64,000 bases of DNA from Acorus gramineus (Eukaryota > Streptophyta > Magnoliopsida > Acorales > Acoraceae). Positions 1-64,000 of this stretch are shown here, piece after piece. A model generated the notes under the pieces. It saw nothing but the letters and a program-made list of their open reading frames with translations, did not search any database and was not told where the DNA came from. How positions within the stretch are numbered: the stretch's first letter is position 1; each line of letters opens with the position of its first letter. The DNA is taken from positions 4,249,272 through 4,313,271 of the forward strand of contig CM060856.1 in assembly GCA_030737835.1 (NCBI GenBank), in the 5' to 3' direction. The position numbers and the translations under genes were made by a program.

Positions 1-342
1 CAGGAATTTATTGAGACAAACCGGAAACGGCTTTTGAAAATGTATGTTGCATTTGTAGAGGGGCTGAAGGAGTTGGGTATTCAGTGCACTAGTAGCAATG
101 GAGGCTTTTATTGTTGGGCAGACATGAGCAAATTCATCCGCTCGTACAGTGAAAAAGGTGAGATTGAGCTTTGGGACAGGCTATTAAATGTAGCTAAAAT
201 CAACATCAACCCTGGATCATCCTGTCATTGTATTGAACCTGGCTGGTTCCGTTGCTGTTTCAGTACGATATCCGAAACTGATATTCCTGTAGTCGTGGAA
301 AGGATTCAAAGGGTAATAGATAGCGGTAAATCTCGTGGTTGA
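1..342 (+). CDS. ACS10: ACC synthase-like aminotransferase, 3'-terminal exon (ACS10/ACS12 type, partial)
   Basis: This is the last part of a PLP-dependent aminotransferase of the 1-aminocyclopropane-1-carboxylate synthase family; the gene starts upstream of the window. The open frame runs from base 1 to a TGA at 340-342 and encodes about 113 residues. It begins with the ACS-like stretch [10 protein letters not shown], has the [11 protein letters not shown] motif, and ends with EPGWFRCCF, which holds the conserved arginine that binds the substrate carboxylate. The combination [12 protein letters not shown] and the short tail fit the ACS10/ACS12 clade. Family knowledge: in Arabidopsis that clade acts as amino acid aminotransferases and lacks true ACC synthase activity, so a role in ethylene synthesis should not be assumed. 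The next gene downstream is a receptor kinase that also neighbours ACS10 in Arabidopsis, from memory. The family call is secure; the choice of ACS10 over ACS12 is an inference. Confidence 0.88.
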
Positions 343-1706
343 AATGATGAGTTATTCTGTCATGTTAGATTATTGTTGAGCACAAGCTTCTTTTGTTGAT
401 TTATAACCAGTTAAAAGTGAAGTAAGAAGCTGCTGCTGAATTCACTGGGTTTTGACATTCCTTCACATTTGGGAAAGAGTGACGCTTTAACCATTTGGAT
501 CAGAAGTGATCTATGTACAGGATCGAATAACATGATTGAACTGTGAACGGTCATGGGATTATATAATAACTGCGTTAAAGTGATCCCACTTGCCTGGAGT
601 TCCAATGCATAGATGATTTTGGGCACATGATCAAGCTTATCTTTCTGAGCTCTTCAGTGACTACTTGCTGCAGGTGCAATGCCAGCCTATCCCTTACACC
701 ACCTCCTTTGGTTCCTCTTCATCAGTTGTTTCTTGTTCCAAAGATATGGCATTCGAATGCCCCCTGATCTCCCATTTAAAGTGCAGTAAATATAGAAATT
801 ATCATGAATATCTTCTGACATTCATTGATGAAATGCAGGTGTATAAAACATTTTATTTATTATATTATTGTTGTTGATATTATTCTGGTTTGCCTGAAAA
901 GAATTTTTTTTGCTTATCTTCTCCATCAAATTCAAGTAATTTTGATCCCAGGTCTGTCTTGACTATGGATTGTTGTCTGTACTAATCTATTCATGTTTGG
1001 AAGAGAGACGTGAAAGTAGGGTGTAAATTCAATTCTCAGCGAATCCGTGTTCATGCCGATGTTTTCTAGGGTCTGTTATTTGCCTTTGCAACCATTTTGC
1101 TGTTCATCTGTATTGTTTTTTAAAGCGAATTGTGCACATTTTTCATTTTGAAATTTTTTAAAATAGACAATGTTTGAATTAGAGATGAGAAAGAATATGA
1201 TAAAGAAAAATACAGGAAAAGATAAAGACCGCACACAGAGACGGATGAGAGATGTAGAAAATGTTTCTACCTCTTCTCTCTTTATGTAAAGTCTTACCAA
1301 GCTATATCCCGATTCTCATTAGTGTCCAAAAAACATTAAATTATGAATAGATTCCCCTTCTGTGTTTTTTTAAGTTTTGCCATTTGTCATCTTAATCAAT
1401 GAGCCAGTCCTGAAAACAAAAATAGTCCATGCTCTTCAGTTGAAGCGGGGAGACTAGATGATGGTTTGATAAAAATCAGAAACCTGGTTGCCCACTTGGT
1501 TGTGTGGGGATTGCTACTAGCAGCACTGAAAAGAAAAATGGTTCCTCTGTTTAAAGGTTTGATCCACCTTCTTGACTCTCTTTCTTGGATTCCATTTGCT
1601 TCACCAATCTCAAAAAATATAGAGTCAAAATCAACATGTTTAATTTTTTTTTTTGGTATAAGATACGAGGATCGCAACGAACTACAGATTTCCTTACAAC
1701 AAGAGT
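343..1706. other. 3' flank of the aminotransferase gene; no further gene seen
   Basis: AT-rich sequence that should include the 3' UTR of the aminotransferase gene. Short open frames occur on both strands, but none shows a recognisable domain, codon bias or conserved splice structure. I see no RNA gene. Confidence 0.5.
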
Positions 1707-1943
1707 TAGGTAGCATTTGATAGCAGGATTGTAAAACTGATTTTCTGTATATGTTGGGTTTAAAACTGATTGTGTAAGAAACTGTCTCTCCACAGCTTTC
1801 TCCAATCACAATTTTTTTGAACATCATTTGTTTGAAATCTGTCTATAAAAAGCTGCGATTGCAAAATGTTTTGTTACACGATTGTAAAATCAGCTTCTTG
1901 CAAATGTAAAAGCTGTCTGATCGCTTAACCAAACGCTGCCTAA
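1707..1943. mobile_element. MITE-like element with imperfect terminal inverted repeats
   Basis: The left end reads TAGGTAGCATTTGATAGC and the right end, read in reverse complement, TAGGCAGCGTTTGGTTAAGC, giving imperfect TIRs of about 18 bp around 237 bp of AT-rich noncoding DNA. The interior repeats words such as gattgtaaaa and ctga on both sides. Length and ends resemble hAT-type MITEs, but I could not find a convincing 8-bp target duplication. Confidence 0.4.
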
Positions 1944-3069
1944 TACCATTTAGATTCGGGTCATTATTAACCCAGTTGGGTTTCACCCATGTTGGGTATG
2001 TGACAAGAGGTTTAACCTTGTATGGTGTTCATCAAAAAGGGGTTGCTTTTAACAGTTTTAACTAAACAAGGAGGGAACAATTTTGATGAATGGTTGCACT
2101 TCACTGAAGAGAAAATATCATAAATAGAACTTAATGATCGTCTAAAATATACCATTAGTTTTTGTTAGCTTTAAATGAGGGATTGAAATGTGAGAACTTC
2201 CATTTAGCTCAGTTTTTATATTGAAAACTAAGATACACTGGTGTGATGCAGTTGTGACTTAGGCCCGTTTGTGTGTGCAGTTGAGGCGTCCGCGGTGTCG
2301 AGACACGGGAGGAGGGGAGACTTGCATTGCACGAATAAAAAATTTACGTCGAGTCTGAAAACACGGAGAAAACCAGTGAAAAACTATATAGGACACCAGA
2401 TCTGTGGGTTATCGATGCAGATATTCAATTCCCATTTGTGTGAGCTATCCGGTCCGTCTACTCCACCGCAACAAAAATACAACGCAACACGCTCCCAATT
2501 AGAGCATTAATGTCATCTCATCCCCGGATAGATGAGTCATAGAATTTAGAGCAAACTTTTATATAGTGATGAGCATATGATTAGAATTATTATGAAATTT
2601 GTGTTTTTATTTTTCATTTTTGAGTGCACTGATTATAAATGCTGCAAGTCAGTAACCCATAAAGTCGTTGGATATTTCTAAAGCAAGGAAGACGAGTCCT
2701 GCAAAGGCAGAGATGAACAGTATTATAACATGACAGTCCATCCCAACGGGCCCATCTATCCAGACTGTCCATTTAATGCCCCCCCTCCCAATCAATAATC
2801 AATTAATGCTGAATCCAACTCTCCGACATTCAATGGCAGACTCTCGACCGTTCGTTCGGACTCATCTCTCCATTCACGTCCCAGATTTCAAGCTCAAAAC
2901 AACCTGAAAAAAAAAATCCGACGTACAGATGGGAACGCCCAACAGTCCCAAACGCTGTCCGTACGACAACGCGGTATTGAAAGCAGCTTTTCTTGAAAAA
3001 GAGGGGAATCGCAATGGAAGGACTGCAGGATCATTTAATACCTGTGAAGCGTGAAAAGCAAGACATCTT
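1944..3069. other. Intergenic stretch, no supported feature
   Basis: Nothing recognisable as a gene. Short open frames here lack domain signatures. It separates the MITE-like element from the MULE that starts at 3079. Confidence 0.4.
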
Positions 3070-3184
3070 TATTTTTCTGGGTAATTAGTACTCTTAACCC
3101 AAAAAAAAAAAAAAAAAAAATTTATAAAAATAGTTCTATTTTTCGGATATTAAAAAAAACTATTTTTTTTAATGTTTATATTAG

Positions 3185-3214
3185 AGATGATATATATATA
3201 TATATATATATATG
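3185..3214. repeat. (TA)n microsatellite
   Basis: Uninterrupted alternating TA run inside the MULE. Similar TA tracts occur at about 5409-5429 near its other end and at 9121-9151 downstream of the receptor kinase. Confidence 0.9.
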
Positions 3215-3563
3215 CCGTTTTCTGTATAAATCTCGAATAATAAGGGAGACGACATATATATACGCCGTCTCTCTCTTGAAAATTTACGAGGGAGGAAAAT
3301 CCGTCTCCCCAAGACAACATATATATATACCGTTTCGTGACGGCATATTGCCTTAGGTTTTTTTTTTTTCAAACATAATTCTGTCTTAAATATAGTGTAT
3401 AATCATGCTTGAACATATATGAAAATATATGAAAATCCTGCTTGAATGAAATAAAACAACTTAAATGAAATAAAACACAAGTTCTATAAATTACAATCAC
3501 TTCATCACTGTTTGTGCATGAAAATTCATATATATAAACATATCTTAAGTCCCATATATACAG

Positions 3564-4722
3564 TCATCCAAAAAACTTCATAAACCATTTCTTTTTGGCT
3601 TTCCTTGGAGCAGGAGGTGCTGATGAAGATGATACGTCTGTGGCTGTAGAAGATGGCGCAGCTATTTGAGCCAGAGTGGTAAATGGTTCACCCGATCTCT
3701 GACTGGCAGTAGTGGAAGTGCACCAAACCCTTACAATCACATTCATCATTTATGCACTGAACGACATTTTTTTGCATTTAATTTCACCACATGACACTGT
3801 ACACATTTTTTTCAGGTTTGAACAACATTAATGAGTGACTTCTTATGCACGAAAGCTGACCAACCTCAAGTTCATTACACGAAGAAGATCCGATTTCATA
3901 AATGCATGGATGGACATTTTCTGCCACCTCTTGCTCCATAAGCTTATGTGTAGGATACATTTGAGAAACACTATATTCATATATGGCAACTGTCTCCACA
4001 TCATGGTCTTTCTCAGTACCAGGTCCTTCAACCCAGTAATCTTCATGATCCTCTTCTCCTTCTTCGGTATCTTCTCCCACTTCATGTTCTTCTTCTCCTC
4101 TTTCTTCGGTATCTTCTCCCACTTCTTCTTCTTCTTCTCCTCCTTTTTGATCTTTTTTTTTTTTATTATTTACTTCAATTTTCTCACGAATATTGTTCCA
4201 ACCCATGTCATGAAATAGGGACCTATAAATGTAAACACACTATACTTACACATATGAATACACCAACAAAAAATATCATATAAATACACAATACTTACAA
4301 ATGTGATATATTGACACTCCCATGGGCATTGGTCGGTGTTGCATCAATTAAATCTTCTTGGGTACACGGAACGAACGATGATGATGAAGGTTGATATAGA
4401 TCACGAACAATGGAGGGATATGAATCTTCTGCATTATAATTCATCGACACATGACCTCTTTGTATGATTTCTTCTTTCTCTAATCATAATTGAATGACAT
4501 GCACGTGTTTTGGGTACAACATTATCATCACTTTCACACCCATATCATTTTTGAGAGGGGCACCCAAATTCTTTCTGTCGTGAGTGGGATACACAGCACT
4601 TATGGGCAATTTGTAACGACTTGGATCGGTTCCTGTCAAATAATACATCATTTGGAGTAAATCGACATAAGAGATCCTCTTATTTATGTGGTGGTTTTTC
4701 TGGTACCACCTTCATAAAATGA
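3564..4722 (-). pseudogene. MULE transposase gene remnant (N-terminal PB1-like part, acidic linker, C-terminal tail)
   Basis: Read on the minus strand, about 4722-4490 translates to a segment containing YLTGTDPSRYKLPISAVYPT and PLKNDMGVKVMIML, typical of the N-terminal PB1-like region of MULE transposases. The frame then meets an in-frame TGA (after HVIQL) and continues to about 4300, where a GTAAG donor-like site follows NISHL. A second block at 4206-3784 starts GWNNIREKIEVNN and has a strongly acidic Glu-rich repeat. A third at 3749-3564 ends RKAKKKWFMKFFG, like the basic C-terminal tails of these proteins. The zinc-finger and DDE catalytic parts expected in between are absent, so no active transposase can be made. 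Exon borders are only approximate. Confidence 0.55.
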
Positions 4723-5578
4723 AATATTTTTATGTTGAACAATCCTCCTATTAAAATAGTACATTAACGGGACAACGGATTTCTTTACCATCTAAACCAT
4801 AAATTATTCAACTTAGTAAATATATTTATAAATTGATAATAAAAAAATCCATCCAACACATACATATTAAATACTATAACATTCATGACACACATACAAA
4901 GTATATTTCCTAAATGGCTTTTGAATTTTTTAAAATGTTTATGAAGAGGCCATCAAATTTTTTCCTAAGACTTTTGAATTCTTAAAAAAGTTTTTATAAG
5001 TGACAATCAAATTTTTCAAATTTTTTTTAAGATTTAAAAGTTTATTTTGAAAAATATGAAATTTTAAATAAACTAAAAACAAAAAAATTAACATTTAACT
5101 TAACAAAACATCATACATTCAACATGTCAATAATAAATAAATTCAACATTTAACATTTAGGGTTTTGATAAAAAAACAAAAAATTTATCAATAAAATCAA
5201 AACAATTGATAAATAAATAAATTCAAGAACATTTAGAGTTTTCATGTTTATATTTGGATTAAAAGTTGTTTTTGATAATTTTTCGAGCTTAGCAGCGGGT
5301 AGGTGAAAGAGGGAGAAAAGGGGGTGAAAAAATTGGGTTTTAGGACTTGACAACGGGGACAGGACTTCTATATGCGACGACCTGGATATATATATGCAAT
5401 CTCCTGTGCATATATATATATATATATATTTTGATGTGGCTCCTTTTAAATAGGATAACACTGAAGATGAATTATATAATCCGTCTCCAGTATAAACTTT
5501 AACTAGTCTAGTTTTTATTAAGGGACAAGGCAATTTTTACAGATTTTTATTTTTTTAGGGTTAAAATGCTGGTTACCC

Positions 5579-5791
5579 TATTTTTATTTTTATATTTTTA
5601 AAAAACTGCCGTTGAAAGCCTTTAAAGCAGTTATTAATTCACTTCACTCCCTCCCTCCCTCCTTTTCCAACCCGTACTGTTTCTGCTTTCAAAGCCCGAT
5701 TCGATTTTCGATCGAAATTCGCAATGCCGCTTTTAGCGTTCCAGACCGCCTCCGCCCCCGAATTCTCTTCTCCGGCGAAGCGGCGGCTATC
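5579..5791 (+). promoter_or_regulatory. Short upstream region and 5' UTR of the LRR receptor kinase gene
   Basis: Only 213 bp separate the end of the MULE from the ATG at 5792. The segment opens with a T/A-rich run containing TTTATATTTTTAAA (about 5588-5601), a possible TATA region, followed by a CT-rich leader (cctccctccctcc, about 5649-5661) of the kind common in plant 5' UTRs. Everything further upstream for 2.5 kb is transposon DNA. The promoter assignment is inference from position. Confidence 0.4.
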
Positions 5792-8497
5792 ATGAACCAC
5801 CTCCGGCGACTCATTCATCTCCTCCACTTCCTCCTCCCCCTCGCTTCGGCGGCGACGGAGAAGGACATCCTCCTCGAATTCAAGTCCGCCGTCACCGGCG
5901 ACCCCCTCCTCGCCCTCCGGTCCTGGGATCCCTCCCCGTCCCGGATTCCCTGCTCGGACTTCGCCGGCGTCACCTGCGACGCCACCGGATCCGTCAAGAA
6001 GATCCGCCTCCACCGCACCAACCTCTCCGGAACCCTAACTCCGACCCTATCCGGCCTCCGAAACCTCCAGATCCTCTCCCTCTTCGGCAACCGCTTCTCC
6101 GGCGTGATCCCGCCGGAGTTCTCCTCGTTAGTGACGTTAAAGAAGCTCAACGTGAGCGACAACGCCCTCTCCGGGCCCGTCCCGGGCTTCCTCGGCGACC
6201 TCCCGAGTCTCCGGTTGCTCGACCTTTCGAAGAACTCCTTCAATGGAGAGATCCCGGCGAGTCTTTTCAAGAACTGCTTCAGGACCCGGTACGTCTCCCT
6301 CGCCCGGAACGACCTCTCGGGGACGATCCCTCTCACGATCTCCAACTGCGACGGACTCGTCGGGTTCGACTTCTCCGGCAATCGTCTGACCGGCGGATTC
6401 CCTCTGCCGGACATCTGCGCCCCGCCGGACCTCGCATTCGTCTCCGTCGGCGGCAATTCTCTCTCCGGCGAGATCGACGGCCGGGTTTTCACCTCCGGGT
6501 GCCGGAGTCTCGAGTTTCTCGACATCAGCGGCAACTCCTTCGGCGGATCGATCCCTCTCGGCCTCTTAAGCTTGACGAACCTCACTCACATGAATGCCTC
6601 TCGCAATGTGTTCCAAGGGGAGCTCCCGGAGATCGGAACCTGCGGCGATCGCGTGCGGGTTGTTGATGTTTCCGGGAACAATTTGAGCGGTTCGATCGGG
6701 ACGGGTGTGATGAACTGCAGGGCTCTCCGTGTTCTGGACCTCGGGCGTAATCGAATTGATGGGAGGATCCCGCCGGAGATCGGGAATTTGAAGAGTCTTT
6801 CGGTTCTCCGGCTCGGGAACAACCTTATCGGGGGCCGAATCCCGGAGGAGATCGGGTCGATCGAGCTGCTTCAGATTCTCGACTTGCACGACCTCGTCCT
6901 CGTCGGAGAAATCCCCGCTTCAATCAGCGATTGCCGGTTCCTTCTCCAATTGTAAGTTCTCATGCGAATTCATGGTAAATCTTGGTTTTTTTTTGGAAGT
7001 TTATGATTTTCATTTTCTCGCAGAGACATTTCAGGAAACAATATAGGAGGGGAGATCCCACAAACACTCTACAACATGAGTTACTTGGAATTCCTTGATC
7101 TGCATCACAACAGGCTCAATGGGAGCATCCCTACAAGCCTGGGTGAGCTTTCGTCTATCGAATTCCTCGATTTATCGGAGAATTCTCTCTCGGGGATGAT
7201 CCCGTCTTCGCTCAGAAACCTTACAGTACTTACCCATTTTAACCTATCATATAATTTGCTCACTGGAGCCATTCCAGCAATCAGCATTATCCAGAACTTC
7301 GGCCCCACCGCCTTCTCCCACAATGCAGGCCTCTGCGGGCGCCCACTTGACACCCCTTGCAAGACCAATGCGAAGAGGACTCACGTTCTAAGTGTCTCGG
7401 CTATAGCAGCCATCGTAGCTGCTGCTGTGATTGTGACAGGGGTTTGCGTGATCACAGCGATGAATGTCTATGCTCGTCAGAGTAGGAGAACAGAAGATGA
7501 AGTGATAGTGGTCTCTGAAAGCACTCCGCCTGCTTCGATGGGTGGGGGTTCGAATGTCATCATAGGGAAGCTTGTCCTCTTCAGCAAGAGCTTGCCTTCC
7601 AGATACCAAGACTGGGAGGCAGGCACGAAGGCATTGCTTGACAAGGACTGCCTGATCGGTGGAGGATCCATCGGTTCGGTCTACAAGATGAGTTTTGAAA
7701 GCGGGATCTCTATCGCGGTGAAGAAGCTCGAGACTTTGGGGAGGATCAATGGTCAGGAGGAGTTCGAGCACGAGATTGGACGTTTGGGCAATCTCCGACA
7801 TCCAAACCTTGTTGCCTTTCAGGGCTACTACTGGTCGTCGACAATGCAGTTGATTCTATCTGAGTTTGTACAGAATGGTAACCTCTATCAGCACCTGCAT
7901 GGGTTAAGTTACTTGGGCAGCAGCAGTAGTAGGAGCCAACTCGATTGGTCGAGGAGGTTTCAAATCACTCTCGGGACAGCGAAAGCTCTCGCATACCTTC
8001 ACCATGACTGCAAACCTCAGATCCTCCATCTGAACATCAAATCCAAAAACATACTATTAGACGATCGGTTCGAGGCCAAGTTATCGGACTATGGGTTCAT
8101 GAAACTGCTCCCAGTTCTGGGAAGTCTGACAAAATTCCACACCGCGGTTGGTTACGTGGCACCGGAGTTGGCCTGCCAGAGCTTGAGCTTCAGTGAAAAG
8201 TGTGATGTGTATAGCTTTGGAGTTGTGTTGTTGGAGATGGTGTCGGGGAGAGAGCCCGTGGATAGGACGGTCACGGGGGAGGTGGTGGTGCTATGTGAAT
8301 ATTTGAGGGCGTTGTTGATGAGGGGTTTGGCTTCTAATTGCTTTGATAGAACGCTTTGTGGCGTTGTGGAGAGTGAATTGGTTCAGGTTCTGAAGCTGGG
8401 GTTGATCTGCACTTCAGATGCTCCTTCGCGGAGGCCTAGCATGGCAGAGGTTGTTCAGGTTCTGGAATCAATTCAGCCTGACATAGTGAGTGGTTGA
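5792..8497 (+). CDS. LRR receptor-like protein kinase, At1g12460/At1g62950 type (probable pseudokinase)
   Basis: Single-pass plasma-membrane receptor-like protein of 877 residues in two exons, 5792-6951 and 7024-8497, with a 72-bp GT-AG intron that falls inside the LRR domain. The ATG at 5792 is the only in-frame ATG before the domain and starts a signal peptide (MNHLRRLIHLLHFLLPLAS). Next come an LRR N-cap (PCSDFAGVTC), about 15-16 plant LRRs with LxxLxLxxNxLsGxIP spacing, a CxxxxxxxPC cap (LCGRPLDTPC), a TM segment near residues 508-530 and a kinase domain at about 590-870. The glycine loop reads GGGSIGSVYK and the ATP-binding lysine is present (IAVKKLE). The catalytic loop reads HLNIKSKN instead of HRDxKxxN and DFG is DYG, so phosphotransfer is unlikely. 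The same changes are, as I recall, present in the Arabidopsis homologues, so they are a family trait and not decay. Length matches the family (about 880). Exon 1 is much richer in GC than exon 2. The ligand is unknown. Confidence 0.93.
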
Positions 8498-9110
8498 AAG
8501 AAAGCGAGGAGGTAGTGGAATTTGGTGAGATTTTTGTTAAGCAAAGACATAGAAGTGCCCATACGAGGAAATTAAAGCAGTGGAGGGCTAGAAAAACAAG
8601 ATCATTCTTTCTTGATTCTTTTTTTTTTGTTTTTCCATTTTTTTAAATTATGGTTAGTCTTCTTTGAATTTGTCATTCTGTTGCAATAAAGAAGCATTTT
8701 TTTTTTTTTTTGATCAAATTTCACATATTTTACTCGATGAAATCTTTTAAGTTTTCTAAAATTCAGATGTTAATCGAATGATGTGTGAATGGAAGAGGAG
8801 GAAGTGATAAGGTCTACAAATTTTCGCATCACAAACATAAATGAAAGAGCTCAGTTACACTCACTGTAATTGTAACGGTGTGTGTGTATGGCTAATATGC
8901 TGCGGTCAACATATCACCCCTTTATCATGTGAACCGGAGTTGTGATTGGATGGAGTATATTTTTTTCGAACTCTTACTGATAAGTATCTATTGAAAAACA
9001 CAACGTTCATAAAACTCTTACTAGTAAGAGTTTTAAAAAAAGAGACTTTCCAATCATGAGATTTACACGATCAAACGATTCATACGTGATTCGCACATAC
9101 AGTATATTTT
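8498..9110 (+). other. 3' UTR and 3' flank of the receptor kinase
   Basis: An AATAAA signal at 8685-8690 lies 188 bp past the stop codon and is followed by a T-rich tract, a plausible plant polyadenylation region. Further on is a perfect 26-bp palindrome at 9012-9037 (half-site TAAAACTCTTACT). No coding sequence is seen. Confidence 0.5.
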
Positions 9111-9118
9111 CACTATTG

Positions 9119-9120
<2 letters not shown>

Positions 9121-9151
<31 letters not shown>
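9121..9151. repeat. (TA)n microsatellite
   Basis: About 15 TA units directly before a block at 9152-9360 in which the phrase ccatataacccc or its complement occurs several times in both orientations. This may be the degenerate left end of the large inverted-repeat element. Confidence 0.85.
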
Positions 9152-9154
<3 letters not shown>

Positions 9155-9364
9155 GGGAAATATTCATATAACCCCCTAAAATCTAACCTAAATCCATATA
9201 ACCCCCTGCAATCTTTATATATCCATATAAACCCCCTGTAATCAAACCCTAAAATCCATATAACCCCCTCCGTCCGCCTTCCGTCAGCCGAGTTAATTGC
9301 GAGGATTTTATGCAGGGGGTTATATGGATTTTTTCATATTACAGGGGTTTATATGGATTTTTCC

Positions 9365-9845
9365 CTCTCTCTCTCTCATTTTATTTTTCACCGCAAAATC
9401 ACTTCTCCTCACGAGGCCGTCGGCGACTCCCCTCCTCACGCACGTAGTCGGCGACTCTCCTCACGCCGTCACCTCCGTTCGACACCCCATCCCCCTGCGT
9501 CGTCCCCGTCCCGGCATCATCCACGCCCACGCCCTAGCATCGTCCACTTCGTGTTAACATCCATTGTAAGTATTTTTTTTCCATGTTCTGATTATTTAGG
9601 ATTTTTTTTATTTCATTTGTGATTTTGTTTGATTAGTTAGGGCTTTCATAAATTTTTTGTGATTTTTTTAGGGTTTGTAAATATGTAAATGTTAAGGGTT
9701 TAGGATTTTTTTTCCTTTTTCATAGGGGAAATGATGTTTGTATATCCAGATGCTGAAATCGTTGGTTTTTTTTTTTTTTTTTTGAGTTTGCAAAAATCTA
9801 AAAAAAAATGCCAGTATTTGTTTCAATTGGATTGCCATTAATGAC
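9365..9845 (+). repeat. Left inverted-repeat arm
   Basis: Includes a GC-rich stretch (about 9410-9560) rich in CGTCGGCGACTC-like words and then AT-rich, T-run sequence. Its counterpart is 16440-16955 on the opposite strand. Differences are mostly homopolymer lengths and substitutions, which points to an old pair. Confidence 0.72.
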
Positions 9846-9997
9846 ATATAGATCTAGATTTTTGTTGATGATGTTTAATATATTTTGTGATAGTTTTTAT
9901 CCAATACATGAAAAAAAAATTTATGTTAGTTTGTGCTGGGCTATTAATAAACATTGCAATTTGAACAACTTCACTGCAACTAACTTCATTTGTTTTG

Positions 9998-10417
9998 GGG
10001 AAATTAATTAAAGGTCCCTGTGTACACCTCTGTAATAAGAATAGGTCTCTGGAATTTTTCTTATTTTCTTTAGGTCCCTCAGTTAATGGTGGTATTATGT
10101 TTAGATTCTTCCATCTAACTTCTATCCAACCTAATTTTTTTCCTTCCTCTTTTACCCCCAACTCAATATGTTTTTCCTTTTCTCCCCCAACCTTTCTATT
10201 TCTTCCTCAAACAAATGAAAAGGTAAGACCACCTCCACCAGCACCCCCCACTACGCCCCCCCCCCCCCCACTGGCCGATCCAGCCTCCACCAGCGCCCCG
10301 CAACCTCTCCTGACCTTCTCTCACTGGAGCCCGACCACCCCCCGTGACCCCATCGCCGCCCACAACCCTCCTGCGACCCCACAGAGGTGTCCCTAGGGAC
10401 CTCTAATTAATTTTTTC
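9998..10417. mobile_element. Small non-autonomous MULE with a GC-rich insert (Pack-MULE-like)
   Basis: Left end GGGAAATTAATTAAAGG; right end in reverse complement GAAAAAATTAATTAGAGG. Flanks are ATTTGTTTT (about 9988-9996) and ATTTGTGTT (10418-10426), a 9-bp target duplication with one mismatch. The termini and the repeated phrase AGGTCCCT match those of the 20-kb MULE at 42141-62235, so both belong to one family. The interior holds a C-rich block (about 10225-10385) with Pro-coding triplets, unlike its AT-rich surroundings, as in MULEs that have captured host sequence. It is too short to encode a transposase. Confidence 0.66.
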
Positions 10418-10844
10418 ATTTGTGTTTTTGCTTGCTTGGGGGAGACTTAAGGGGTTGACAGGTTTGGTCACATGGTGTATTTCATTTGTTTTTTAGTTTG
10501 CTTGGGAGACTCTTAAGGGGGGTTATTCAAATCAAGCAGAATAATATGCTAGGATTTGGACTTTTTGTTGAATTAAACACTTCTCATGTTCACTTAGATA
10601 ATGCTGGGATTTAGTAGAAAAATGTATGTTTCCTTGTAATAATGTTGAAACACTTAGAAGCAACCTCTTTGGCATATCACTTTAATTGTTTGTGATTGTT
10701 TTATTAGCTAGGGCTTTCATATTTTGGGTTCCAATTACATTGGTTTTTTTAGTTAAATTGATTTTGTTGTATCAGTAATATGTTGGTTATTGTTTTATTT
10801 CTAGGTCAGTGTTCGAGAAGGCATAGAGATGTGCAGTGTTGACA

Positions 10845-11165
10845 TTTCAGTGAAGAAGGGTTTGGTTGTTTCAATAAATGGTGTTCAGTGAAGAAGTGTT
10901 TGGTTGTTTCAGTTTTTGGAAGTGCCAATGTTAATGTTTGAATATACTGTTATAGTTTTGTCTCCTGTTTCTAGAGTTCAGTGAAGAAGGGTTCGGTTGT
11001 TTCAATTTTTGAGTGTCAATGTTAATGTTTAAATGAGATGTTGTAGTTTTGTCCCCAGTTTCTCCTGTTTTTATAATTTAGTGAAGAAGGGTTTGGTTGT
11101 TTCAGTTTTTGAGTGTGTCAATGTTAACGTTTGCATATACTGTTGTAGTTTTATCTCCTGTTTAA
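10845..11165. repeat. Tandem repeat, about 3-4 diverged units of ~92-103 bp
   Basis: Units begin with GTGAAGAAGGGTTTGGTTG followed by TTTCAGTTTTTGAGTGTCAA and a TGTTGTAGTTTTGTC-like segment. Starts are near 10845 (short unit), 10885, 10977 and 11080. Noncoding; part of the interior of the large inverted-repeat element. Confidence 0.7.
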
Positions 11166-12205
11166 AGTACTTTAATGTTTGAATAGTCACAAGTATTTCA
11201 TTTTTAAAAGTTTATTATGTATAATTTCTTCTATTTTTTTTTAGCATGTTAGCCTTTGACTTCTTCTGCTTTATTGATAAAGTAAAGGGAGTTGATGGGA
11301 AAATTATCAGTGTTTGAGAATGCATAAAAATAGCTATCAAGACAGTGTTATTGTAGCAAGCTGGAAGACCACTGAAGGGTTGAAATGATTTTTAGTAGCA
11401 GAATTTGGCCTCAACTTTGGAACCATTATAAAATGATGATTTTGGAATTCCCTTCAGCAGAATTAGATGAATGGAAACAGATTTGATGTTTAGTATACTG
11501 TTCTGTCTTTTTATAATATGCACAAATGTATCTATAGTGTGAAAAGCTTTTGAACAGAATCTGCATTTCTTGTTTTTCTTATGATTGGGAGGGTGATTGA
11601 ATAAGTGGAATGTTGTGAACTTGTGTATCAGACAGTGTCAAGTTACGAGCTGCCTTAATTAAATGAAGTCACTCTAATATGTTTTCAATCCATAGTTTTC
11701 AATTCATAGTTGGAAAAAGGGTATACATGTCTACCCAAGAATTCATCTTATTCAGTCATAAGCACTCATTGAATAGAAACAGAATACAACATTTTCATCA
11801 TTCCAATTAAGGAGAAACAAAGAAAAAGAAAAGATCGACTACCCTCACATTAATCACTGAGGCTTCATTCTTTTCTTACAGTACCTTTTCTTCTTGAACA
11901 CAGTCACCAACTCAAATGAAAATTCCACTACTCTTACTGCAGTTCCCATCTTTTTTATTTTTATATATGATATCCCAACAATACTGGAAAAAAAAACTGC
12001 AATATTAAAACCATCTGGTGTTGTCGGAAGGTGTATTAGTGATGGAATTTCTATTAGCAAATGAGCTTGCAGTTTGTGAGATATCTGCACAGTTATTCTG
12101 GGTTCATTATATCATCAACAGAGTTTCAACATTCCAAAGAAAAGGACAAATAAATCAAACTCTGAATTCATTACATCATCAACAAAGTTTCAACTTTTAT
12201 TTCAA

Positions 12206-14712
12206 CAGAAATTTTTGAAAATAACCCTTGAAAAAAAATATTTTAGTTTTGACCTCAGGACCAATTTAATTATAAAACTGACTGTGGAGTTGGTTTGATT
12301 GGTCAACACGTCTACGTGGTGCATTGACCGGTTCAAAAAATGCTACGCGCGGAAATGTGATTGGTAATCACGTCTCCGCCCATTTAACCCTCTCCCTCCG
12401 TGCGGGAGACACGTCTCCCTCGCAGGGAGACATGATTGGTAATCACGTCTCCCCTGTGTCCCCCGCGCACGCACGGGTCGGTGCGCGTGCGAGGGGGTGA
12501 ATACTTGATTTTATTTATTTATTTTTTCTTAAGGGGGCATTGTATTATTTATACTAGGGATTGAACAAATTAAAACAAGCACGACAAAATAAGAGGATGA
12601 TTCATTTTCAAATATAAATCATCCTCATTATAAATTTTTTTCTTAAGTGTCTCTTCTATTTTTTTTTTAACCATCCCTAAATATAAATAATACTCATCAT
12701 AATATTTTTTAATTACCAAATTTGGAATAAGGAAGAAAAAAAAAAACTATTCAAAGTTTCATGCAGGCATGAGTTTTGGTTTGCAAAGCGCTTTTTTTTT
12801 TTTTTTTTTGCGTGCATGGGTTTTGGTTTGCATGTTGGTTTGTTTTTTTTTGTTTTTGTTTTATTTTTTTTGGAGGAATTGATCAAATACCCCTTGATTA
12901 AGGGTTAATATTTTTCTGTCCCTGAACTTTTTTTTATTTTTTATTTACTCTTGAAATCTGGTCCTATTTTTTTTTTTGCCCCTGAATTTTTATAATACCC
13001 GAACTATCCCTTATAGACAGTTACAGAAATACATAAATACAATGTGATACATACAGAAATTATACACATAGTTACAGATATTTAATAGTTATCTACAAAA
13101 ATATTAAAGTACGCAAAGATGTTTATACACAAAATGGTCATATATACATTCTCAATGTCATTACATTATCATCTGTAAATGCATTCAATGTACACAAAAT
13201 TGTTACAGATACAATCTTAAAGTTTCGTTAAAATAGGTACATGGATTGTTTGAATTACAACGTTTTCTTCAAATCTTAATGATTAATTGTTATCTCCCCC
13301 TTAATCCTCTTCATGTCCTCTTGGATAAAATGAAACAAGATTATTAAACTAGACATTCAATGTACTTCATAACAAAGAACGAGTTTTTCAAGCCATAGCA
13401 AAAATACAACAATCAAACACTTAAATAAATTTGTATTTAGCTATATGAACAAAATTAGTAATAGTATGAATCTGAACTGAAAATTTATAAACAATTTTAA
13501 TATTTTAATAAAATTACTTCTTGATCCATGTACTTAACAATTACTGAAATTAACATTTACATAACAACAACAACAAAAACTACCGATGTGATGCCCAATG
13601 ACATAATATACTATTTACATAATAGAAATGTAATATCTTCTATTATTCTTATAACAATTACAACTGAAATTACACAAACTATAATTTACACAACAAATAT
13701 GTAATATCATATATAGAACTAAACTAAGGACATGTAAATTACAAAAATGTAATAACTAATTAAAGAAATGTAACGATAAATTACAGAAATCTAATAATAA
13801 TTACAGATGGGGGTGATTTACATATAAAAAATGAGGTGACACAGGTCTAAGGGCAAAAAAAAAAAAAAAGATAAGATTTCAAGGGTAAATAAAAAATAAA
13901 AAAAGTTTGAGGGTAAAAAAAAAATTAGACCCTTAGTCAAGGGGTATTTAAACAATTTCCCCCTATTTTTTTTTTTAAGGATGTTTGCATGGGTTGTTTT
14001 TGTTTTGCATGGGTTTTGGTTTGCATGGTTGTTTTTATTTTTTTATTTCAAATTTGGATAATTAAAAAGAAGTTTTTATTTTTTATCTAGTCATAGAGTT
14101 TCGTGATGTTCGAAAATGAAATAATAGTTAAATTGATTCTATTCCTATAAAAACATATTTTCACATCATCGGTTTCGAGTTTTTATATTTTAGTTTTAAT
14201 TTTTTTTTCAAAATAACCCCTTAAAAAAATTCACGTCAATTTATGTATTTTTAATAATAAAACTATAACATTGATTAAGAGATGATTAAATTATTTTTCA
14301 AAAAAAGTCACGTTAAAAAAAATATTATTTTGAAAAGAAAATTTTTTATAATGAGTATTATTTATATTTAGAAATGAATCATCTTCTTATCTTTTCATGC
14401 TTGTTTTTTAATTTTTTCAATCTCTAATATAAATAACACAATGCCCCCCCTTAAAAAAAAATAAATTAAGTATTCAACCCCCAGCGCGTGCGGAGCATGT
14501 CCGCACGTGCACGGAAGGGGGGAGGGTTGAATGGGCGAAGACGTAATTACCAATCACGTCTCAACCCGTAGTATGTTTTGGACCGGTCAGCGCTCCACGT
14601 GGACGCGTTGATCAGTCAAACTGGTTTCCAAGGCCAGTTTTGCAATTAAACTGGTCTTGGGATCAAAACTGAAATATTTTTTTTTTGAAGGGGTTATTTT
14701 TGAAAATTTTCC
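12206..14712. mobile_element. Non-autonomous MULE with long (~450 bp) terminal inverted repeats
   Basis: The flanks are TTATTTCAA at 12197-12205 and again at 14713-14721, an exact 9-bp target duplication. The ends read CAGAAATTTTTGAAAATAAC on the left and GGAAAATTTTCAAAAATAAC on the right (reverse complement). The inverted repeats continue inward over about 450 bp and share landmarks such as TTTTAGTTTTGACC, CGTCTACGTGG, GACCGGT, TGATTGGTAATCACGTCT and GGGGGTGAATACTT. GC-rich cgcgtgcg stretches lie in both arms. The middle contains another transposon (12872-13963) and no transposase. Confidence 0.85.
12872..13963. mobile_element. Nested TIR element inside the 12.2-14.7 kb MULE
   Basis: The left end (from 12872) contains AAATACCCCTTGATTAAGGG and the right end in reverse complement AAATACCCCTTGACTAAGGG; the arms run on through TTTTTTATTTTTTATTTAC and CTTGAAATC on both sides. 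Flanks are TATTTTTTT at 12862-12870 and 13964-13972, consistent with a 9-10 bp duplication but of low complexity. The interior is AT-rich with recurring acagaaat and atgtaata words and no coding capacity. Confidence 0.62.
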
Positions 14713-15124
14713 TTATTTCAAACATATCCATATGCCACATATAACAAAAGTGACACAAGGTAAAATAATTGAAGCTCATTTTTCGAACTCCATTTAACTT
14801 TGAGTACAAATAACCTCATCAACATGAACACAATATAAAAAAAAAAAGCTAGCTAAGAAAGGTTGATGATTTCGACGCTCTAACATAGCCAATCATTCTT
14901 CCATGTATATGTTTGAAATTATTTCCTCTATAGCTACAAGTCTCGTCAACACTTTAGAGTTTTCCTCTATTGGTGCAGATTATTATTCATTGCTATGAAT
15001 CATCATATTTATGTTAGTAAAACTCTCGTCCTGCTATTGAAAGAAACCGTTGACGTCGTTCTCTGACTAATTTAAATAAAATAAAAATAACAACGATTAA
15101 TAAATAAAATCAAACAATTAATTA

Positions 15125-15620
15125 TCAATGAAAAAATGAACCTGTAATGATCAAGCCTAGCTTCAATTCCCCGAAGAACTTCAGTGCCTCTTCAATCATC
15201 AAACGGAAGGTTCTGAGCAATTTCACCTGTTGCCTATTCGATGAGTGGAGGGCGATGACTAAAGCCAAGATGGGTTTGTTGGGCACTCTGGAATGATTTG
15301 GTTGCAATTGAGTTTATTAAGACACAGGTATTGTTGATCTCATCAATGATATTCTTCCAATGTCTCAACCAAGCACGATGAACATACTCTAATAAGGAGA
15401 GAAGATCCACATCAAGAAAAAGAAAAGGATAAGTGAGATGGGAGATCGGATGTTTGAACGGACCACTATGTCTTTAACCCTTATAGAATTAAGGAGAACA
15501 TCCAAATTAACCAAAAAGAAAAGAAAAGTCTTCCACATCAAGAAAAAGAAAAGGAAACCCTCACATCAAAGAAGATCAAGAAGAAGAAGATCACAATGTG
15601 CACGCCTACTCAACATGGAA
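15125..15620 (-). other. Possible degenerate coding remnant, unidentified
   Basis: The minus strand keeps a 60-codon open frame (15307-15125) with a plausible protein-like composition (RVPNKPILALVIALHSSN), but no domain that I recognise. It lies inside the large inverted-repeat element, so it may come from that element's lost gene. The adjacent plus-strand Lys/Arg-rich frame looks like low-complexity sequence. Confidence 0.2.
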
Positions 15621-15750
15621 CAAGTAGCCTGAAACACACAACTCACCGATTGACAATAAAAAGCAGCCTGAAACACACAATCTATCATTAAATATAGAGT
15701 GGTTAGTTCAACTACATTTGCATAGCTCACAAATAATAAGGTGCACAATG

Positions 15751-15965
15751 TCTCCAGTGGTCATAGCACAACGGTTTAGGGTTTACCTGTATTAATGGTA
15801 GGTCTTGAGTTCGAGTCTTAACGCTAACTTACCCACATGTTTGTTGACGATTATCCGAAAGAATTTTCCGTGTGACCAGAACAAACAGGTGGAGGTAGCC
15901 TTCCCAGCTCGACCGTCAGCCACGGAGATCCCTCCGATATAAAATAAAATAAAAATAAATAAATA
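15751..15965 (+). mobile_element. tRNA-derived SINE with target-site duplication
   Basis: A 215-bp sequence with an RNA polymerase III internal promoter: A-box-like TAGCACAACGG (15764-15774) and B-box-like GAGTTCGAGTC (15807-15817), spaced as in tRNA-derived SINEs. It ends in an A-rich tail of AAAAT/AAAT units. It is flanked by AATAAGGTGCACAATG (15735-15750) and AATAAGGTGCATAATG (15966-15981), a 16-bp target duplication with one mismatch, as made by LINE machinery. The element has no coding sequence of its own. Confidence 0.85.
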
Positions 15966-16439
15966 AATAAGGTGCATAATGGACAATCCATCATAGCAGA
16001 AAATGATCTCAAACTAATAAATATTAAATAGGCAGAGGATTTACCTTCTTGAGTAGACCTTGGGCTGACATCAGGTCATAAAATTTGCGCATCAGCATTT
16101 CCTCCTCCACCTGCAGATACAAAGAACTGATGCAATTGAGCAACTTCTATTGAAAAAGCATTTATGAAAAACAAATGCGAAAAGAATGAGTATCAACACA
16201 TGCCCATGGCACTTGAATGCACAAGCAATCCCAAGATGGGGCTGAAAAACCCTTCCAATCTCACCAAACTCTCTCACATGCATCCTAAAACAAGTTGCAT
16301 CACATCTCATGCGTTTCTCTCATGTATTATCCATGCCATATGGGTTACCTACCATATAAAAGAACACTCAGTTCTTACTCTCAAAAAAAAAAAAAAAAAA
16401 AAAAAACAAATCAAACAGAAATCAAACACATCATTATAT

Positions 16440-16955
16440 ATTCCTAATGTATTCAACTCTAAAGCAATTGGAGATGTCAAAGTCCGAGACTCAATGTTGA
16501 AAAGATTTTTACAAACTCAAAAAAAAAAAAAAAAAAAAGAGGATTTGATGACTGCATATATAAACACTATTTCCCCCATAGTAAGAAAAAAAACAAAAAA
16601 AAATGAAAACCCTTAACACTTATAGATTTATAAACCCTAAAAAATCACACACAAAAAAAAAATGAAATACCTAGATCATCAAACAAAATCACAAATGAAA
16701 CAAAAAAAAAATCCTAAATAATCAAAACATGTTAAGACGAAGTGGGCGATGCTAGGGTGTGGACGATGCTAGGACGGGGACGACGCGGGGGGACGACGCG
16801 GGGGGACGGGGTGCCGAATGGAGGTGTTGGCGTGAGGAGGAGAGTCGTCGACGTCAACGTGAGGATGGGAGTTGCTGGCGTGAGGAGGGGCAATTTTGCG
16901 GTGGAGAAGAACAAAAAAAAAAAAAAAAATTGAAAGAGAGAGGACTCTGAAGGGG
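16440..16955 (-). repeat. Right inverted-repeat arm
   Basis: Inverted partner of 9365-9845. Its GC-rich block at about 16738-16900 carries gacgatgctaggacgggg and related words, complementary to the left arm. Beyond 16955 the similarity stops. Confidence 0.72.
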
Positions 16956-17091
16956 ATATTTAGGGAGGGGTATAATGGGTATAGTCAAAAAAAATTTTAA
17001 GTGACCGTCAAATAGATGGACCTTAGATCGATGGCCGAGACCTGTTGGCGCACGTAAATGTGGGAGCTCATGTCGTGCAGCTTATCAGCTG

Positions 17092-17093
<2 letters not shown>

Positions 17094-17158
<65 letters not shown>
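17094..17158. repeat. (CT)n-(TA)n compound microsatellite
   Basis: About 18 CT units pass directly into about 14 TA units. Further (CT)n tracts are at about 18655-18671 and 18810-18838. Confidence 0.92.
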
Positions 17159-17160
<2 letters not shown>

Positions 17161-18810
17161 CAAAATGAATGCATACGTGGATTGCGTTTCTGTTATATTA
17201 TGGAGTCTGATCCTATGCGCAGAGTATTATTGACATTCCTCAAAGTCGGACGGGAGTATCTTTGTGTATTAGCTTTTTTACAATGTGATGCTATTATAAA
17301 ATGACATCTCATATTTTTCATCAGTTCTAGGATTTTTATTTTTGTTGTAATCATTGTAAAAACTTCTCAAAGATAAGGAATCGATTTCTAATGTGTTATA
17401 TAAACGTAGACAAAGTTTGCCAAACCACATAAATTCTTTATATTTACGTGATTATTCTCTGAATCTATTGGTTCCCAAGATCTTCAAATCATTATAGTCT
17501 TCAACTGTAAAATGAACAGAGCTCAACATTTGTGGTGATGAAGACCCGCCGACGACTGCACCAAAAAAAGGCACATAGGAAGCACCGAAACTGTTGTCTT
17601 AACCGCGTGAAGCCGCCCTGAAATTCCAGAGGTCTAAATAAAGGACTTAAAATTTTTTTAAACGCTTGAATCTAGTTAAAAGAGATTCACCAATTAAAAA
17701 GAGAGAATAATGAAAGCGATTACCTAGAAAATAATAAATTGAACTTGATCAGAAATCTTTTGTTGGGCCAATTCAGTTCTCTTGTTCTGTGTGTAGGAAG
17801 ACCTTCAGTAGGTACAACAACATGCATGTATGATTTATGTCTTTGCTTAATGAATAGATTATATTATATTGCATGTGTACGAGTACTTGCTGTGTCTCAT
17901 GCAAGGTAAGTATCAGATGCTATATGTTTAACCCACAGTGATCAATAACATGGATGGGTGTTAATAATTTTGAGTCTTGTTGTTGCAACATTTGGTGATT
18001 AGCATTCCATTTAGAAAATATAATTAAGAATTTTAAAATATTTGACTTGTATTCTGTCCATGTTTAAAAAGAGGTGACCTATAATTGTTTTGTTAGGGAA
18101 TGTATCCTTGATGATTTTTTTTTTTATACATTATTACTCTGACTACACTGCACCTGATTCTCAGTAATATTATGTTTGAAAACCAAAGACTTGATAAAAA
18201 TAGAATTGTAATCTCCGGGGATGATGAAGGGATTTCCCAAAGGATCTTTAATTAGTTGCTTTATTCAAGATGGAATAAAAGAGAATATAATTTGATGTAA
18301 TATATAGGAATAAAACCAATGAAAATCATCAGATTATCTAAAGTAGTTTTCTTTATCATTTATTAGCTTCATTTTATTAAATCTACCATTTAAACTAGCC
18401 AAAAGCATGAACATCACCTCAACTTCTGAAACCCCCAAAAAAATAAAAACCCACCTCCCAAAAACCCCCCACAGAATCAAAACAAACCTCAAACAACCAA
18501 AGATTAAAAAGAAAAATCAAAGCTTCACCTGATCTTCTACAAAAACAATGCTAAAAAAAACTTCAAAAATAAAAACTTCATCAGCCCATTTAAAAAAAGG
18601 GGACCTGGGGAAGATCAAAGTCACCCCAGATGGTCACTGAGAATCACCCACCTCCCTCTCTCTCTCTCTCTGTTTCTATCTTTTTGAAACCTCTTCAGAT
18701 GGAGAGGTGAAAGAGCAAGCACAAAAAGAAAGACCCCCACCAAAAATGCAGTAAAAATTTGTTGACAAAGGTATGTAAAGAGAGAGAAAAGAGAGATGGC
18801 TTACACAGTA

Positions 18811-18841
<31 letters not shown>

Positions 18842-18937
18842 TGAAAAATCTCTCCTTTTATTTCTTCTCTTTTTTGGGTGTTAGCATTGTATGCATGAAA
18901 ATCAGAGAATGAAAGAGAGTTTTAAAGTGGAACAGGG
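17159..18937. other. Intergenic, no gene supported
   Basis: AT-rich DNA with CT microsatellites near 18.65-18.84 kb. The CT-rich, leader-like context at 18620-18850 could be an old untranslated region, but no adjoining reading frame supports that. Confidence 0.35.
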
Positions 18938-18945
18938 GATGGATC

Positions 18946-19703
18946 TAGGCCCGGCCCTGGGTGTAGGCCCAGTAGGCAGGTGCCTAGGGCCCCACCCAGG
19001 GAAGGGCCCCAAATCATTCTATCTCACTAATACCATGCATAACCTATTTTATCATTTATGAGCTTCCCTACGAATGAAGAATCTGTAAATATATAAGCCC
19101 ACTACGAATGATGAATCTGCAAATATATAAGCCCACTTAACTCATCCAATGTTCCAAATGGCAATAAAAATTGCAATCAATCCCACCCATGCATAATTAA
19201 AATTTTAAAATTTCTTTTTAGAATGTCAATAATCACACTCTTAAATTAGCCTAACTTTTAATTTTTCTCCCCAATCTCTCTCTCTCTCTATCTCAATCTC
19301 TCTTCCATAATCTCTACCCTCTCTCTCTCAAGTTTCAACCATTTCAAAATTTAAGAATCAAAATATAAAGATTTTATAACAAATTCATCTCTATTATAAG
19401 GTATGTAGCCCCTTTTTGAATCTAAGTTTTGTGAAATCCGTATTATTCGTAGAAAATTGGATTATATGTATGTGCTTGTAATTTATAATTGTTACAAGAT
19501 GGATTATATATGATAGTTAAGTTATGAAATAAAATTGATGAGAGTATGTATTTATCTTTTATACTCTTTTAGTAGTTCAATGACAAATGATAATTTATTG
19601 TGTTATATTTAAATAAGATGAATTTTTTTTTAGGTGACAAGGCCCCATTTTAAAAGATCGCCTAGGGCCCCACCCAAATTTTCAAATCTCAGGACCGGCC
19701 CTG
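18946..19703. mobile_element. hAT-type MITE with exact 8-bp target duplication
   Basis: The flanks GATGGATC at 18938-18945 and 19704-19711 are identical, the 8-bp duplication typical of hAT transposons. Ends read TAGGCCCGGCCCTG on the left and CAGGGCCGGTCCTG on the right in reverse complement. A second inverted phrase, CTAGGGCCCCACCC, occurs as a subterminal copy near both ends. The 758-bp body is AT-rich and encodes nothing. Confidence 0.82.
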
Positions 19704-19711
19704 GATGGATC

Positions 19712-22476
19712 TGTATATAAAAACCATTGAATATCTTTCAGTAATTGAAAGCTTCACACATGCATAAACAACAGAAGATTGACGTGGTTTTAATCTTATA
19801 AAAAATACCAAGGGTGGTAAAGGAGGTGAATCAAAAAATACCATTGACAAAAAAAAAAAAAAAAACACAGAGTAACTAGATATGACTATATTGCACCTCC
19901 CAAATATCCCAATCAACTGCTTGATCCATACCTAAAAGGAACCCCATCAAACAGAAAGAATACAAGGAAAACTATAGGTATTAAGGAATAGAAATAACTT
20001 ATTGATGAGAGGTTTAAGAGACCTTGCCTCCTAAAGGGTGGTGGTGGCGACGATCGAGCCTGGCTTCAGATCTATCACGATGAGAGGCAAACAAGGAGTT
20101 AGATAAACCCATATGGCGGTGAAGGAGGTGAAAACAAAAACCAGATCTACGAAAATAAATGACGATGATGAAGTCTGTGTGATCTGCACAGGTTGAAATC
20201 GAAGGCGGAAAAAGCAAAAAAAAAGGGCAACACGTTCGATTTTACCCGAAGATGCAAAGATGAGGGGCCGAGGAAGAAGCGAGACGGTGACAGAGGTCGT
20301 TCGGGGAGATCAGCGCAGTGGCTAGGGTTTCTTATCTGGGGCGAACATGTTTTTCGATCGAGAGATATCGAGAGAGAGAGTTAAAAAAATGTTTATATAT
20401 GACTGGTAAATACATCAATTAAATGAGGGCAGGATCGACTTTTTGCAAGGGTAATAAAACGGAAAGAGTAAAAAAAGTGACCTCCCGGAAAGAGCCTCTT
20501 TTTTACTTTTTGAGGTTTTTAAGTGCTGAATTTAAGAGTCAACCAAACACATGATAACATTATAATTGTTTATTTTTAAAGTAATCAGAAACCAAACACA
20601 TGATAACATCATAATTGCTTATTTTTAAGTAATCAGCCTAATAAGTGCTGAATAGAGGATCAACCAAACACCCCTTGATTGTATATGTTTTTATTTAAAA
20701 AAAAAATCATATACCTCGTGTATATAAAATTTTATAAAACATAAAATAAATATTTTAATAAATTAAATAATATCATTTATATAATATATGAAAATTTGAG
20801 GTTTATACTTTAATAGAGTGAGTGGAGCCGAGCTGTTCAATAGCCCTGACACAATTAGGGAGATCAATGCATCGAACCTCCTTCATCCCTGTCCTATCGT
20901 AAGAGCAACCATACTTGTCACATTTTTTCACAAAACATCAAAAATATCAAAAACCCATTAAATGAAAATCATAAAAAAAAAAAAAAAAAACAATGTCATG
21001 TACTCCACAATGACCCACCAGGGAGAAAGAGATCAAAATAATTATCAAGTAGGGGCAGAGAGATGAAGAGCGGTGGATGGAAGGGAAATGAAATACCGAT
21101 TGTGAGGAAAGAAGAACAACGACAGTATTTCACAACTTGAGGTTGTTTGTCTCATAAAATAGAGGTGTAAAACAGACCGTACTGGATAGGAATGGTCCAT
21201 CAAAGAATTGGGCTAACAAAGCTACTGTGTCGAGTCAGGCCAGGCCGTTTAATTTTAATGGGTCGTACTGTACCAACACGGCCGGGAACAGCCTGGTTCA
21301 GCACAGCCCGGCGTGCCAGCCCAACAGAGCGCTACTAATTTTTTAAAATTTGTTTGTTTTTAATTTTTGAACTTTAAATTTAACTTTTACAGTTAAAACT
21401 TAGAGTTTAGTTTAAAATGGTAAAGTTATAAAATTTTAGCTTTAAAGTTTAAAATTTAAATTTTACATATAATACACATGCATATAATGTACACACACTA
21501 TATACACACAAAATACACCCCTCCCCCAAATACACTCAATACTCTTAGTATAGACATTATAATAAGATTTTATATGTATATATAATGCGCATATCAAAAA
21601 CACATTATAACCATGTTTGTTGCAGTTTAAATTTATAGATTATAGATTATAATTTTTTTGATAAGTTTTAGACATATTTGTTATAACTGTTTAAAAGTTG
21701 TAAATAAACAGTTGATGTTTGTTTAATAGGTTGTAAAACAGTTTTTTACTGTACAATTATAAAAAATAACCTTACACTATAAAAGTAAAAAATTGATTTA
21801 TGTTTGATTAAATAAGTTGATTTTTACAAATAAAATTAAATTTATACATATTTAAAAAAATTAAATTAACATAAATAATATTTCAAAATCACTATAACAT
21901 TTTTCAAATATTACATTCTAGAATTTTAATAAATTGAGTAACAAATGAAATTATAAAAAAAATTGATAATGTAATTTTTATAATAGTAAAAAATTGAAAA
22001 GATGAAAAGTGGCTTAGTGATTTTTTGTGTAATAAAAAAAAATAGATACACATATTATTAGTAAAAAAAATTAAGGGCATAAGTATGCAAAATAAAAAAA
22101 TTTAATGTTTTTTATAAGTATAATCTCAAAAACATCCCTTTTTCAGCTTAGAAATTATAACTTTTTAAGCCGTTTTTAACTTAAATAAGTTTCAATAAAT
22201 TTAAATAAACATACAACCATTGTTTATTTTAAACTAAAAACTATAATCTGTCCCTTATAAGTTTTAACTACTATATGTATCCTCATAGACTTCTTTAAGT
22301 GAAAAAGCAATTTTTAAATCCTTTCCCCTAACATAGACTAATAAAAAAAAAGCAACAAATGTCTGTCACCAATTGACAAATGACAAACGAATTTGGAACT
22401 CCGGGGCCATAAAATTCACTACACTGCCAAATAACAGCTTACACAGAAAAGCCTGCTGAAAAAACAAGGTTAAGAT
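19712..22476. other. Intergenic, AT-rich, no gene supported
   Basis: Small open frames occur around 20014-20384 without domains. A direct repeat built on aaccaaacacatgataacat lies at about 20540-20630. A GC-richer patch at 21180-21320 with ggccgggaacagcctgg resembles transposon-end sequence, but I could not pair it. From 21330 the DNA is strongly AT-rich. Confidence 0.35.
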
Positions 22477-22481
22477 GACTG

Positions 22482-22762
22482 TGTTGTAAACTAAATAGAA
22501 TATGATATATAAGAGTATATAAACAAAGCACACAAGCATATAGAAGAGAAGTAGAGAGAGATTCTTATTCACTATTTGTTGGTTGAATACAAGAGAGAAC
22601 CCCTCTATTTATAGGGTGCATAGAGGAATCCCAAAGGTGGAGAGTTACAAGTCTATAGAGGTGAGGGGGAGATAGTGGGGCAATAATGGGAGTGTTATGG
22701 AATAGAAGAGTGGGGGAGGTTATGGGTTAGAGAAGTGGTGGTTATCCACCATATTCACAACA
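22482..22762 (-). repeat. Copia 3' LTR
   Basis: 281 bp, TG...CA ends. On the minus strand it carries a TATA-like CTATAAATA at about 22606-22613. It differs from the other LTR by very few substitutions; the length difference comes from a 4-bp repeat and a ~26-bp tandem copy missing here. Confidence 0.95.
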
Positions 22763-22797
22763 CTCCCCCTTGGATGACCACCACGCTAAGAAAATTG

Positions 22798-22975
22798 CCT
22801 CATTAAAACCTTGCTTGGAAAACCCAATGGGAAAAAACCAAAGCGAAGGAAAAAGAGTACAATGTAACTTAATCGTATAATAGTGTATGCGTTTGACACT
22901 GCCTCATTAAAACCTTGCCAGGAAAACCCAATGGGACAAAACCTAGGCGAAGGAAAAAGAGTACAGTTCGCAAAA
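22798..22975. repeat. Two direct repeats (~103-bp period) between pol and the 3' LTR
   Basis: GCCTCATTAAAACCTTGC followed by CCCAATGGGA and AAGGAAAAAGAGTACA occurs at 22798 and again at 22901. It is noncoding and lies next to the polypurine tract. Confidence 0.8.
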
Positions 22976-23013
22976 TGTCATCAAAAATTACTCCCCCTCA
23001 TAAGTACAAGATT

Positions 23014-26000
23014 TCAAGAATTTTGGTCGCAAACTCGTCGCATCCCGATTTCATACACCAGCTTCTTGAATGTTGATGTCGACAAAGCTTTAGTAAACAA
23101 ATCTGCAAGATTGTCCTTTGACTGAATTTGTTGAACATCAATTTCATGTCTCTGCTGGAGCTCATGAGTGTAAAAGAATTTTGGAGAAATATGCTTTGTT
23201 CTATCACCCTTGATATATCCCCCTTTGATTTGAGCAATGCATGCTGCATTGTCTTCATATATAGTTGTTGGAACATCTGTAATGAGAGATAGTCCGCATG
23301 CAGTACGAATATGATGAACCAAAGACCTTATCCACACGCATTCCCGGCTTGCTTCGTGGAGTGCAAGAATCTCAGAGTGGTTAGAAGACGTGGCGACCAA
23401 AGTCTGTTTCGTAGATCGCCAAGAGATTGCTGTGCCACCGCAAGTGAATACATAGCCTGTTTGTGAGCGAGCCTTGTGAGGATCTGAAAGATATCCTGAA
23501 TCTGCATAACCCTTTAGTTGTGCACCATTATTGGAATCCTTTGCATAGAATAGACCCATGTCTGACGTTCCACGAAGATAACGAAAAATGTGCTTCACAC
23601 CATTCCAATGCCTTCGAGTTGGTGCAGAGCTAAATCTGGCCAATAAATTAACTGAAAATGCAATGTCAGGTCTAGTGCATTGGGCCAAATATAATAAGGC
23701 ACCAATTGCACTAAGATATGGTACTTCAGGACCAAGAAGATTTTCAGTATCTTCTTTTGGACGAAAAGGGTCCTTCTTTGGGTCAAGTAACCTTACTACC
23801 ATTGGAGTACTTAATGGATGACATTTGTCCATATTAAAACGCTTCAGGATTTTTTCAACATATGTTGTTTGATGAACAAGTATCCCATTTGAACTTTGCT
23901 CAATTTGCAAGCCGAGACAATATCTTGTTTTTCCAAGATCTTTCATTTCAAACTCCTTTTTCAGATATTCGGAAGCCTTTTCGAGCTCTTCAGGAGTCCC
24001 AATTAGATTAATATCATCAACATATACTGCAATAATGGTAAATCCGAGTTCCGTTTTCTTAATAAATACACAGGGGCATATTGGATCATTGACATATCCT
24101 TCTTTTATTAAGTACTCACTAAGACGGTTATACCACATTCGTCCAGATTGCTTTAACCATACAAGGATCGTCTTAGCTTGATTGAGTACATGTTTCGTGG
24201 TTTTGCTTCAGGCAATTTTAGTCCTTCAGGAACTTTCATATAAATGTCGGTATCTAATTTTCCATATAAATATGCAGTAACCACATCCATTAGCTGCATG
24301 TCAAGTCCTTCTGAGACTACAAGACTAATTAAATACCGAAATGTGATTGTGTCCATCACAGGAGAATATGTCTCTTCAAAATCTATCCCAGGTCTCTGCA
24401 GGAAACCCTGTGCCACAAGACGAGCTTTGTATCTAACAATCTCGTTTCTTTCATTTCGTTTTCTCGCAAACACCCATTTACATCCTACTGGTTTAACACC
24501 TTCAGGGGTTAGGACTACTGGTCCAAATACTTGGTGTTTTGCAAGTGAATCCAATTCTGTTTGAATAGCAGCTTTCCATTGTGGCCAACAATTTTTTCGT
24601 CTGCATTCATCCACTGAACGTGGTTCTAAATCATTATCTGAAATGATTTCTGTAGCTACTGCAAATGAGAATATATCATCAACAAGCACTTGCTTTCGAT
24701 CCCACAATATTTGTGAATTTGCATAATTTATGGAAATTTCTTCATTTCCATGTACTTGTTCTTCATGCACGGGCGTCACTTCAGGGACGTCAGTCTCTTC
24801 AGGGACTTGTGTCACTTCAGGGACTTCTTCCTCTGTAGGAGTTATTATTGTGGGTCTTTCAAGTGTTTCATACTCTTCTAGAGAATTATTCTTCATTGTT
24901 TTTCTCCTTCGGGGAGCTGAATCTTTTGAGCCTATAGGTCTTCCACGCTTCAGGCGTGTTTTTGTTGATTCATTAGCCGGCATATTAGCAGTTTTTCCTA
25001 TTGGAACATTAATTCGAGCTGGAGTATTAGCAGCTGGAATATGTGATTTCATCACTTTTGCTGCATCATTGAATGCATCTGGCAATTGATGCGCAATTCT
25101 TTGAAGATGGTGATTCTTTGCACTTCAGTTTCACATTGATTAGTGCGAGGATCAAGATGAGACAAAGATGGAGTTTTCCATGTAAGTTCACGTCGTTCTT
25201 CTGGCGACGGATTTTCTCCCCCTAATGACGGGAATATTGTCTCATCAAAATGACAATCCGCAAATCGAGCGGTAAAAACATCCCCTGTCAATGGTTCAAG
25301 ATATCTTATAATAGAGGAGAATCAAAGCCTACATAAATTCCCAATCGACGTTGAGGGCCCATTTTAGTTCGTTGTGTAGGGGCAATAGGAACTTGTACAG
25401 CACAACCAAAAATTCGAAGATGTGAAATATTTGGTTGATGACCCAGTACGAGCTGTAAAGGGGAATATTGATGATAAGCAGTTGGCCGAAGGCGAACTAA
25501 TGCTGCTGCATGCAATATAGCATGACCCCAAGCTGAAACGGGTAATTTTGTCCTCAAAAGCATAGGACGTGCAATTAGCTGAAGATGCTTAATAAATGAT
25601 TCAGCTAATCCATTTTGGGTGTGCACATGAGCAACAGGGTGTTCAACATCGATGCCATGCGACATACAATAGTCGTTAAAAGTTTTCGATGTGAATTCAC
25701 CAGCTCCATCAAGACGTATTGACTTTATAGATAATCCGAAAAATGAGACTGTAATCGGATTATCTGAGCAAGTAGTCTTGCAAATGCAGCATTCCGAGTG
25801 GATAATAGACAAACATGCGACCATCTAGCAGATGCGTCTATCAATACCATAAAATACTTGAATGGTCCACATGGGGGGTGGATTGGGCCACATATATCCC
25901 CTTGGATTCTTTGCAAAAATGTTGGTGACTCAACATTGACTTTTGTAGGGGATGGTCTAACTATCAATTTTCCTTGTGAGCACGAAGTGCATTGATAGTG

Positions 26001-26549
26001 ATTAGGTAAAAGAATCTTCTGGTTCTTTAACGAATGCCCAAATGAATTATCAATTATTCGACGCATCATTGTAGATCCTGGATGCCCGAGACGATCATGC
26101 CAAAGTGTAAAAATATCTGAATCATAGAACTTCTGGTTCATTACAGCATATGATTCGATTGTTTTTATGGTTGTATAATACAACCCAGATGAGAAAGCAT
26201 GAAGTTTCTCTAATACATGTTTTTGGCCTGAAACAATTGAAGTAATGCATAAATACTCCATATTGTTTTCATTGATAGTCTCAATATGATATCCATTAAG
26301 ACGGATATCCTTAAAACTTAGCAGATTTCTTCTGGATCTTGCTGAATATAATGCATCATTAATACAAAATTTTGTACCTCCTGGTAATATTATATTTGCT
26401 CTTCCGGAGCCTTCAATTAATTTCGTAGTACCAGAAATGGTATTAACATTTGCATTGATTAATGTCAATGTCGAGAAATATTGTTTATTTCGTAGGATCG
26501 TATGTGTTGTAGCGCTGTCTGCTAGACAAATGTCACCAACCATAGCCAT
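23014..26549 (-). pseudogene. Copia pol: protease, integrase, reverse transcriptase, RNase H (frameshifted)
   Basis: Reading on the minus strand from 26549: a protease motif (LADSATTHTI), the GAG-pre-integrase and zinc part (WHDRLGHPG, CTSCSQGK), the integrase core (QGDICGPI with the first Asp, SIRLDGAGEFTS with the second, NGLAES with the Glu), the reverse transcriptase (GCKWVFARK, YKARLVAQGF, VYVDDINLIG) and RNase H (GYADSGYLSD, HEIDVQQIQSKDNLADLFTK). The frame is broken at about 25735 (after SHFSDY), about 25300 (after GFDSP), about 25090 (before LPDAFND) and about 24150 (after SLYG, where one T of a short T run is missing). Each break looks like a small indel. The first DNA-binding/gag part is absent upstream. 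Catalytic residues are otherwise kept, which suggests recent decay or assembly indels. Confidence 0.92.
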
Positions 26550-28380
26550 TCTTGTAAAAAAAAAATGAAATAAATAAGATAAATATAAAAATAAGAAAAA
26601 TGGATTTTAGATAACAAAAAAAATTATAATTATAAAAATTATAAAAGTCTGATCGTACATCAGGTACGTGACCATATTTTTAAAGCACCAAATACATAAC
26701 AATCATTTTCCTTGTGTTAGGGGTTTGTTCTGCAACCCTTTTCCCTTCAATTATGCTTTTGTTTAATAGCAAATCACTTCTAGTGATTTGAGATATTTTA
26801 CAAACTTTATGATTGTTGTGCCTTTTCAACTATATAAATCATGATCTCATCATTCATGACCACAACTTCCATGGCGAACATAAAATAAAATGCATTTACT
26901 TCGGGTAATGATGCTATGCCATTGAGTTGAGTTACATGATATTTTAAAAAAATCGTTGTTCGGCAACGAGAATATATAAAATTAATGCTCTCAATATTGC
27001 TACAACTGGAGCATATTTGAGGCATAATGGCCGGTGGACCTTTGTCAATGAGGTATTAATCTTTAAATCCTCTTCATTATGATGATGATGGTGAAATCTA
27101 ATCATAATTTACATGTTCCTGCTGGGATACATGGATCTTTTTTTTTATTTATTATTTGGTCCTTCAAGGACCCGAAAAATATATCATATAACTTTTGTTT
27201 GGTCCTACAGGGACACGAACAATCATGATTTTTGTATAGTCCTTCAGGGATAGAACAAAATAAAATTTTACATGTTCCTGCTGGGATATATGGATCTTTT
27301 TTTTTATTATTATTTGGTCCTTCAAGGACCCAAAAATATATCATATAACTTTTTTTGGTCCTACAGGGACACGAACAATCATGATTTTTGTATAGTCCTT
27401 CAGGGATAGAACAAAATAAAATTTTACATGTTCCTGCTGGGATATATGGATCTTTTTTTTTTTATTATTTGGTCCTTCAAGGACCCGAAAAATATATCAT
27501 ATAACTTTTGTTTGGTCCTACAGGGACACGAACAATCATGGTTTTTGTATAGTTCTTCAGGGATAGAACAAAATAAAATTTTACATGATCCTTCAAAGAT
27601 TCATATAATCATAATTTTTGTACAATCCTTCAGGGATAAAATAAAATAAAATTTGTATGATCCTTCATGGATACAATATAGTCATAGTCCTTCAGGGACA
27701 TTTTTAATCATATCTTTTACATGATTCTTCAAGGATCCATGTAATAATTTTTATAGTCCTTCAGGGATAGAATAAAATTTGCATGGTCTTATTGAAACAC
27801 ATTATTCATAATTTCTACATGGTCCTTCAGGGATCCATGTAATTACAATTTTTGTATGATCCTATAGGGACACATGACATTGTAACATTAAAATGAATTT
27901 CAAATCAAATATAAATATCAAATTAATTGATATTTGTGAGAACTTCTGGTTCACATCGATGTATAATATTTAAATTTTAATAAAAGATGACAAACATGGA
28001 ACAGTTACATGAAAAATAAATAATCAAATGATAGATGCCGCATATTGTTGCATGGAAAAATTGCATACTAGTTTTCATAAATTAATCATATCATAACATA
28101 TGTATGAAAAATTTTCACGGGGATTGCATGCATGGAAAATAAAAGATAGATGTATGCAATACATCAGATGAAAATAAAAGATAGATGCATACGGGTTCTA
28201 CACATAATTTACATACGGTTCCATGCATATTGAAAAAAATAATAATAATCATATGTATGTAGTAGATGATTTACATAAAAATACATAACATCAAGGGGGA
28301 GTATATTTTTTATATAGATCATTAAGAACCCATCGATACAAACCTTTCTCTTTAACAAAGAGCTTCTCGTGCTGATAACG
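26550..28380 (-). other. Noncoding copia leader where gag is expected
   Basis: 1.8 kb between the primer-binding site and pol with no gag-like frame on the minus strand. It contains the minisatellite at 27111-27880 and AT-rich sequence. A deleted or replaced gag is the simplest reading. Confidence 0.7.
27111..27880. repeat. Minisatellite of ~157-bp units in the copia leader
   Basis: Three well-kept units start at 27111, 27270 and 27426 with ACATGTTCCTGCTGGGATA. Each contains four versions of a shorter word of the type GTCCTTCAGGGA or GTCCTACAGGGAC. Past about 27580 the array continues as shorter, diverged copies of the TCCTTCAGGGA word up to about 27870. No coding or CRISPR character. Confidence 0.85.
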
Positions 28381-28691
28381 TGTTGTAAACTAAATAGAAT
28401 ATGATATATAAGAGTATATAAACAAAGCACACAAGCATATAGAAGAGAAGTAGAGAGAGATTCTTATTCACTATTTGTTGGTTGATTGAATACAAGAGAA
28501 AAACCCCTCTATTTATAGGGTGCATAGAGGAATCCCAAAGGTGGAGAGTTACAAGTCTATAGAGGTGAGGGGGAGATAGTGGGGCAATAATAGGAGTGTT
28601 ATGGAATAGAAGAGTGGGGGAGGTTATGGAGTTGAAGAGTGGGGGAGGTTATGGGTTAGAGAAGTGGTGGTTATCCACCATATTCACAACA
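28381..28691 (-). repeat. Copia 5' LTR
   Basis: 311 bp. Contains the same TATA-like box (about 28510-28518, minus strand). It has an extra gattga unit and a second copy of the gaagagtgggggaggttatg segment compared with the 3' LTR. Confidence 0.95.
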
Positions 28692-29011
28692 GACTGGATA
28701 TTCAATCATTCACAATATTTTTCAACTTATATATCATATGTAATTTCAGTAGAAAGAATAGAGGTTAACATTGACTTATTCAGGATTTGTGTTACTCCAT
28801 CTGCTTTCATATTGTAACTAAACAAAAAAGCAGCATTTACATACCAAAACCTTCTTTCCATTTGTATGTATGTACACTTCCTCCCAGCTCCTCTATTACA
28901 ATTGGAAAGCCTCGCATGATGCAAGTAGGATATCCTCCACATGAATAGAAGTTCAAACACCAATTTTTGAACACCATGTCAATCCAAATCTGTACATCCT
29001 GACTTTTCATA

Positions 29012-32000
29012 TTATTCTAGCAATGGTTGTTCCTCAGCATGAAGTCTCTGAAGCGCCTGTCTGGCATAGGCCGTAATGGCTATAGTGGCAGCTAAAGTAG
29101 TGCAGAAGCCAAGGACATCATAGATGATCTGCGGCACTGACAGGAATCCTCGGCCATGTGATGCATCCACTAAATTCCTTAGGAGTATCCCACTGCATCA
29201 AATTCACAAATTAACATAAATAAACACAAAACCAAGTAAAAACTGAGGTAGTTCTCCAGTTATCATCTGTACAAACAATGAACAACTAGTGCAAAGGATA
29301 ACCAAAGTCAAGAAGTGAAACATTTTTAGAAATTCAAATATGTTTTGAGTTATGAAAGCAGTAACCAGTCTATGGGCCCGTTTGGTATCACTTAATTAAA
29401 GTAATTCCGCTTTTAATTAAGCAGAAAGCCAAAAAGTATTGTCAAACGCATTCTAAAAGGCAAAGTTAATTAAAAAGTTACTTCCAATTTTTAATACAAA
29501 AAAATTGCTTTTTAAAAAGCTCAGAAAATGCGCTTTCCAAGAAAGTCTATTTATTCCACTCTGTTCAAAATCTTACTTTTCAAATGTGACAGATGGAGAT
29601 TTTAAACTGTTTCCCAACAACCCAAATGGATTTAACATTATCTGAAAGGTGTAAATGGTTTTTTAATGGATTTAACAAAATCTAAATGTTCAAGCAAAAA
29701 TCACCCACTTGGTAGGAGCCAAGCCCCCCCACCACAGGCCTTGCAAACTTTCACCATATTCTTGCTAAATATTAATATGTTGACCTAAATATTGCCAATC
29801 AAACTTATAAGAAGAAAGCAAATTCCCTCAGCTAAAAGATTCTTTTCCCACTGATCATGCAATCATACCACTATGTATCCTAAATATTACACTACATTTC
29901 AAATAAAACATAGTAGAATTATGTGTATTTTCTATGCATAAAATGATCCCCCTTTTAGAAAAATATTTCTCAGAACCACCCCAACTCAGCTGTAGCCTTC
30001 CAGCAAAGTGTGCCCATAAATTTTTAAATACACAAAAAAGAATGAAAAATCCCCAAAATATTTCAGAACATGGATGGTATAATTATGTGTGGTATCAATT
30101 GCATTGGACGGTTCCCCTTTTGACAAAAGAGGTTGAAAAAAAAAAGAATTCCCACTCAGCTGTAGACTTAAAAAATTTTAAAACCACAAAAAGGAATGAA
30201 AAAACCCCAAATATTTCATTATGATAAAAGTGCTACAATTTGGTTGCATATGCCTGAACAGACTTATGTGTCCTATTGCATAGGATGAGCCCCTTTTGGC
30301 AAAAAATTTCTCCGGCTGGAGGCTCCAAAACACAGAACACCCACCCAGCTGTGGACTTCCAGCCTAACTGAAAAATTTGTCGATAAAAATTTTAAAACCA
30401 CAAAAAGCAATGAACCGGAAATATTTCAGTGATACAAGTTTGACTGTGTATGCCTAACAAATGCAGGAAACAAAGAAATCTACCATTGTTATGCATGAGG
30501 GAAATTACAATGATGTCAATGAATATATGGATCAATATACTTATCTCAGATAATGCGGGCACTATACTGTGTCCATGTTCCCATGCACAAAAAGTGTACA
30601 CAAGCATGGAGCATATGCAAGAGGAAAAATATCTTGACATGCCATGCATGATGGTGTACAGTGAAACAAGAAAGGCAGAGAAAGACATCGTCACACATAG
30701 TAAAGGAATGGTTTGTATACCATACACGCTTAGGAACCTGATTCGTCTATAATGTTCAGATTACAGAGAGCCTTGACGTACGAGATATGGAGAAAACCAT
30801 AGTCATGATATAAGAATGGAAAAAACATCATTTGTGAACCATACATGTCAAGGATCTGGTTTAAGTCCATAGTCTAATATGATCAAGCAGAAAACTTATA
30901 TTGCTACACTGTAAGATTAATTCAACAGGACTATGCTGAAGTGGTAGCAAACCTGTAGATTGTAAGAAATGTTTCTGGTATGGTTCCAACCAGTGATCCA
31001 AGTATGTATGGGGAATACTTCACATTTGTGGCAACAGAAGCATAGTTGAAAATGAGATATGGGAAAGGAGATATTCGGAGTAAGACAACAGCTCGAAACT
31101 GGTGAAACCAATTTCCTTCACCAGCTAATCTTACTATAGCTGCTTTCTTCGGCCATCTTTCTAGCCACCTCTGCAAACCCAATAACAAGAGAAATAAAAA
31201 AATGGCACATGAATTTCCAGTGTAATAACAGTTCGCAGTGGAAGAAAACATGTTCTCAAGAACCACAAACTTACATGTATTTTGTGCCGAAAGAGAGACC
31301 CAATGAAGTATGGCAATGACATCCCCAAACTCATTCCCGCCATGATCAATAAAAAACCGTAACCATATCCAAATGTCATCCCAGCAATCCACATGCAAGG
31401 TGCAGAAGGCAACAACAGAGCTGGAAAAACTGCTATAGAAGCGAAAAGAATCAACCCAAGAACTGGTGTGCTAAATGTTGTCATCTCCCATTCCAAGATT
31501 GGTGCAACCACCTGCCAGAATAGAAAATAAACAATAACGAATGAGAACCTTCACATAGAAGAACAAATGTGCAGTATTATGGCTGAAAGAACATCAGTAA
31601 ATAACTAGTTCTTTTAATGATAACTAAGATAACAAAATTTGAGTAATCATGTCCGAAATAAGGTGAATGACAAACAGTTCAGATTTACGATGGTACACAA
31701 ACATAAGATAGAACCAAAACATCAATATGTTGTACATATAAATGATGATTGCCATAATTGATACATCAGCATCATCAACATCAATGCCATCTCTAATCAA
31801 CAGTTCTCAACTGACTTGGTGGATTTCGACGTATGATCCTTGACCAAGCTCTTGCCAAGATTGACACATCAATTTATCTCATAGTTGATGGCATTTAGAT
31901 CAATGATCCAGATTTTGGCAAAACTGCATATGTTATCATCACAATTATCCACCTCAGAAGAAGTTAAAAAAAAAAAAAAGACCTATTTCTCATCAAACAA

Positions 32001-35000
32001 ATCAAAATAAGCTTTCCAATCTAACTTTCACAAACGATAATTCATTTCCATAACTATTTTGCTAATACCACACATTTCTTGTCCAGCAATCCAAAACTCG
32101 ATTGTAGATTTTCTCCCAAAGCAGTTCCCAACCATCAAAGAGGATACTGGGAATTTATGACCACTTAATAGTCACTGGCATGTTTTAAACTCTTGATGAG
32201 TATAAATATGCTGAGGGTTCCCAGCTGCATACTATCTAACTTCCATAATTTTTGTGCAATTTTGTCCAATATTATGAAACACTAACATCTATGTCAATAA
32301 TTCTAACTTAAGCATACTTTGGATGTTTCACCAAAGTTCATTAAATTTGGTGGACATCCCATATTTCATCAGAAAACTGTAGCACACTTATATTTGCCAG
32401 AAAATAAACATTCAAACTACTAAGAAATAATCAAAGATTACATTCGCAGATCCATTAATGTGTCGGTGTCTCCCATATGCATGACATCTAATTTCGCAAC
32501 AATAAGCTAGTGGAGCCCATATGATATTATAGAACACTAATATCTAAAGGAAGCCTTTTTCTGCAATGATTTAGGTGTCACTGAATAAACATTATAAAAA
32601 AATATATATATGAGAATGCCATTATTTTATGACTAGCCATTTGCAGCATGATATGATATGGTTTATAGAAATCTTAACCCTAAAACCCAATACACCCTGG
32701 AGGTCGCAGTACCGGAATGGAAGAGGTGAATTAGAACCATATAAAATACACAAATTTGACAAATATGACCACAATTCAGAAAGACAAATTGAAATCCAGT
32801 GATCAAGATTATTCAGCTCAAATAAAATACATTAGGTTTAGAGTCTTTCATAAATCAGCATTAAATTCCATATGCAGATGTGATGCTCACTGTTTTACCA
32901 AGGGTGACAATGTCCAACATGTTCAAATATTTCATTGAACCTATGAGCCCTGACTTCATCAATATAATGAACATAACCCCGATGGACGATGATGATAAAC
33001 CACCACTAAACAAATATTCCAGTTCACAACAAGGACATTCTTAGAGTGGTAGTAGGATAATTTGTTTGGAACTAAAAATTCGGATACATACTTCCTCACA
33101 AATGATTTTCCAATATATTGTCATTCAAAGGCATCAGTTGAATACTATTTCACATTACGATAAAAAATTCTTCCTACATTTTTTTTATTGAGAAATGGTA
33201 GGTACACTGCCACCTAATTTTATTAACCTAAAGGTAGAATATGGGGTGTGCCAAATAATACAAAAAGGAAAGAAGACGAATAGAGGAAAGACCCATAGTA
33301 GATGAGAAGGCTACTGCAAACCCATAAATCAGATGGTTCAATTACAACCCTACCCATAGAATTTTCCATTCAAAATCTTTTCATACTTATTCTAACCTTT
33401 ATTTGATAATTGATAATATGTATAGAATGGTATTCTGTATCCACTCACCACGCGAAGAGTACAATAAACAAAGAAACTTTTTTGAGAAACTTGGTAGGAA
33501 TCCTACCACCAAATCTTATTAGAATTAACAAACACAGAAAATTTCCCTTCTCCTTCCTACCAATTGGCCTCTAAGAGGTCCAACAACCCCAAGCCAACTC
33601 TCAAAAGATGGAAACATTCTTCAGGAGGAAATTGAGATCTTCATCTCCTTTGTTTGGGGGCATCTTTCTTTCCCATAATATGCTAATGTAATGGTAGTGT
33701 CCAAAAAATACACACATACACATACGAAAGGCTCTATATCTTCCAAAGAAAAGTTCAGACACAATAAATTCCTAAATCATAAAAAAACCCAACATCTAAA
33801 CCAACATAGATGCAAAGCTATCCTACCAAAAATGCAATCATCCTTGTTGTAAGGCTCACAATCTCTGCTATGATGTATTTTCTACCAAACTATCCCATGT
33901 AGCGTCCCCATATTGTCATTTGTGTTTGAAGACTCTCTTTGTCCTTTATGTTTGAAGCCGTCTCCACAAAATTTAAATTTTCCCATAATTTTTTTTTTTT
34001 TTTTTGCTAAAGGAAAAATTGAGTCCTCATATAGTTCACAATGGAGAATTCCAACTTGGAACCACCTGTGCTTATTTTCCTTTGTCAATACTTTTGACAA
34101 AAAAGACTAACCATGTAGCCTTGAACCCTTTAGAAGGGGCTTCCAACCCCACACACACTAGAGGGAAAAAGAAAAGAATTTCTTAAATTTTTTATACAGT
34201 CCTGACTTTTCATCACCTTCAATTAAAAATCGTACATAGTAGAAGAGCTTTGCAAAGAAGACCTTCCTTTCACTTCTCTTACTAGACACTTGGTCCTCCA
34301 AATTTACATTGATTGGAATCGTCTCACCGTGTCTTTGGACACTGCCATCTATTCACCCATGACACTCCTACATCGTGGACACCATGTTCATTAATCACAT
34401 TTCGGACACCGTGTTTATCCATCTCAGCATTTTCACCTCAGCTAAACTCATTGTTGATCAGCCCTTTCAGCTAAACACATTTCTGATTCTAATAGATGTC
34501 CCATCTTTAGAAAACTTGTTCTTATCATCATTGGTATGGTTGACATCACAAACTGGAATCAATGCCAGCAAACCTCATACATATGTTGGTTTCCAACCCA
34601 TCTGAGCCGGCAAACTCCCTTCATCCAGACGAGATTGCTTCCATGACCAACCACCAATTGCAACTCTTTTCACCACTGCCGTAGTAAGGAATTAACAGTT
34701 CATCCACTTCTTCTGATGATTAGGGGCCGTCTTTTTAACTTATAGCTGATGTACAATGAGTACACACGGATGGGAGAATGACAACCCTGTGTTAATGACA
34801 CCAAGACATCTTTCATGGGCTTCCTTATTTAGCCTCACATCCATATGGAAAAATCAAAGGACCATCACTTTTCTACCATATCGATGCATCCCAAAGCATC
34901 ATAATCATCCACATCCAACAAAATTTCAAAAAAGTCATAACCTTGTCTTCCCTTTCCTATAGAACATGCCATTTACACCCTTAACCATTTTCACCCATAA

Positions 35001-35546
35001 GAACATCCTCCAAATCCCCATCCTAATTCTCTAGCATCAGCCAACTAGTCGCATACAAAAATCTTAAAACTCACATTTTTTTCGCATAACTTTATCCAGA
35101 AACCCATTTACATTGTCGGAAATCTAAAATTGAATCAACTTTATAAAGAACATTCAGAATGACATGCATTAGGCAACAACTCTTTATACCAATAAAACAA
35201 TAAACAGTCCAATAAATTAATCAATCCAAAGAAGCAACATAAACATCAAGCATGCAAAAAAACACGAAATAATCATAGATACCTTATCAATGAGAAGAGG
35301 GCCACCCCATACAACGAAAGCGGCACCCGCCACCACCAGACCAAGGCACAATAAAACGGCCTTGCTCCACCAACAAAACCTCCTCCCTTTCTCGACCGAC
35401 CAATACTCCGTCACCGTCGGCTCCGCCCCCTCCGACAACCCCATCCTCACGTAATCCCCATACCCGACGTCATCCATAATCAGCTTCGCATCGGCGGCGG
35501 CGCCGACGACCGCAATATCATGAACGACATGTATCTGACAAGTCAT
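29012..35546 (-). CDS. VTT-domain (SNARE-associated Golgi / TVP38-DedA family) membrane protein
   Basis: Four exons on the minus strand: 35546-35283, 31511-31275, 31170-30953 and 29192-29012 (stop TAA at 29012-29014). All introns have GT-AG ends (3771, 104 and 1760 bp) and the phases fit, giving 299 residues. The first exon encodes an N-terminal segment of about 60 residues and a TM helix ([19 protein letters not shown]). Exons 2-3 hold the VTT core: [57 protein letters not shown] and [12 protein letters not shown]. Exon 4 adds a C-terminal TM helix and an acidic tail ending QPLLE. It resembles Arabidopsis At1g12450/At4g22850 proteins. Family knowledge: VTT proteins act in the endomembrane system, with lipid-scramblase activity shown for TMEM41B and VMP1; the plant role is not settled. 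ATG 35546 gives the longest form; a second ATG 24 codons later (MDDVGYG) is possible. The copia element follows the stop by about 320 bp. Confidence 0.92.
29193..30952 (-). other. Intron 3 of the VTT gene
   Basis: Contains related direct repeats around 29935-30420 (phrases such as ccacccaactcagctgta, aaaccacaaaaagg and atgatcccccttttag in several diverged copies). A transposon-end-like phrase, GGGCCCGTTTGGTATCA, is at about 29374, but its partner end was not found. Confidence 0.5.
31512..35282 (-). other. Intron 1 of the VTT gene (3.8 kb)
   Basis: AT-rich, with many short open frames that show no domain. Around 33180-33600 two related phrases occur, GAGAAATGGTAGG and GAGAAACTTGGTAGG, each followed by a CTACC/CTGCCACC...AATTTTATTA-like stretch, perhaps fragments of an unidentified retroelement. 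No nested complete transposon was recognised. Confidence 0.6.
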
Positions 35547-36206
35547 CAAGAAACCCTATAATCTGCCCCCCCCCCCCCCCTTAACCTTAACCCTAAATGT
35601 GGTAAAAAAAAACCCCAAATAACACGCGCATTGCACAATCTACAAAAGAATCAACGATATACGAATGAATTATTGGAAAAAACAACAACTGAGGATGTGA
35701 TTTACGTCTACTTTTGCGTGTGAGAGAGGGGAATCGAATTGAGAGAATAATTTGGAAGCTCTGCTTTCCCTTTCTCTCTCCCTCTCTCTCTCTCTCATTT
35801 AACGTCCAGCTTTACTTTTCTTCGCTTTAAATATTAAAAAATAATAATAAGAATTAAAAAGTGGGAGATGTCCACGTCAGCGTTTCCCTGACACGTATCG
35901 GGAGATAAAGTGCACGTGCGGCAACGGTCCGCGCGCATTCGTTGTTGCTGTACAGCTTGCGATGATCGGAGGATGTTACCGCGTTTGGGTGACGTGGAAC
36001 GCCCAGCTTTTGTTTTTGGCTTGGAGGGCTTCGTCTCTTTGTGTGCCTTTTAAGGGTCGCCACGATTGGTGCGTTTTATCCCAACCGATGCGGGGGCCAC
36101 AGCATGAGGAGATGATAAGTTGTTCATAAGGTTGGTTTTTTTTTTTTTTCTTGTGTAAAGGAGATGATAAGTTGTTAAGATGGTTGCCAACCCTCATAAG
36201 TAAGTG
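35547..36206 (-). promoter_or_regulatory. Upstream region of the VTT gene
   Basis: On the minus strand a GA-rich leader-like tract (35775-35800) and a TATTTAAAG sequence (about 35826-35834), a candidate TATA region, lie 230-290 bp before the ATG. A C-run of about 15 bases is at 35566-35580. The 35870-36060 part is GC-richer, with CACGTG-containing sequence (gtgcacgtgcgg, about 35910-35922). Position-based inference. Confidence 0.35.
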
Positions 36207-36209
36207 TTA

Positions 36210-36495
36210 GGGTTAGTTTGATAAATGAATAAGATTTTAAAGATAAATTGTCTTAATTTTAAATAATAACAAATCTATCAATTTTGTTTATATTTACATT
36301 TGTTAAAATTAAGATAAAAAATAAAAAAAATGTTATCTCAATCTTTAATTAAAACAAAATATTCTCATTATCATTTCAAAATTGGGACAACCGACTACAG
36401 TTTATCTCAATTATTTTTGGGATAAGTTGTCCTTCCACTAATTTATCCCCATAATTATTGCGTACCCCAACACTTATCCCCTTGTCAAACCAACC
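36210..36495. mobile_element. Tourist/Harbinger-type MITE
   Basis: Ends GGGTTAGTTTGATAA on the left and GGTTGGTTTGACAAG on the right in reverse complement, flanked by TTA at 36207-36209 and 36496-36498. TTA duplications and ~15-bp TIRs are typical of PIF/Harbinger MITEs. 286 bp, AT-rich, noncoding. Confidence 0.68.
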
Positions 36496-36991
36496 TTAGT
36501 TGGTAAACGGATAAATATTTAGGATGAATTAGCCTAATTTATTATTTTTATCCATATTTACATTTGGTAATGCATTTTGTTATTCTCATTTTTTCGTGTT
36601 TTTATCATTAACTTTGCATTTGGATCACATGATGTAAAATATGAGATAACTTAAAAAATAATTTAAATTTACCAAGTCTACTCTTTCTATTAGATGGACA
36701 TTAATATTGTTGGTTTGATTTTATGAAGTTTTTGGTTTTCTTTTTTTTGGGAAGGGCAGTCATAAATATTGTACATGTTTTACAAAATGAGGTTAAAAAA
36801 TGGGGATAAAATCTATCCCATATTTTAGAGCATCTCCAACCACACTCCATATCCACCTCCAAATTTGAAGATTTGGATTTGACCCTCCATATTTAGAGGG
36901 TACTTCCAAATCACATTTTTCACTTTTTACTTTATTTATTAATTAATTCAATCTAATATATATTTTGATCCACTAATCCATTTTTAATAAA

Positions 36992-37775
36992 TAGAAAATG
37001 ACCAAAAAAATCTCATAAAAGTTAGAATTACCCAAATCAGTCACTTTTTAAAATTATACATAAAAAAGTCTCATTTCATAATTTTGGAAACACAAAGACT
37101 AATCTACCCTTATGTAATTAAATCCTTAACATCCCTCTAACCCTTCTTAGGTTATTCCACACCAAAAACATATTTTTCCTATAAAATAACAATCTCTCTT
37201 TTTATGACGCAAATCAATCCCTTTAGATATTTTATTATTATATATATATTATATTTTGTGTTTCTTATATCTTACCTGTTGTTTATCATTTTTCATTGTG
37301 TATAATCATAATATTTAATTTAAATCTGTGTTGTATCCCAATGCAGCAGATGATATTTTAATATTTTAAATCATTATTCACATTTTTTTTTTTGCTTGGC
37401 TATTCTTGTTTTTTTATGGCGTATTAGTAGATATCCATTTTTTAAAAGAAATATTAACATTTAACGGAATTCATCATCCAAAACTCAAATTATATTGGCA
37501 CATATCTCACAGAAACTACCTCATCACAAAGAATTTAATTAGAGTAAAAAAAAAATTCTACATGAGAATGTATGAAATACATTAACAAAATTGAGAGAGT
37601 GAAATATTTTAACAAAGTTAAGAAGTATGGAATATGTTAAGGATCTAATTACATAAGGGTAGGTTAGTCTTTTATGTTTTCAAAATTGTAAAATGAGATT
37701 TTTTTTAGTATAATTTTTAAAAGTAGCTGATTTGGGTATTTTTAACTTTCAGGAGACTTGTTTGGTCATTTTCCC
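36992..37775. mobile_element. MULE-type MITE with exact 9-bp target duplication
   Basis: TTTAATAAA flanks the element at 36983-36991 and 37776-37784. TIRs of about 150 bp start TAGAAAATGACCAAA (left) and GGGAAAATGACCAAA (right, reverse complement) and continue with GTCTC, TACCCAAATCAG and CTACCCTTATGTAATTA. 784 bp, noncoding. Confidence 0.85.
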
Positions 37776-37788
37776 TTTAATAAAAGTA

Positions 37789-40700
37789 CAGTGCTGCTAC
37801 CTGGACCCCATAAATTAAGCTCCATTTGTGAGCCCCAATAGGTGACACTCTCATTTTGGTTCCCTACTTTACTTTTTCTAATCACCAAAATGACAATGAC
37901 ATGACTGCCCTTCTTATAATTTTAAAAATTGGCTCCAACTAACTAATATCCTCATTAAACCTTGTAACTGAATCCCACAAAGGGCAGCACCATTAAATCC
38001 TCTCCCCGACGTAACATATTTTTAAAAAATCTGAAACACCATCACTGTCTGATGAAAAAAAAGAACATCAACCACATGTTATCAATTAAGATACAATAAT
38101 GTATCTAAAAATTCAAATGAACAAATATGGTCTACATGCTACTGAAAATGCACAGAAAATTCATAAAAAGTCTTCAAAATGCCAACAATAAGCAATTAAA
38201 TATTAATCAACTATACATTAATCAAATCCATAAAAATAAAATAACAACCTTCAAAAAAATGGGTTGGAATTCAAATTCAGATACAGGTGTATCTAGAATT
38301 TAAATTAACAAATACACATTCCATACAAGTGAATGTGCACTGTATTTGAAAATCTTGAATCTGAATGAGTCGAATAATGCTGATACAAAGCTAAAAAATA
38401 TGATGAATGACACATTATGCATAATTATACACAGACACATAATCATAAACGATTGCACAGATCATACTTGGTACACAACAATGCATGTAAATCAAGATAC
38501 AGGTCATGTATCTAAATTTAAAATAAAATTCAGATTCAATACATGTAAATGATGATTCAAAGGAATGACAAAAAATTAAAATCAAAACAATGTATTCAAA
38601 TCAAAATCAATATTCAGATACATTTGCAATGTATCTAGATTCAAAATAAAAAAAATCTGTTTGCACGAATATAAATGAAATGAATAATGCTTATAAAAAA
38701 CTACACATGCTTATAAACAAAATTAAAACAGAGTGATTAACATCCATATCATTATCAACAATTAAATGGATTTGATTCAATGCTTAAAAAGGGAATACAC
38801 ATATGAAATAATAAGATTCAATTCAGTGATAACATCTCTAATAATCAAAATAAAAAAAATCAAATAAACCAAACCTGAAACAAATCACCATTAATGATAT
38901 CACAAACAAATCGCTGGGATCCAAAAATCAAATAAACCAAACCTGAAACAAATCGCCATTAATGATATCACAAACAAATCGCTGGGATCCAAAACAAAAA
39001 AATTGAAATTCCTCTCAAGATATGGAATCGGATTGTTGTTTATGTTTAATTTCATTAAAAAATCAATGAGAAGTATAAATGGGGCTGCCGATGGGTAATA
39101 AACTATTGGCTTTCATTGTTTTTTATTCATCGATTGAATTTTATTGTTTTTTTTAAAAAAAAAGAAAGAGAACAAAGAATCCCAACAAATCATAACCGCC
39201 TACATCACTTATGGATCGGTTATCCAAAAATAAAAATAAAAACTCATTGGAGGGTAAAAGGCCTACACCACTTATGTATCGGTTATCCAAAAATCTAAAA
39301 AAAACTCATTGGAGGGTAAAAGGAGAATTATATGTGTCATTTCATGGGGCTTGTAATAGGGTCTACAAGTTGAGGCTCAAAAATCATTATTGATAAAAGT
39401 ATTATAGTTTGAAAGATCTTATCGAGACCTTCAAAATGAGACTAATTTTAAATTATTTTAGAATTGATTTTAAATAAATCCTCGTATGTTTGATTATTCA
39501 AGAATTATTTTATTTACTTAATAAAAAAATTATTAATTTAAAAATAATTCCAAAACCATTTAATATTAAACTCATTTTAAAGGTCTTGATGAGATCTTTT
39601 CAATGGTATAATTTTTATATAAATAGATTATTAATAATAATATTTATTAATGAGTTTTTATATAACATTATATAATTTTAAAAACAATAATGATTTTTTG
39701 GCCACAATTGCTAGATCTTATCTCAAGCCCCATGAGGTGGTAAATTTGAATTACCCATATTACCCCCATAACTAATCGAATTGAGCTTTCCATAACCTCC
39801 CCCATTAATCCCGAGGTGGTTATGATTTGAGAGATTTTTTCCCTTTTAAAGATATCAATTCAATTGGACGACAAAAAAAATCACGAATTTACCATTTCTT
39901 GATACAGAATGATCAGTAAAACGAAAACAAATATCAATTTCATTTTTTGATTCAGATTTGTTCGGTGGAAAAGAGAAGAATTACATGATTTTTTTTGGGC
40001 GAACTGATTGTGGTGCAAACAATGGTGATCCATCCAGGTTAGGCTTTTTTGGACCCACAAAAAAATTACAATTTACAATTTTTAGTTTCAGAGTGATCGG
40101 TGGAACTGAAACCAAATATCGAATTCAGATACATGTATCTGAATTCAATATTTGTTTATCTGAATTCGATATTTGTTTTAGATTTTCAGATACACGTATC
40201 TGAATGTTGTATTCGTTATATCATTTATTTTTTAGACTAAGAAAATGAACAATGTGCACAAGAAAACCTAAAACAAATGAACAATATCAAATATTGTTTT
40301 CTCAAATCTAGATACACTTGAAAACTTAGATACATTGGAAAACCTAAAACAAATGAACAATGTCAAATATTATTTTTCTCAAACCTAGATAAACAAATAA
40401 TCATTTTGGATTTTAGATACATGTATCTGAAACACATATTCTTTAAATGGATTTCAGATACACTCAGATGAACAGATGATCAATGTGCGGAAGGGAACTT
40501 TGACGATTGAAACGTTTCATGTTTAATTTTTTAAATCAGCGATTTCATTTTTTAAGAAGTGCAAAAATGTCTTCTAATGGTCTTGTTTATGTCGCAAAAA
40601 AAAAAAAGACAGGGAGGTTTCATTGTGGGAAGAAATCTAATTTTTTTTCTTCGCCATTGTTTATGATTGTTTGGGGATGAAAATTAGATGATATGAACTC

Positions 40701-41012
40701 TTGATCGCTGGAATTTTTTTCTTTTTTTCGTTCGTTTGGATTCGCCCAATTCGGAAATCCTAGGTCATAATTTTTTTTTTGAAATTTGTTCAATCAGAGA
40801 AGTTTCAATGATGTCGTGTTTTTAGGGATTTTGTTATGAGGATATAATGATGGTATAATTAGTTGAAACCAATTTTTAAAAACCTCTGAAGGGTAGTAAT
40901 GTCATTGTCTTTTTTATTGTTTGAAAAAGTCAAATAGGGAACTAATAGGAGAATGCCACCTACTGGGGCTCATCAATAGGATCTAATTTCTGAGGCCCAG
41001 GTAGCAGCACTG
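37789..41012. mobile_element. 3.2-kb TIR transposon, non-autonomous
   Basis: Left CAGTGCTGCTACCTGGACC and right (reverse complement) CAGTGCTGCTACCTGGGCC, followed by about 75 further bp of matching arm (GAGCCCCA, AGGTG, TTCCCTA). Target duplication not resolved: the flanks are AT-rich and only roughly alike. The interior has a 68-bp tandem duplication (about 38859-38994), a 63-bp tandem duplication (about 39199-39325) and several AGATACATGTATCT palindromes (for example 40131 and 40421). No transposase. The TIR length suggests a MULE or hAT. Confidence 0.72.
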
Positions 41013-41268
41013 TTTTAAAAATGATAAGAAAAAATGGAGGGTGATGGTTGGAGTGCAACACCCTCCAAAAATGAATTTCCTCCATATTTAAAGGCTTGGA
41101 TTAGAGATGCTCTTACCTAGAACAAAATATCCCAACTTTTTCTCTCAAAATATGGACAATTGTTCATGCTTTATCTTTTTTTTTTCTTATGCCATATGTG
41201 ATAACATGTGATTTAATCCAATTATTTCCTTATCCTAACCATTTATTCTAATGTCAAACCAGGCCTTA

Positions 41269-42131
41269 TGTTTAGGATAATGTTACACAAAATATTTTTT
41301 ATTTTTTTGAGAAATATGTTTTTATTTTGAACACAAATACTCTTAATATATGTTGTGAATGTCAATTGTGTATTTTTATTATAAATACGAATTAGTTTCA
41401 CTTTCATAATTTAATATGATATTTCGACAATTACATAGCAAAAAAAATATTATTATAGTTTATCCTGACAACTATTTGTTATTGCTTATTAGTTTTTTTT
41501 TTATCAAATATAATAAAAATATCTACTATTTATAAAAAAGTTAAAATTGATAATCTATAAGTTAAAGCTATAACAAACGTGGCCATATTAAACATGTGAA
41601 TGAACACTAGTGAGCCCCTCATTAGAGTGACAATCATTTATAAGATCCAACACTAACTAAAAATCTCATCTCATTGAGTTTGTATGATTCCAAGTAATTT
41701 AGGAAATATTGAAGATTTGCTTACTTTCTGAGTTTTGACAACTAATAAAATACATCTTTTTAAAATTTATATGTATATTACATTAGTGCTGTAAAATGGA
41801 CTCCGTGTATCAACCCCTAATAATTCAATATATTATTTAATTTATTTTAATTTATTTGTTTGATATTTTTTTAAAGAAAAGGGCTGGACGATCAGACAAT
41901 AATGAAACTATTTTAAGAATAATAATAATTATTATTAGTTTTATTAAAAATAATTTTAGTTAATATTATATAGTGTTGAGATTCATTGTAAATTGAAGTA
42001 GTCCCTTGAGTTTGTTATGTCGTTGATGTAGGACTTTAGAAATATTGATTAAAATAAGATGAGAGAAGTGACATAGATTGTTTAAATAAGATGTGTTGGT
42101 AAGACAAAGCGTGCAGTGTTAAAATCTATTA
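41269..42131. other. Intergenic, AT-rich
   Basis: No gene, RNA or paired repeat recognised between the MITE nest and the 20-kb MULE. Confidence 0.4.
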
Positions 42132-42279
42132 TCTTGTTTTGGGAAAATTAAGTAGAGGTTCTCCAGCCTATCCCTCATTATTTTTAGATCCCTGGATCTT
42201 TTTAAGATATTTCTAGGTCCCTAACCCCTGGTTTAATTATTTCTGAGTCCAAACTAACTGCTGCCGTTTCATCCCCCAT

Positions 42280-43138
42280 GCGAAATGTCCTTCCTACCCT
42301 CCCACTTAATCTTCCTCTCTCTCTCCCAATTTCACCCCCAAAATCTCTCTACCCAAAAACCCCTCTTTTCTCTTCAAAACCCTAAAAAACCTCTAATCGT
42401 CCTCCCTCCGTCGATTTCTGCATTCGTTGGCGGCGACACCCACGAACGAAGAATCCATCAACGGCGACGATCCTAGAAGCCCTCGCGACATCATCGACGG
42501 CGACGCCAATGATCCTCCGCGGCAGCGACATCCTCCTCCTCAAAGTACGTCAAACTCTTCCCTTTCATCACATGATATATAAAATGCATGATGATATGGA
42601 TTTGCCTTTGGTGGATTTGCTGCTTGTGCTTTACAAATGCATGATTAACATCTTGGCTTGCATTGTTGTGTCGGTTAGTTTATTAGTACTATGTAATATC
42701 CTAATAGTACACTGTTAAGCTTATTGGTACACTAGTAAATCTTTGTGGTACATTGTTAAACTAATGATAGCATGTGTTGAAGTAAAATTACTTTAACAAT
42801 TCATTGTGAATGAGATGTGTGGCTTCATGTGTTGGTTGAGAGGATGTGACACATTCATGTAAAGAAGAGGAAGAGGAGGGTGAGGAGGAGGGGTAGGTGG
42901 AGGAGGAGGAGCTGTATAGGAGGGGAAAAAAAGAAAGGATTGGCCATTGGAGGGTTTTTGAAGAGAGGACTGGACACTGTGAAGCTTGTGCAAAGAATGT
43001 GAGGCCATTGGATGGTTTATTGTTTCTTTTCTTGTTTGTATTTTAAAGCAGTTGTAATGTTTGATTCCTGCTTTTTATTTGTTTGTGTGATTTTTATGTG
43101 TTTATGTGTTTACATTTTTATTTTCGCACACTGTATAG
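42280..43138 (+). promoter_or_regulatory. 5' leader of the MULE plus-strand gene
   Basis: CT-rich stretch (42290-42420), then a GC-rich block (42400-42540, ggcggcgac words) and a GTACGTC donor-like site after CTCAAA at 42540-42546. The first 21-bp motif array (42686-42760) follows. An acceptor-like CTGTATAG (43131-43138) precedes the first clear coding exon. Leader with an intron is the likely reading. Confidence 0.4.
42686..42760 (+). repeat. 21-bp motif array A
   Basis: Copies of GTACAYTGTTA-like sequence start at 42686, 42707, 42727 and 42748. In the leader of the MULE plus-strand gene. Confidence 0.75.
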
Positions 43139-43253
43139 GATTGAAAAAATAACTCGAATAGAGGATTTGATACCAAGAAGAAGTCCAAGGTTTAATACGG
43201 TGGTCAAAATTCCTCCGAAGTCTAAAGCTCCTTCCAAACCATCCATTGAATCC

Positions 43254-46200
43254 TGTCACGCCCCAGGGCGGCCGTCCCCGGGACGCGGCAAGTATATATA
43301 TGATATCAGTGACAGGAAATCAATAATAAACCACAAACAATCACTAAAATGACACACAGATAAAAACAGGGCTGACATAATATATACACCGAGTGCGGAA
43401 GCTAAAAGACTGAGTCTGTAGTCAAAAACATACTACAGACTCGATACATAATCATAAGTCCTGTGAGAGCCAACATGCCCATATATATATACAACAAAAT
43501 CCAAATACAATCCAACTAAGTGCCCAAGCACAGAACATATACGTACAACAGAAAGAAGGGTGCTGATGGCCTCAAAACTCGTGGGACGCGGCGCTGCCCT
43601 CTGCCGGTGTAGTCGCTCGGGAAGCTCCTCCCTCAGAGATCACTGAAAAGACAATATGCGAGGGGTGAGCCACACGCTCAGTGAATAGCACAACCCATGC
43701 ATACAGTTCATATTAACCACATTTAATCAATTCATAAGCCACAAGTGGCATAATATCACCATCCGGGGGTTCGTTCATCGCCGAACTCCATACCCTCACC
43801 CTCACCCTCACCCTCAACAGGTGACCTAGGATGTTGGGACTTAGCGGGTTGATAAACATCCATTCATAATCCTGTGGGTCGTCGCATCGCCGGCCCACCA
43901 TACCCTCACCCTCACCTCTCAACAGGTGACCTAGGCTCTTGGGACTGACTAGGCTGTTGGTTACCCTTGGTCCACCGATAGTCTCTCCTCACTCCGCGGT
44001 TGTTTGGCCACTCCCATGTTCAGCGCAGTCCTTCCAAGTCAGGAGGCGCCTACTAGTGGGAGCCCCTGCACGGGACAACCTGTCTAACGCCGAGGTAGTC
44101 TCTACACGGATCCGACGAGGGGAACAGAACAGCCTATCCATCGCATATGATCCACTCGGATCCGCTGACAGCACATCTCTAAGACTCTAATGTCTCGAAT
44201 TCCTCAGAATTCCACCAGCGCGCATAACCAGGATGCGGGGAACATGCATTTAGTAATCATAATACAAGGGAAAATAGAGACCTTGGGAGGGTAACCTGAG
44301 GTCCCGATGTAGGACATCCGACAACCAAACGAGGAACACGGAGTACCCTAACCCGGGTCTCAATGTTAACCTCGCAAGGCCCCCTTATATTCCCTAAGCA
44401 TGCTATCAATTATTACAGTTTGCATTTAATTAAATAAACCAAACTAATAGGACGCATGCACAGGTCGGGTTTTCCTAGCATGATAACGGGGAGGCAGGAT
44501 GCATGGCTCATGCACAATCCTAAGGGTGCAAGTCCCTATCACACAATCTAGGGTGGCATGCAATTCTACACACACATCATGCTTACATGGTTATAAAATA
44601 ACAGTTAATACAAGCTATACGCCCCAGGGGAGAGCGGTACACGCCCAAAGCATGTAACGCCTCCCAAACTGGGTTGGGTTGTCCCACTCACCGGAAATCG
44701 GGTCGACACGCGACCGTCCGTCGAGATCTGCAAGACAAGGTATTAACTGGTTAGAATAAATCCACAATTATCCCAAAAATACATAACACACACAAACAAA
44801 CATCCAACACCCCCCGGCAACCACCCGCACGGCCGGCCACCACCCGCACGGCCACCCGACCGCCCGGACGCGCCGCCGCGCCTCAGCCCGCGCACTCCGC
44901 GCACCGCCCGGGGCCCCGCGCGTCCACCGAGCCCAGCCGCGGCAGCCCGCACGCGCCCCGCACGCCGTGCGCACGCTCCTCGCCCCGCGCGCACCTCCGC
45001 CGCTCCGCGCGCCCCGCGCACGCCTCGCGCACAGCTCCTCGCCCCGCGCCTCCTCCGCGCGCGCCCCAGCACCCGTGCGCTCCGCTCAGCACCTCGGCCA
45101 GCACCTCCGCCAGCACCTCGCGCGTCCAGCACCTCCGCCAGCACCTCGCGCGTCCAGCACCTCCGTGCGCGCCCAGACCAGCGCCCAGACCAGCTCGCCA
45201 TCAGCCCCTCGCGCACAGCACCACCCGAGCAGCTCGCACGCCTCGCACCGCCGCGACCAGCTCCCCCGAGCGCACGCCCGCGCGCACGCTCGCGCGTACG
45301 CACGCGCGCACGCCCAGCCGGCTCCTGCTCGCCGCCTGTGCAGCCTGAGGCCCCCAGCCCATCCAGCGCGCCCAGCACGACCAGCCCCACGCACCAGACC
45401 CGCGCACATCCACGCACACGCCGCGCGCACGCACACCCGCGCACGCACGCGCGCATGCCCGCGCGCGCCCGGCCTGCGCGCTGCCTGGCCGCTGCCGCTG
45501 CTCCCTGCTGCCCGGGACAGTCCCCAGCCTGCCGAGCGTCTCCAACCTCCCCTCCCACTGCCCCGACCACCTCCAGCCACCTCCGACCACCCTCCGACGA
45601 CCCCCACCGCCACCAACCACCTCCCAAGCACAAAACCCTCCCCTAGCAATCATCTAGACGAGAAATAAGAGGGAAAGGAGGCTTACCGAGGGGAGGAGGA
45701 GGCGTCCGGTGGATCTCCACGCGCCGAAACCCTTCCCACAAGCCTTCTCACGCCCCGATCTATCACGGCCCTTGATTTGGCTCGAAACAGAGGAGAGAGA
45801 GGGGAGGTCGGGGAGGCTAGGATCGTCGGAATTCGGATTTGAAGACACCGGAGCGTAGATCGGGACCCGATCTACACTTCCCGTGCTTTAGGTTTTTGGT
45901 TTTGAGGGGTGTAGGGGGCTCGAACAGAAGAAAAACGGAGGAGAGGAGAGAGAGAGTTCTAGTCGGGAAGATGATGAATAGTGTTGAGATATTTTTGATT
46001 CCTTTTAAGTAGAGCGCGACTTAAAAACCCGGATACGCCCCGGAACTGCGAAATTTTTGCAAACGATGCCAGAATTCGATGAAATTTTCATGAGTGGCTT
46101 AAAATGGCACCAGGAGACATAATATGCAGTTAGATTTTCAATCGGAGTCCTCTAACTCGGACGATAGCTAACAGTCCAAAATTATGCGGTTCCGATCGAA

Positions 46201-46276
46201 AAACCCTGAAAATTTTAAAACTGCAAAAAATGCTCCAATGGTTGCCAATAGGCCGAAAAGTTACACATATATAACA
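43254..46276 (-). mobile_element. Solo LTR 1 of a Ty3/gypsy retrotransposon (3.0 kb)
   Basis: On the plus strand it starts TGTCACGCCCCAGGGCGG and ends CATATATAACA, the inverse of the plus-oriented LTR at 53714-57075. AATCC flanks both sides exactly (43249-43253 and 46277-46281). No internal region is present, so it is a solo LTR left by recombination. It contains (CCCTCA)n repeats at about 43793-43816 and a GC-rich, CpG-rich block at about 44820-45560. Confidence 0.95.
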
Positions 46277-46281
46277 AATCC

Positions 46282-46780
46282 CCTACTCAAAACTCATCCA
46301 TAGAAGCTCCTCCCAATCCACCAACTGAATCTCCTACTGAAAACCCGTCCACAAAAGCTCCTTCCAATCCATCCATCGAATCCCCTACTAAAAATCCATC
46401 CACTAAAGCCCCTACTGAAAACCCATCCACCAAAGCCCCCACTGAAAATGCATCTAGAAAAGCTCATTCAAAGCCTTCCAGCAAAGGCCCTGCAAAAAAG
46501 TCGTCCATAAAAGCTCCTTTGAAGCCTACCACCAAATCACCCACTACAAAGCCACCCACAAAAGCTCCTTCTAAGCGTTCTACCAAATCCCCTGCGCAAA
46601 AGTCGTCCACAAAAGCTTCTTCGAAGCCTTCCACCAAATCCCCTGCTCAAAAGCAATCCACAAAAGCTATTTCCAAGACTTCCACCAAATCCCCTACTCA
46701 AAAGCAGTCCACAAAAGCCCAGTCCAAGCCATCCATCAAAGCTCCTTCTAAGGAATCAACTGAAGCCCCTCCAAAAAAAA
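46282..46780 (+). repeat. Degenerate coding minisatellite (Pro/Ser/Thr/Lys repeats)
   Basis: Repeating units of about 30-33 bp encode variations on STKAPSKP and STKSPAQK, a basic low-complexity linker in the MULE protein. The frame is open throughout, so the repeat was kept as coding sequence until recently. Confidence 0.8.
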
Positions 46781-46892
46781 AGGTTCAAAAGAAATCAGTC
46801 AAGAAGTCCAATGTTTCTATGGAAGAAAATAGAGGTAAACAATTCTGTGTCCTACTTATTGGTTTATTGAAATATATGCGGTTATGTGCTAT

Positions 46893-47063
46893 GTGCATTG
46901 TAATATAATTTGGGTACATTGTTAATCTTCATGGGTACACTGTTGAAATATATTTTTTAAACTAAAGAGTATACTTTGATGGACTATAATTTAAGACATT
47001 TTTTCTCAGTACATTGTTATATGTTATGGGTACATTGTTAATTTTAATAAGTACTTTGTTAGT
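46893..47063 (+). repeat. 21-bp motif arrays B and C
   Basis: Copies at 46893, 46914 and 46935, then at 47009, 47030 and 47051, all 21 bp apart within each group. In the intron after the Pro/Lys repeat exon. Confidence 0.82.
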
Positions 47064-47419
47064 GTCAGTAACTTTTGTTTGTAATATATTATCATTTTTT
47101 TCAGTAACTAATGCTTGTCCTATTATTCCATATATACAGAAACAATCCAGTTGCCCTTCATTCCTAAGTCTTTGTTAGTTCAACACCGCTGTTTTCCTAT
47201 TTATTATAGGAAAACGATGGACAGGATTGCAATGAGGGACTGTCATTGGAATGTATTGAAGAAGACACCATTCTACATCTTGGTGGACATCCCCAAGATA
47301 GGATTCAAAGCTGAGTTACTTGATATAATTATCAGTAACTACAGTCTTGATGATGGTGTCTTCAAGATTGGTGGAAGACGATTACCGTTGACGGCTGAGG
47401 AGGTTGCCCTCATCATAGG

Positions 47420-50400
47420 TGTCACGCCCCAGGGCGGCCGTCCCCGGGACGCGGCAAGTGTATATAAAATATCAGAATCTACACAGGAGGTCAATAATAT
47501 ATCATACACAACCAACCAGAATGACACACAGACAACAAAGGGGCTGACATGATATATACACCAAATGCGGAAGCAAAAGACTGAATCTGTAAATAAACAT
47601 ACTACAGACTCGATACTCAATCATCTGTCCTGTGAGAGCCAATATACACAAATACAACTGAATATATACAAACGCGTGCCAAGCACGGAAATAAAATACA
47701 TACAGCCAAGAAGGGATGCTGATAGCCTCTGGCACTCGCGGAACGTAGCGCTGCTCCGCTACTGAAGGAATCCCTCGGACGGCTCCAACTGCTGCTCCGG
47801 CTCCAGCTCAGGCTCAGTGACAACTGAGGAAAAACATATGCGAGGGGTGAGCCACACGCTCAGTGAACAGCACAACCCATGCATCACAGACAATATTGAC
47901 CACAATTCATTTATTTATCCAGCCTCTAAGTGGCATAACACATAACCCAGTGGGTCGCTCCATCGACGACCCACCACACCCTCACCCTCACCCTCACCCT
48001 CAACAGGTGACGCAGGATATTGGGACTGATAATCATCCAATCACAAAACCAGCGGGTCGCTCATCGCCAACCCACTACTCCCTCACCCTCACCCTACCAC
48101 GGGTGACATAGGATTTTGGGACTGACTAGGTTGTTGGTCACCCTTGGTCCACCGATAGTCTCTCCTCCACTCCGTAGGCCGCTTGGTCTACTCCCACATT
48201 CAGCACAGTCCGAAACCAAATCAGGAGGTGCCTACTGATGGGAGCCCTCACCCACAACTTCAGCACAGTCCGAAACCAAAATCAGGAGGCGCCTACTGAT
48301 GGGAACCCTTGGAAGGGATGGCCTTTCTAACGCTGGGGCAGCCTCTACCGGATCCAACGAAGGGGACAGAACAGCCTATCCATACGCACATGATCCACTC
48401 GGATCCGCCGACTACACACCTCAACGACTCTAATGTCCTGAATTCCTCAGAATTCCTCCAGGGCGCATAACCAAGATGCGGGGAACATGTACAATAATAG
48501 CAAGGTTGGAATATTACTGGGGGAAAGAAACTTGGGAGGGCAGCGTGAGTTCCCGATATAGGACACCCCGACAACCAAACAAGGAACACGGAGTACCCTA
48601 GCCCGGGTCTCACCGCTGTCCTCGCGAGGCCCCTCCCCTATAATATTCACTAAACATGCTAATAATCATATAAGGGTAAATCATTAATTATCAACTAGAG
48701 ATATAATATTATTGGGACAAGAACCTTGGGAGGGCAGCATGAGGTCCCGATACAGGACATCCCGACAACCAAACAAGGAACACGGAGTACCCTAACCCGG
48801 GTCTCAATGTTGACCTCGCAAGGCCCCTCCCTATAATATTATCTAAAGCATGCAATTAACATATACTAGCATTTAATTTAATAAATAAACTAGTAGGACA
48901 CATGCATAGGCCAAGGCTTCCTAGCATGAGAACAGGGGGACAAGATACAGGGCTCTTACACCTATCCTAAGGGTGCAAGTCCCTAACATGCAAGTCTAGG
49001 GTAGCATGCATTCTACACATAAATCATGCTGCATGGATTAATATTTATAACAGGCTAATATACATCCATGGTGCCCCAGGGGAGGGCAATACACTCCCAA
49101 GTGAGTAGTATGCCTCCCTACTGGGTTGGATTGTCCCACTCACCAGAAACCGGGTCATCGCGCGACCGTCCGTCAAGATCTGCAAGACAGGGTAGTAACT
49201 TGGTGAGTAAAACCCAAAAACACTACAAAATATACCAAGCTACACAAATAAATACCCAACACTCGGGCAAACGTACATACGACCCGTACGCACGCTAGCC
49301 CGAGCACCCCGACACACTCCCGCACCCCCGGCAACCATCCGCACGGCCACCCGCCCCCGGATGTGCCGCCGCGCCTCAGCCCGCGCACCCAGGCGCACCG
49401 CCGGGCCCCTGCCCGCCCGCCTGGACATGCAGCCGAGCCACCCGGGTGCACCGCACGCCCACTGCGCCCCGCCGCAGCAGCCCGCGCGCACCACGCGAGC
49501 ACATCGCACGCCCTGCGCGCCCAGCGCCTCGCCCCGCGCCCACCCCGCGCGCACCTCCAGTCTCGCCCCGCGCGCACCCCTCGCGCACCACCCGCTCGCG
49601 CCCACTGCTCTCCTCGCGCGCACGCCTGCGCCTCTGCCCAGCGCCCCGCGCGCGCTCCTGCACCCAGCGCCCAGCATCCGCGACCCAGCACCCGGGACCC
49701 TCACCCAGCGCGCCTGCCAGCCTGCCAGCGCTGCTGCTCGCGCTGCTTGCCTGCACGCATAGCCGAGTGGCCCGAGCACCGCTCGCCTGCACGCCTGGGC
49801 ACTGCCCGCCTGATGCCCGAGCACCTCCTACCCAGCACACCTGCGCGCCTAGCCTGCGCGCCCGACCTGCCAGCGCGCACAACCCAGCCAGCCTACCCCC
49901 CCCCCCCCCGCACCCCCCGAGCGCATGCCCGTGCGCGCGCCCGCGCGCCTGGCAAACTGGTGCGCCTGCTCCCTGCCTACCCGGAACAGCTAGCCTCCCT
50001 GCCCGGACTGCCACCACCCTGCCCGACCACCCAAACTCCCTTCCACAGCCACCAACGGCCTCCGACCACCACCCACAGCCCTCCGACGGCCACCCACAGC
50101 CGCCGACCACCACCCAACCTCATAACCACCCTCCTAACATACATCTAAGCATGAAAAGAGAGGAAAAAGGGCTTACCAAGGGGAGGAAGAGATGTTCGGT
50201 TGCTCTCCGCGCACCGAAACCTTTCCCCAAAGGCCTCCAATGCCGGGATCTTCCTTGGCCCTCGAATTGGCCCAAATCAGAGGAGAAAAGAGGGGGGATG
50301 GAGGGGCCAATCTTCTCGGAATTCGAATCCGAGAACACCGGGGCGTAGATCGGGACCCGATCTACTCTTTCTATGTTATGGGTTTTGAGTTTCAAGCCCT

Positions 50401-50768
50401 CCAAGGGGCTTAAAAGCAAGAAAAATGGAGAAGGAGAGAGAGAGAGAGCTCAAAGAGGAAGATGATGAATAGTGCATGACTTTTCTCACCCCTCTTATAT
50501 AAAGTCAACTCACTTAAAAACCCGGATACGCCCTGGAACTGTGAAATTCTGGAAACGTTGCCGGAATTCGATGAAATTTTCGTGAGAGGCCTAAAATGGC
50601 ACCAGGACACCAAATATGCAGTTAGATTTTCAATCGGAGTCCTCTAACTCAGGACGATAGCTAACAGTCCAAAAATTAGCGGTTCCGATCGAAAACCGAA
50701 AAAAACGAAAAAAACTGCCAGAACGCTCCAACGGTTACCAGCAGCCTAAAAGTGACACATATATAACA
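47420..50768 (-). mobile_element. Solo LTR 2 of the same gypsy family (3.35 kb)
   Basis: ATAGG flanks both sides exactly (47415-47419 and 50769-50773). TATA-like TTATATAAG on the minus strand at about 50494-50502. It has two private duplications: a ~60-bp tandem repeat around 48195-48300 (cagcacagtccgaaacc) and a ~190-bp one at about 48510-48845 (gggagggcagc). Joining its flanks restores the MULE reading frame, showing insertion into a coding exon. Confidence 0.95.
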
Positions 50769-51502
50769 ATAGGGTTGCTTGCCTCTGGGGAGAGGGCAAT
50801 CACGGACTCGAAGTCAGTGGATTCCAGGCTGAAGAGTAAGTATTTCAGTAATGATACTTACATCACAAGGGACGCATTGAAGGTTAAGATGGTGGAGTTG
50901 GTGAATTCGGACGAGGAAGAGGACGGAGTTGGTGAATTCGGACGAGGAAGAGGACGTGCAGGATTTCGTTCGACTTTGGATTGCACTTATGTTTGCAAGT
51001 TTCCTATTTCCAGTTCGCCACTACATTTGCCCGCTACCCCTCCTATCGTATTTGGACGATTTGGAGGGAACGTGGAGGTATGCATGGGCTGTTTCCATCA
51101 GAGAGCAGTTGATGGAATCAGTGAGGAAGGTGTGGCCAAGCATAGTCAGCCGCAATGAAGGCAAGTACCTCAAAAGCTCAATAGGGTACTTGTTTGGATG
51201 CACGGTCATTTTATGTGTAATTTTATCTTTATATTCATTATTTTTATATTTAGTTGTTTGTTATATTGCTTTGTATATTAATTTATAAACTTTTGTATAG
51301 GCCTGGTTTTACGAACATGTTAAAGGAGATCGGTGGAAACCAGTGGGACATCATGTGCCCCCACGGTTGTTTAAATGGGCCATGAAGATGAAGAGAAGGG
51401 ATGAAAATAATATCAACCCCTTCAATGTGAAAGTATTTGAGGTATATGTCATATTCATTTTTGGTTTGCAAACTTCATTGTGCTAACTGTTTTTTAGAAT
51501 AA

Positions 51503-51593
51503 GTACATTGTTATATCTCATTAGTACACTTTTAAATATTCATAGTACACTGTTATATCTTACTAGTACATTGTTAATAGGTATACTATTAAT
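51503..51593 (+). repeat. 21-bp motif array D
   Basis: Copies at 51503, 51524, 51545 and 51566 (21 bp apart) and a weaker one at 51581. In the intron before 51605. Confidence 0.85.
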
Positions 51594-51878
51594 ATTTATT
51601 ACAGGTTGTTAGAAGCCTCACTCCCGTTGATGGTGAAAGGTGGCTCCATTATGGAGGCCCCAAGAAAGAAGTCAAGCAGAAGAACATTCCATTGAATTAC
51701 TGGAAGGGTGATGAGAAGGATGATGATGAACCTGCCCATGTGGCACCTAAGAAGAATTTGACACAACATGTCTCTGTCGGTTTGAAGAAGAGGAAGCTCC
51801 CACTCGTTAGACAATATCAGCAGATGAGATTGATAAAGAGATGCAAGAGGCTAGAGATAGAGGTGGATGCTTTGAAGG

Positions 51879-52186
51879 ATGAGAATGCTCTTTTGGATGC
51901 TCTGAGAGCTGAAGTGGGAGTACTTTGGGCTGAGAATGCCTGCCTATTGGCCAAGGAAGCTGTGAATAAGGAGAAAAAAGAAAAAGAAAAGGAGGAAAGC
52001 CTTGATGATGATCATGACGATGATTATGCGACTTATGATCTTTTTGGTGATCTTGAGATCGGGGATGAAGAGGAGCAAAAAATCATTGAGGAGCATGCTC
52101 AATTTTGCTCCCAGTCATGCTCCCAGGCATTGGAGATGTCCCCATCCTCGCAGGGAATGGACGTGTCCAGGTCCATTGTGCCTTTC
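51879..52186 (+). repeat. 308-bp direct duplication, left copy
   Basis: Coding sequence of the MULE gene (coiled-coil and acidic part). It recurs at 59113-59420 with constant offset 7234 and no difference that I can see; translations in two frames are the same. Confidence 0.95.
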
Positions 52187-53713
52187 TGCCACACCCCAGG
52201 GCGGCCGTCCCCGGGACACGGCAAGTGTATACATGATATCAGCAGTCTATACAGGAGATCAATAAAATACTCTAAACAACAACTAAAATGACAACACAGA
52301 CGAAAGCAAGGCTGACATGATATATACACAGATAGCGGAAGCTAAAAGACTGAGTCTGTAATTCAAAAACATACTACAGACTCGATACATAATAAACTGT
52401 CCTGTGAGAGCCAATATACACACATACATCCAAGTATAATACAAACAGGTGCCCAAGCACGGAAATATGATACATACAGTCAAAAAGGGATGCTGATGGC
52501 CTCTAATACTCGCGGGACGTGGCGCTGCTCCGCTACTGATGAAATCCCTCGGGGAGCTCCTCCTTCAGATCCGACTCCGTGATAACTGGAGAAAAATTAT
52601 GCGAGGGGTGAGCCACACGCTCAGTGAATAGCACAACCCATGCATCACAATTCATATTAACCACAATTAATTAATAAAGCCTCAAAGTGGTAGGAAATAC
52701 ACAAATCCAGTGGGTCGCAACATCGCCGACCCACCACACCCTCACCCTCACCCTCTAAGTAGGTGACATAGGATATTGGGACTGACTAGGCTGTTAATCA
52801 CCCTTGGTCCACCGATAGTCTCTCCTCCACTCCGTAGGCCGCCTGGTCTACTCCCACAATTCAGCACAGTCCAAACCCAAATCAGGAGGTGCCTACTGAT
52901 GGGAGCCCCTTGTCAGGAAGGCCTGTCTAATGCTGGGGCAGCCTCTATACGGATCCAACGAAGGGAAAAGAAACAGCCTATCCATACGCATACGATCCAC
53001 TCGGATCCGCCAACACTGATCTCAGCTTATAAATGTCATGAATTCTTCAGAACTCCTCCAGGAGCGCATAACTAAGATGCGGGGAACATATACAATAACC
53101 ACCAGGTTATAATATTATCGGGAAAGGAAACCTTGGGAGGGCACCATGAGGTCCCGACATAGGATATTCCGACAACCAAACAAGGAACACAGAGTACCCT
53201 AGCCCGGGTCTCAATGTTGACCTCGCAAGGCCCCTTATAATATTCCCTAAGGCATGCTAAAATACCATAAGTTCACATTTAATTTAATAAATTAAACTAG
53301 TAGGACACATGCATAGGTCAAGGCTTCCTAGCATGAGAACATGGTGACGGGATGCATGGCTCTTACACATATCCTAAGGGTGCAAGTCCCTAACATACAA
53401 GGCTAGGTTAGCATGCATACTACATATTAATCATGCTAGCATAGATTACATATTAATCAGGTTCATATTAAACTATGGTGTCCCAGGGGAGGACGGTACA
53501 CGCCCAAGTGCATATAGCGCCTCCCTACTGGGTTGGGTTGTCCCACTCACCAATAATCGGGTCGTCGCGCGACCGTCCGTCAAGATCTGCAAGACAGGGT
53601 AATCAACTCGGTGAGTAAAATACACAAATATAAACAAAAATACACTAAAATACCCAACACTCGGACAAGCGTACATACGGCCTGTATGCACGCGAGTCCG
53701 AGCACCCCGACTC
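52187..53713 (-). mobile_element. Truncated gypsy LTR 3
   Basis: Starts TGCCACACCCCAGGGCGG and follows solo LTR 2 closely for 1.5 kb, including the (CCCTCA)n tract and the acceptor-like CTGCAAGACAGG site. It then stops at GCACCCCGACTC, exactly where the plus-oriented LTR begins. CTTTC (52182-52186) before it is the likely left target duplication. Confidence 0.88.
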
Positions 53714-56700
53714 TGTTATATATGTGTCACTTTTAGCCTGCTGGTAACCGTTGGAGCGTTCTGGCAGTTTTTCGTTTTTTTTCGGTTTTCGATCGGAACC
53801 GCTAATTTTTGGACTGTTAGCTATCGTCCTGAGTTAGAGGACTCCGATTGAAAATCTAACTGCATATTTGGTGTCCTGGTGCCATTTTAGACCTCTCACA
53901 AAAATTTCATTGAATTCCGGCAACGTTTCCAGAATTTCGCAGTTCCGGGGCGTATCCGGGTATTTTAAGTGACTCGCTATATAAGTGAGATCTAAAAATC
54001 TGATTGGCACTATTCATCATCTTCTTCCCTTAGCTTTCTCTCTCCCCTTCTCCATTTTTCAAGCTTTTGAGCCCCTTAAAGCCCTCAAAGCTTAAAACCT
54101 AAAGCATAGGAAGTGTAGATCGGGTCCCGATCTACACCCCGGTGCTTTCAAATCCGGTTTTCGGCGAGTTTTGCCCCTCCGTCCCCCCTCTTTTCTCCTC
54201 TGATTTGGGCCAATTCGAGGGCCAAGGAAGATCCGGGCGTTGGAAGCCTTTTGGGAGAGGTTTCGGTGCGCGGAGAGCAACCAGACTTCCCTTCCTCCCT
54301 TTGGTAAGCCTTCTTTCCTCTCTTTTCTTGTATAGATGTATGTTAGGAGGTTGGTTTGAGGTTGGGAGGCGGTCGGCGGCGGTGGGTGGCCGTCGGAGGG
54401 CTGTGGGGGTGGTCGGAGGCCATTGGTGGCCGGTGGTGGGAGCTAGGCAGTCCGGGCAGGTTGGCTAGCAGTCCCGGGTGAGTTGGTAGCGGGCGCAGCA
54501 AGCTGGGGCACCAGGTGGCTGGGTGCGCAAGGGCGTGCGCGCGGCGTGCGCTCGGGTGGTGTTGTAGGCGTGCTGGGCGCTGGGTAGTGCTAGCTCGGGT
54601 AGGCTGGGAGCAGGTGCACCAGTTGCCGGGCGCGCGAGCGCGTGCGCGCGGGTGCGCGCGCGGGCGTGCAGGGGGAGGCGTGCAGAGCAGGCTGGCTGGC
54701 CTGTGGGAGCTGGCAGGCCGGGCAGGCAGGCTGGGCGCACAGGCGTGCTGGGCAAGAGGTGGTCGGGCCTCAGGCGAGCAGTACCCGGGCGTACAGGCGA
54801 GCGGTGCTCGGGCCACTAGGCGATGCGCTCAGGCAGGCAGCGCGGGCAGGCTGGCAGGCGCGCTGGGCGCGTGCTGCCAGGCGCGCTGGGCGCATGTTGC
54901 GCGGGCGTGCGCGTGGGCGCTGGGTGAGGGTCCCGGTGCTGGGCGCTGAGCGCTGGGAGCTGGTCGCGGGTGCTGAGCGCTGCGCGTGGGGCGCTGGCCA
55001 GAGGCAGGCGTGCGCGCGGGCAGAGGCTGGTGGTGCGCGCAGAGTGCGCGCGGGTAGAGGCTGGTGGTGCGCGCGGAGTGCACGCGGGTAGAGGCTGGAG
55101 GTGCGCGCGGGGCGAGGCGCTGGGCGCGCGGGGCGTGCGGTGTGCTCGCGGGTCAGCGCGAGGCGTGCGGGGTGCGCACGGGCTGCTGCGGCGGGGCGCA
55201 GTGGGTGCGCGGCGCACCGGGTGGCTCGGCTGCCAGTCCAAGCGTGCGGGCAGGGGCCCGGCGGTGCGCCTGGGTGCGCGGGCTGAGGCGCGGCGGCGCA
55301 TCCAGGGTCGGGTGGCCGTGCAGGTGGTTGCCGGGGGTGCGGGTGGTTGCTGGGGTGCTCGGGCAAGCATGCGTGCGGGTCGTATGCACGTTTCCCCGAG
55401 TGTTGGGTGTTTTTTTGTGGGTTTTGTATGCTTTTGTGTATTTTGAGTATGTTGTGGATTTTTACTCACCAAGTTGTTACCCTGTCTTGCAGATCTCGAC
55501 GGACGGTCGCGCGTCGACCCGATCTCCGGTGAGTGGGACGATCCAACCCAGTAGGGAGGCGTTACATGCACTTGGGCGTGTACCGTCCTCCCCTGGGGCA
55601 CCATAGTAAATATTAACCTGTTTAATATGAAAAGCTATGAAAGCATGATAATCTGTAGTATGCATGCCGCCTAGATTTGTATGCTAGGGACTTATACCCT
55701 TAGGACCCGTATAAGAACCATGCACCCTGTTATCATGTTTCCATGCTAGGAAAGCCCCGACCGATGCATGTTCCCATTTAGTTTATTTATTTAAATAAAA
55801 TGCGAGCATGTGATTATTATCCTGTCGTAGTGAATATTATAGGGGAGGGGCCTCGCGAGGACAGCGGTGAGACCCGGGTTAGGGTACTCCGTGTTCCTTG
55901 TTTAGTTGTCGGGATGTCCTATATCGGGACCTCACGCTGCCCTCCCAAGGATTCTTTCCCCGTTAATATTCCAACCTTATTATAACTATTATGCATGTTC
56001 CCCGCATCTCGGTTATGCGCCCTGGTGGAATTATGAGGAATTCAGGACATTAGAGTTGTTAGGGTGTGTTGTCTGCGGATCCGAGTGGATCATATGCGAT
56101 GGATAGGCTGTTCTGTTCCCTTCGTTGGATCCGTGTAGAGACTGCACCAGCGTTGGAAAGGTCGTCCCGTGCAGGGGCTCCCATCAGTAGGCACCTCCTG
56201 ATTTGGTAGAAGGACTGTGCTGAATGTGGGAGTGGCCAAACGACCTACGGAGTGGGGAGAGACTATCGGTGGACCAAGGGTGACCAACAGCCTAGTCAGT
56301 CCCAAGAGCCTAGGTCACCTATTGAGGGTGAGGGTGAGGGTATGGTGGGCCGGCGATGTGGCGACCCACTAGATTGTAAGTCCCAATATCCTTGGTCATC
56401 CAGTGAGGGTGAGGGTGAGGGTGTAGCGGGTTGGCGGTAGCGACCCGCTGGCTTTGTGTAATTAGTCCCAATATCCTTGGTCACCCATTGAGAGGTGAGG
56501 GTGAGGGCGTAGTGGGTTGGCGGTAGCGACCCACTGGATTGCGGAGTTGCTGCCATTTTATGGCTTGAGTAATGTGATTGTGGATTAAATTATATCTGGT
56601 TGTGGTTAATATAAGTTGTGATGCATGGGTTGTGCTGTTCACTGAGCGTGTGGCTCACCCCTCGCATAATATTTTTCTCCAGTGTCATCTGAGTCGGATC

Positions 56701-57075
56701 TGGAGGAGGAGCTCCCCGAGGGACTTCATCAGTAGCGGAGTAGCGCCACGTCCCGCGAGTATGAGAGGCTATCAGCATCCCTTTCGCCTGTATGTATTAT
56801 ATTCCGTGCTTGGGCATGTGTTTGTATATTATTTGGATGTCTTTGTATATATTGGCTCTCACAGGACAGTTGATTATGTATCGAGTCTGTAATATGTTTT
56901 TGGATTACAGATTCAGTCTTTTAGCTTCCGCTTTTGGTGTATATATTATGTCAGCCTTGCTTTTATCTGTGTAGTCATTTTTAGCTGTTGTGTGAGTATG
57001 TTATTGAACTCCTGTTTACTGATATCATATATACACTTGCCGCGTCCCGGGGTCGGCCGGCCCTGGGGCGTGACA
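53714..57075 (+). mobile_element. Gypsy 5' LTR, plus orientation (3.36 kb)
   Basis: Begins TGTTATATATGTGTCAC and ends GGGGCGTGACA. TATATAA at 53978-53984 marks a likely core promoter, so U3 is only about 270 bp and R/U5 about 3 kb. It contains a G-rich (GAGGGT)n region at about 56324-56500, a GC-rich block at about 54510-55340 and the conserved GAGCGTGTGGCTCACCCCTC sequence. A primer-binding site follows directly. Confidence 0.93.
53978..53984 (+). promoter_or_regulatory. TATA box of the gypsy LTR
   Basis: TATATAA inside CTCGCTATATAAGTGAG, 265 bp into the LTR. The same place in solo LTR 2 keeps TTATATAAG on its strand, while solo LTR 1 has lost it. Confidence 0.65.
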
Positions 57076-57080
57076 AAAGT

Positions 57081-57092
57081 TGGTATCAGAGC
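57081..57092 (+). other. Primer-binding site (initiator-Met tRNA type)
   Basis: TGGTATCAGAGC, five bases after the LTR end, is the standard plant retrotransposon site complementary to the 3' end of initiator methionine tRNA. Confidence 0.92.
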
Positions 57093-57194
57093 CTGGTCCT
57101 GTCAGAGCCAATGGTCTTCTTTTCGTAGAGATGAGTCCTAGGATTTCTATATGTGTATTCTGATCCTAGTGTCTGGTTTTCTTAGGTTGCTGAT

Positions 57195-58290
57195 ATGCCT
57201 CCTCGCAAAGGACGGCGCGGACATGGTCCCTCTCGACCTTTGGAGGTTTCCGGACCTACTAGAGGCGAGGATGCTACTGGAGAGTCCACGGCTGTGAGGC
57301 CAGGATCGGCGCAGGAGCCTCCCGCATGGGAACGTGCGTTCGCTCGGTTAGCGGATTTAGTGGAGACTCAGACCGGGGCACTGGAGGCCCAGACCAGAGT
57401 GTTGGTAGAGCAGGCGCGGGAGATCCAGGAGCTGAGGGCGGCCCGTGATGTAGTTCCACAGGTCCCCTTGGTGGCAGATCCGCCTGTGGTACCCGAAGTA
57501 CCCCCAGTCCCCGTGGCGATTCCGGCGGTGAGGGTTCAGGATCCCCCGGCGAGGGAGGTGGAGCTGGAGGCTGCAACGCGGGTGCAGCAGAGTGGCCTCA
57601 TAGCCTTCCTAAAGCTCCGTCCTCCCGAGTTCTACGGCCAGTCGGCGGATCCCCTTGCCTCAGAGCGATGGTTGATGGAGGTGGAGGTGATCTTCTCGAC
57701 CATGCTTTGCACCGATCGCCAGCGAATCTCCCTTGCCACCTTCATGCTGAAGGGTAGCGCTGCCGACTGGTGGGCTACCCGAGTGGTGGACATTCCCGAG
57801 GGATTGGAGCAGCTTTCTTGAGCGGGATTCCGGAGGTATTTCCTGGAGGAGTGCTTCCCGTTCTCGACGCGGCAGATCGTGATGCAGGAGTTTGAGCGGT
57901 TGACGCAGGGCTCTATGTCTATCGCCGACTACTCCACGCGCTTCACGAGGCTATCCAGATTCACTCCAGCCTTGGTGATTGATGAAGAGGCGAGGTGCCG
58001 CCGTTTCGAGCTTGGACTCTGCAGCGCCATTCGGGAAGAATGTCTCCTCCCAGGCTTTCTCGAGGTTCTCGGACTTGGTGTCTCGAGCGAAGACAGTCGA
58101 GCGAGACCTCGGGATCCTCGTGAGGGTTCCGACCCCTTCTGCAGATCAGGGTCCTTCCGGAAGTCAGGACCAGGGGCAGCGCAAGAGGAAGAGGCCCCAC
58201 TTCGATTGGTCAGCGGCTGCCTCTTCTCCAGCAGATGCGGTGCCAGTGTGGGATCCGGCACCCATTGCGGCAGTTCCCATCCAGTCCAGC
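57195..58290 (+). pseudogene. Ty3/gypsy gag fragment (nonsense, frameshift, 3' truncated)
   Basis: Frame starts MPPRKGRRGHGPSRP at 57195 and contains the plant gag (retrotrans_gag) signature: FLKLRPPEFYGQSADPLASE, RWLMEVEVIF, MLKGSAADWWATR, later MQEFERLTQGSMSIADYSTR. A TGA interrupts it at 57819-57821 (after EQLS, where family members have Trp) and a frameshift near 58045 moves the frame to SSQAFSRFSDLVSRAKTVER and RKRKRPHFDW. At about 58290 the gag runs into GC-rich LTR sequence in the opposite orientation; zinc knuckle, protease and pol are missing. The long LTRs and this gag type suggest the Tekay/Del chromovirus lineage, which is inference. Confidence 0.88.
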
Positions 58291-59113
58291 CCCGGGTGCA
58301 CCCGCGCGCACTGCGCCCCAGCGCAGCGCCCCGCACGCGCACCTGCCCGCACTGCACCCCCTGCGCAGTGCCCCGCACGCACTCCCCCGCACGGCGCCCA
58401 GCGCACAGCACCCGCACGCGGCCTTGCGCGCACAGCACGCACTGCGCCCCCCCCCCTACGCAGCACCCGCGCGCTCGCCTGCGCAGCACCCGCGCGCACG
58501 AGCGTGTGCCCTGCCAGCCCGCCTGCCTGCCCGCGCGCGCAGGCCCGATGAGCCCGCACTGCCCGAGCCGGCTCTACCACCCCTCTCAGCCCTCCAACAG
58601 CCTCCAACAGCCCCCAAACCACCAAGCACACCTTTCACTCCCAACAACACACCTAAACATACATCTAGACAAGAAATGGAAGGAAAGGAAACTCACCCAA
58701 GGGAGGAAAGGAAGGGAGGGAACTTCGGGTGCTCTTCGCGCACCGAAATACCACCACCAAGGCCACCACCACCAAGCCTTCAACTCAGCCTAAGAGGGGC
58801 TGAAACAGAGGAGAAAAGAGACCATGAGAAGGGGTCACACAAGTGGGAATTCGAATCCGAGACCACCGGAAGGTAGATCGGGTTCTTACCTATCCTTTCT
58901 CTTCTTAGAGAGAGAGAAATTTTGGAGAAGATGATGAATAGGAGGGGCTGTTTGTAGTCGTGGGATTTATTTATGCTCACACACCCACCACACACTCTCA
59001 CACCCACTTAACTTGAAATTAGATTAGGTTAAGCTAGGTTAGATTAGGTTTAAGTGAGGTTTGACCCTAGTCAACCCAACCACACTAAAAGCCAAAATAA
59101 TTTGACCAAGTCA
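58290..59113 (-). mobile_element. Partial gypsy LTR 5, related but diverged subfamily
   Basis: Matches the GC-rich block and promoter-proximal part of solo LTR 2 with much divergence (shared words such as catacatctagac-aagaaa, gaaacagaggagaaaagag, gtagatcgggt). Its outer end differs: on the minus strand it starts TGACTTGGTCAAATT instead of TGTTATATATG. TGAGA (59114-59118) after it is a candidate target duplication whose partner would be 51880-51884. Confidence 0.68.
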
Positions 59114-59420
59114 TGAGAATGCTCTTTTGGATGCTCTGAGAGCTGAAGTGGGAGTACTTTGGGCTGAGAATGCCTGCCTATTGGCCAAGGAAGCTGTGAA
59201 TAAGGAGAAAAAAGAAAAAGAAAAGGAGGAAAGCCTTGATGATGATCATGACGATGATTATGCGACTTATGATCTTTTTGGTGATCTTGAGATCGGGGAT
59301 GAAGAGGAGCAAAAAATCATTGAGGAGCATGCTCAATTTTGCTCCCAGTCATGCTCCCAGGCATTGGAGATGTCCCCATCCTCGCAGGGAATGGACGTGT
59401 CCAGGTCCATTGTGCCTTTC
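59113..59420 (+). repeat. 308-bp direct duplication, right copy
   Basis: Identical to 51879-52186. Here the gene carries on past the CTTTC site into SQDPTEGVIKEGPK, while the left copy is cut there by LTR 3. Confidence 0.95.
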
Positions 59421-59718
59421 AGTCAAGATCCCACTGAAGGAGTGATTAAAGAGGGTCCGAAGCTTGCATCTTACGTTGAACTTGTCAAGAGGAGATCGAG
59501 GACCATATCTCACCTCCTCCGTTCTCCATACATGACATGTAATTTGGCCAGGAAATTGGCTAAGAAGATGAAGTAAATAGTCATCACAATTTCATCACAA
59601 ACGGAAGATGTTCTTTCTATTTTTTTCATCACCACCAAAGAGCAAGAAGCTGGCAGCAAAGGGAGGGAAGAGAGTGTGGTTAAACATGCTTGAATAACTG
59701 CATTTTTTATTTATATTG

Positions 59719-59795
59719 TTATACTGTTAGCTCATATTAAGTACACTATTAAAGTATTATAGTACACTGTTAAATCCTAATTGTAGATTATAAAT
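59719..59795 (+). repeat. 21-bp motif array E
   Basis: Copies at about 59719, 59741, 59762 and a decayed one at 59783. In the noncoding gap before the Ulp1-like exons. Confidence 0.75.
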
Positions 59796-60424
59796 ATATA
59801 TCTCTGTTCATTGACTATGCAGTACCTGGAGAAGAGGAGGAACTACCAGGGGAAGCTGTTACTTTCAGATGAAGATAAGGGACTCATCGAAAAGTTCCTT
59901 TCACATCCGATAACAGGGTATACTTTAGTTAGGTCTTATATCTTTATACAATGTGAATATGCACCTATTATACCAATTCTATGTTTTTTTTTTCAGTGAC
60001 TCTGTTGTTCAGGTTGGACGAACTTTTATTACTAGGATTTGCTTGCGTGAAGTGCTCTTCAATGATGAGCTGCAATATGATGTGAATAATTGTTATTACT
60101 CAGGTAATGAAACTATCATGTAAAATATGAACAAGAAGTATGACATTGATTGTGTTTGTAATAGGCAATAGACATTTGGTTCGCAATATTAGAAGAGCAT
60201 GTTGAAACCAAATGGTTATACATCTACTCCTGGGCTCAGGTGAATTTTATCATTGTCGACGCCTTCATGATAACATGAATGATATCATTGTTCATACTCT
60301 AATTATGATTTTTATCATATTATAGAAAAAATTGAACAACACAAACCTTTGCTATGTTGACGGAGGTTCAGCCGAACAATATATGTACAATTTTGGTTCA
60401 TTTTGCAAAGGATGCACCAAGGAT

Positions 60425-60456
60425 ATTTTAATGGATCTGACATGATCCATTAAAAT
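60425..60456. repeat. Perfect inverted repeat at the truncation junction of the two MULE genes
   Basis: Arms ATTTTAATGGATC (60425-60437) and GATCCATTAAAAT (60444-60456) around a 6-base centre. Upstream lies the cut Ulp1-like gene, downstream the cut transposase gene. Confidence 0.9.
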
Positions 60457-60476
60457 GTAATTGGATATGGTAATCC

Positions 60477-61511
60477 CTATCCATGCCAAGCCTTATGATA
60501 TGGTAATTGGATTCCATAATCCCTAAACACGTCCTTTACTATATCTCTGGGTCGATACAATGGGGTGTCAATAAGCTTAGTCCTTGTAATCTCACCCATC
60601 CATCTTCGTGATGCTCTTGGATGACCATTTGTTGATATTCCACCACCACATGAATGAATATTGTTCAATGATTTGATGTGGAAGTAAGAGCCTAACCCGA
60701 CTCTCAAGCAATGAACTCACAATCCACAAGAAGGGTGTTTGCACATGGCAGTTACCCGTACCTTATCGTTCTTCACGTATTCAAAATCAAATGAATGCGC
60801 TATAGAATAATTGGTCAACTGCATGCAAAAATCTTCAACATTTTCAAATTGTTGATTCACCGAATGAATGATATTCTCCCAAAAGCTTGTCAGCATCCCA
60901 CCGCTTGAACTCCCATAAATGGCTTCCCCTTGAGAAACCATGCTACAAGATGTAGGTACTGTCGGGCCCAGGTTCAGGTGGGCACTGTTGGACATCCTAC
61001 AATTCATTCCCATCATAGCATTAGAAGTCATACAATAAAGCACATGAAGCATTATCATACAGTAGTAAAAATGATATATCATACACTATTATGGTTACTT
61101 AGTACAATGTTAACCAATAAGGGTACATTGTTAAATCATATGAGTACACTATTAGTATATAATTAAACCATTGATCATGACAAAAGGTAGTAAAACAAAT
61201 TACCTTTGTCCCGCATCTCCAGCAGAGTTTTGTTCAGAATTTATGAAAACATTAATTTGGATAAAGTTGGACCCACACATCTTGTGAATGTCATACATAG
61301 TCTCAACATCTTCATTGTTCACAAGAGTCGTTCTCATATTTTCTTGAATGGGAATGTCATACTTCAAAATGACTGTCGGTGCATCGAACTTCCATCTTTC
61401 ACATAATTTACTTACAATATCTGAAAGTGTTGTAGTTCTACCAACATGAACTACTCGTGTTTCTCCGTTGTAGGAACAAAATGCCATTAGGGTATCCATG
61501 TACAAACTCAA
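60477..61511 (-). pseudogene. MURA-type MULE transposase, N-terminal third only
   Basis: Exon 1 (about 61511-61205, minus strand) encodes a PB1-like domain: AFCSYNGETRVVHVGRTTTL and CERWKFDAPTVILKYDIP. After an intron holding a 21-bp motif array, exon 2 (from about 60996) starts MSNSAHLNLG and contains the MuDR DNA-binding signature QFENVEDFCMQLTNYSIAHS, FDFEYVKNDKVRVTAMCKHP, then FHIKSLNNIHSCGGG, NGHPRASRRWMGEI and DYGIQLPYHKAWHG. An in-frame TGA (60718-60720, after SCGL) stands where Trp is usual. The frame ends at 60477; the DDE/RNase-H-like catalytic core and zinc finger are gone. It runs towards the Ulp1-like gene (tail to tail). Confidence 0.86.
61081..61156 (+). repeat. 21-bp motif array F
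   Basis: Copies at 61081, 61102, 61123 and 61144, each 21 bp apart, in the intron of the minus-strand transposase gene but with the same DNA orientation as arrays A-E. Confidence 0.85.
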
Positions 61512-61632
61512 ATATTCTGCAAAAACGAATCATGTGTTACATCTCAGAACAGTATAAAATGCATTACGTACAATATCAATGCCACATACATACTCTGTAT
61601 CTACTAAACATAAAAATGAGATTTTAGACTGA

Positions 61633-61708
61633 GTACACTATTATATGATATGGGTACATTGTTCATTTATCTGGGTACACTGTTAATTGATCTGGGAACA
61701 ACGTAATC
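61633..61708 (+). repeat. 21-bp motif array G
   Basis: Copies at 61633, 61654, 61675 and 61696, each 21 bp apart, upstream of the first transposase exon, between the gene and the right TIR. Confidence 0.85.
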
Positions 61709-62244
61709 ATATCTCTGTATAACCATCAGAATTATATGAATAGTATCAGTTGACAGAATGCTAACACAGTCTGCATTTTATACTGTAACATAAATCCAGA
61801 ACCAAAAGCAATGCCATTGTTATTCAAACAATCTCTTTAGTTTGAGCATTATGATTCTCCATACCTATTTGTAACTCGTGGTTTCTTCACCGTCGTCGTG
61901 AGTTTTCAATGGAGAAGAAGAAGATTGGATGGTTCAACCGCAGTCATTATCGATCTCTAGGTGCGATTTAGAGTGTCGAAGACCCGATTTTCAGTGGTTC
62001 GGCCGTCATAGCCATGGGAGGGTGTTCAATGCAACTTAGGGTTTTGAATGGAATGTTCGGAGGGTTGGGGAAGAAGAAGGGAAGGGAAAAAACTAATTGT
62101 TGAAGGGGTATATTGGGTATGCTAACGGAGGAAGCAAACAACAACTGTTAGTTTGGACCTAGAAATATCTTGAAAAGGTTCAGGGACCTAAAAATAATGA
62201 GGGATAGGCTGGGGGGACCTCTAATTAATTTTTCCTCTTGTTTT

Positions 62245-63506
62245 TAAAGAATAAAGATATTTATTATATTATATATATTAATAGAAACGGCACAGCTAAT
62301 CCAAAATCTGGATTTGAGGAGAGTTAAATTTTAAAAATATCTAAACACATGATAAAACAACTTTAATTTATACATGAGATTATATACTAAACCAAAGAGA
62401 CCCTTAATTATAGGAGCAAACCAGCTAATCAAACAATTATTTGGAACTAGGTTACCTGATAGAATGTTGGGATGGTGTTGTCCAAGTCTGCAAGCAAAGC
62501 ATCTTGTTTGTTGGGGGGTTGGGTGGATAATATAAATTGATTGGATGGATGGAATTCATTTCAAGTTCCATGTGGTCTGACTATGTTATGTTTGTTATGA
62601 CTTATGAGTAACTACTACCCATAAAAAAAAAAAACTTTTTCAATGACTTCCTCCATTGGAGTGGTGGTTGATTATGTAATATAATACGTGACTTTCGGTT
62701 GTTGTATTTTACCATTGACACTTTGATATAATTGTGATGGGTTTATTTTAAACACTGGTTCTAATAATGAAGATATTATTAATTTGTTATACATCCCATC
62801 ATATCTTCTGCCTTGTAAGAAATTTGATGATGATAAGTTTCAATTGTACTCTTTTTAATAATTTTTTTTGTTAGAGATAAATTTTATTTTATATTGATTA
62901 TTTAAAATTATTTTATGCTGTTGTGGGACACCATATATGATTGAAAAAGGAAATAATACATTATGCTATCCAATACGATGAAGACAAACAAACCCATGTC
63001 AAGCATCATTTAAAATTCCTAAGGTCGGTGTTGAAATAAAAGATATTTCAGGTTTGCCAGGTTCCACCACAATTTATTTAACGGACAATTTTTTTTTTTT
63101 TTATCTATAAATACGGTAGGCCATCCCCTTTCTATTAAAAAAACATCAAGCTTAGATATATAATGCGAAAGAAAGAAAATAACAAAAGAAAGTGGAAGGT
63201 CAAAAAAGTAAAAGAGAAATCTACAAGAACGACATCCTCCAAATCTCAAAACCATCTACTCCTGAATACATAGACGCCCATAGGAAAGAGATATCAGCTC
63301 ACTCCTGCCTAAAACTTCCCCCAATCTTGAATGCAAAGCAGCAACGATTCACAAATGTTCTCCACATACGGGGTGCACCTCCTGAACACAACCGCATTGC
63401 GCTCCCTTTAAATCGACTAAATCATTGTTGGAATAAAATCATTGAGACATTTTACCCCAGCAACTTCTATCCTCACAAACTCAGAGACGTTGACCCACCA
63501 TCCACA
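62245..63506. other. Intergenic, no gene supported
   Basis: AT-rich. A TATA-like CTATAAATA is at about 63105-63113 and an open frame of 109 codons at 63192-63521, but neither is tied to a recognisable domain. Confidence 0.35.
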
Positions 63507-64000
63507 TGTTGGGATTTTTAACAATTTTATTTGTGCGAAATAAATAATACTAATCGTAAAATAATATCTACGAAGCCCGAATCAATCACCGACGCAATCA
63601 GAAAAATATAAAAGCAAGCAAACCACAAGAAACACCCAATTTAACGTGGTTCGGCGTAAGCCTATATTCACAGGGCACTTCAACAACAATCCACTATATC
63701 AAAATATAATGAGAATAAATGTTCTCTCAAGTTTTGCCCAAAACTTGAGGAATACAAGGTGAAAGAGGGATACAGGGTTACCTCAATGAAACCCTAAATA
63801 ATCTTCCAAATAATATAGAGAACCCAACCTCAATATAAATCAGAATCTGCGGAGGAACTTGAAGGGGACTGCTCCTTCTCCTTTTTCTCTTCTCTCTTCT
63901 CTCTCTCTCTGTTTCTCTCCACTGTTGCTGTCGAATAACACACGCCAAACACCCTTTTTTTCTTCTGCCCGTGCGTCACCCGTAATGAAGAGGAAGACCT
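63507..64000. mobile_element. Possible start of an LTR retrotransposon (LTR-like sequence, runs off the window)
   Basis: TGTTGGGATTTTTAAC opens a block containing TTTAACGTGGTTCGGCGTAA and GCCTATATTCACAGGGCA, phrases that I know from plant copia-type LTRs. Only one end is inside the window, so neither the LTR length nor the orientation can be confirmed. Confidence 0.42.

Follow-up and report, generated by a model that had tools for sequence, protein, structure and literature searches.

The window, as we call the whole 64-kb stretch of DNA analysed, contains a Mutator-like element (MULE) of about 20 kb whose borders are now exact (42141-62235). As expected of a MULE, a 9-bp target site duplication (TSD), TCTTGTTTT, flanks it on the left and on the right, and a transposase of the MuDR type is recognized by its match to PF03108. 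The terminal inverted repeats (TIRs) are about 85 bp long. The length of 20 kb given in the preliminary description holds for the span between these borders, but about 13.3 kb of it is foreign DNA brought in by three insertions. Besides the transposase gene the element carries a gene on the plus strand, called the + gene in the following. All seven clusters (A-G) of the motif GTACAYTGTTA that had been reported were found again.

42132-42140, no strand: left TSD copy, TCTTGTTTT
42141-42225, plus strand: left TIR; score 116 against the right end in a local alignment, 88.9% over 81 bp
42686-42758, plus strand: array A with 4 units at steps of 20 and 21, close to the + gene's 5' end; shared with L033
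43254-46276, no strand: foreign insertion I, nested, retroelement-like, GC-rich; borders from the alignment with L034 and L035
46277-46890, plus strand: tandem-repeat exon of the + gene, rich in lysine, proline, serine and threonine; 51-bp repeat at the DNA level, exon end approximate
46893-46945, plus strand: array B, 3 units, in a + gene intron; missing from L034
47009-47061, plus strand: array C, 3 units, in the same + gene intron as array B
47151-47419, plus strand: + gene, PMD/DUF1985-like domain exon 1, interrupted by insertion II; genome self-match C10:4296422-4296697, Pfam on the joined domain
47420-50768, no strand: foreign insertion II, nested
50989-51438, plus strand: + gene, second half of the PMD/DUF1985-like domain
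51503-51576, plus strand: array D, 4 units, in a + gene intron; 3 units in L034, a variant array in Family II (L037)
51599-52186, plus strand: + gene exon, with a coiled-coil look by eye
52187-59112, no strand: foreign insertion III, nested, compound, with a gag fragment inside (57186-58793)
59113-59579, plus strand: continuation of the + gene past insertion III; the first 300 bp are an exact duplicate of 51879-52178
59719-59772, plus strand: array E, 3 units, steps 22 and 21, in a + gene intron
59823-60120, plus strand: start of the Ulp1-like region of the + gene, by eye, remainder not seen; two exons matched at C5:12496772-12497077
60480-61025, minus strand: transposase exon with the MuDR DNA-binding domain and one in-frame stop; PF03108 E=6.3e-10 with joined exons, above cut-off
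61081-61154, plus strand: array F, 4 units, inside a transposase intron, antisense to the transposase
61194-61499, minus strand: N-terminal transposase exon, PB1-like; PF00564 E=1.2e-4, just under cut-off
61633-61685, plus strand: array G, 3 units, upstream of the transposase gene
62147-62235, minus strand: right TIR, paired with the left end by local alignment
62236-62244, no strand: right TSD copy, TCTTGTTTT

The copy in the window is defective, with missing gene ends, a stop, frame breaks and the three foreign insertions. A 31-bp tandem duplication (50894-50956) constitutes the frame break just upstream of the exon at 50989-51438. The catalytic part of the transposase was not seen in the window copy; in relatives the open frames of the transposase reach up to 764 aa. 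The proposal that the element's own protein binds the arrays is overstated in that this copy cannot encode an intact one.

Scanned one by one against Pfam, the exons of the window gave no element domain; joined exons gave matches. The joined + gene of the window matched PMD alone (E=0.0018, under the cut-off), while the joined copy of the relative L034 matched PMD (E=3.5e-7) and DUF1985 (E=2.5e-5), both below the curated cut-off. Single + gene exons matched only in L037 (PMD, 0.0011) and L034 (PMD, 0.043; DUF1985, 0.17). Twelve of the 74 genome matches to Ulp1 (PF02902, Peptidase_C48) adjoin + gene copies on the same strand, with 26-29 bits against a cut-off of 20.7; the profile search gave no PF02902 match in the window copy itself. 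With a PMD/DUF1985-like domain and an adjacent same-strand Ulp1 exon, the + gene appears to have the make-up of the VANC anti-silencing proteins. The comparison with VANC target arrays, already drawn in the preliminary description, is apt because the family encodes such a VANC-like protein. By eye, pieces at L013 and L017 resemble the window gene.

The arrays of GTACAYTGTTA at 21-bp spacing are real. With at most one mismatch the motif occurs 19 times (11 copies exact), always on the plus strand and within the element; in the whole window there was no such copy outside the element or on the minus strand. By comparison, the mean over 100 dinucleotide-shuffled versions of the window was 2.13 such copies on both strands, the maximum being 6. 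In a looser search with two mismatches, 29 plus-strand copies lay inside the element and 11 outside, and 2 and 12, respectively, on the minus strand; at two and three mismatches the motif is frequent outside the element too. Up to three mismatches, the clusters comprise 4 (A), 3 (B), 3 (C), 4 (D), 4 (E), 5 (F) and 3 (G) units. These are 26 where about 27 had been counted, and 24 is the fairer number since the units at 59711 and 61155 are out of register and probably due to chance. Eleven pairs are exactly 21 bp apart, compared with none in the 100 shuffles; the other start-to-start distances up to 64 bp were 42 (5), 41 (1) and 63 (1). The spacing had been described as almost always 21 bp, which stands apart from a few steps of 20 or 22 bp in arrays A and E. 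Arrays F and G are indeed antisense to the minus-strand transposase gene, F in its intron and G upstream of it. We abandoned the view that the arrays are remnants of MITEs that had landed in the MULE, because no terminal sequence of a MITE turned up next to any of A-G.

Genome-wide, 865 same-strand motif pairs with a start distance of 11-41 bp were found, against 0 for the reversed control, and the distance was exactly 21 bp in 80 of the 100 main-motif pairs listed out of these 865. The arrays might have been absent from other copies of the MULE or equally common in unrelated sequence, either of which would have spoken against the preliminary description; neither was seen. In the relative L034 the arrays occupy the same introns and differ through gain or loss of units of about 21 bp. 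Arrays are also carried by miniatures and by other elements that lack genes and have the termini of the window MULE. Twenty array loci on part of contig C1 were inspected, namely sites with at least two matches within 2 kb among the first 100 of 4,942 matches (L009 and L010 are near-duplicates, and by eye also L020/L021 and L027/L028). A shared TIR was present on at least one side in 17 of the 20 and on both sides in 14; three had a one-sided match and three had no TIR match. After removal of the loci that had supplied queries, 13 of 16 were positive. Arrays are enriched in cognate elements and rare elsewhere, as in a VANC-type system. The arrays lie in introns and upstream regions, in line with the noncoding placement that had been claimed, but they are not unique to this MULE and occur in its relatives and in miniature elements too.

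Polarity and proximity to genes were assessed with all the motif pairs listed (100 of the 106 variant and 100 of the 865 main ones), together with 120 of the 175 matches to the transposase and 56 of the 136 to the + gene, those left out being mainly further exons of a locus. The arrays run opposite to the nearest listed transposase in 25/25 and 4/4 loci (29/29) and in the same direction as the nearest listed + gene in 18/18 and 3/3 loci (21/21), the loci belonging to few families and hence being non-independent; the 21 include two from one element (C1:29485972 and 29490512). A single orientation, as initially described, was found in the window element and in every other gene-bearing copy seen. 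Non-autonomous copies show exceptions, as L019 and L036 contain arrays in both orientations. Of the 69 main-motif loci listed, 2 are mixed. Gene-less exceptions such as L019 and L036 apart, arrays of the same orientation in noncoding element regions are present as in a VANC-type system. A listed element gene lies within 10 kb of 27 of 74 variant-motif pair loci and of 6 of 69 main-motif loci, such zones making up 0.62% of the genome; 47/74 and 63/69 of the listed array loci have none within this distance.

For 186 neighbours situated 21 bp from exact copies, the identity was 0.60 in the core and 0.39 in the spacer, the core being the more similar part in 141 and the less similar in 45. Spacers vary between element groups and the core is constant. 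Because the core is better conserved and groups with their own spacers share it, selection probably acts on the word and not on the whole repeat unit.

Systems of this kind are known from Arabidopsis. VANDAL21 is a MULE with a transposase and a DUF1985 protein with variable repeat regions, VANC21, a make-up that the window element appears to share; its arrays of a short motif, like those here, have one orientation, are placed in the second gene's introns and ahead of the transposase, and gain or lose units between copies (PMC5735166, available text). That paper already describes VANC proteins and noncoding arrays of uniform orientation, so this kind of system cannot be called undescribed, and the first interpretation is partly supported overall. 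The VANC21 motif, YAGTATTAY, differs from GTACAYTGTTA; its binding and the ensuing methylation loss are published (PMC5735166, available text). The related VANC6 of VANDAL6 has the motifs AGTTGTCC and AGTTGTAC, also unlike GTACAYTGTTA, and according to the same text these occur in AT9TSD1, which is not a VANDAL. The MITEs here are a comparable case, except that they share the termini of the MULE. Likeness of the motif to AGTA..TTAY of VANC21 or GTAC of VANC6 was set aside as too short to weigh. A eudicot survey by Sasaki et al. (EMBO J, 2022) reportedly relates VANC specificity to sequence, density and helical periodicity and includes non-autonomous targets. In the literature searched, which did not extend to that survey, neither the motif nor its miniature carriers were found.

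VANDAL TIRs are called degenerate in the available text of PMC10398659, in contrast to the clear paired TIRs here, and strictly defined VANDALs have degenerate TIRs or none. TIRs do not exclude the VANDAL clade, however, because TIRs of 46-174 bp are listed for some members (PMC6446971). We file the window MULE as VANC-like and not as a VANDAL. The KIU/Kaonashi VANDALs also combine a VANC gene with Ulp1 in a MULE (PMC13317346), with another motif, the window lineage being TIR-bearing; in KI-MULEs the ULP part is in reverse orientation to the transposase (PMC2528002; available text in both cases). The short interrupted repeat cassettes (SIRC) of Arabidopsis are short direct repeats with diverse spacers and, per their authors, of MITE origin. 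They are defined by repeat detection, and the available text gives neither a fixed phase nor a cognate element protein (PMC10342631).

We consider it probable, judging from the sequence features described, that the arrays are cis-acting binding sites for the VANC-like + gene protein of this MULE lineage, which would counteract silencing. The protein, with its PMD/DUF1985-type domain, basic tandem-repeat region and Ulp1 (C48) domain, would bind the motif cooperatively, the spacing of two helical turns stacking its units on one face of the DNA. It would do so in noncoding stretches of autonomous and miniature copies alike. Once bound it would remove or block silent chromatin, with loss of methylation, and the cleared copy could be transcribed and mobilised. 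Weighing against this reading are the sub-cut-off Pfam matches to PMD and DUF1985, the arrays found in both orientations, the array loci that lack a TIR match or a listed element gene nearby, a window MITE devoid of arrays, and the DNA-binding domain that the transposase has as well.

The sites of MuDR/MURA and Spm/TnpA lie at element ends and are bound by transposition proteins; MURA binds the ends of maize Mu and TnpA the subterminal repeats of Spm. The arrays might similarly serve the MULE transposase in synapsis or excision. The DNA-binding domain PF03108 is present, mobile gene-less elements with the same ends share the arrays, and in the maize systems a protein of the element works on the element's DNA and influences its methylation; MURA and TnpA are associated with hypomethylation (PMC10398659, available text). 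We nevertheless regard it as unlikely, for the arrays show a single polarity near genes, occupy introns as much as several kb away from the ends as well as the middle of MITEs, and are not mirrored at the termini. Moreover, the window MITE at 9994-10414 has target duplications and no array, although it may have lost one after insertion. Arrays thus need not be present at every stage.

Somewhat less likely still are host transcription factor sites acting as intronic enhancers for the element genes. Many plant transposable elements carry such sites, the motif contains GTAC, the core of SPL/SBP-box factors, and the placement in introns and on the promoter side would fit; yet at 11 bp, and with both its 21-bp phase and its polarity fixed, the word exceeds the SPL core in length and strictness, and a constant host factor would not favour the drift of the word suggested in one family (TGTTA to TATTA/TACTA). 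Gain and loss of whole units is what slippage would produce, but neutral tandem duplications of a 21-bp unit, hitch-hiking in the elements, are improbable given that core positions stay alike with spacers near background, that groups with different spacers keep one core and one phase, and that polarity is fixed near genes. A signal at the RNA level, e.g. for splicing or intron structure of the + gene, would suit arrays that, near a listed + gene, all share its sense and in many cases lie in its introns; it is hardly credible, as F and G are antisense in or before the transposase gene and outside all + gene exons seen, and arrays are also found in MITEs lacking element genes.

If the arrays are indeed binding sites of the VANC-like protein, VANC-type anti-silencing extends to MULEs with clear inverted repeats. 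The 21-bp phase together with the fixed polarity against the transposase would then be a strict and easily scored search rule for any plant genome, and array-bearing and array-less miniatures would form a natural series on anti-silencing as a driver of MITE amplification. Arrays and protein might also be developed into tools for sequence-specific demethylation, a use that Hosaka et al. put forward for VANC.

More tentatively, one may envisage a two-tier, genome-wide anti-silencing economy. One protein lineage would read the 11-bp word in two-turn (21-bp) phase, and probably hundreds of miniatures reduced to ends and array would borrow the anti-silencing protein and transposase of the autonomous element. 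In the more distant Family II (L037), which has a variant array in the homologous D intron, drift in the 3' half of the word from TGTTA to TATTA/TACTA would mark the onset of a switch in specificity. This drift is only suggestive, and a strictly family-specific motif type was dropped, because TATTA units are also present in window arrays E, F and G, and other Family I copies have them in array E.

The Mutator-like element (MULE) at 42141-62235 ends in inverted repeats (alignment score 116; 88.9% over 81 bp) and has a perfect 9-bp duplication, TCTTGTTTT, on either side. A 9-bp target duplication is a mark of Mutator-like elements. By alignment to the related copy L034, about 6.8 kb was assigned to the MULE itself (42141-43253, 46277-47419, 50769-52186 and 59113-62235) and three nested insertions were separated from it. 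The element carries a transposase gene on the minus strand, a VANC-like second gene on the plus strand (the + gene) and seven clusters of the motif GTACAYTGTTA (arrays A-G).

43254-46276, nested insertion I
47420-50768, nested insertion II
52187-59112, nested insertion III
60480-61025, minus strand, transposase, MuDR DNA-binding exon (PF03108, E=6.3e-10 on the joined exons)
61194-61499, minus strand, transposase, PB1-like exon
Array A, close to the 5' end of the + gene
Arrays B/C, D and E, in introns of the + gene
Array F, in a transposase intron
Array G, before the transposase

The window contains 19 copies of the motif with at most one mismatch, every one on the plus strand and within the element, and none outside it. 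Dinucleotide-shuffled windows had on average 2.13 copies and no pair at 21 bp, against 11 such pairs observed. All seven arrays fall in the MULE's own parts and not in the nested insertions. The preliminary description had placed them in noncoding parts of the element; by the exon models made here no array lies within an exon.

The second exon of the transposase is interrupted by a single in-frame stop, with no catalytic part visible beyond it. The + gene is made up of a K/P/S/T repeat exon, a PMD/DUF1985-like domain, a coiled-coil-looking exon and the start of an Ulp1-like region; its frame is broken in the window copy by a 31-bp tandem duplication. At 46275-46751 a 51-bp tandem repeat codes for the K/P/S/T-rich tract, which resembles the variable repeat regions described for VANC proteins. 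The joined domain of the window copy matched PMD with E=0.0018 and that of L034 matched PMD with 3.5e-7 and DUF1985 with 2.5e-5, all under the curated Pfam cut-offs. Single exons gave weaker matches than the joined L034 domain: 0.0011 (PMD) in L037, a copy of a second family on contig C6, and 0.043 (PMD) and 0.17 (DUF1985) in one L034 exon, the other being without match. A genome search with PF02902 (Ulp1) yielded 74 matches, none inside the window; 12 of them adjoin + gene copies on the same strand and exceed the cut-off. Read from the sequence, these gene, domain, stop and frame findings place the window copy in a family whose transposase and VANC-like genes converge, yet this copy is broken.

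The window occupies C10:4249272-4313271 of a genome of 398.6 Mb in 137 contigs, which was then searched for the motif. Exact single words numbered 2463 + 2479 and those of the reversed control word 528 + 518, which leaves about 3,900 in excess. Pairs on one strand whose gap is 0-30 occurred 436 + 429 times vs 0 + 0 for the control, and pairs of the variant GTACAYTAYTA 49 + 57 times vs 0 + 2. The 21-bp spacing proposed from the window recurs elsewhere in the genome: among the 100 main-motif pairs listed, 80 have exactly this start distance.

To assess conservation, each exact copy of the motif in the window and the long retrieved loci was compared with the sequences one 21-bp step away on either side, all of them being taken. 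Agreement was 0.60 at the 11 core positions and 0.39 at the 10 spacer positions (n=186); the core exceeded the spacer in 141 neighbours and fell below it in 45. Off-register neighbours agreed at 0.24-0.38, depending on the group, and the core-spacer difference was small in L036, L037 and L025/27/28. Spacer sequence varies between groups and the core is constant, a comparison biased if taken alone since its units were picked by core match. Unit spacings are chiefly 21, 42 and 63, between sub-arrays sometimes with 5 extra (47, 68, 89). Such multiple-of-21-plus-5 steps, present in the longer arrays (L009-L028), amount to a half-turn shift and occur in more than one element group.

Units also come and go between relatives. 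The + gene protein of L034 is 57-76% identical to that of the window and arrays occupy the same three introns, but array D has four units in the window vs three in L034, arrays C and E differ by extra material of about one unit, and array B is not present in L034.

Which elements carry the arrays was examined in 20 loci of 10 kb, the C1 places with at least two matches within 2 kb among the first 100 listed, using TIR queries from the window, L011, L015, L019 and L023. A TIR match was found in 17 of the 20 loci, 14 being flanked on both sides and three on one (L013, where it lies 2 kb from the array, L014 and L016); leaving aside the four query-supplying loci, 13 of 16 matched. L025, L027 and L028 had no match to these queries; in L027 a similar terminal word was seen by eye. 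Of five extra places, L001, L002 and L004 carry TIRs and between two and four units; in L003 and L007 the word stands alone, and the TIR search found no match. Two types of miniature were recognized, one of about 0.5 kb with the array between inverted repeats of roughly 90-170 bp (L023 4801-5275, TSD ATTCTAAAA), the other of about 1.0-1.4 kb (L011 4539-5625, TSD TAATATTTT). The larger elements L019 (2.3 kb) and L036 (4.9 kb, both TIRs) have ends as in the miniatures and the MULE, contain arrays in both orientations and gave no match to the window's proteins. L013 and L017 encode mutually related pieces (E=1e-5) which by eye look like the N-terminal repeat region of the + gene; some array-bearing elements with the same termini therefore look like deletion derivatives. 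The window itself holds a 421-bp relative, at 9994-10414 if a perfect 9-bp duplication is taken and at 9997-10417 if one mismatch is allowed, a MITE of the MULE's terminal family in which the array is absent. Near the arrays of L024, L027 and L028, NBS-LRR-looking frames were seen by eye within a few kb.

The 10-kb zones round listed element genes account for 0.62% of the genome. Of the variant-pair loci, 27 of 74 lay no more than 10 kb from a listed transposase or + gene match, and of the main-pair loci on C1-C2, 6 of 69. At the listed places, on which these counts rest, the array opposes the nearby transposase in 25/25 variant and 4/4 main loci and follows the direction of the nearby + gene in 18/18 and 3/3, the loci coming from few families, about half of them Family II (the family of L037), so that independent cases are far fewer. 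Two of the 69 main loci are mixed-strand, neither close to a listed gene.

The two-turn 11-bp word, the single polarity near genes and the noncoding placement suggest that protein units would assemble one after another along the same side of the helix, as does the presence of arrays both with two oppositely directed genes and in gene-less miniatures. The arrays are very probably protein-binding sites, and a binder encoded by the element itself is likely. In Arabidopsis, DUF1985 proteins of MULEs remove methylation at copies with motif arrays (PMC5735166; see also PMC10398659), and binding of VANC21 to its motif has been shown both in vivo and in vitro (PMC5735166). The + gene product would for this reason be the best candidate, and we consider it rather probable that it is the binder. 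We infer binding, cooperativity and effect; the whole model, in which the VANC-like protein binds the arrays and counteracts silencing, we favour somewhat less firmly, though still over its negation.

The preliminary description had suspected an undescribed system. In the literature, as far as its text was available, the GTACAYTGTTA motif, a strict 21-bp rule and array-centred miniature elements were not found. The layout, however, is like that of published VANDAL21, with arrays in introns of the second gene and upstream of the transposase, one orientation and tandem units coming and going. Sasaki et al. reportedly found in 2022, in eudicots, that specificity is set by motif sequence, density and helical periodicity. 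VANC genes with Ulp1 are already known as KIUs (PMC13317346). The array system would belong to an already known kind. Because of its clear TIRs the element was not classed as a strict VANDAL, even though TIRs are given for some members of the VANDAL clade (PMC6446971).

In Family II at least 10 copies have the matching exons together with a transposase, convergent to them, about 2-11 kb off (among them C6:3332953, C32:8668146, C2:25720530 and C11:10415884). Several have open transposase frames of 667-764 aa, and the array is common to most. Judged from the many copies, the open frames and the common array, Family II seems to have spread recently in this genome. L037 is 59% identical to the window in two domain exons and 38% in the third. 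Its array lies in the intron homologous to that of array D, partly in 21-bp register, with drifted words (one TGTTA, three TATTA, two TACTA, plus weaker units). The drifted pair is listed at at least 12 places on C2, C3, C6, C7, C9, C11, C32 and C43, 11 identical and one with a single difference.

Concerning the nested insertions, all three share one GC-rich repeat family, partly inverted, also present in L034 and L035 at about 67-97% identity, and one of them contains a gag fragment (PF03732, E=6.2e-9). This family may favour the MULE lineage. L034 and L035 seem to be parts of a single relative of about 33 kb (C1:29486136-29518778), enlarged, as the window copy is, by nested insertions. Insertion III is flanked by 300 bp of MULE coding sequence in two 100% identical copies (51879-52178 and 59113-59412), a length well above that of any target site duplication and possibly the result of a repair-associated insertion.
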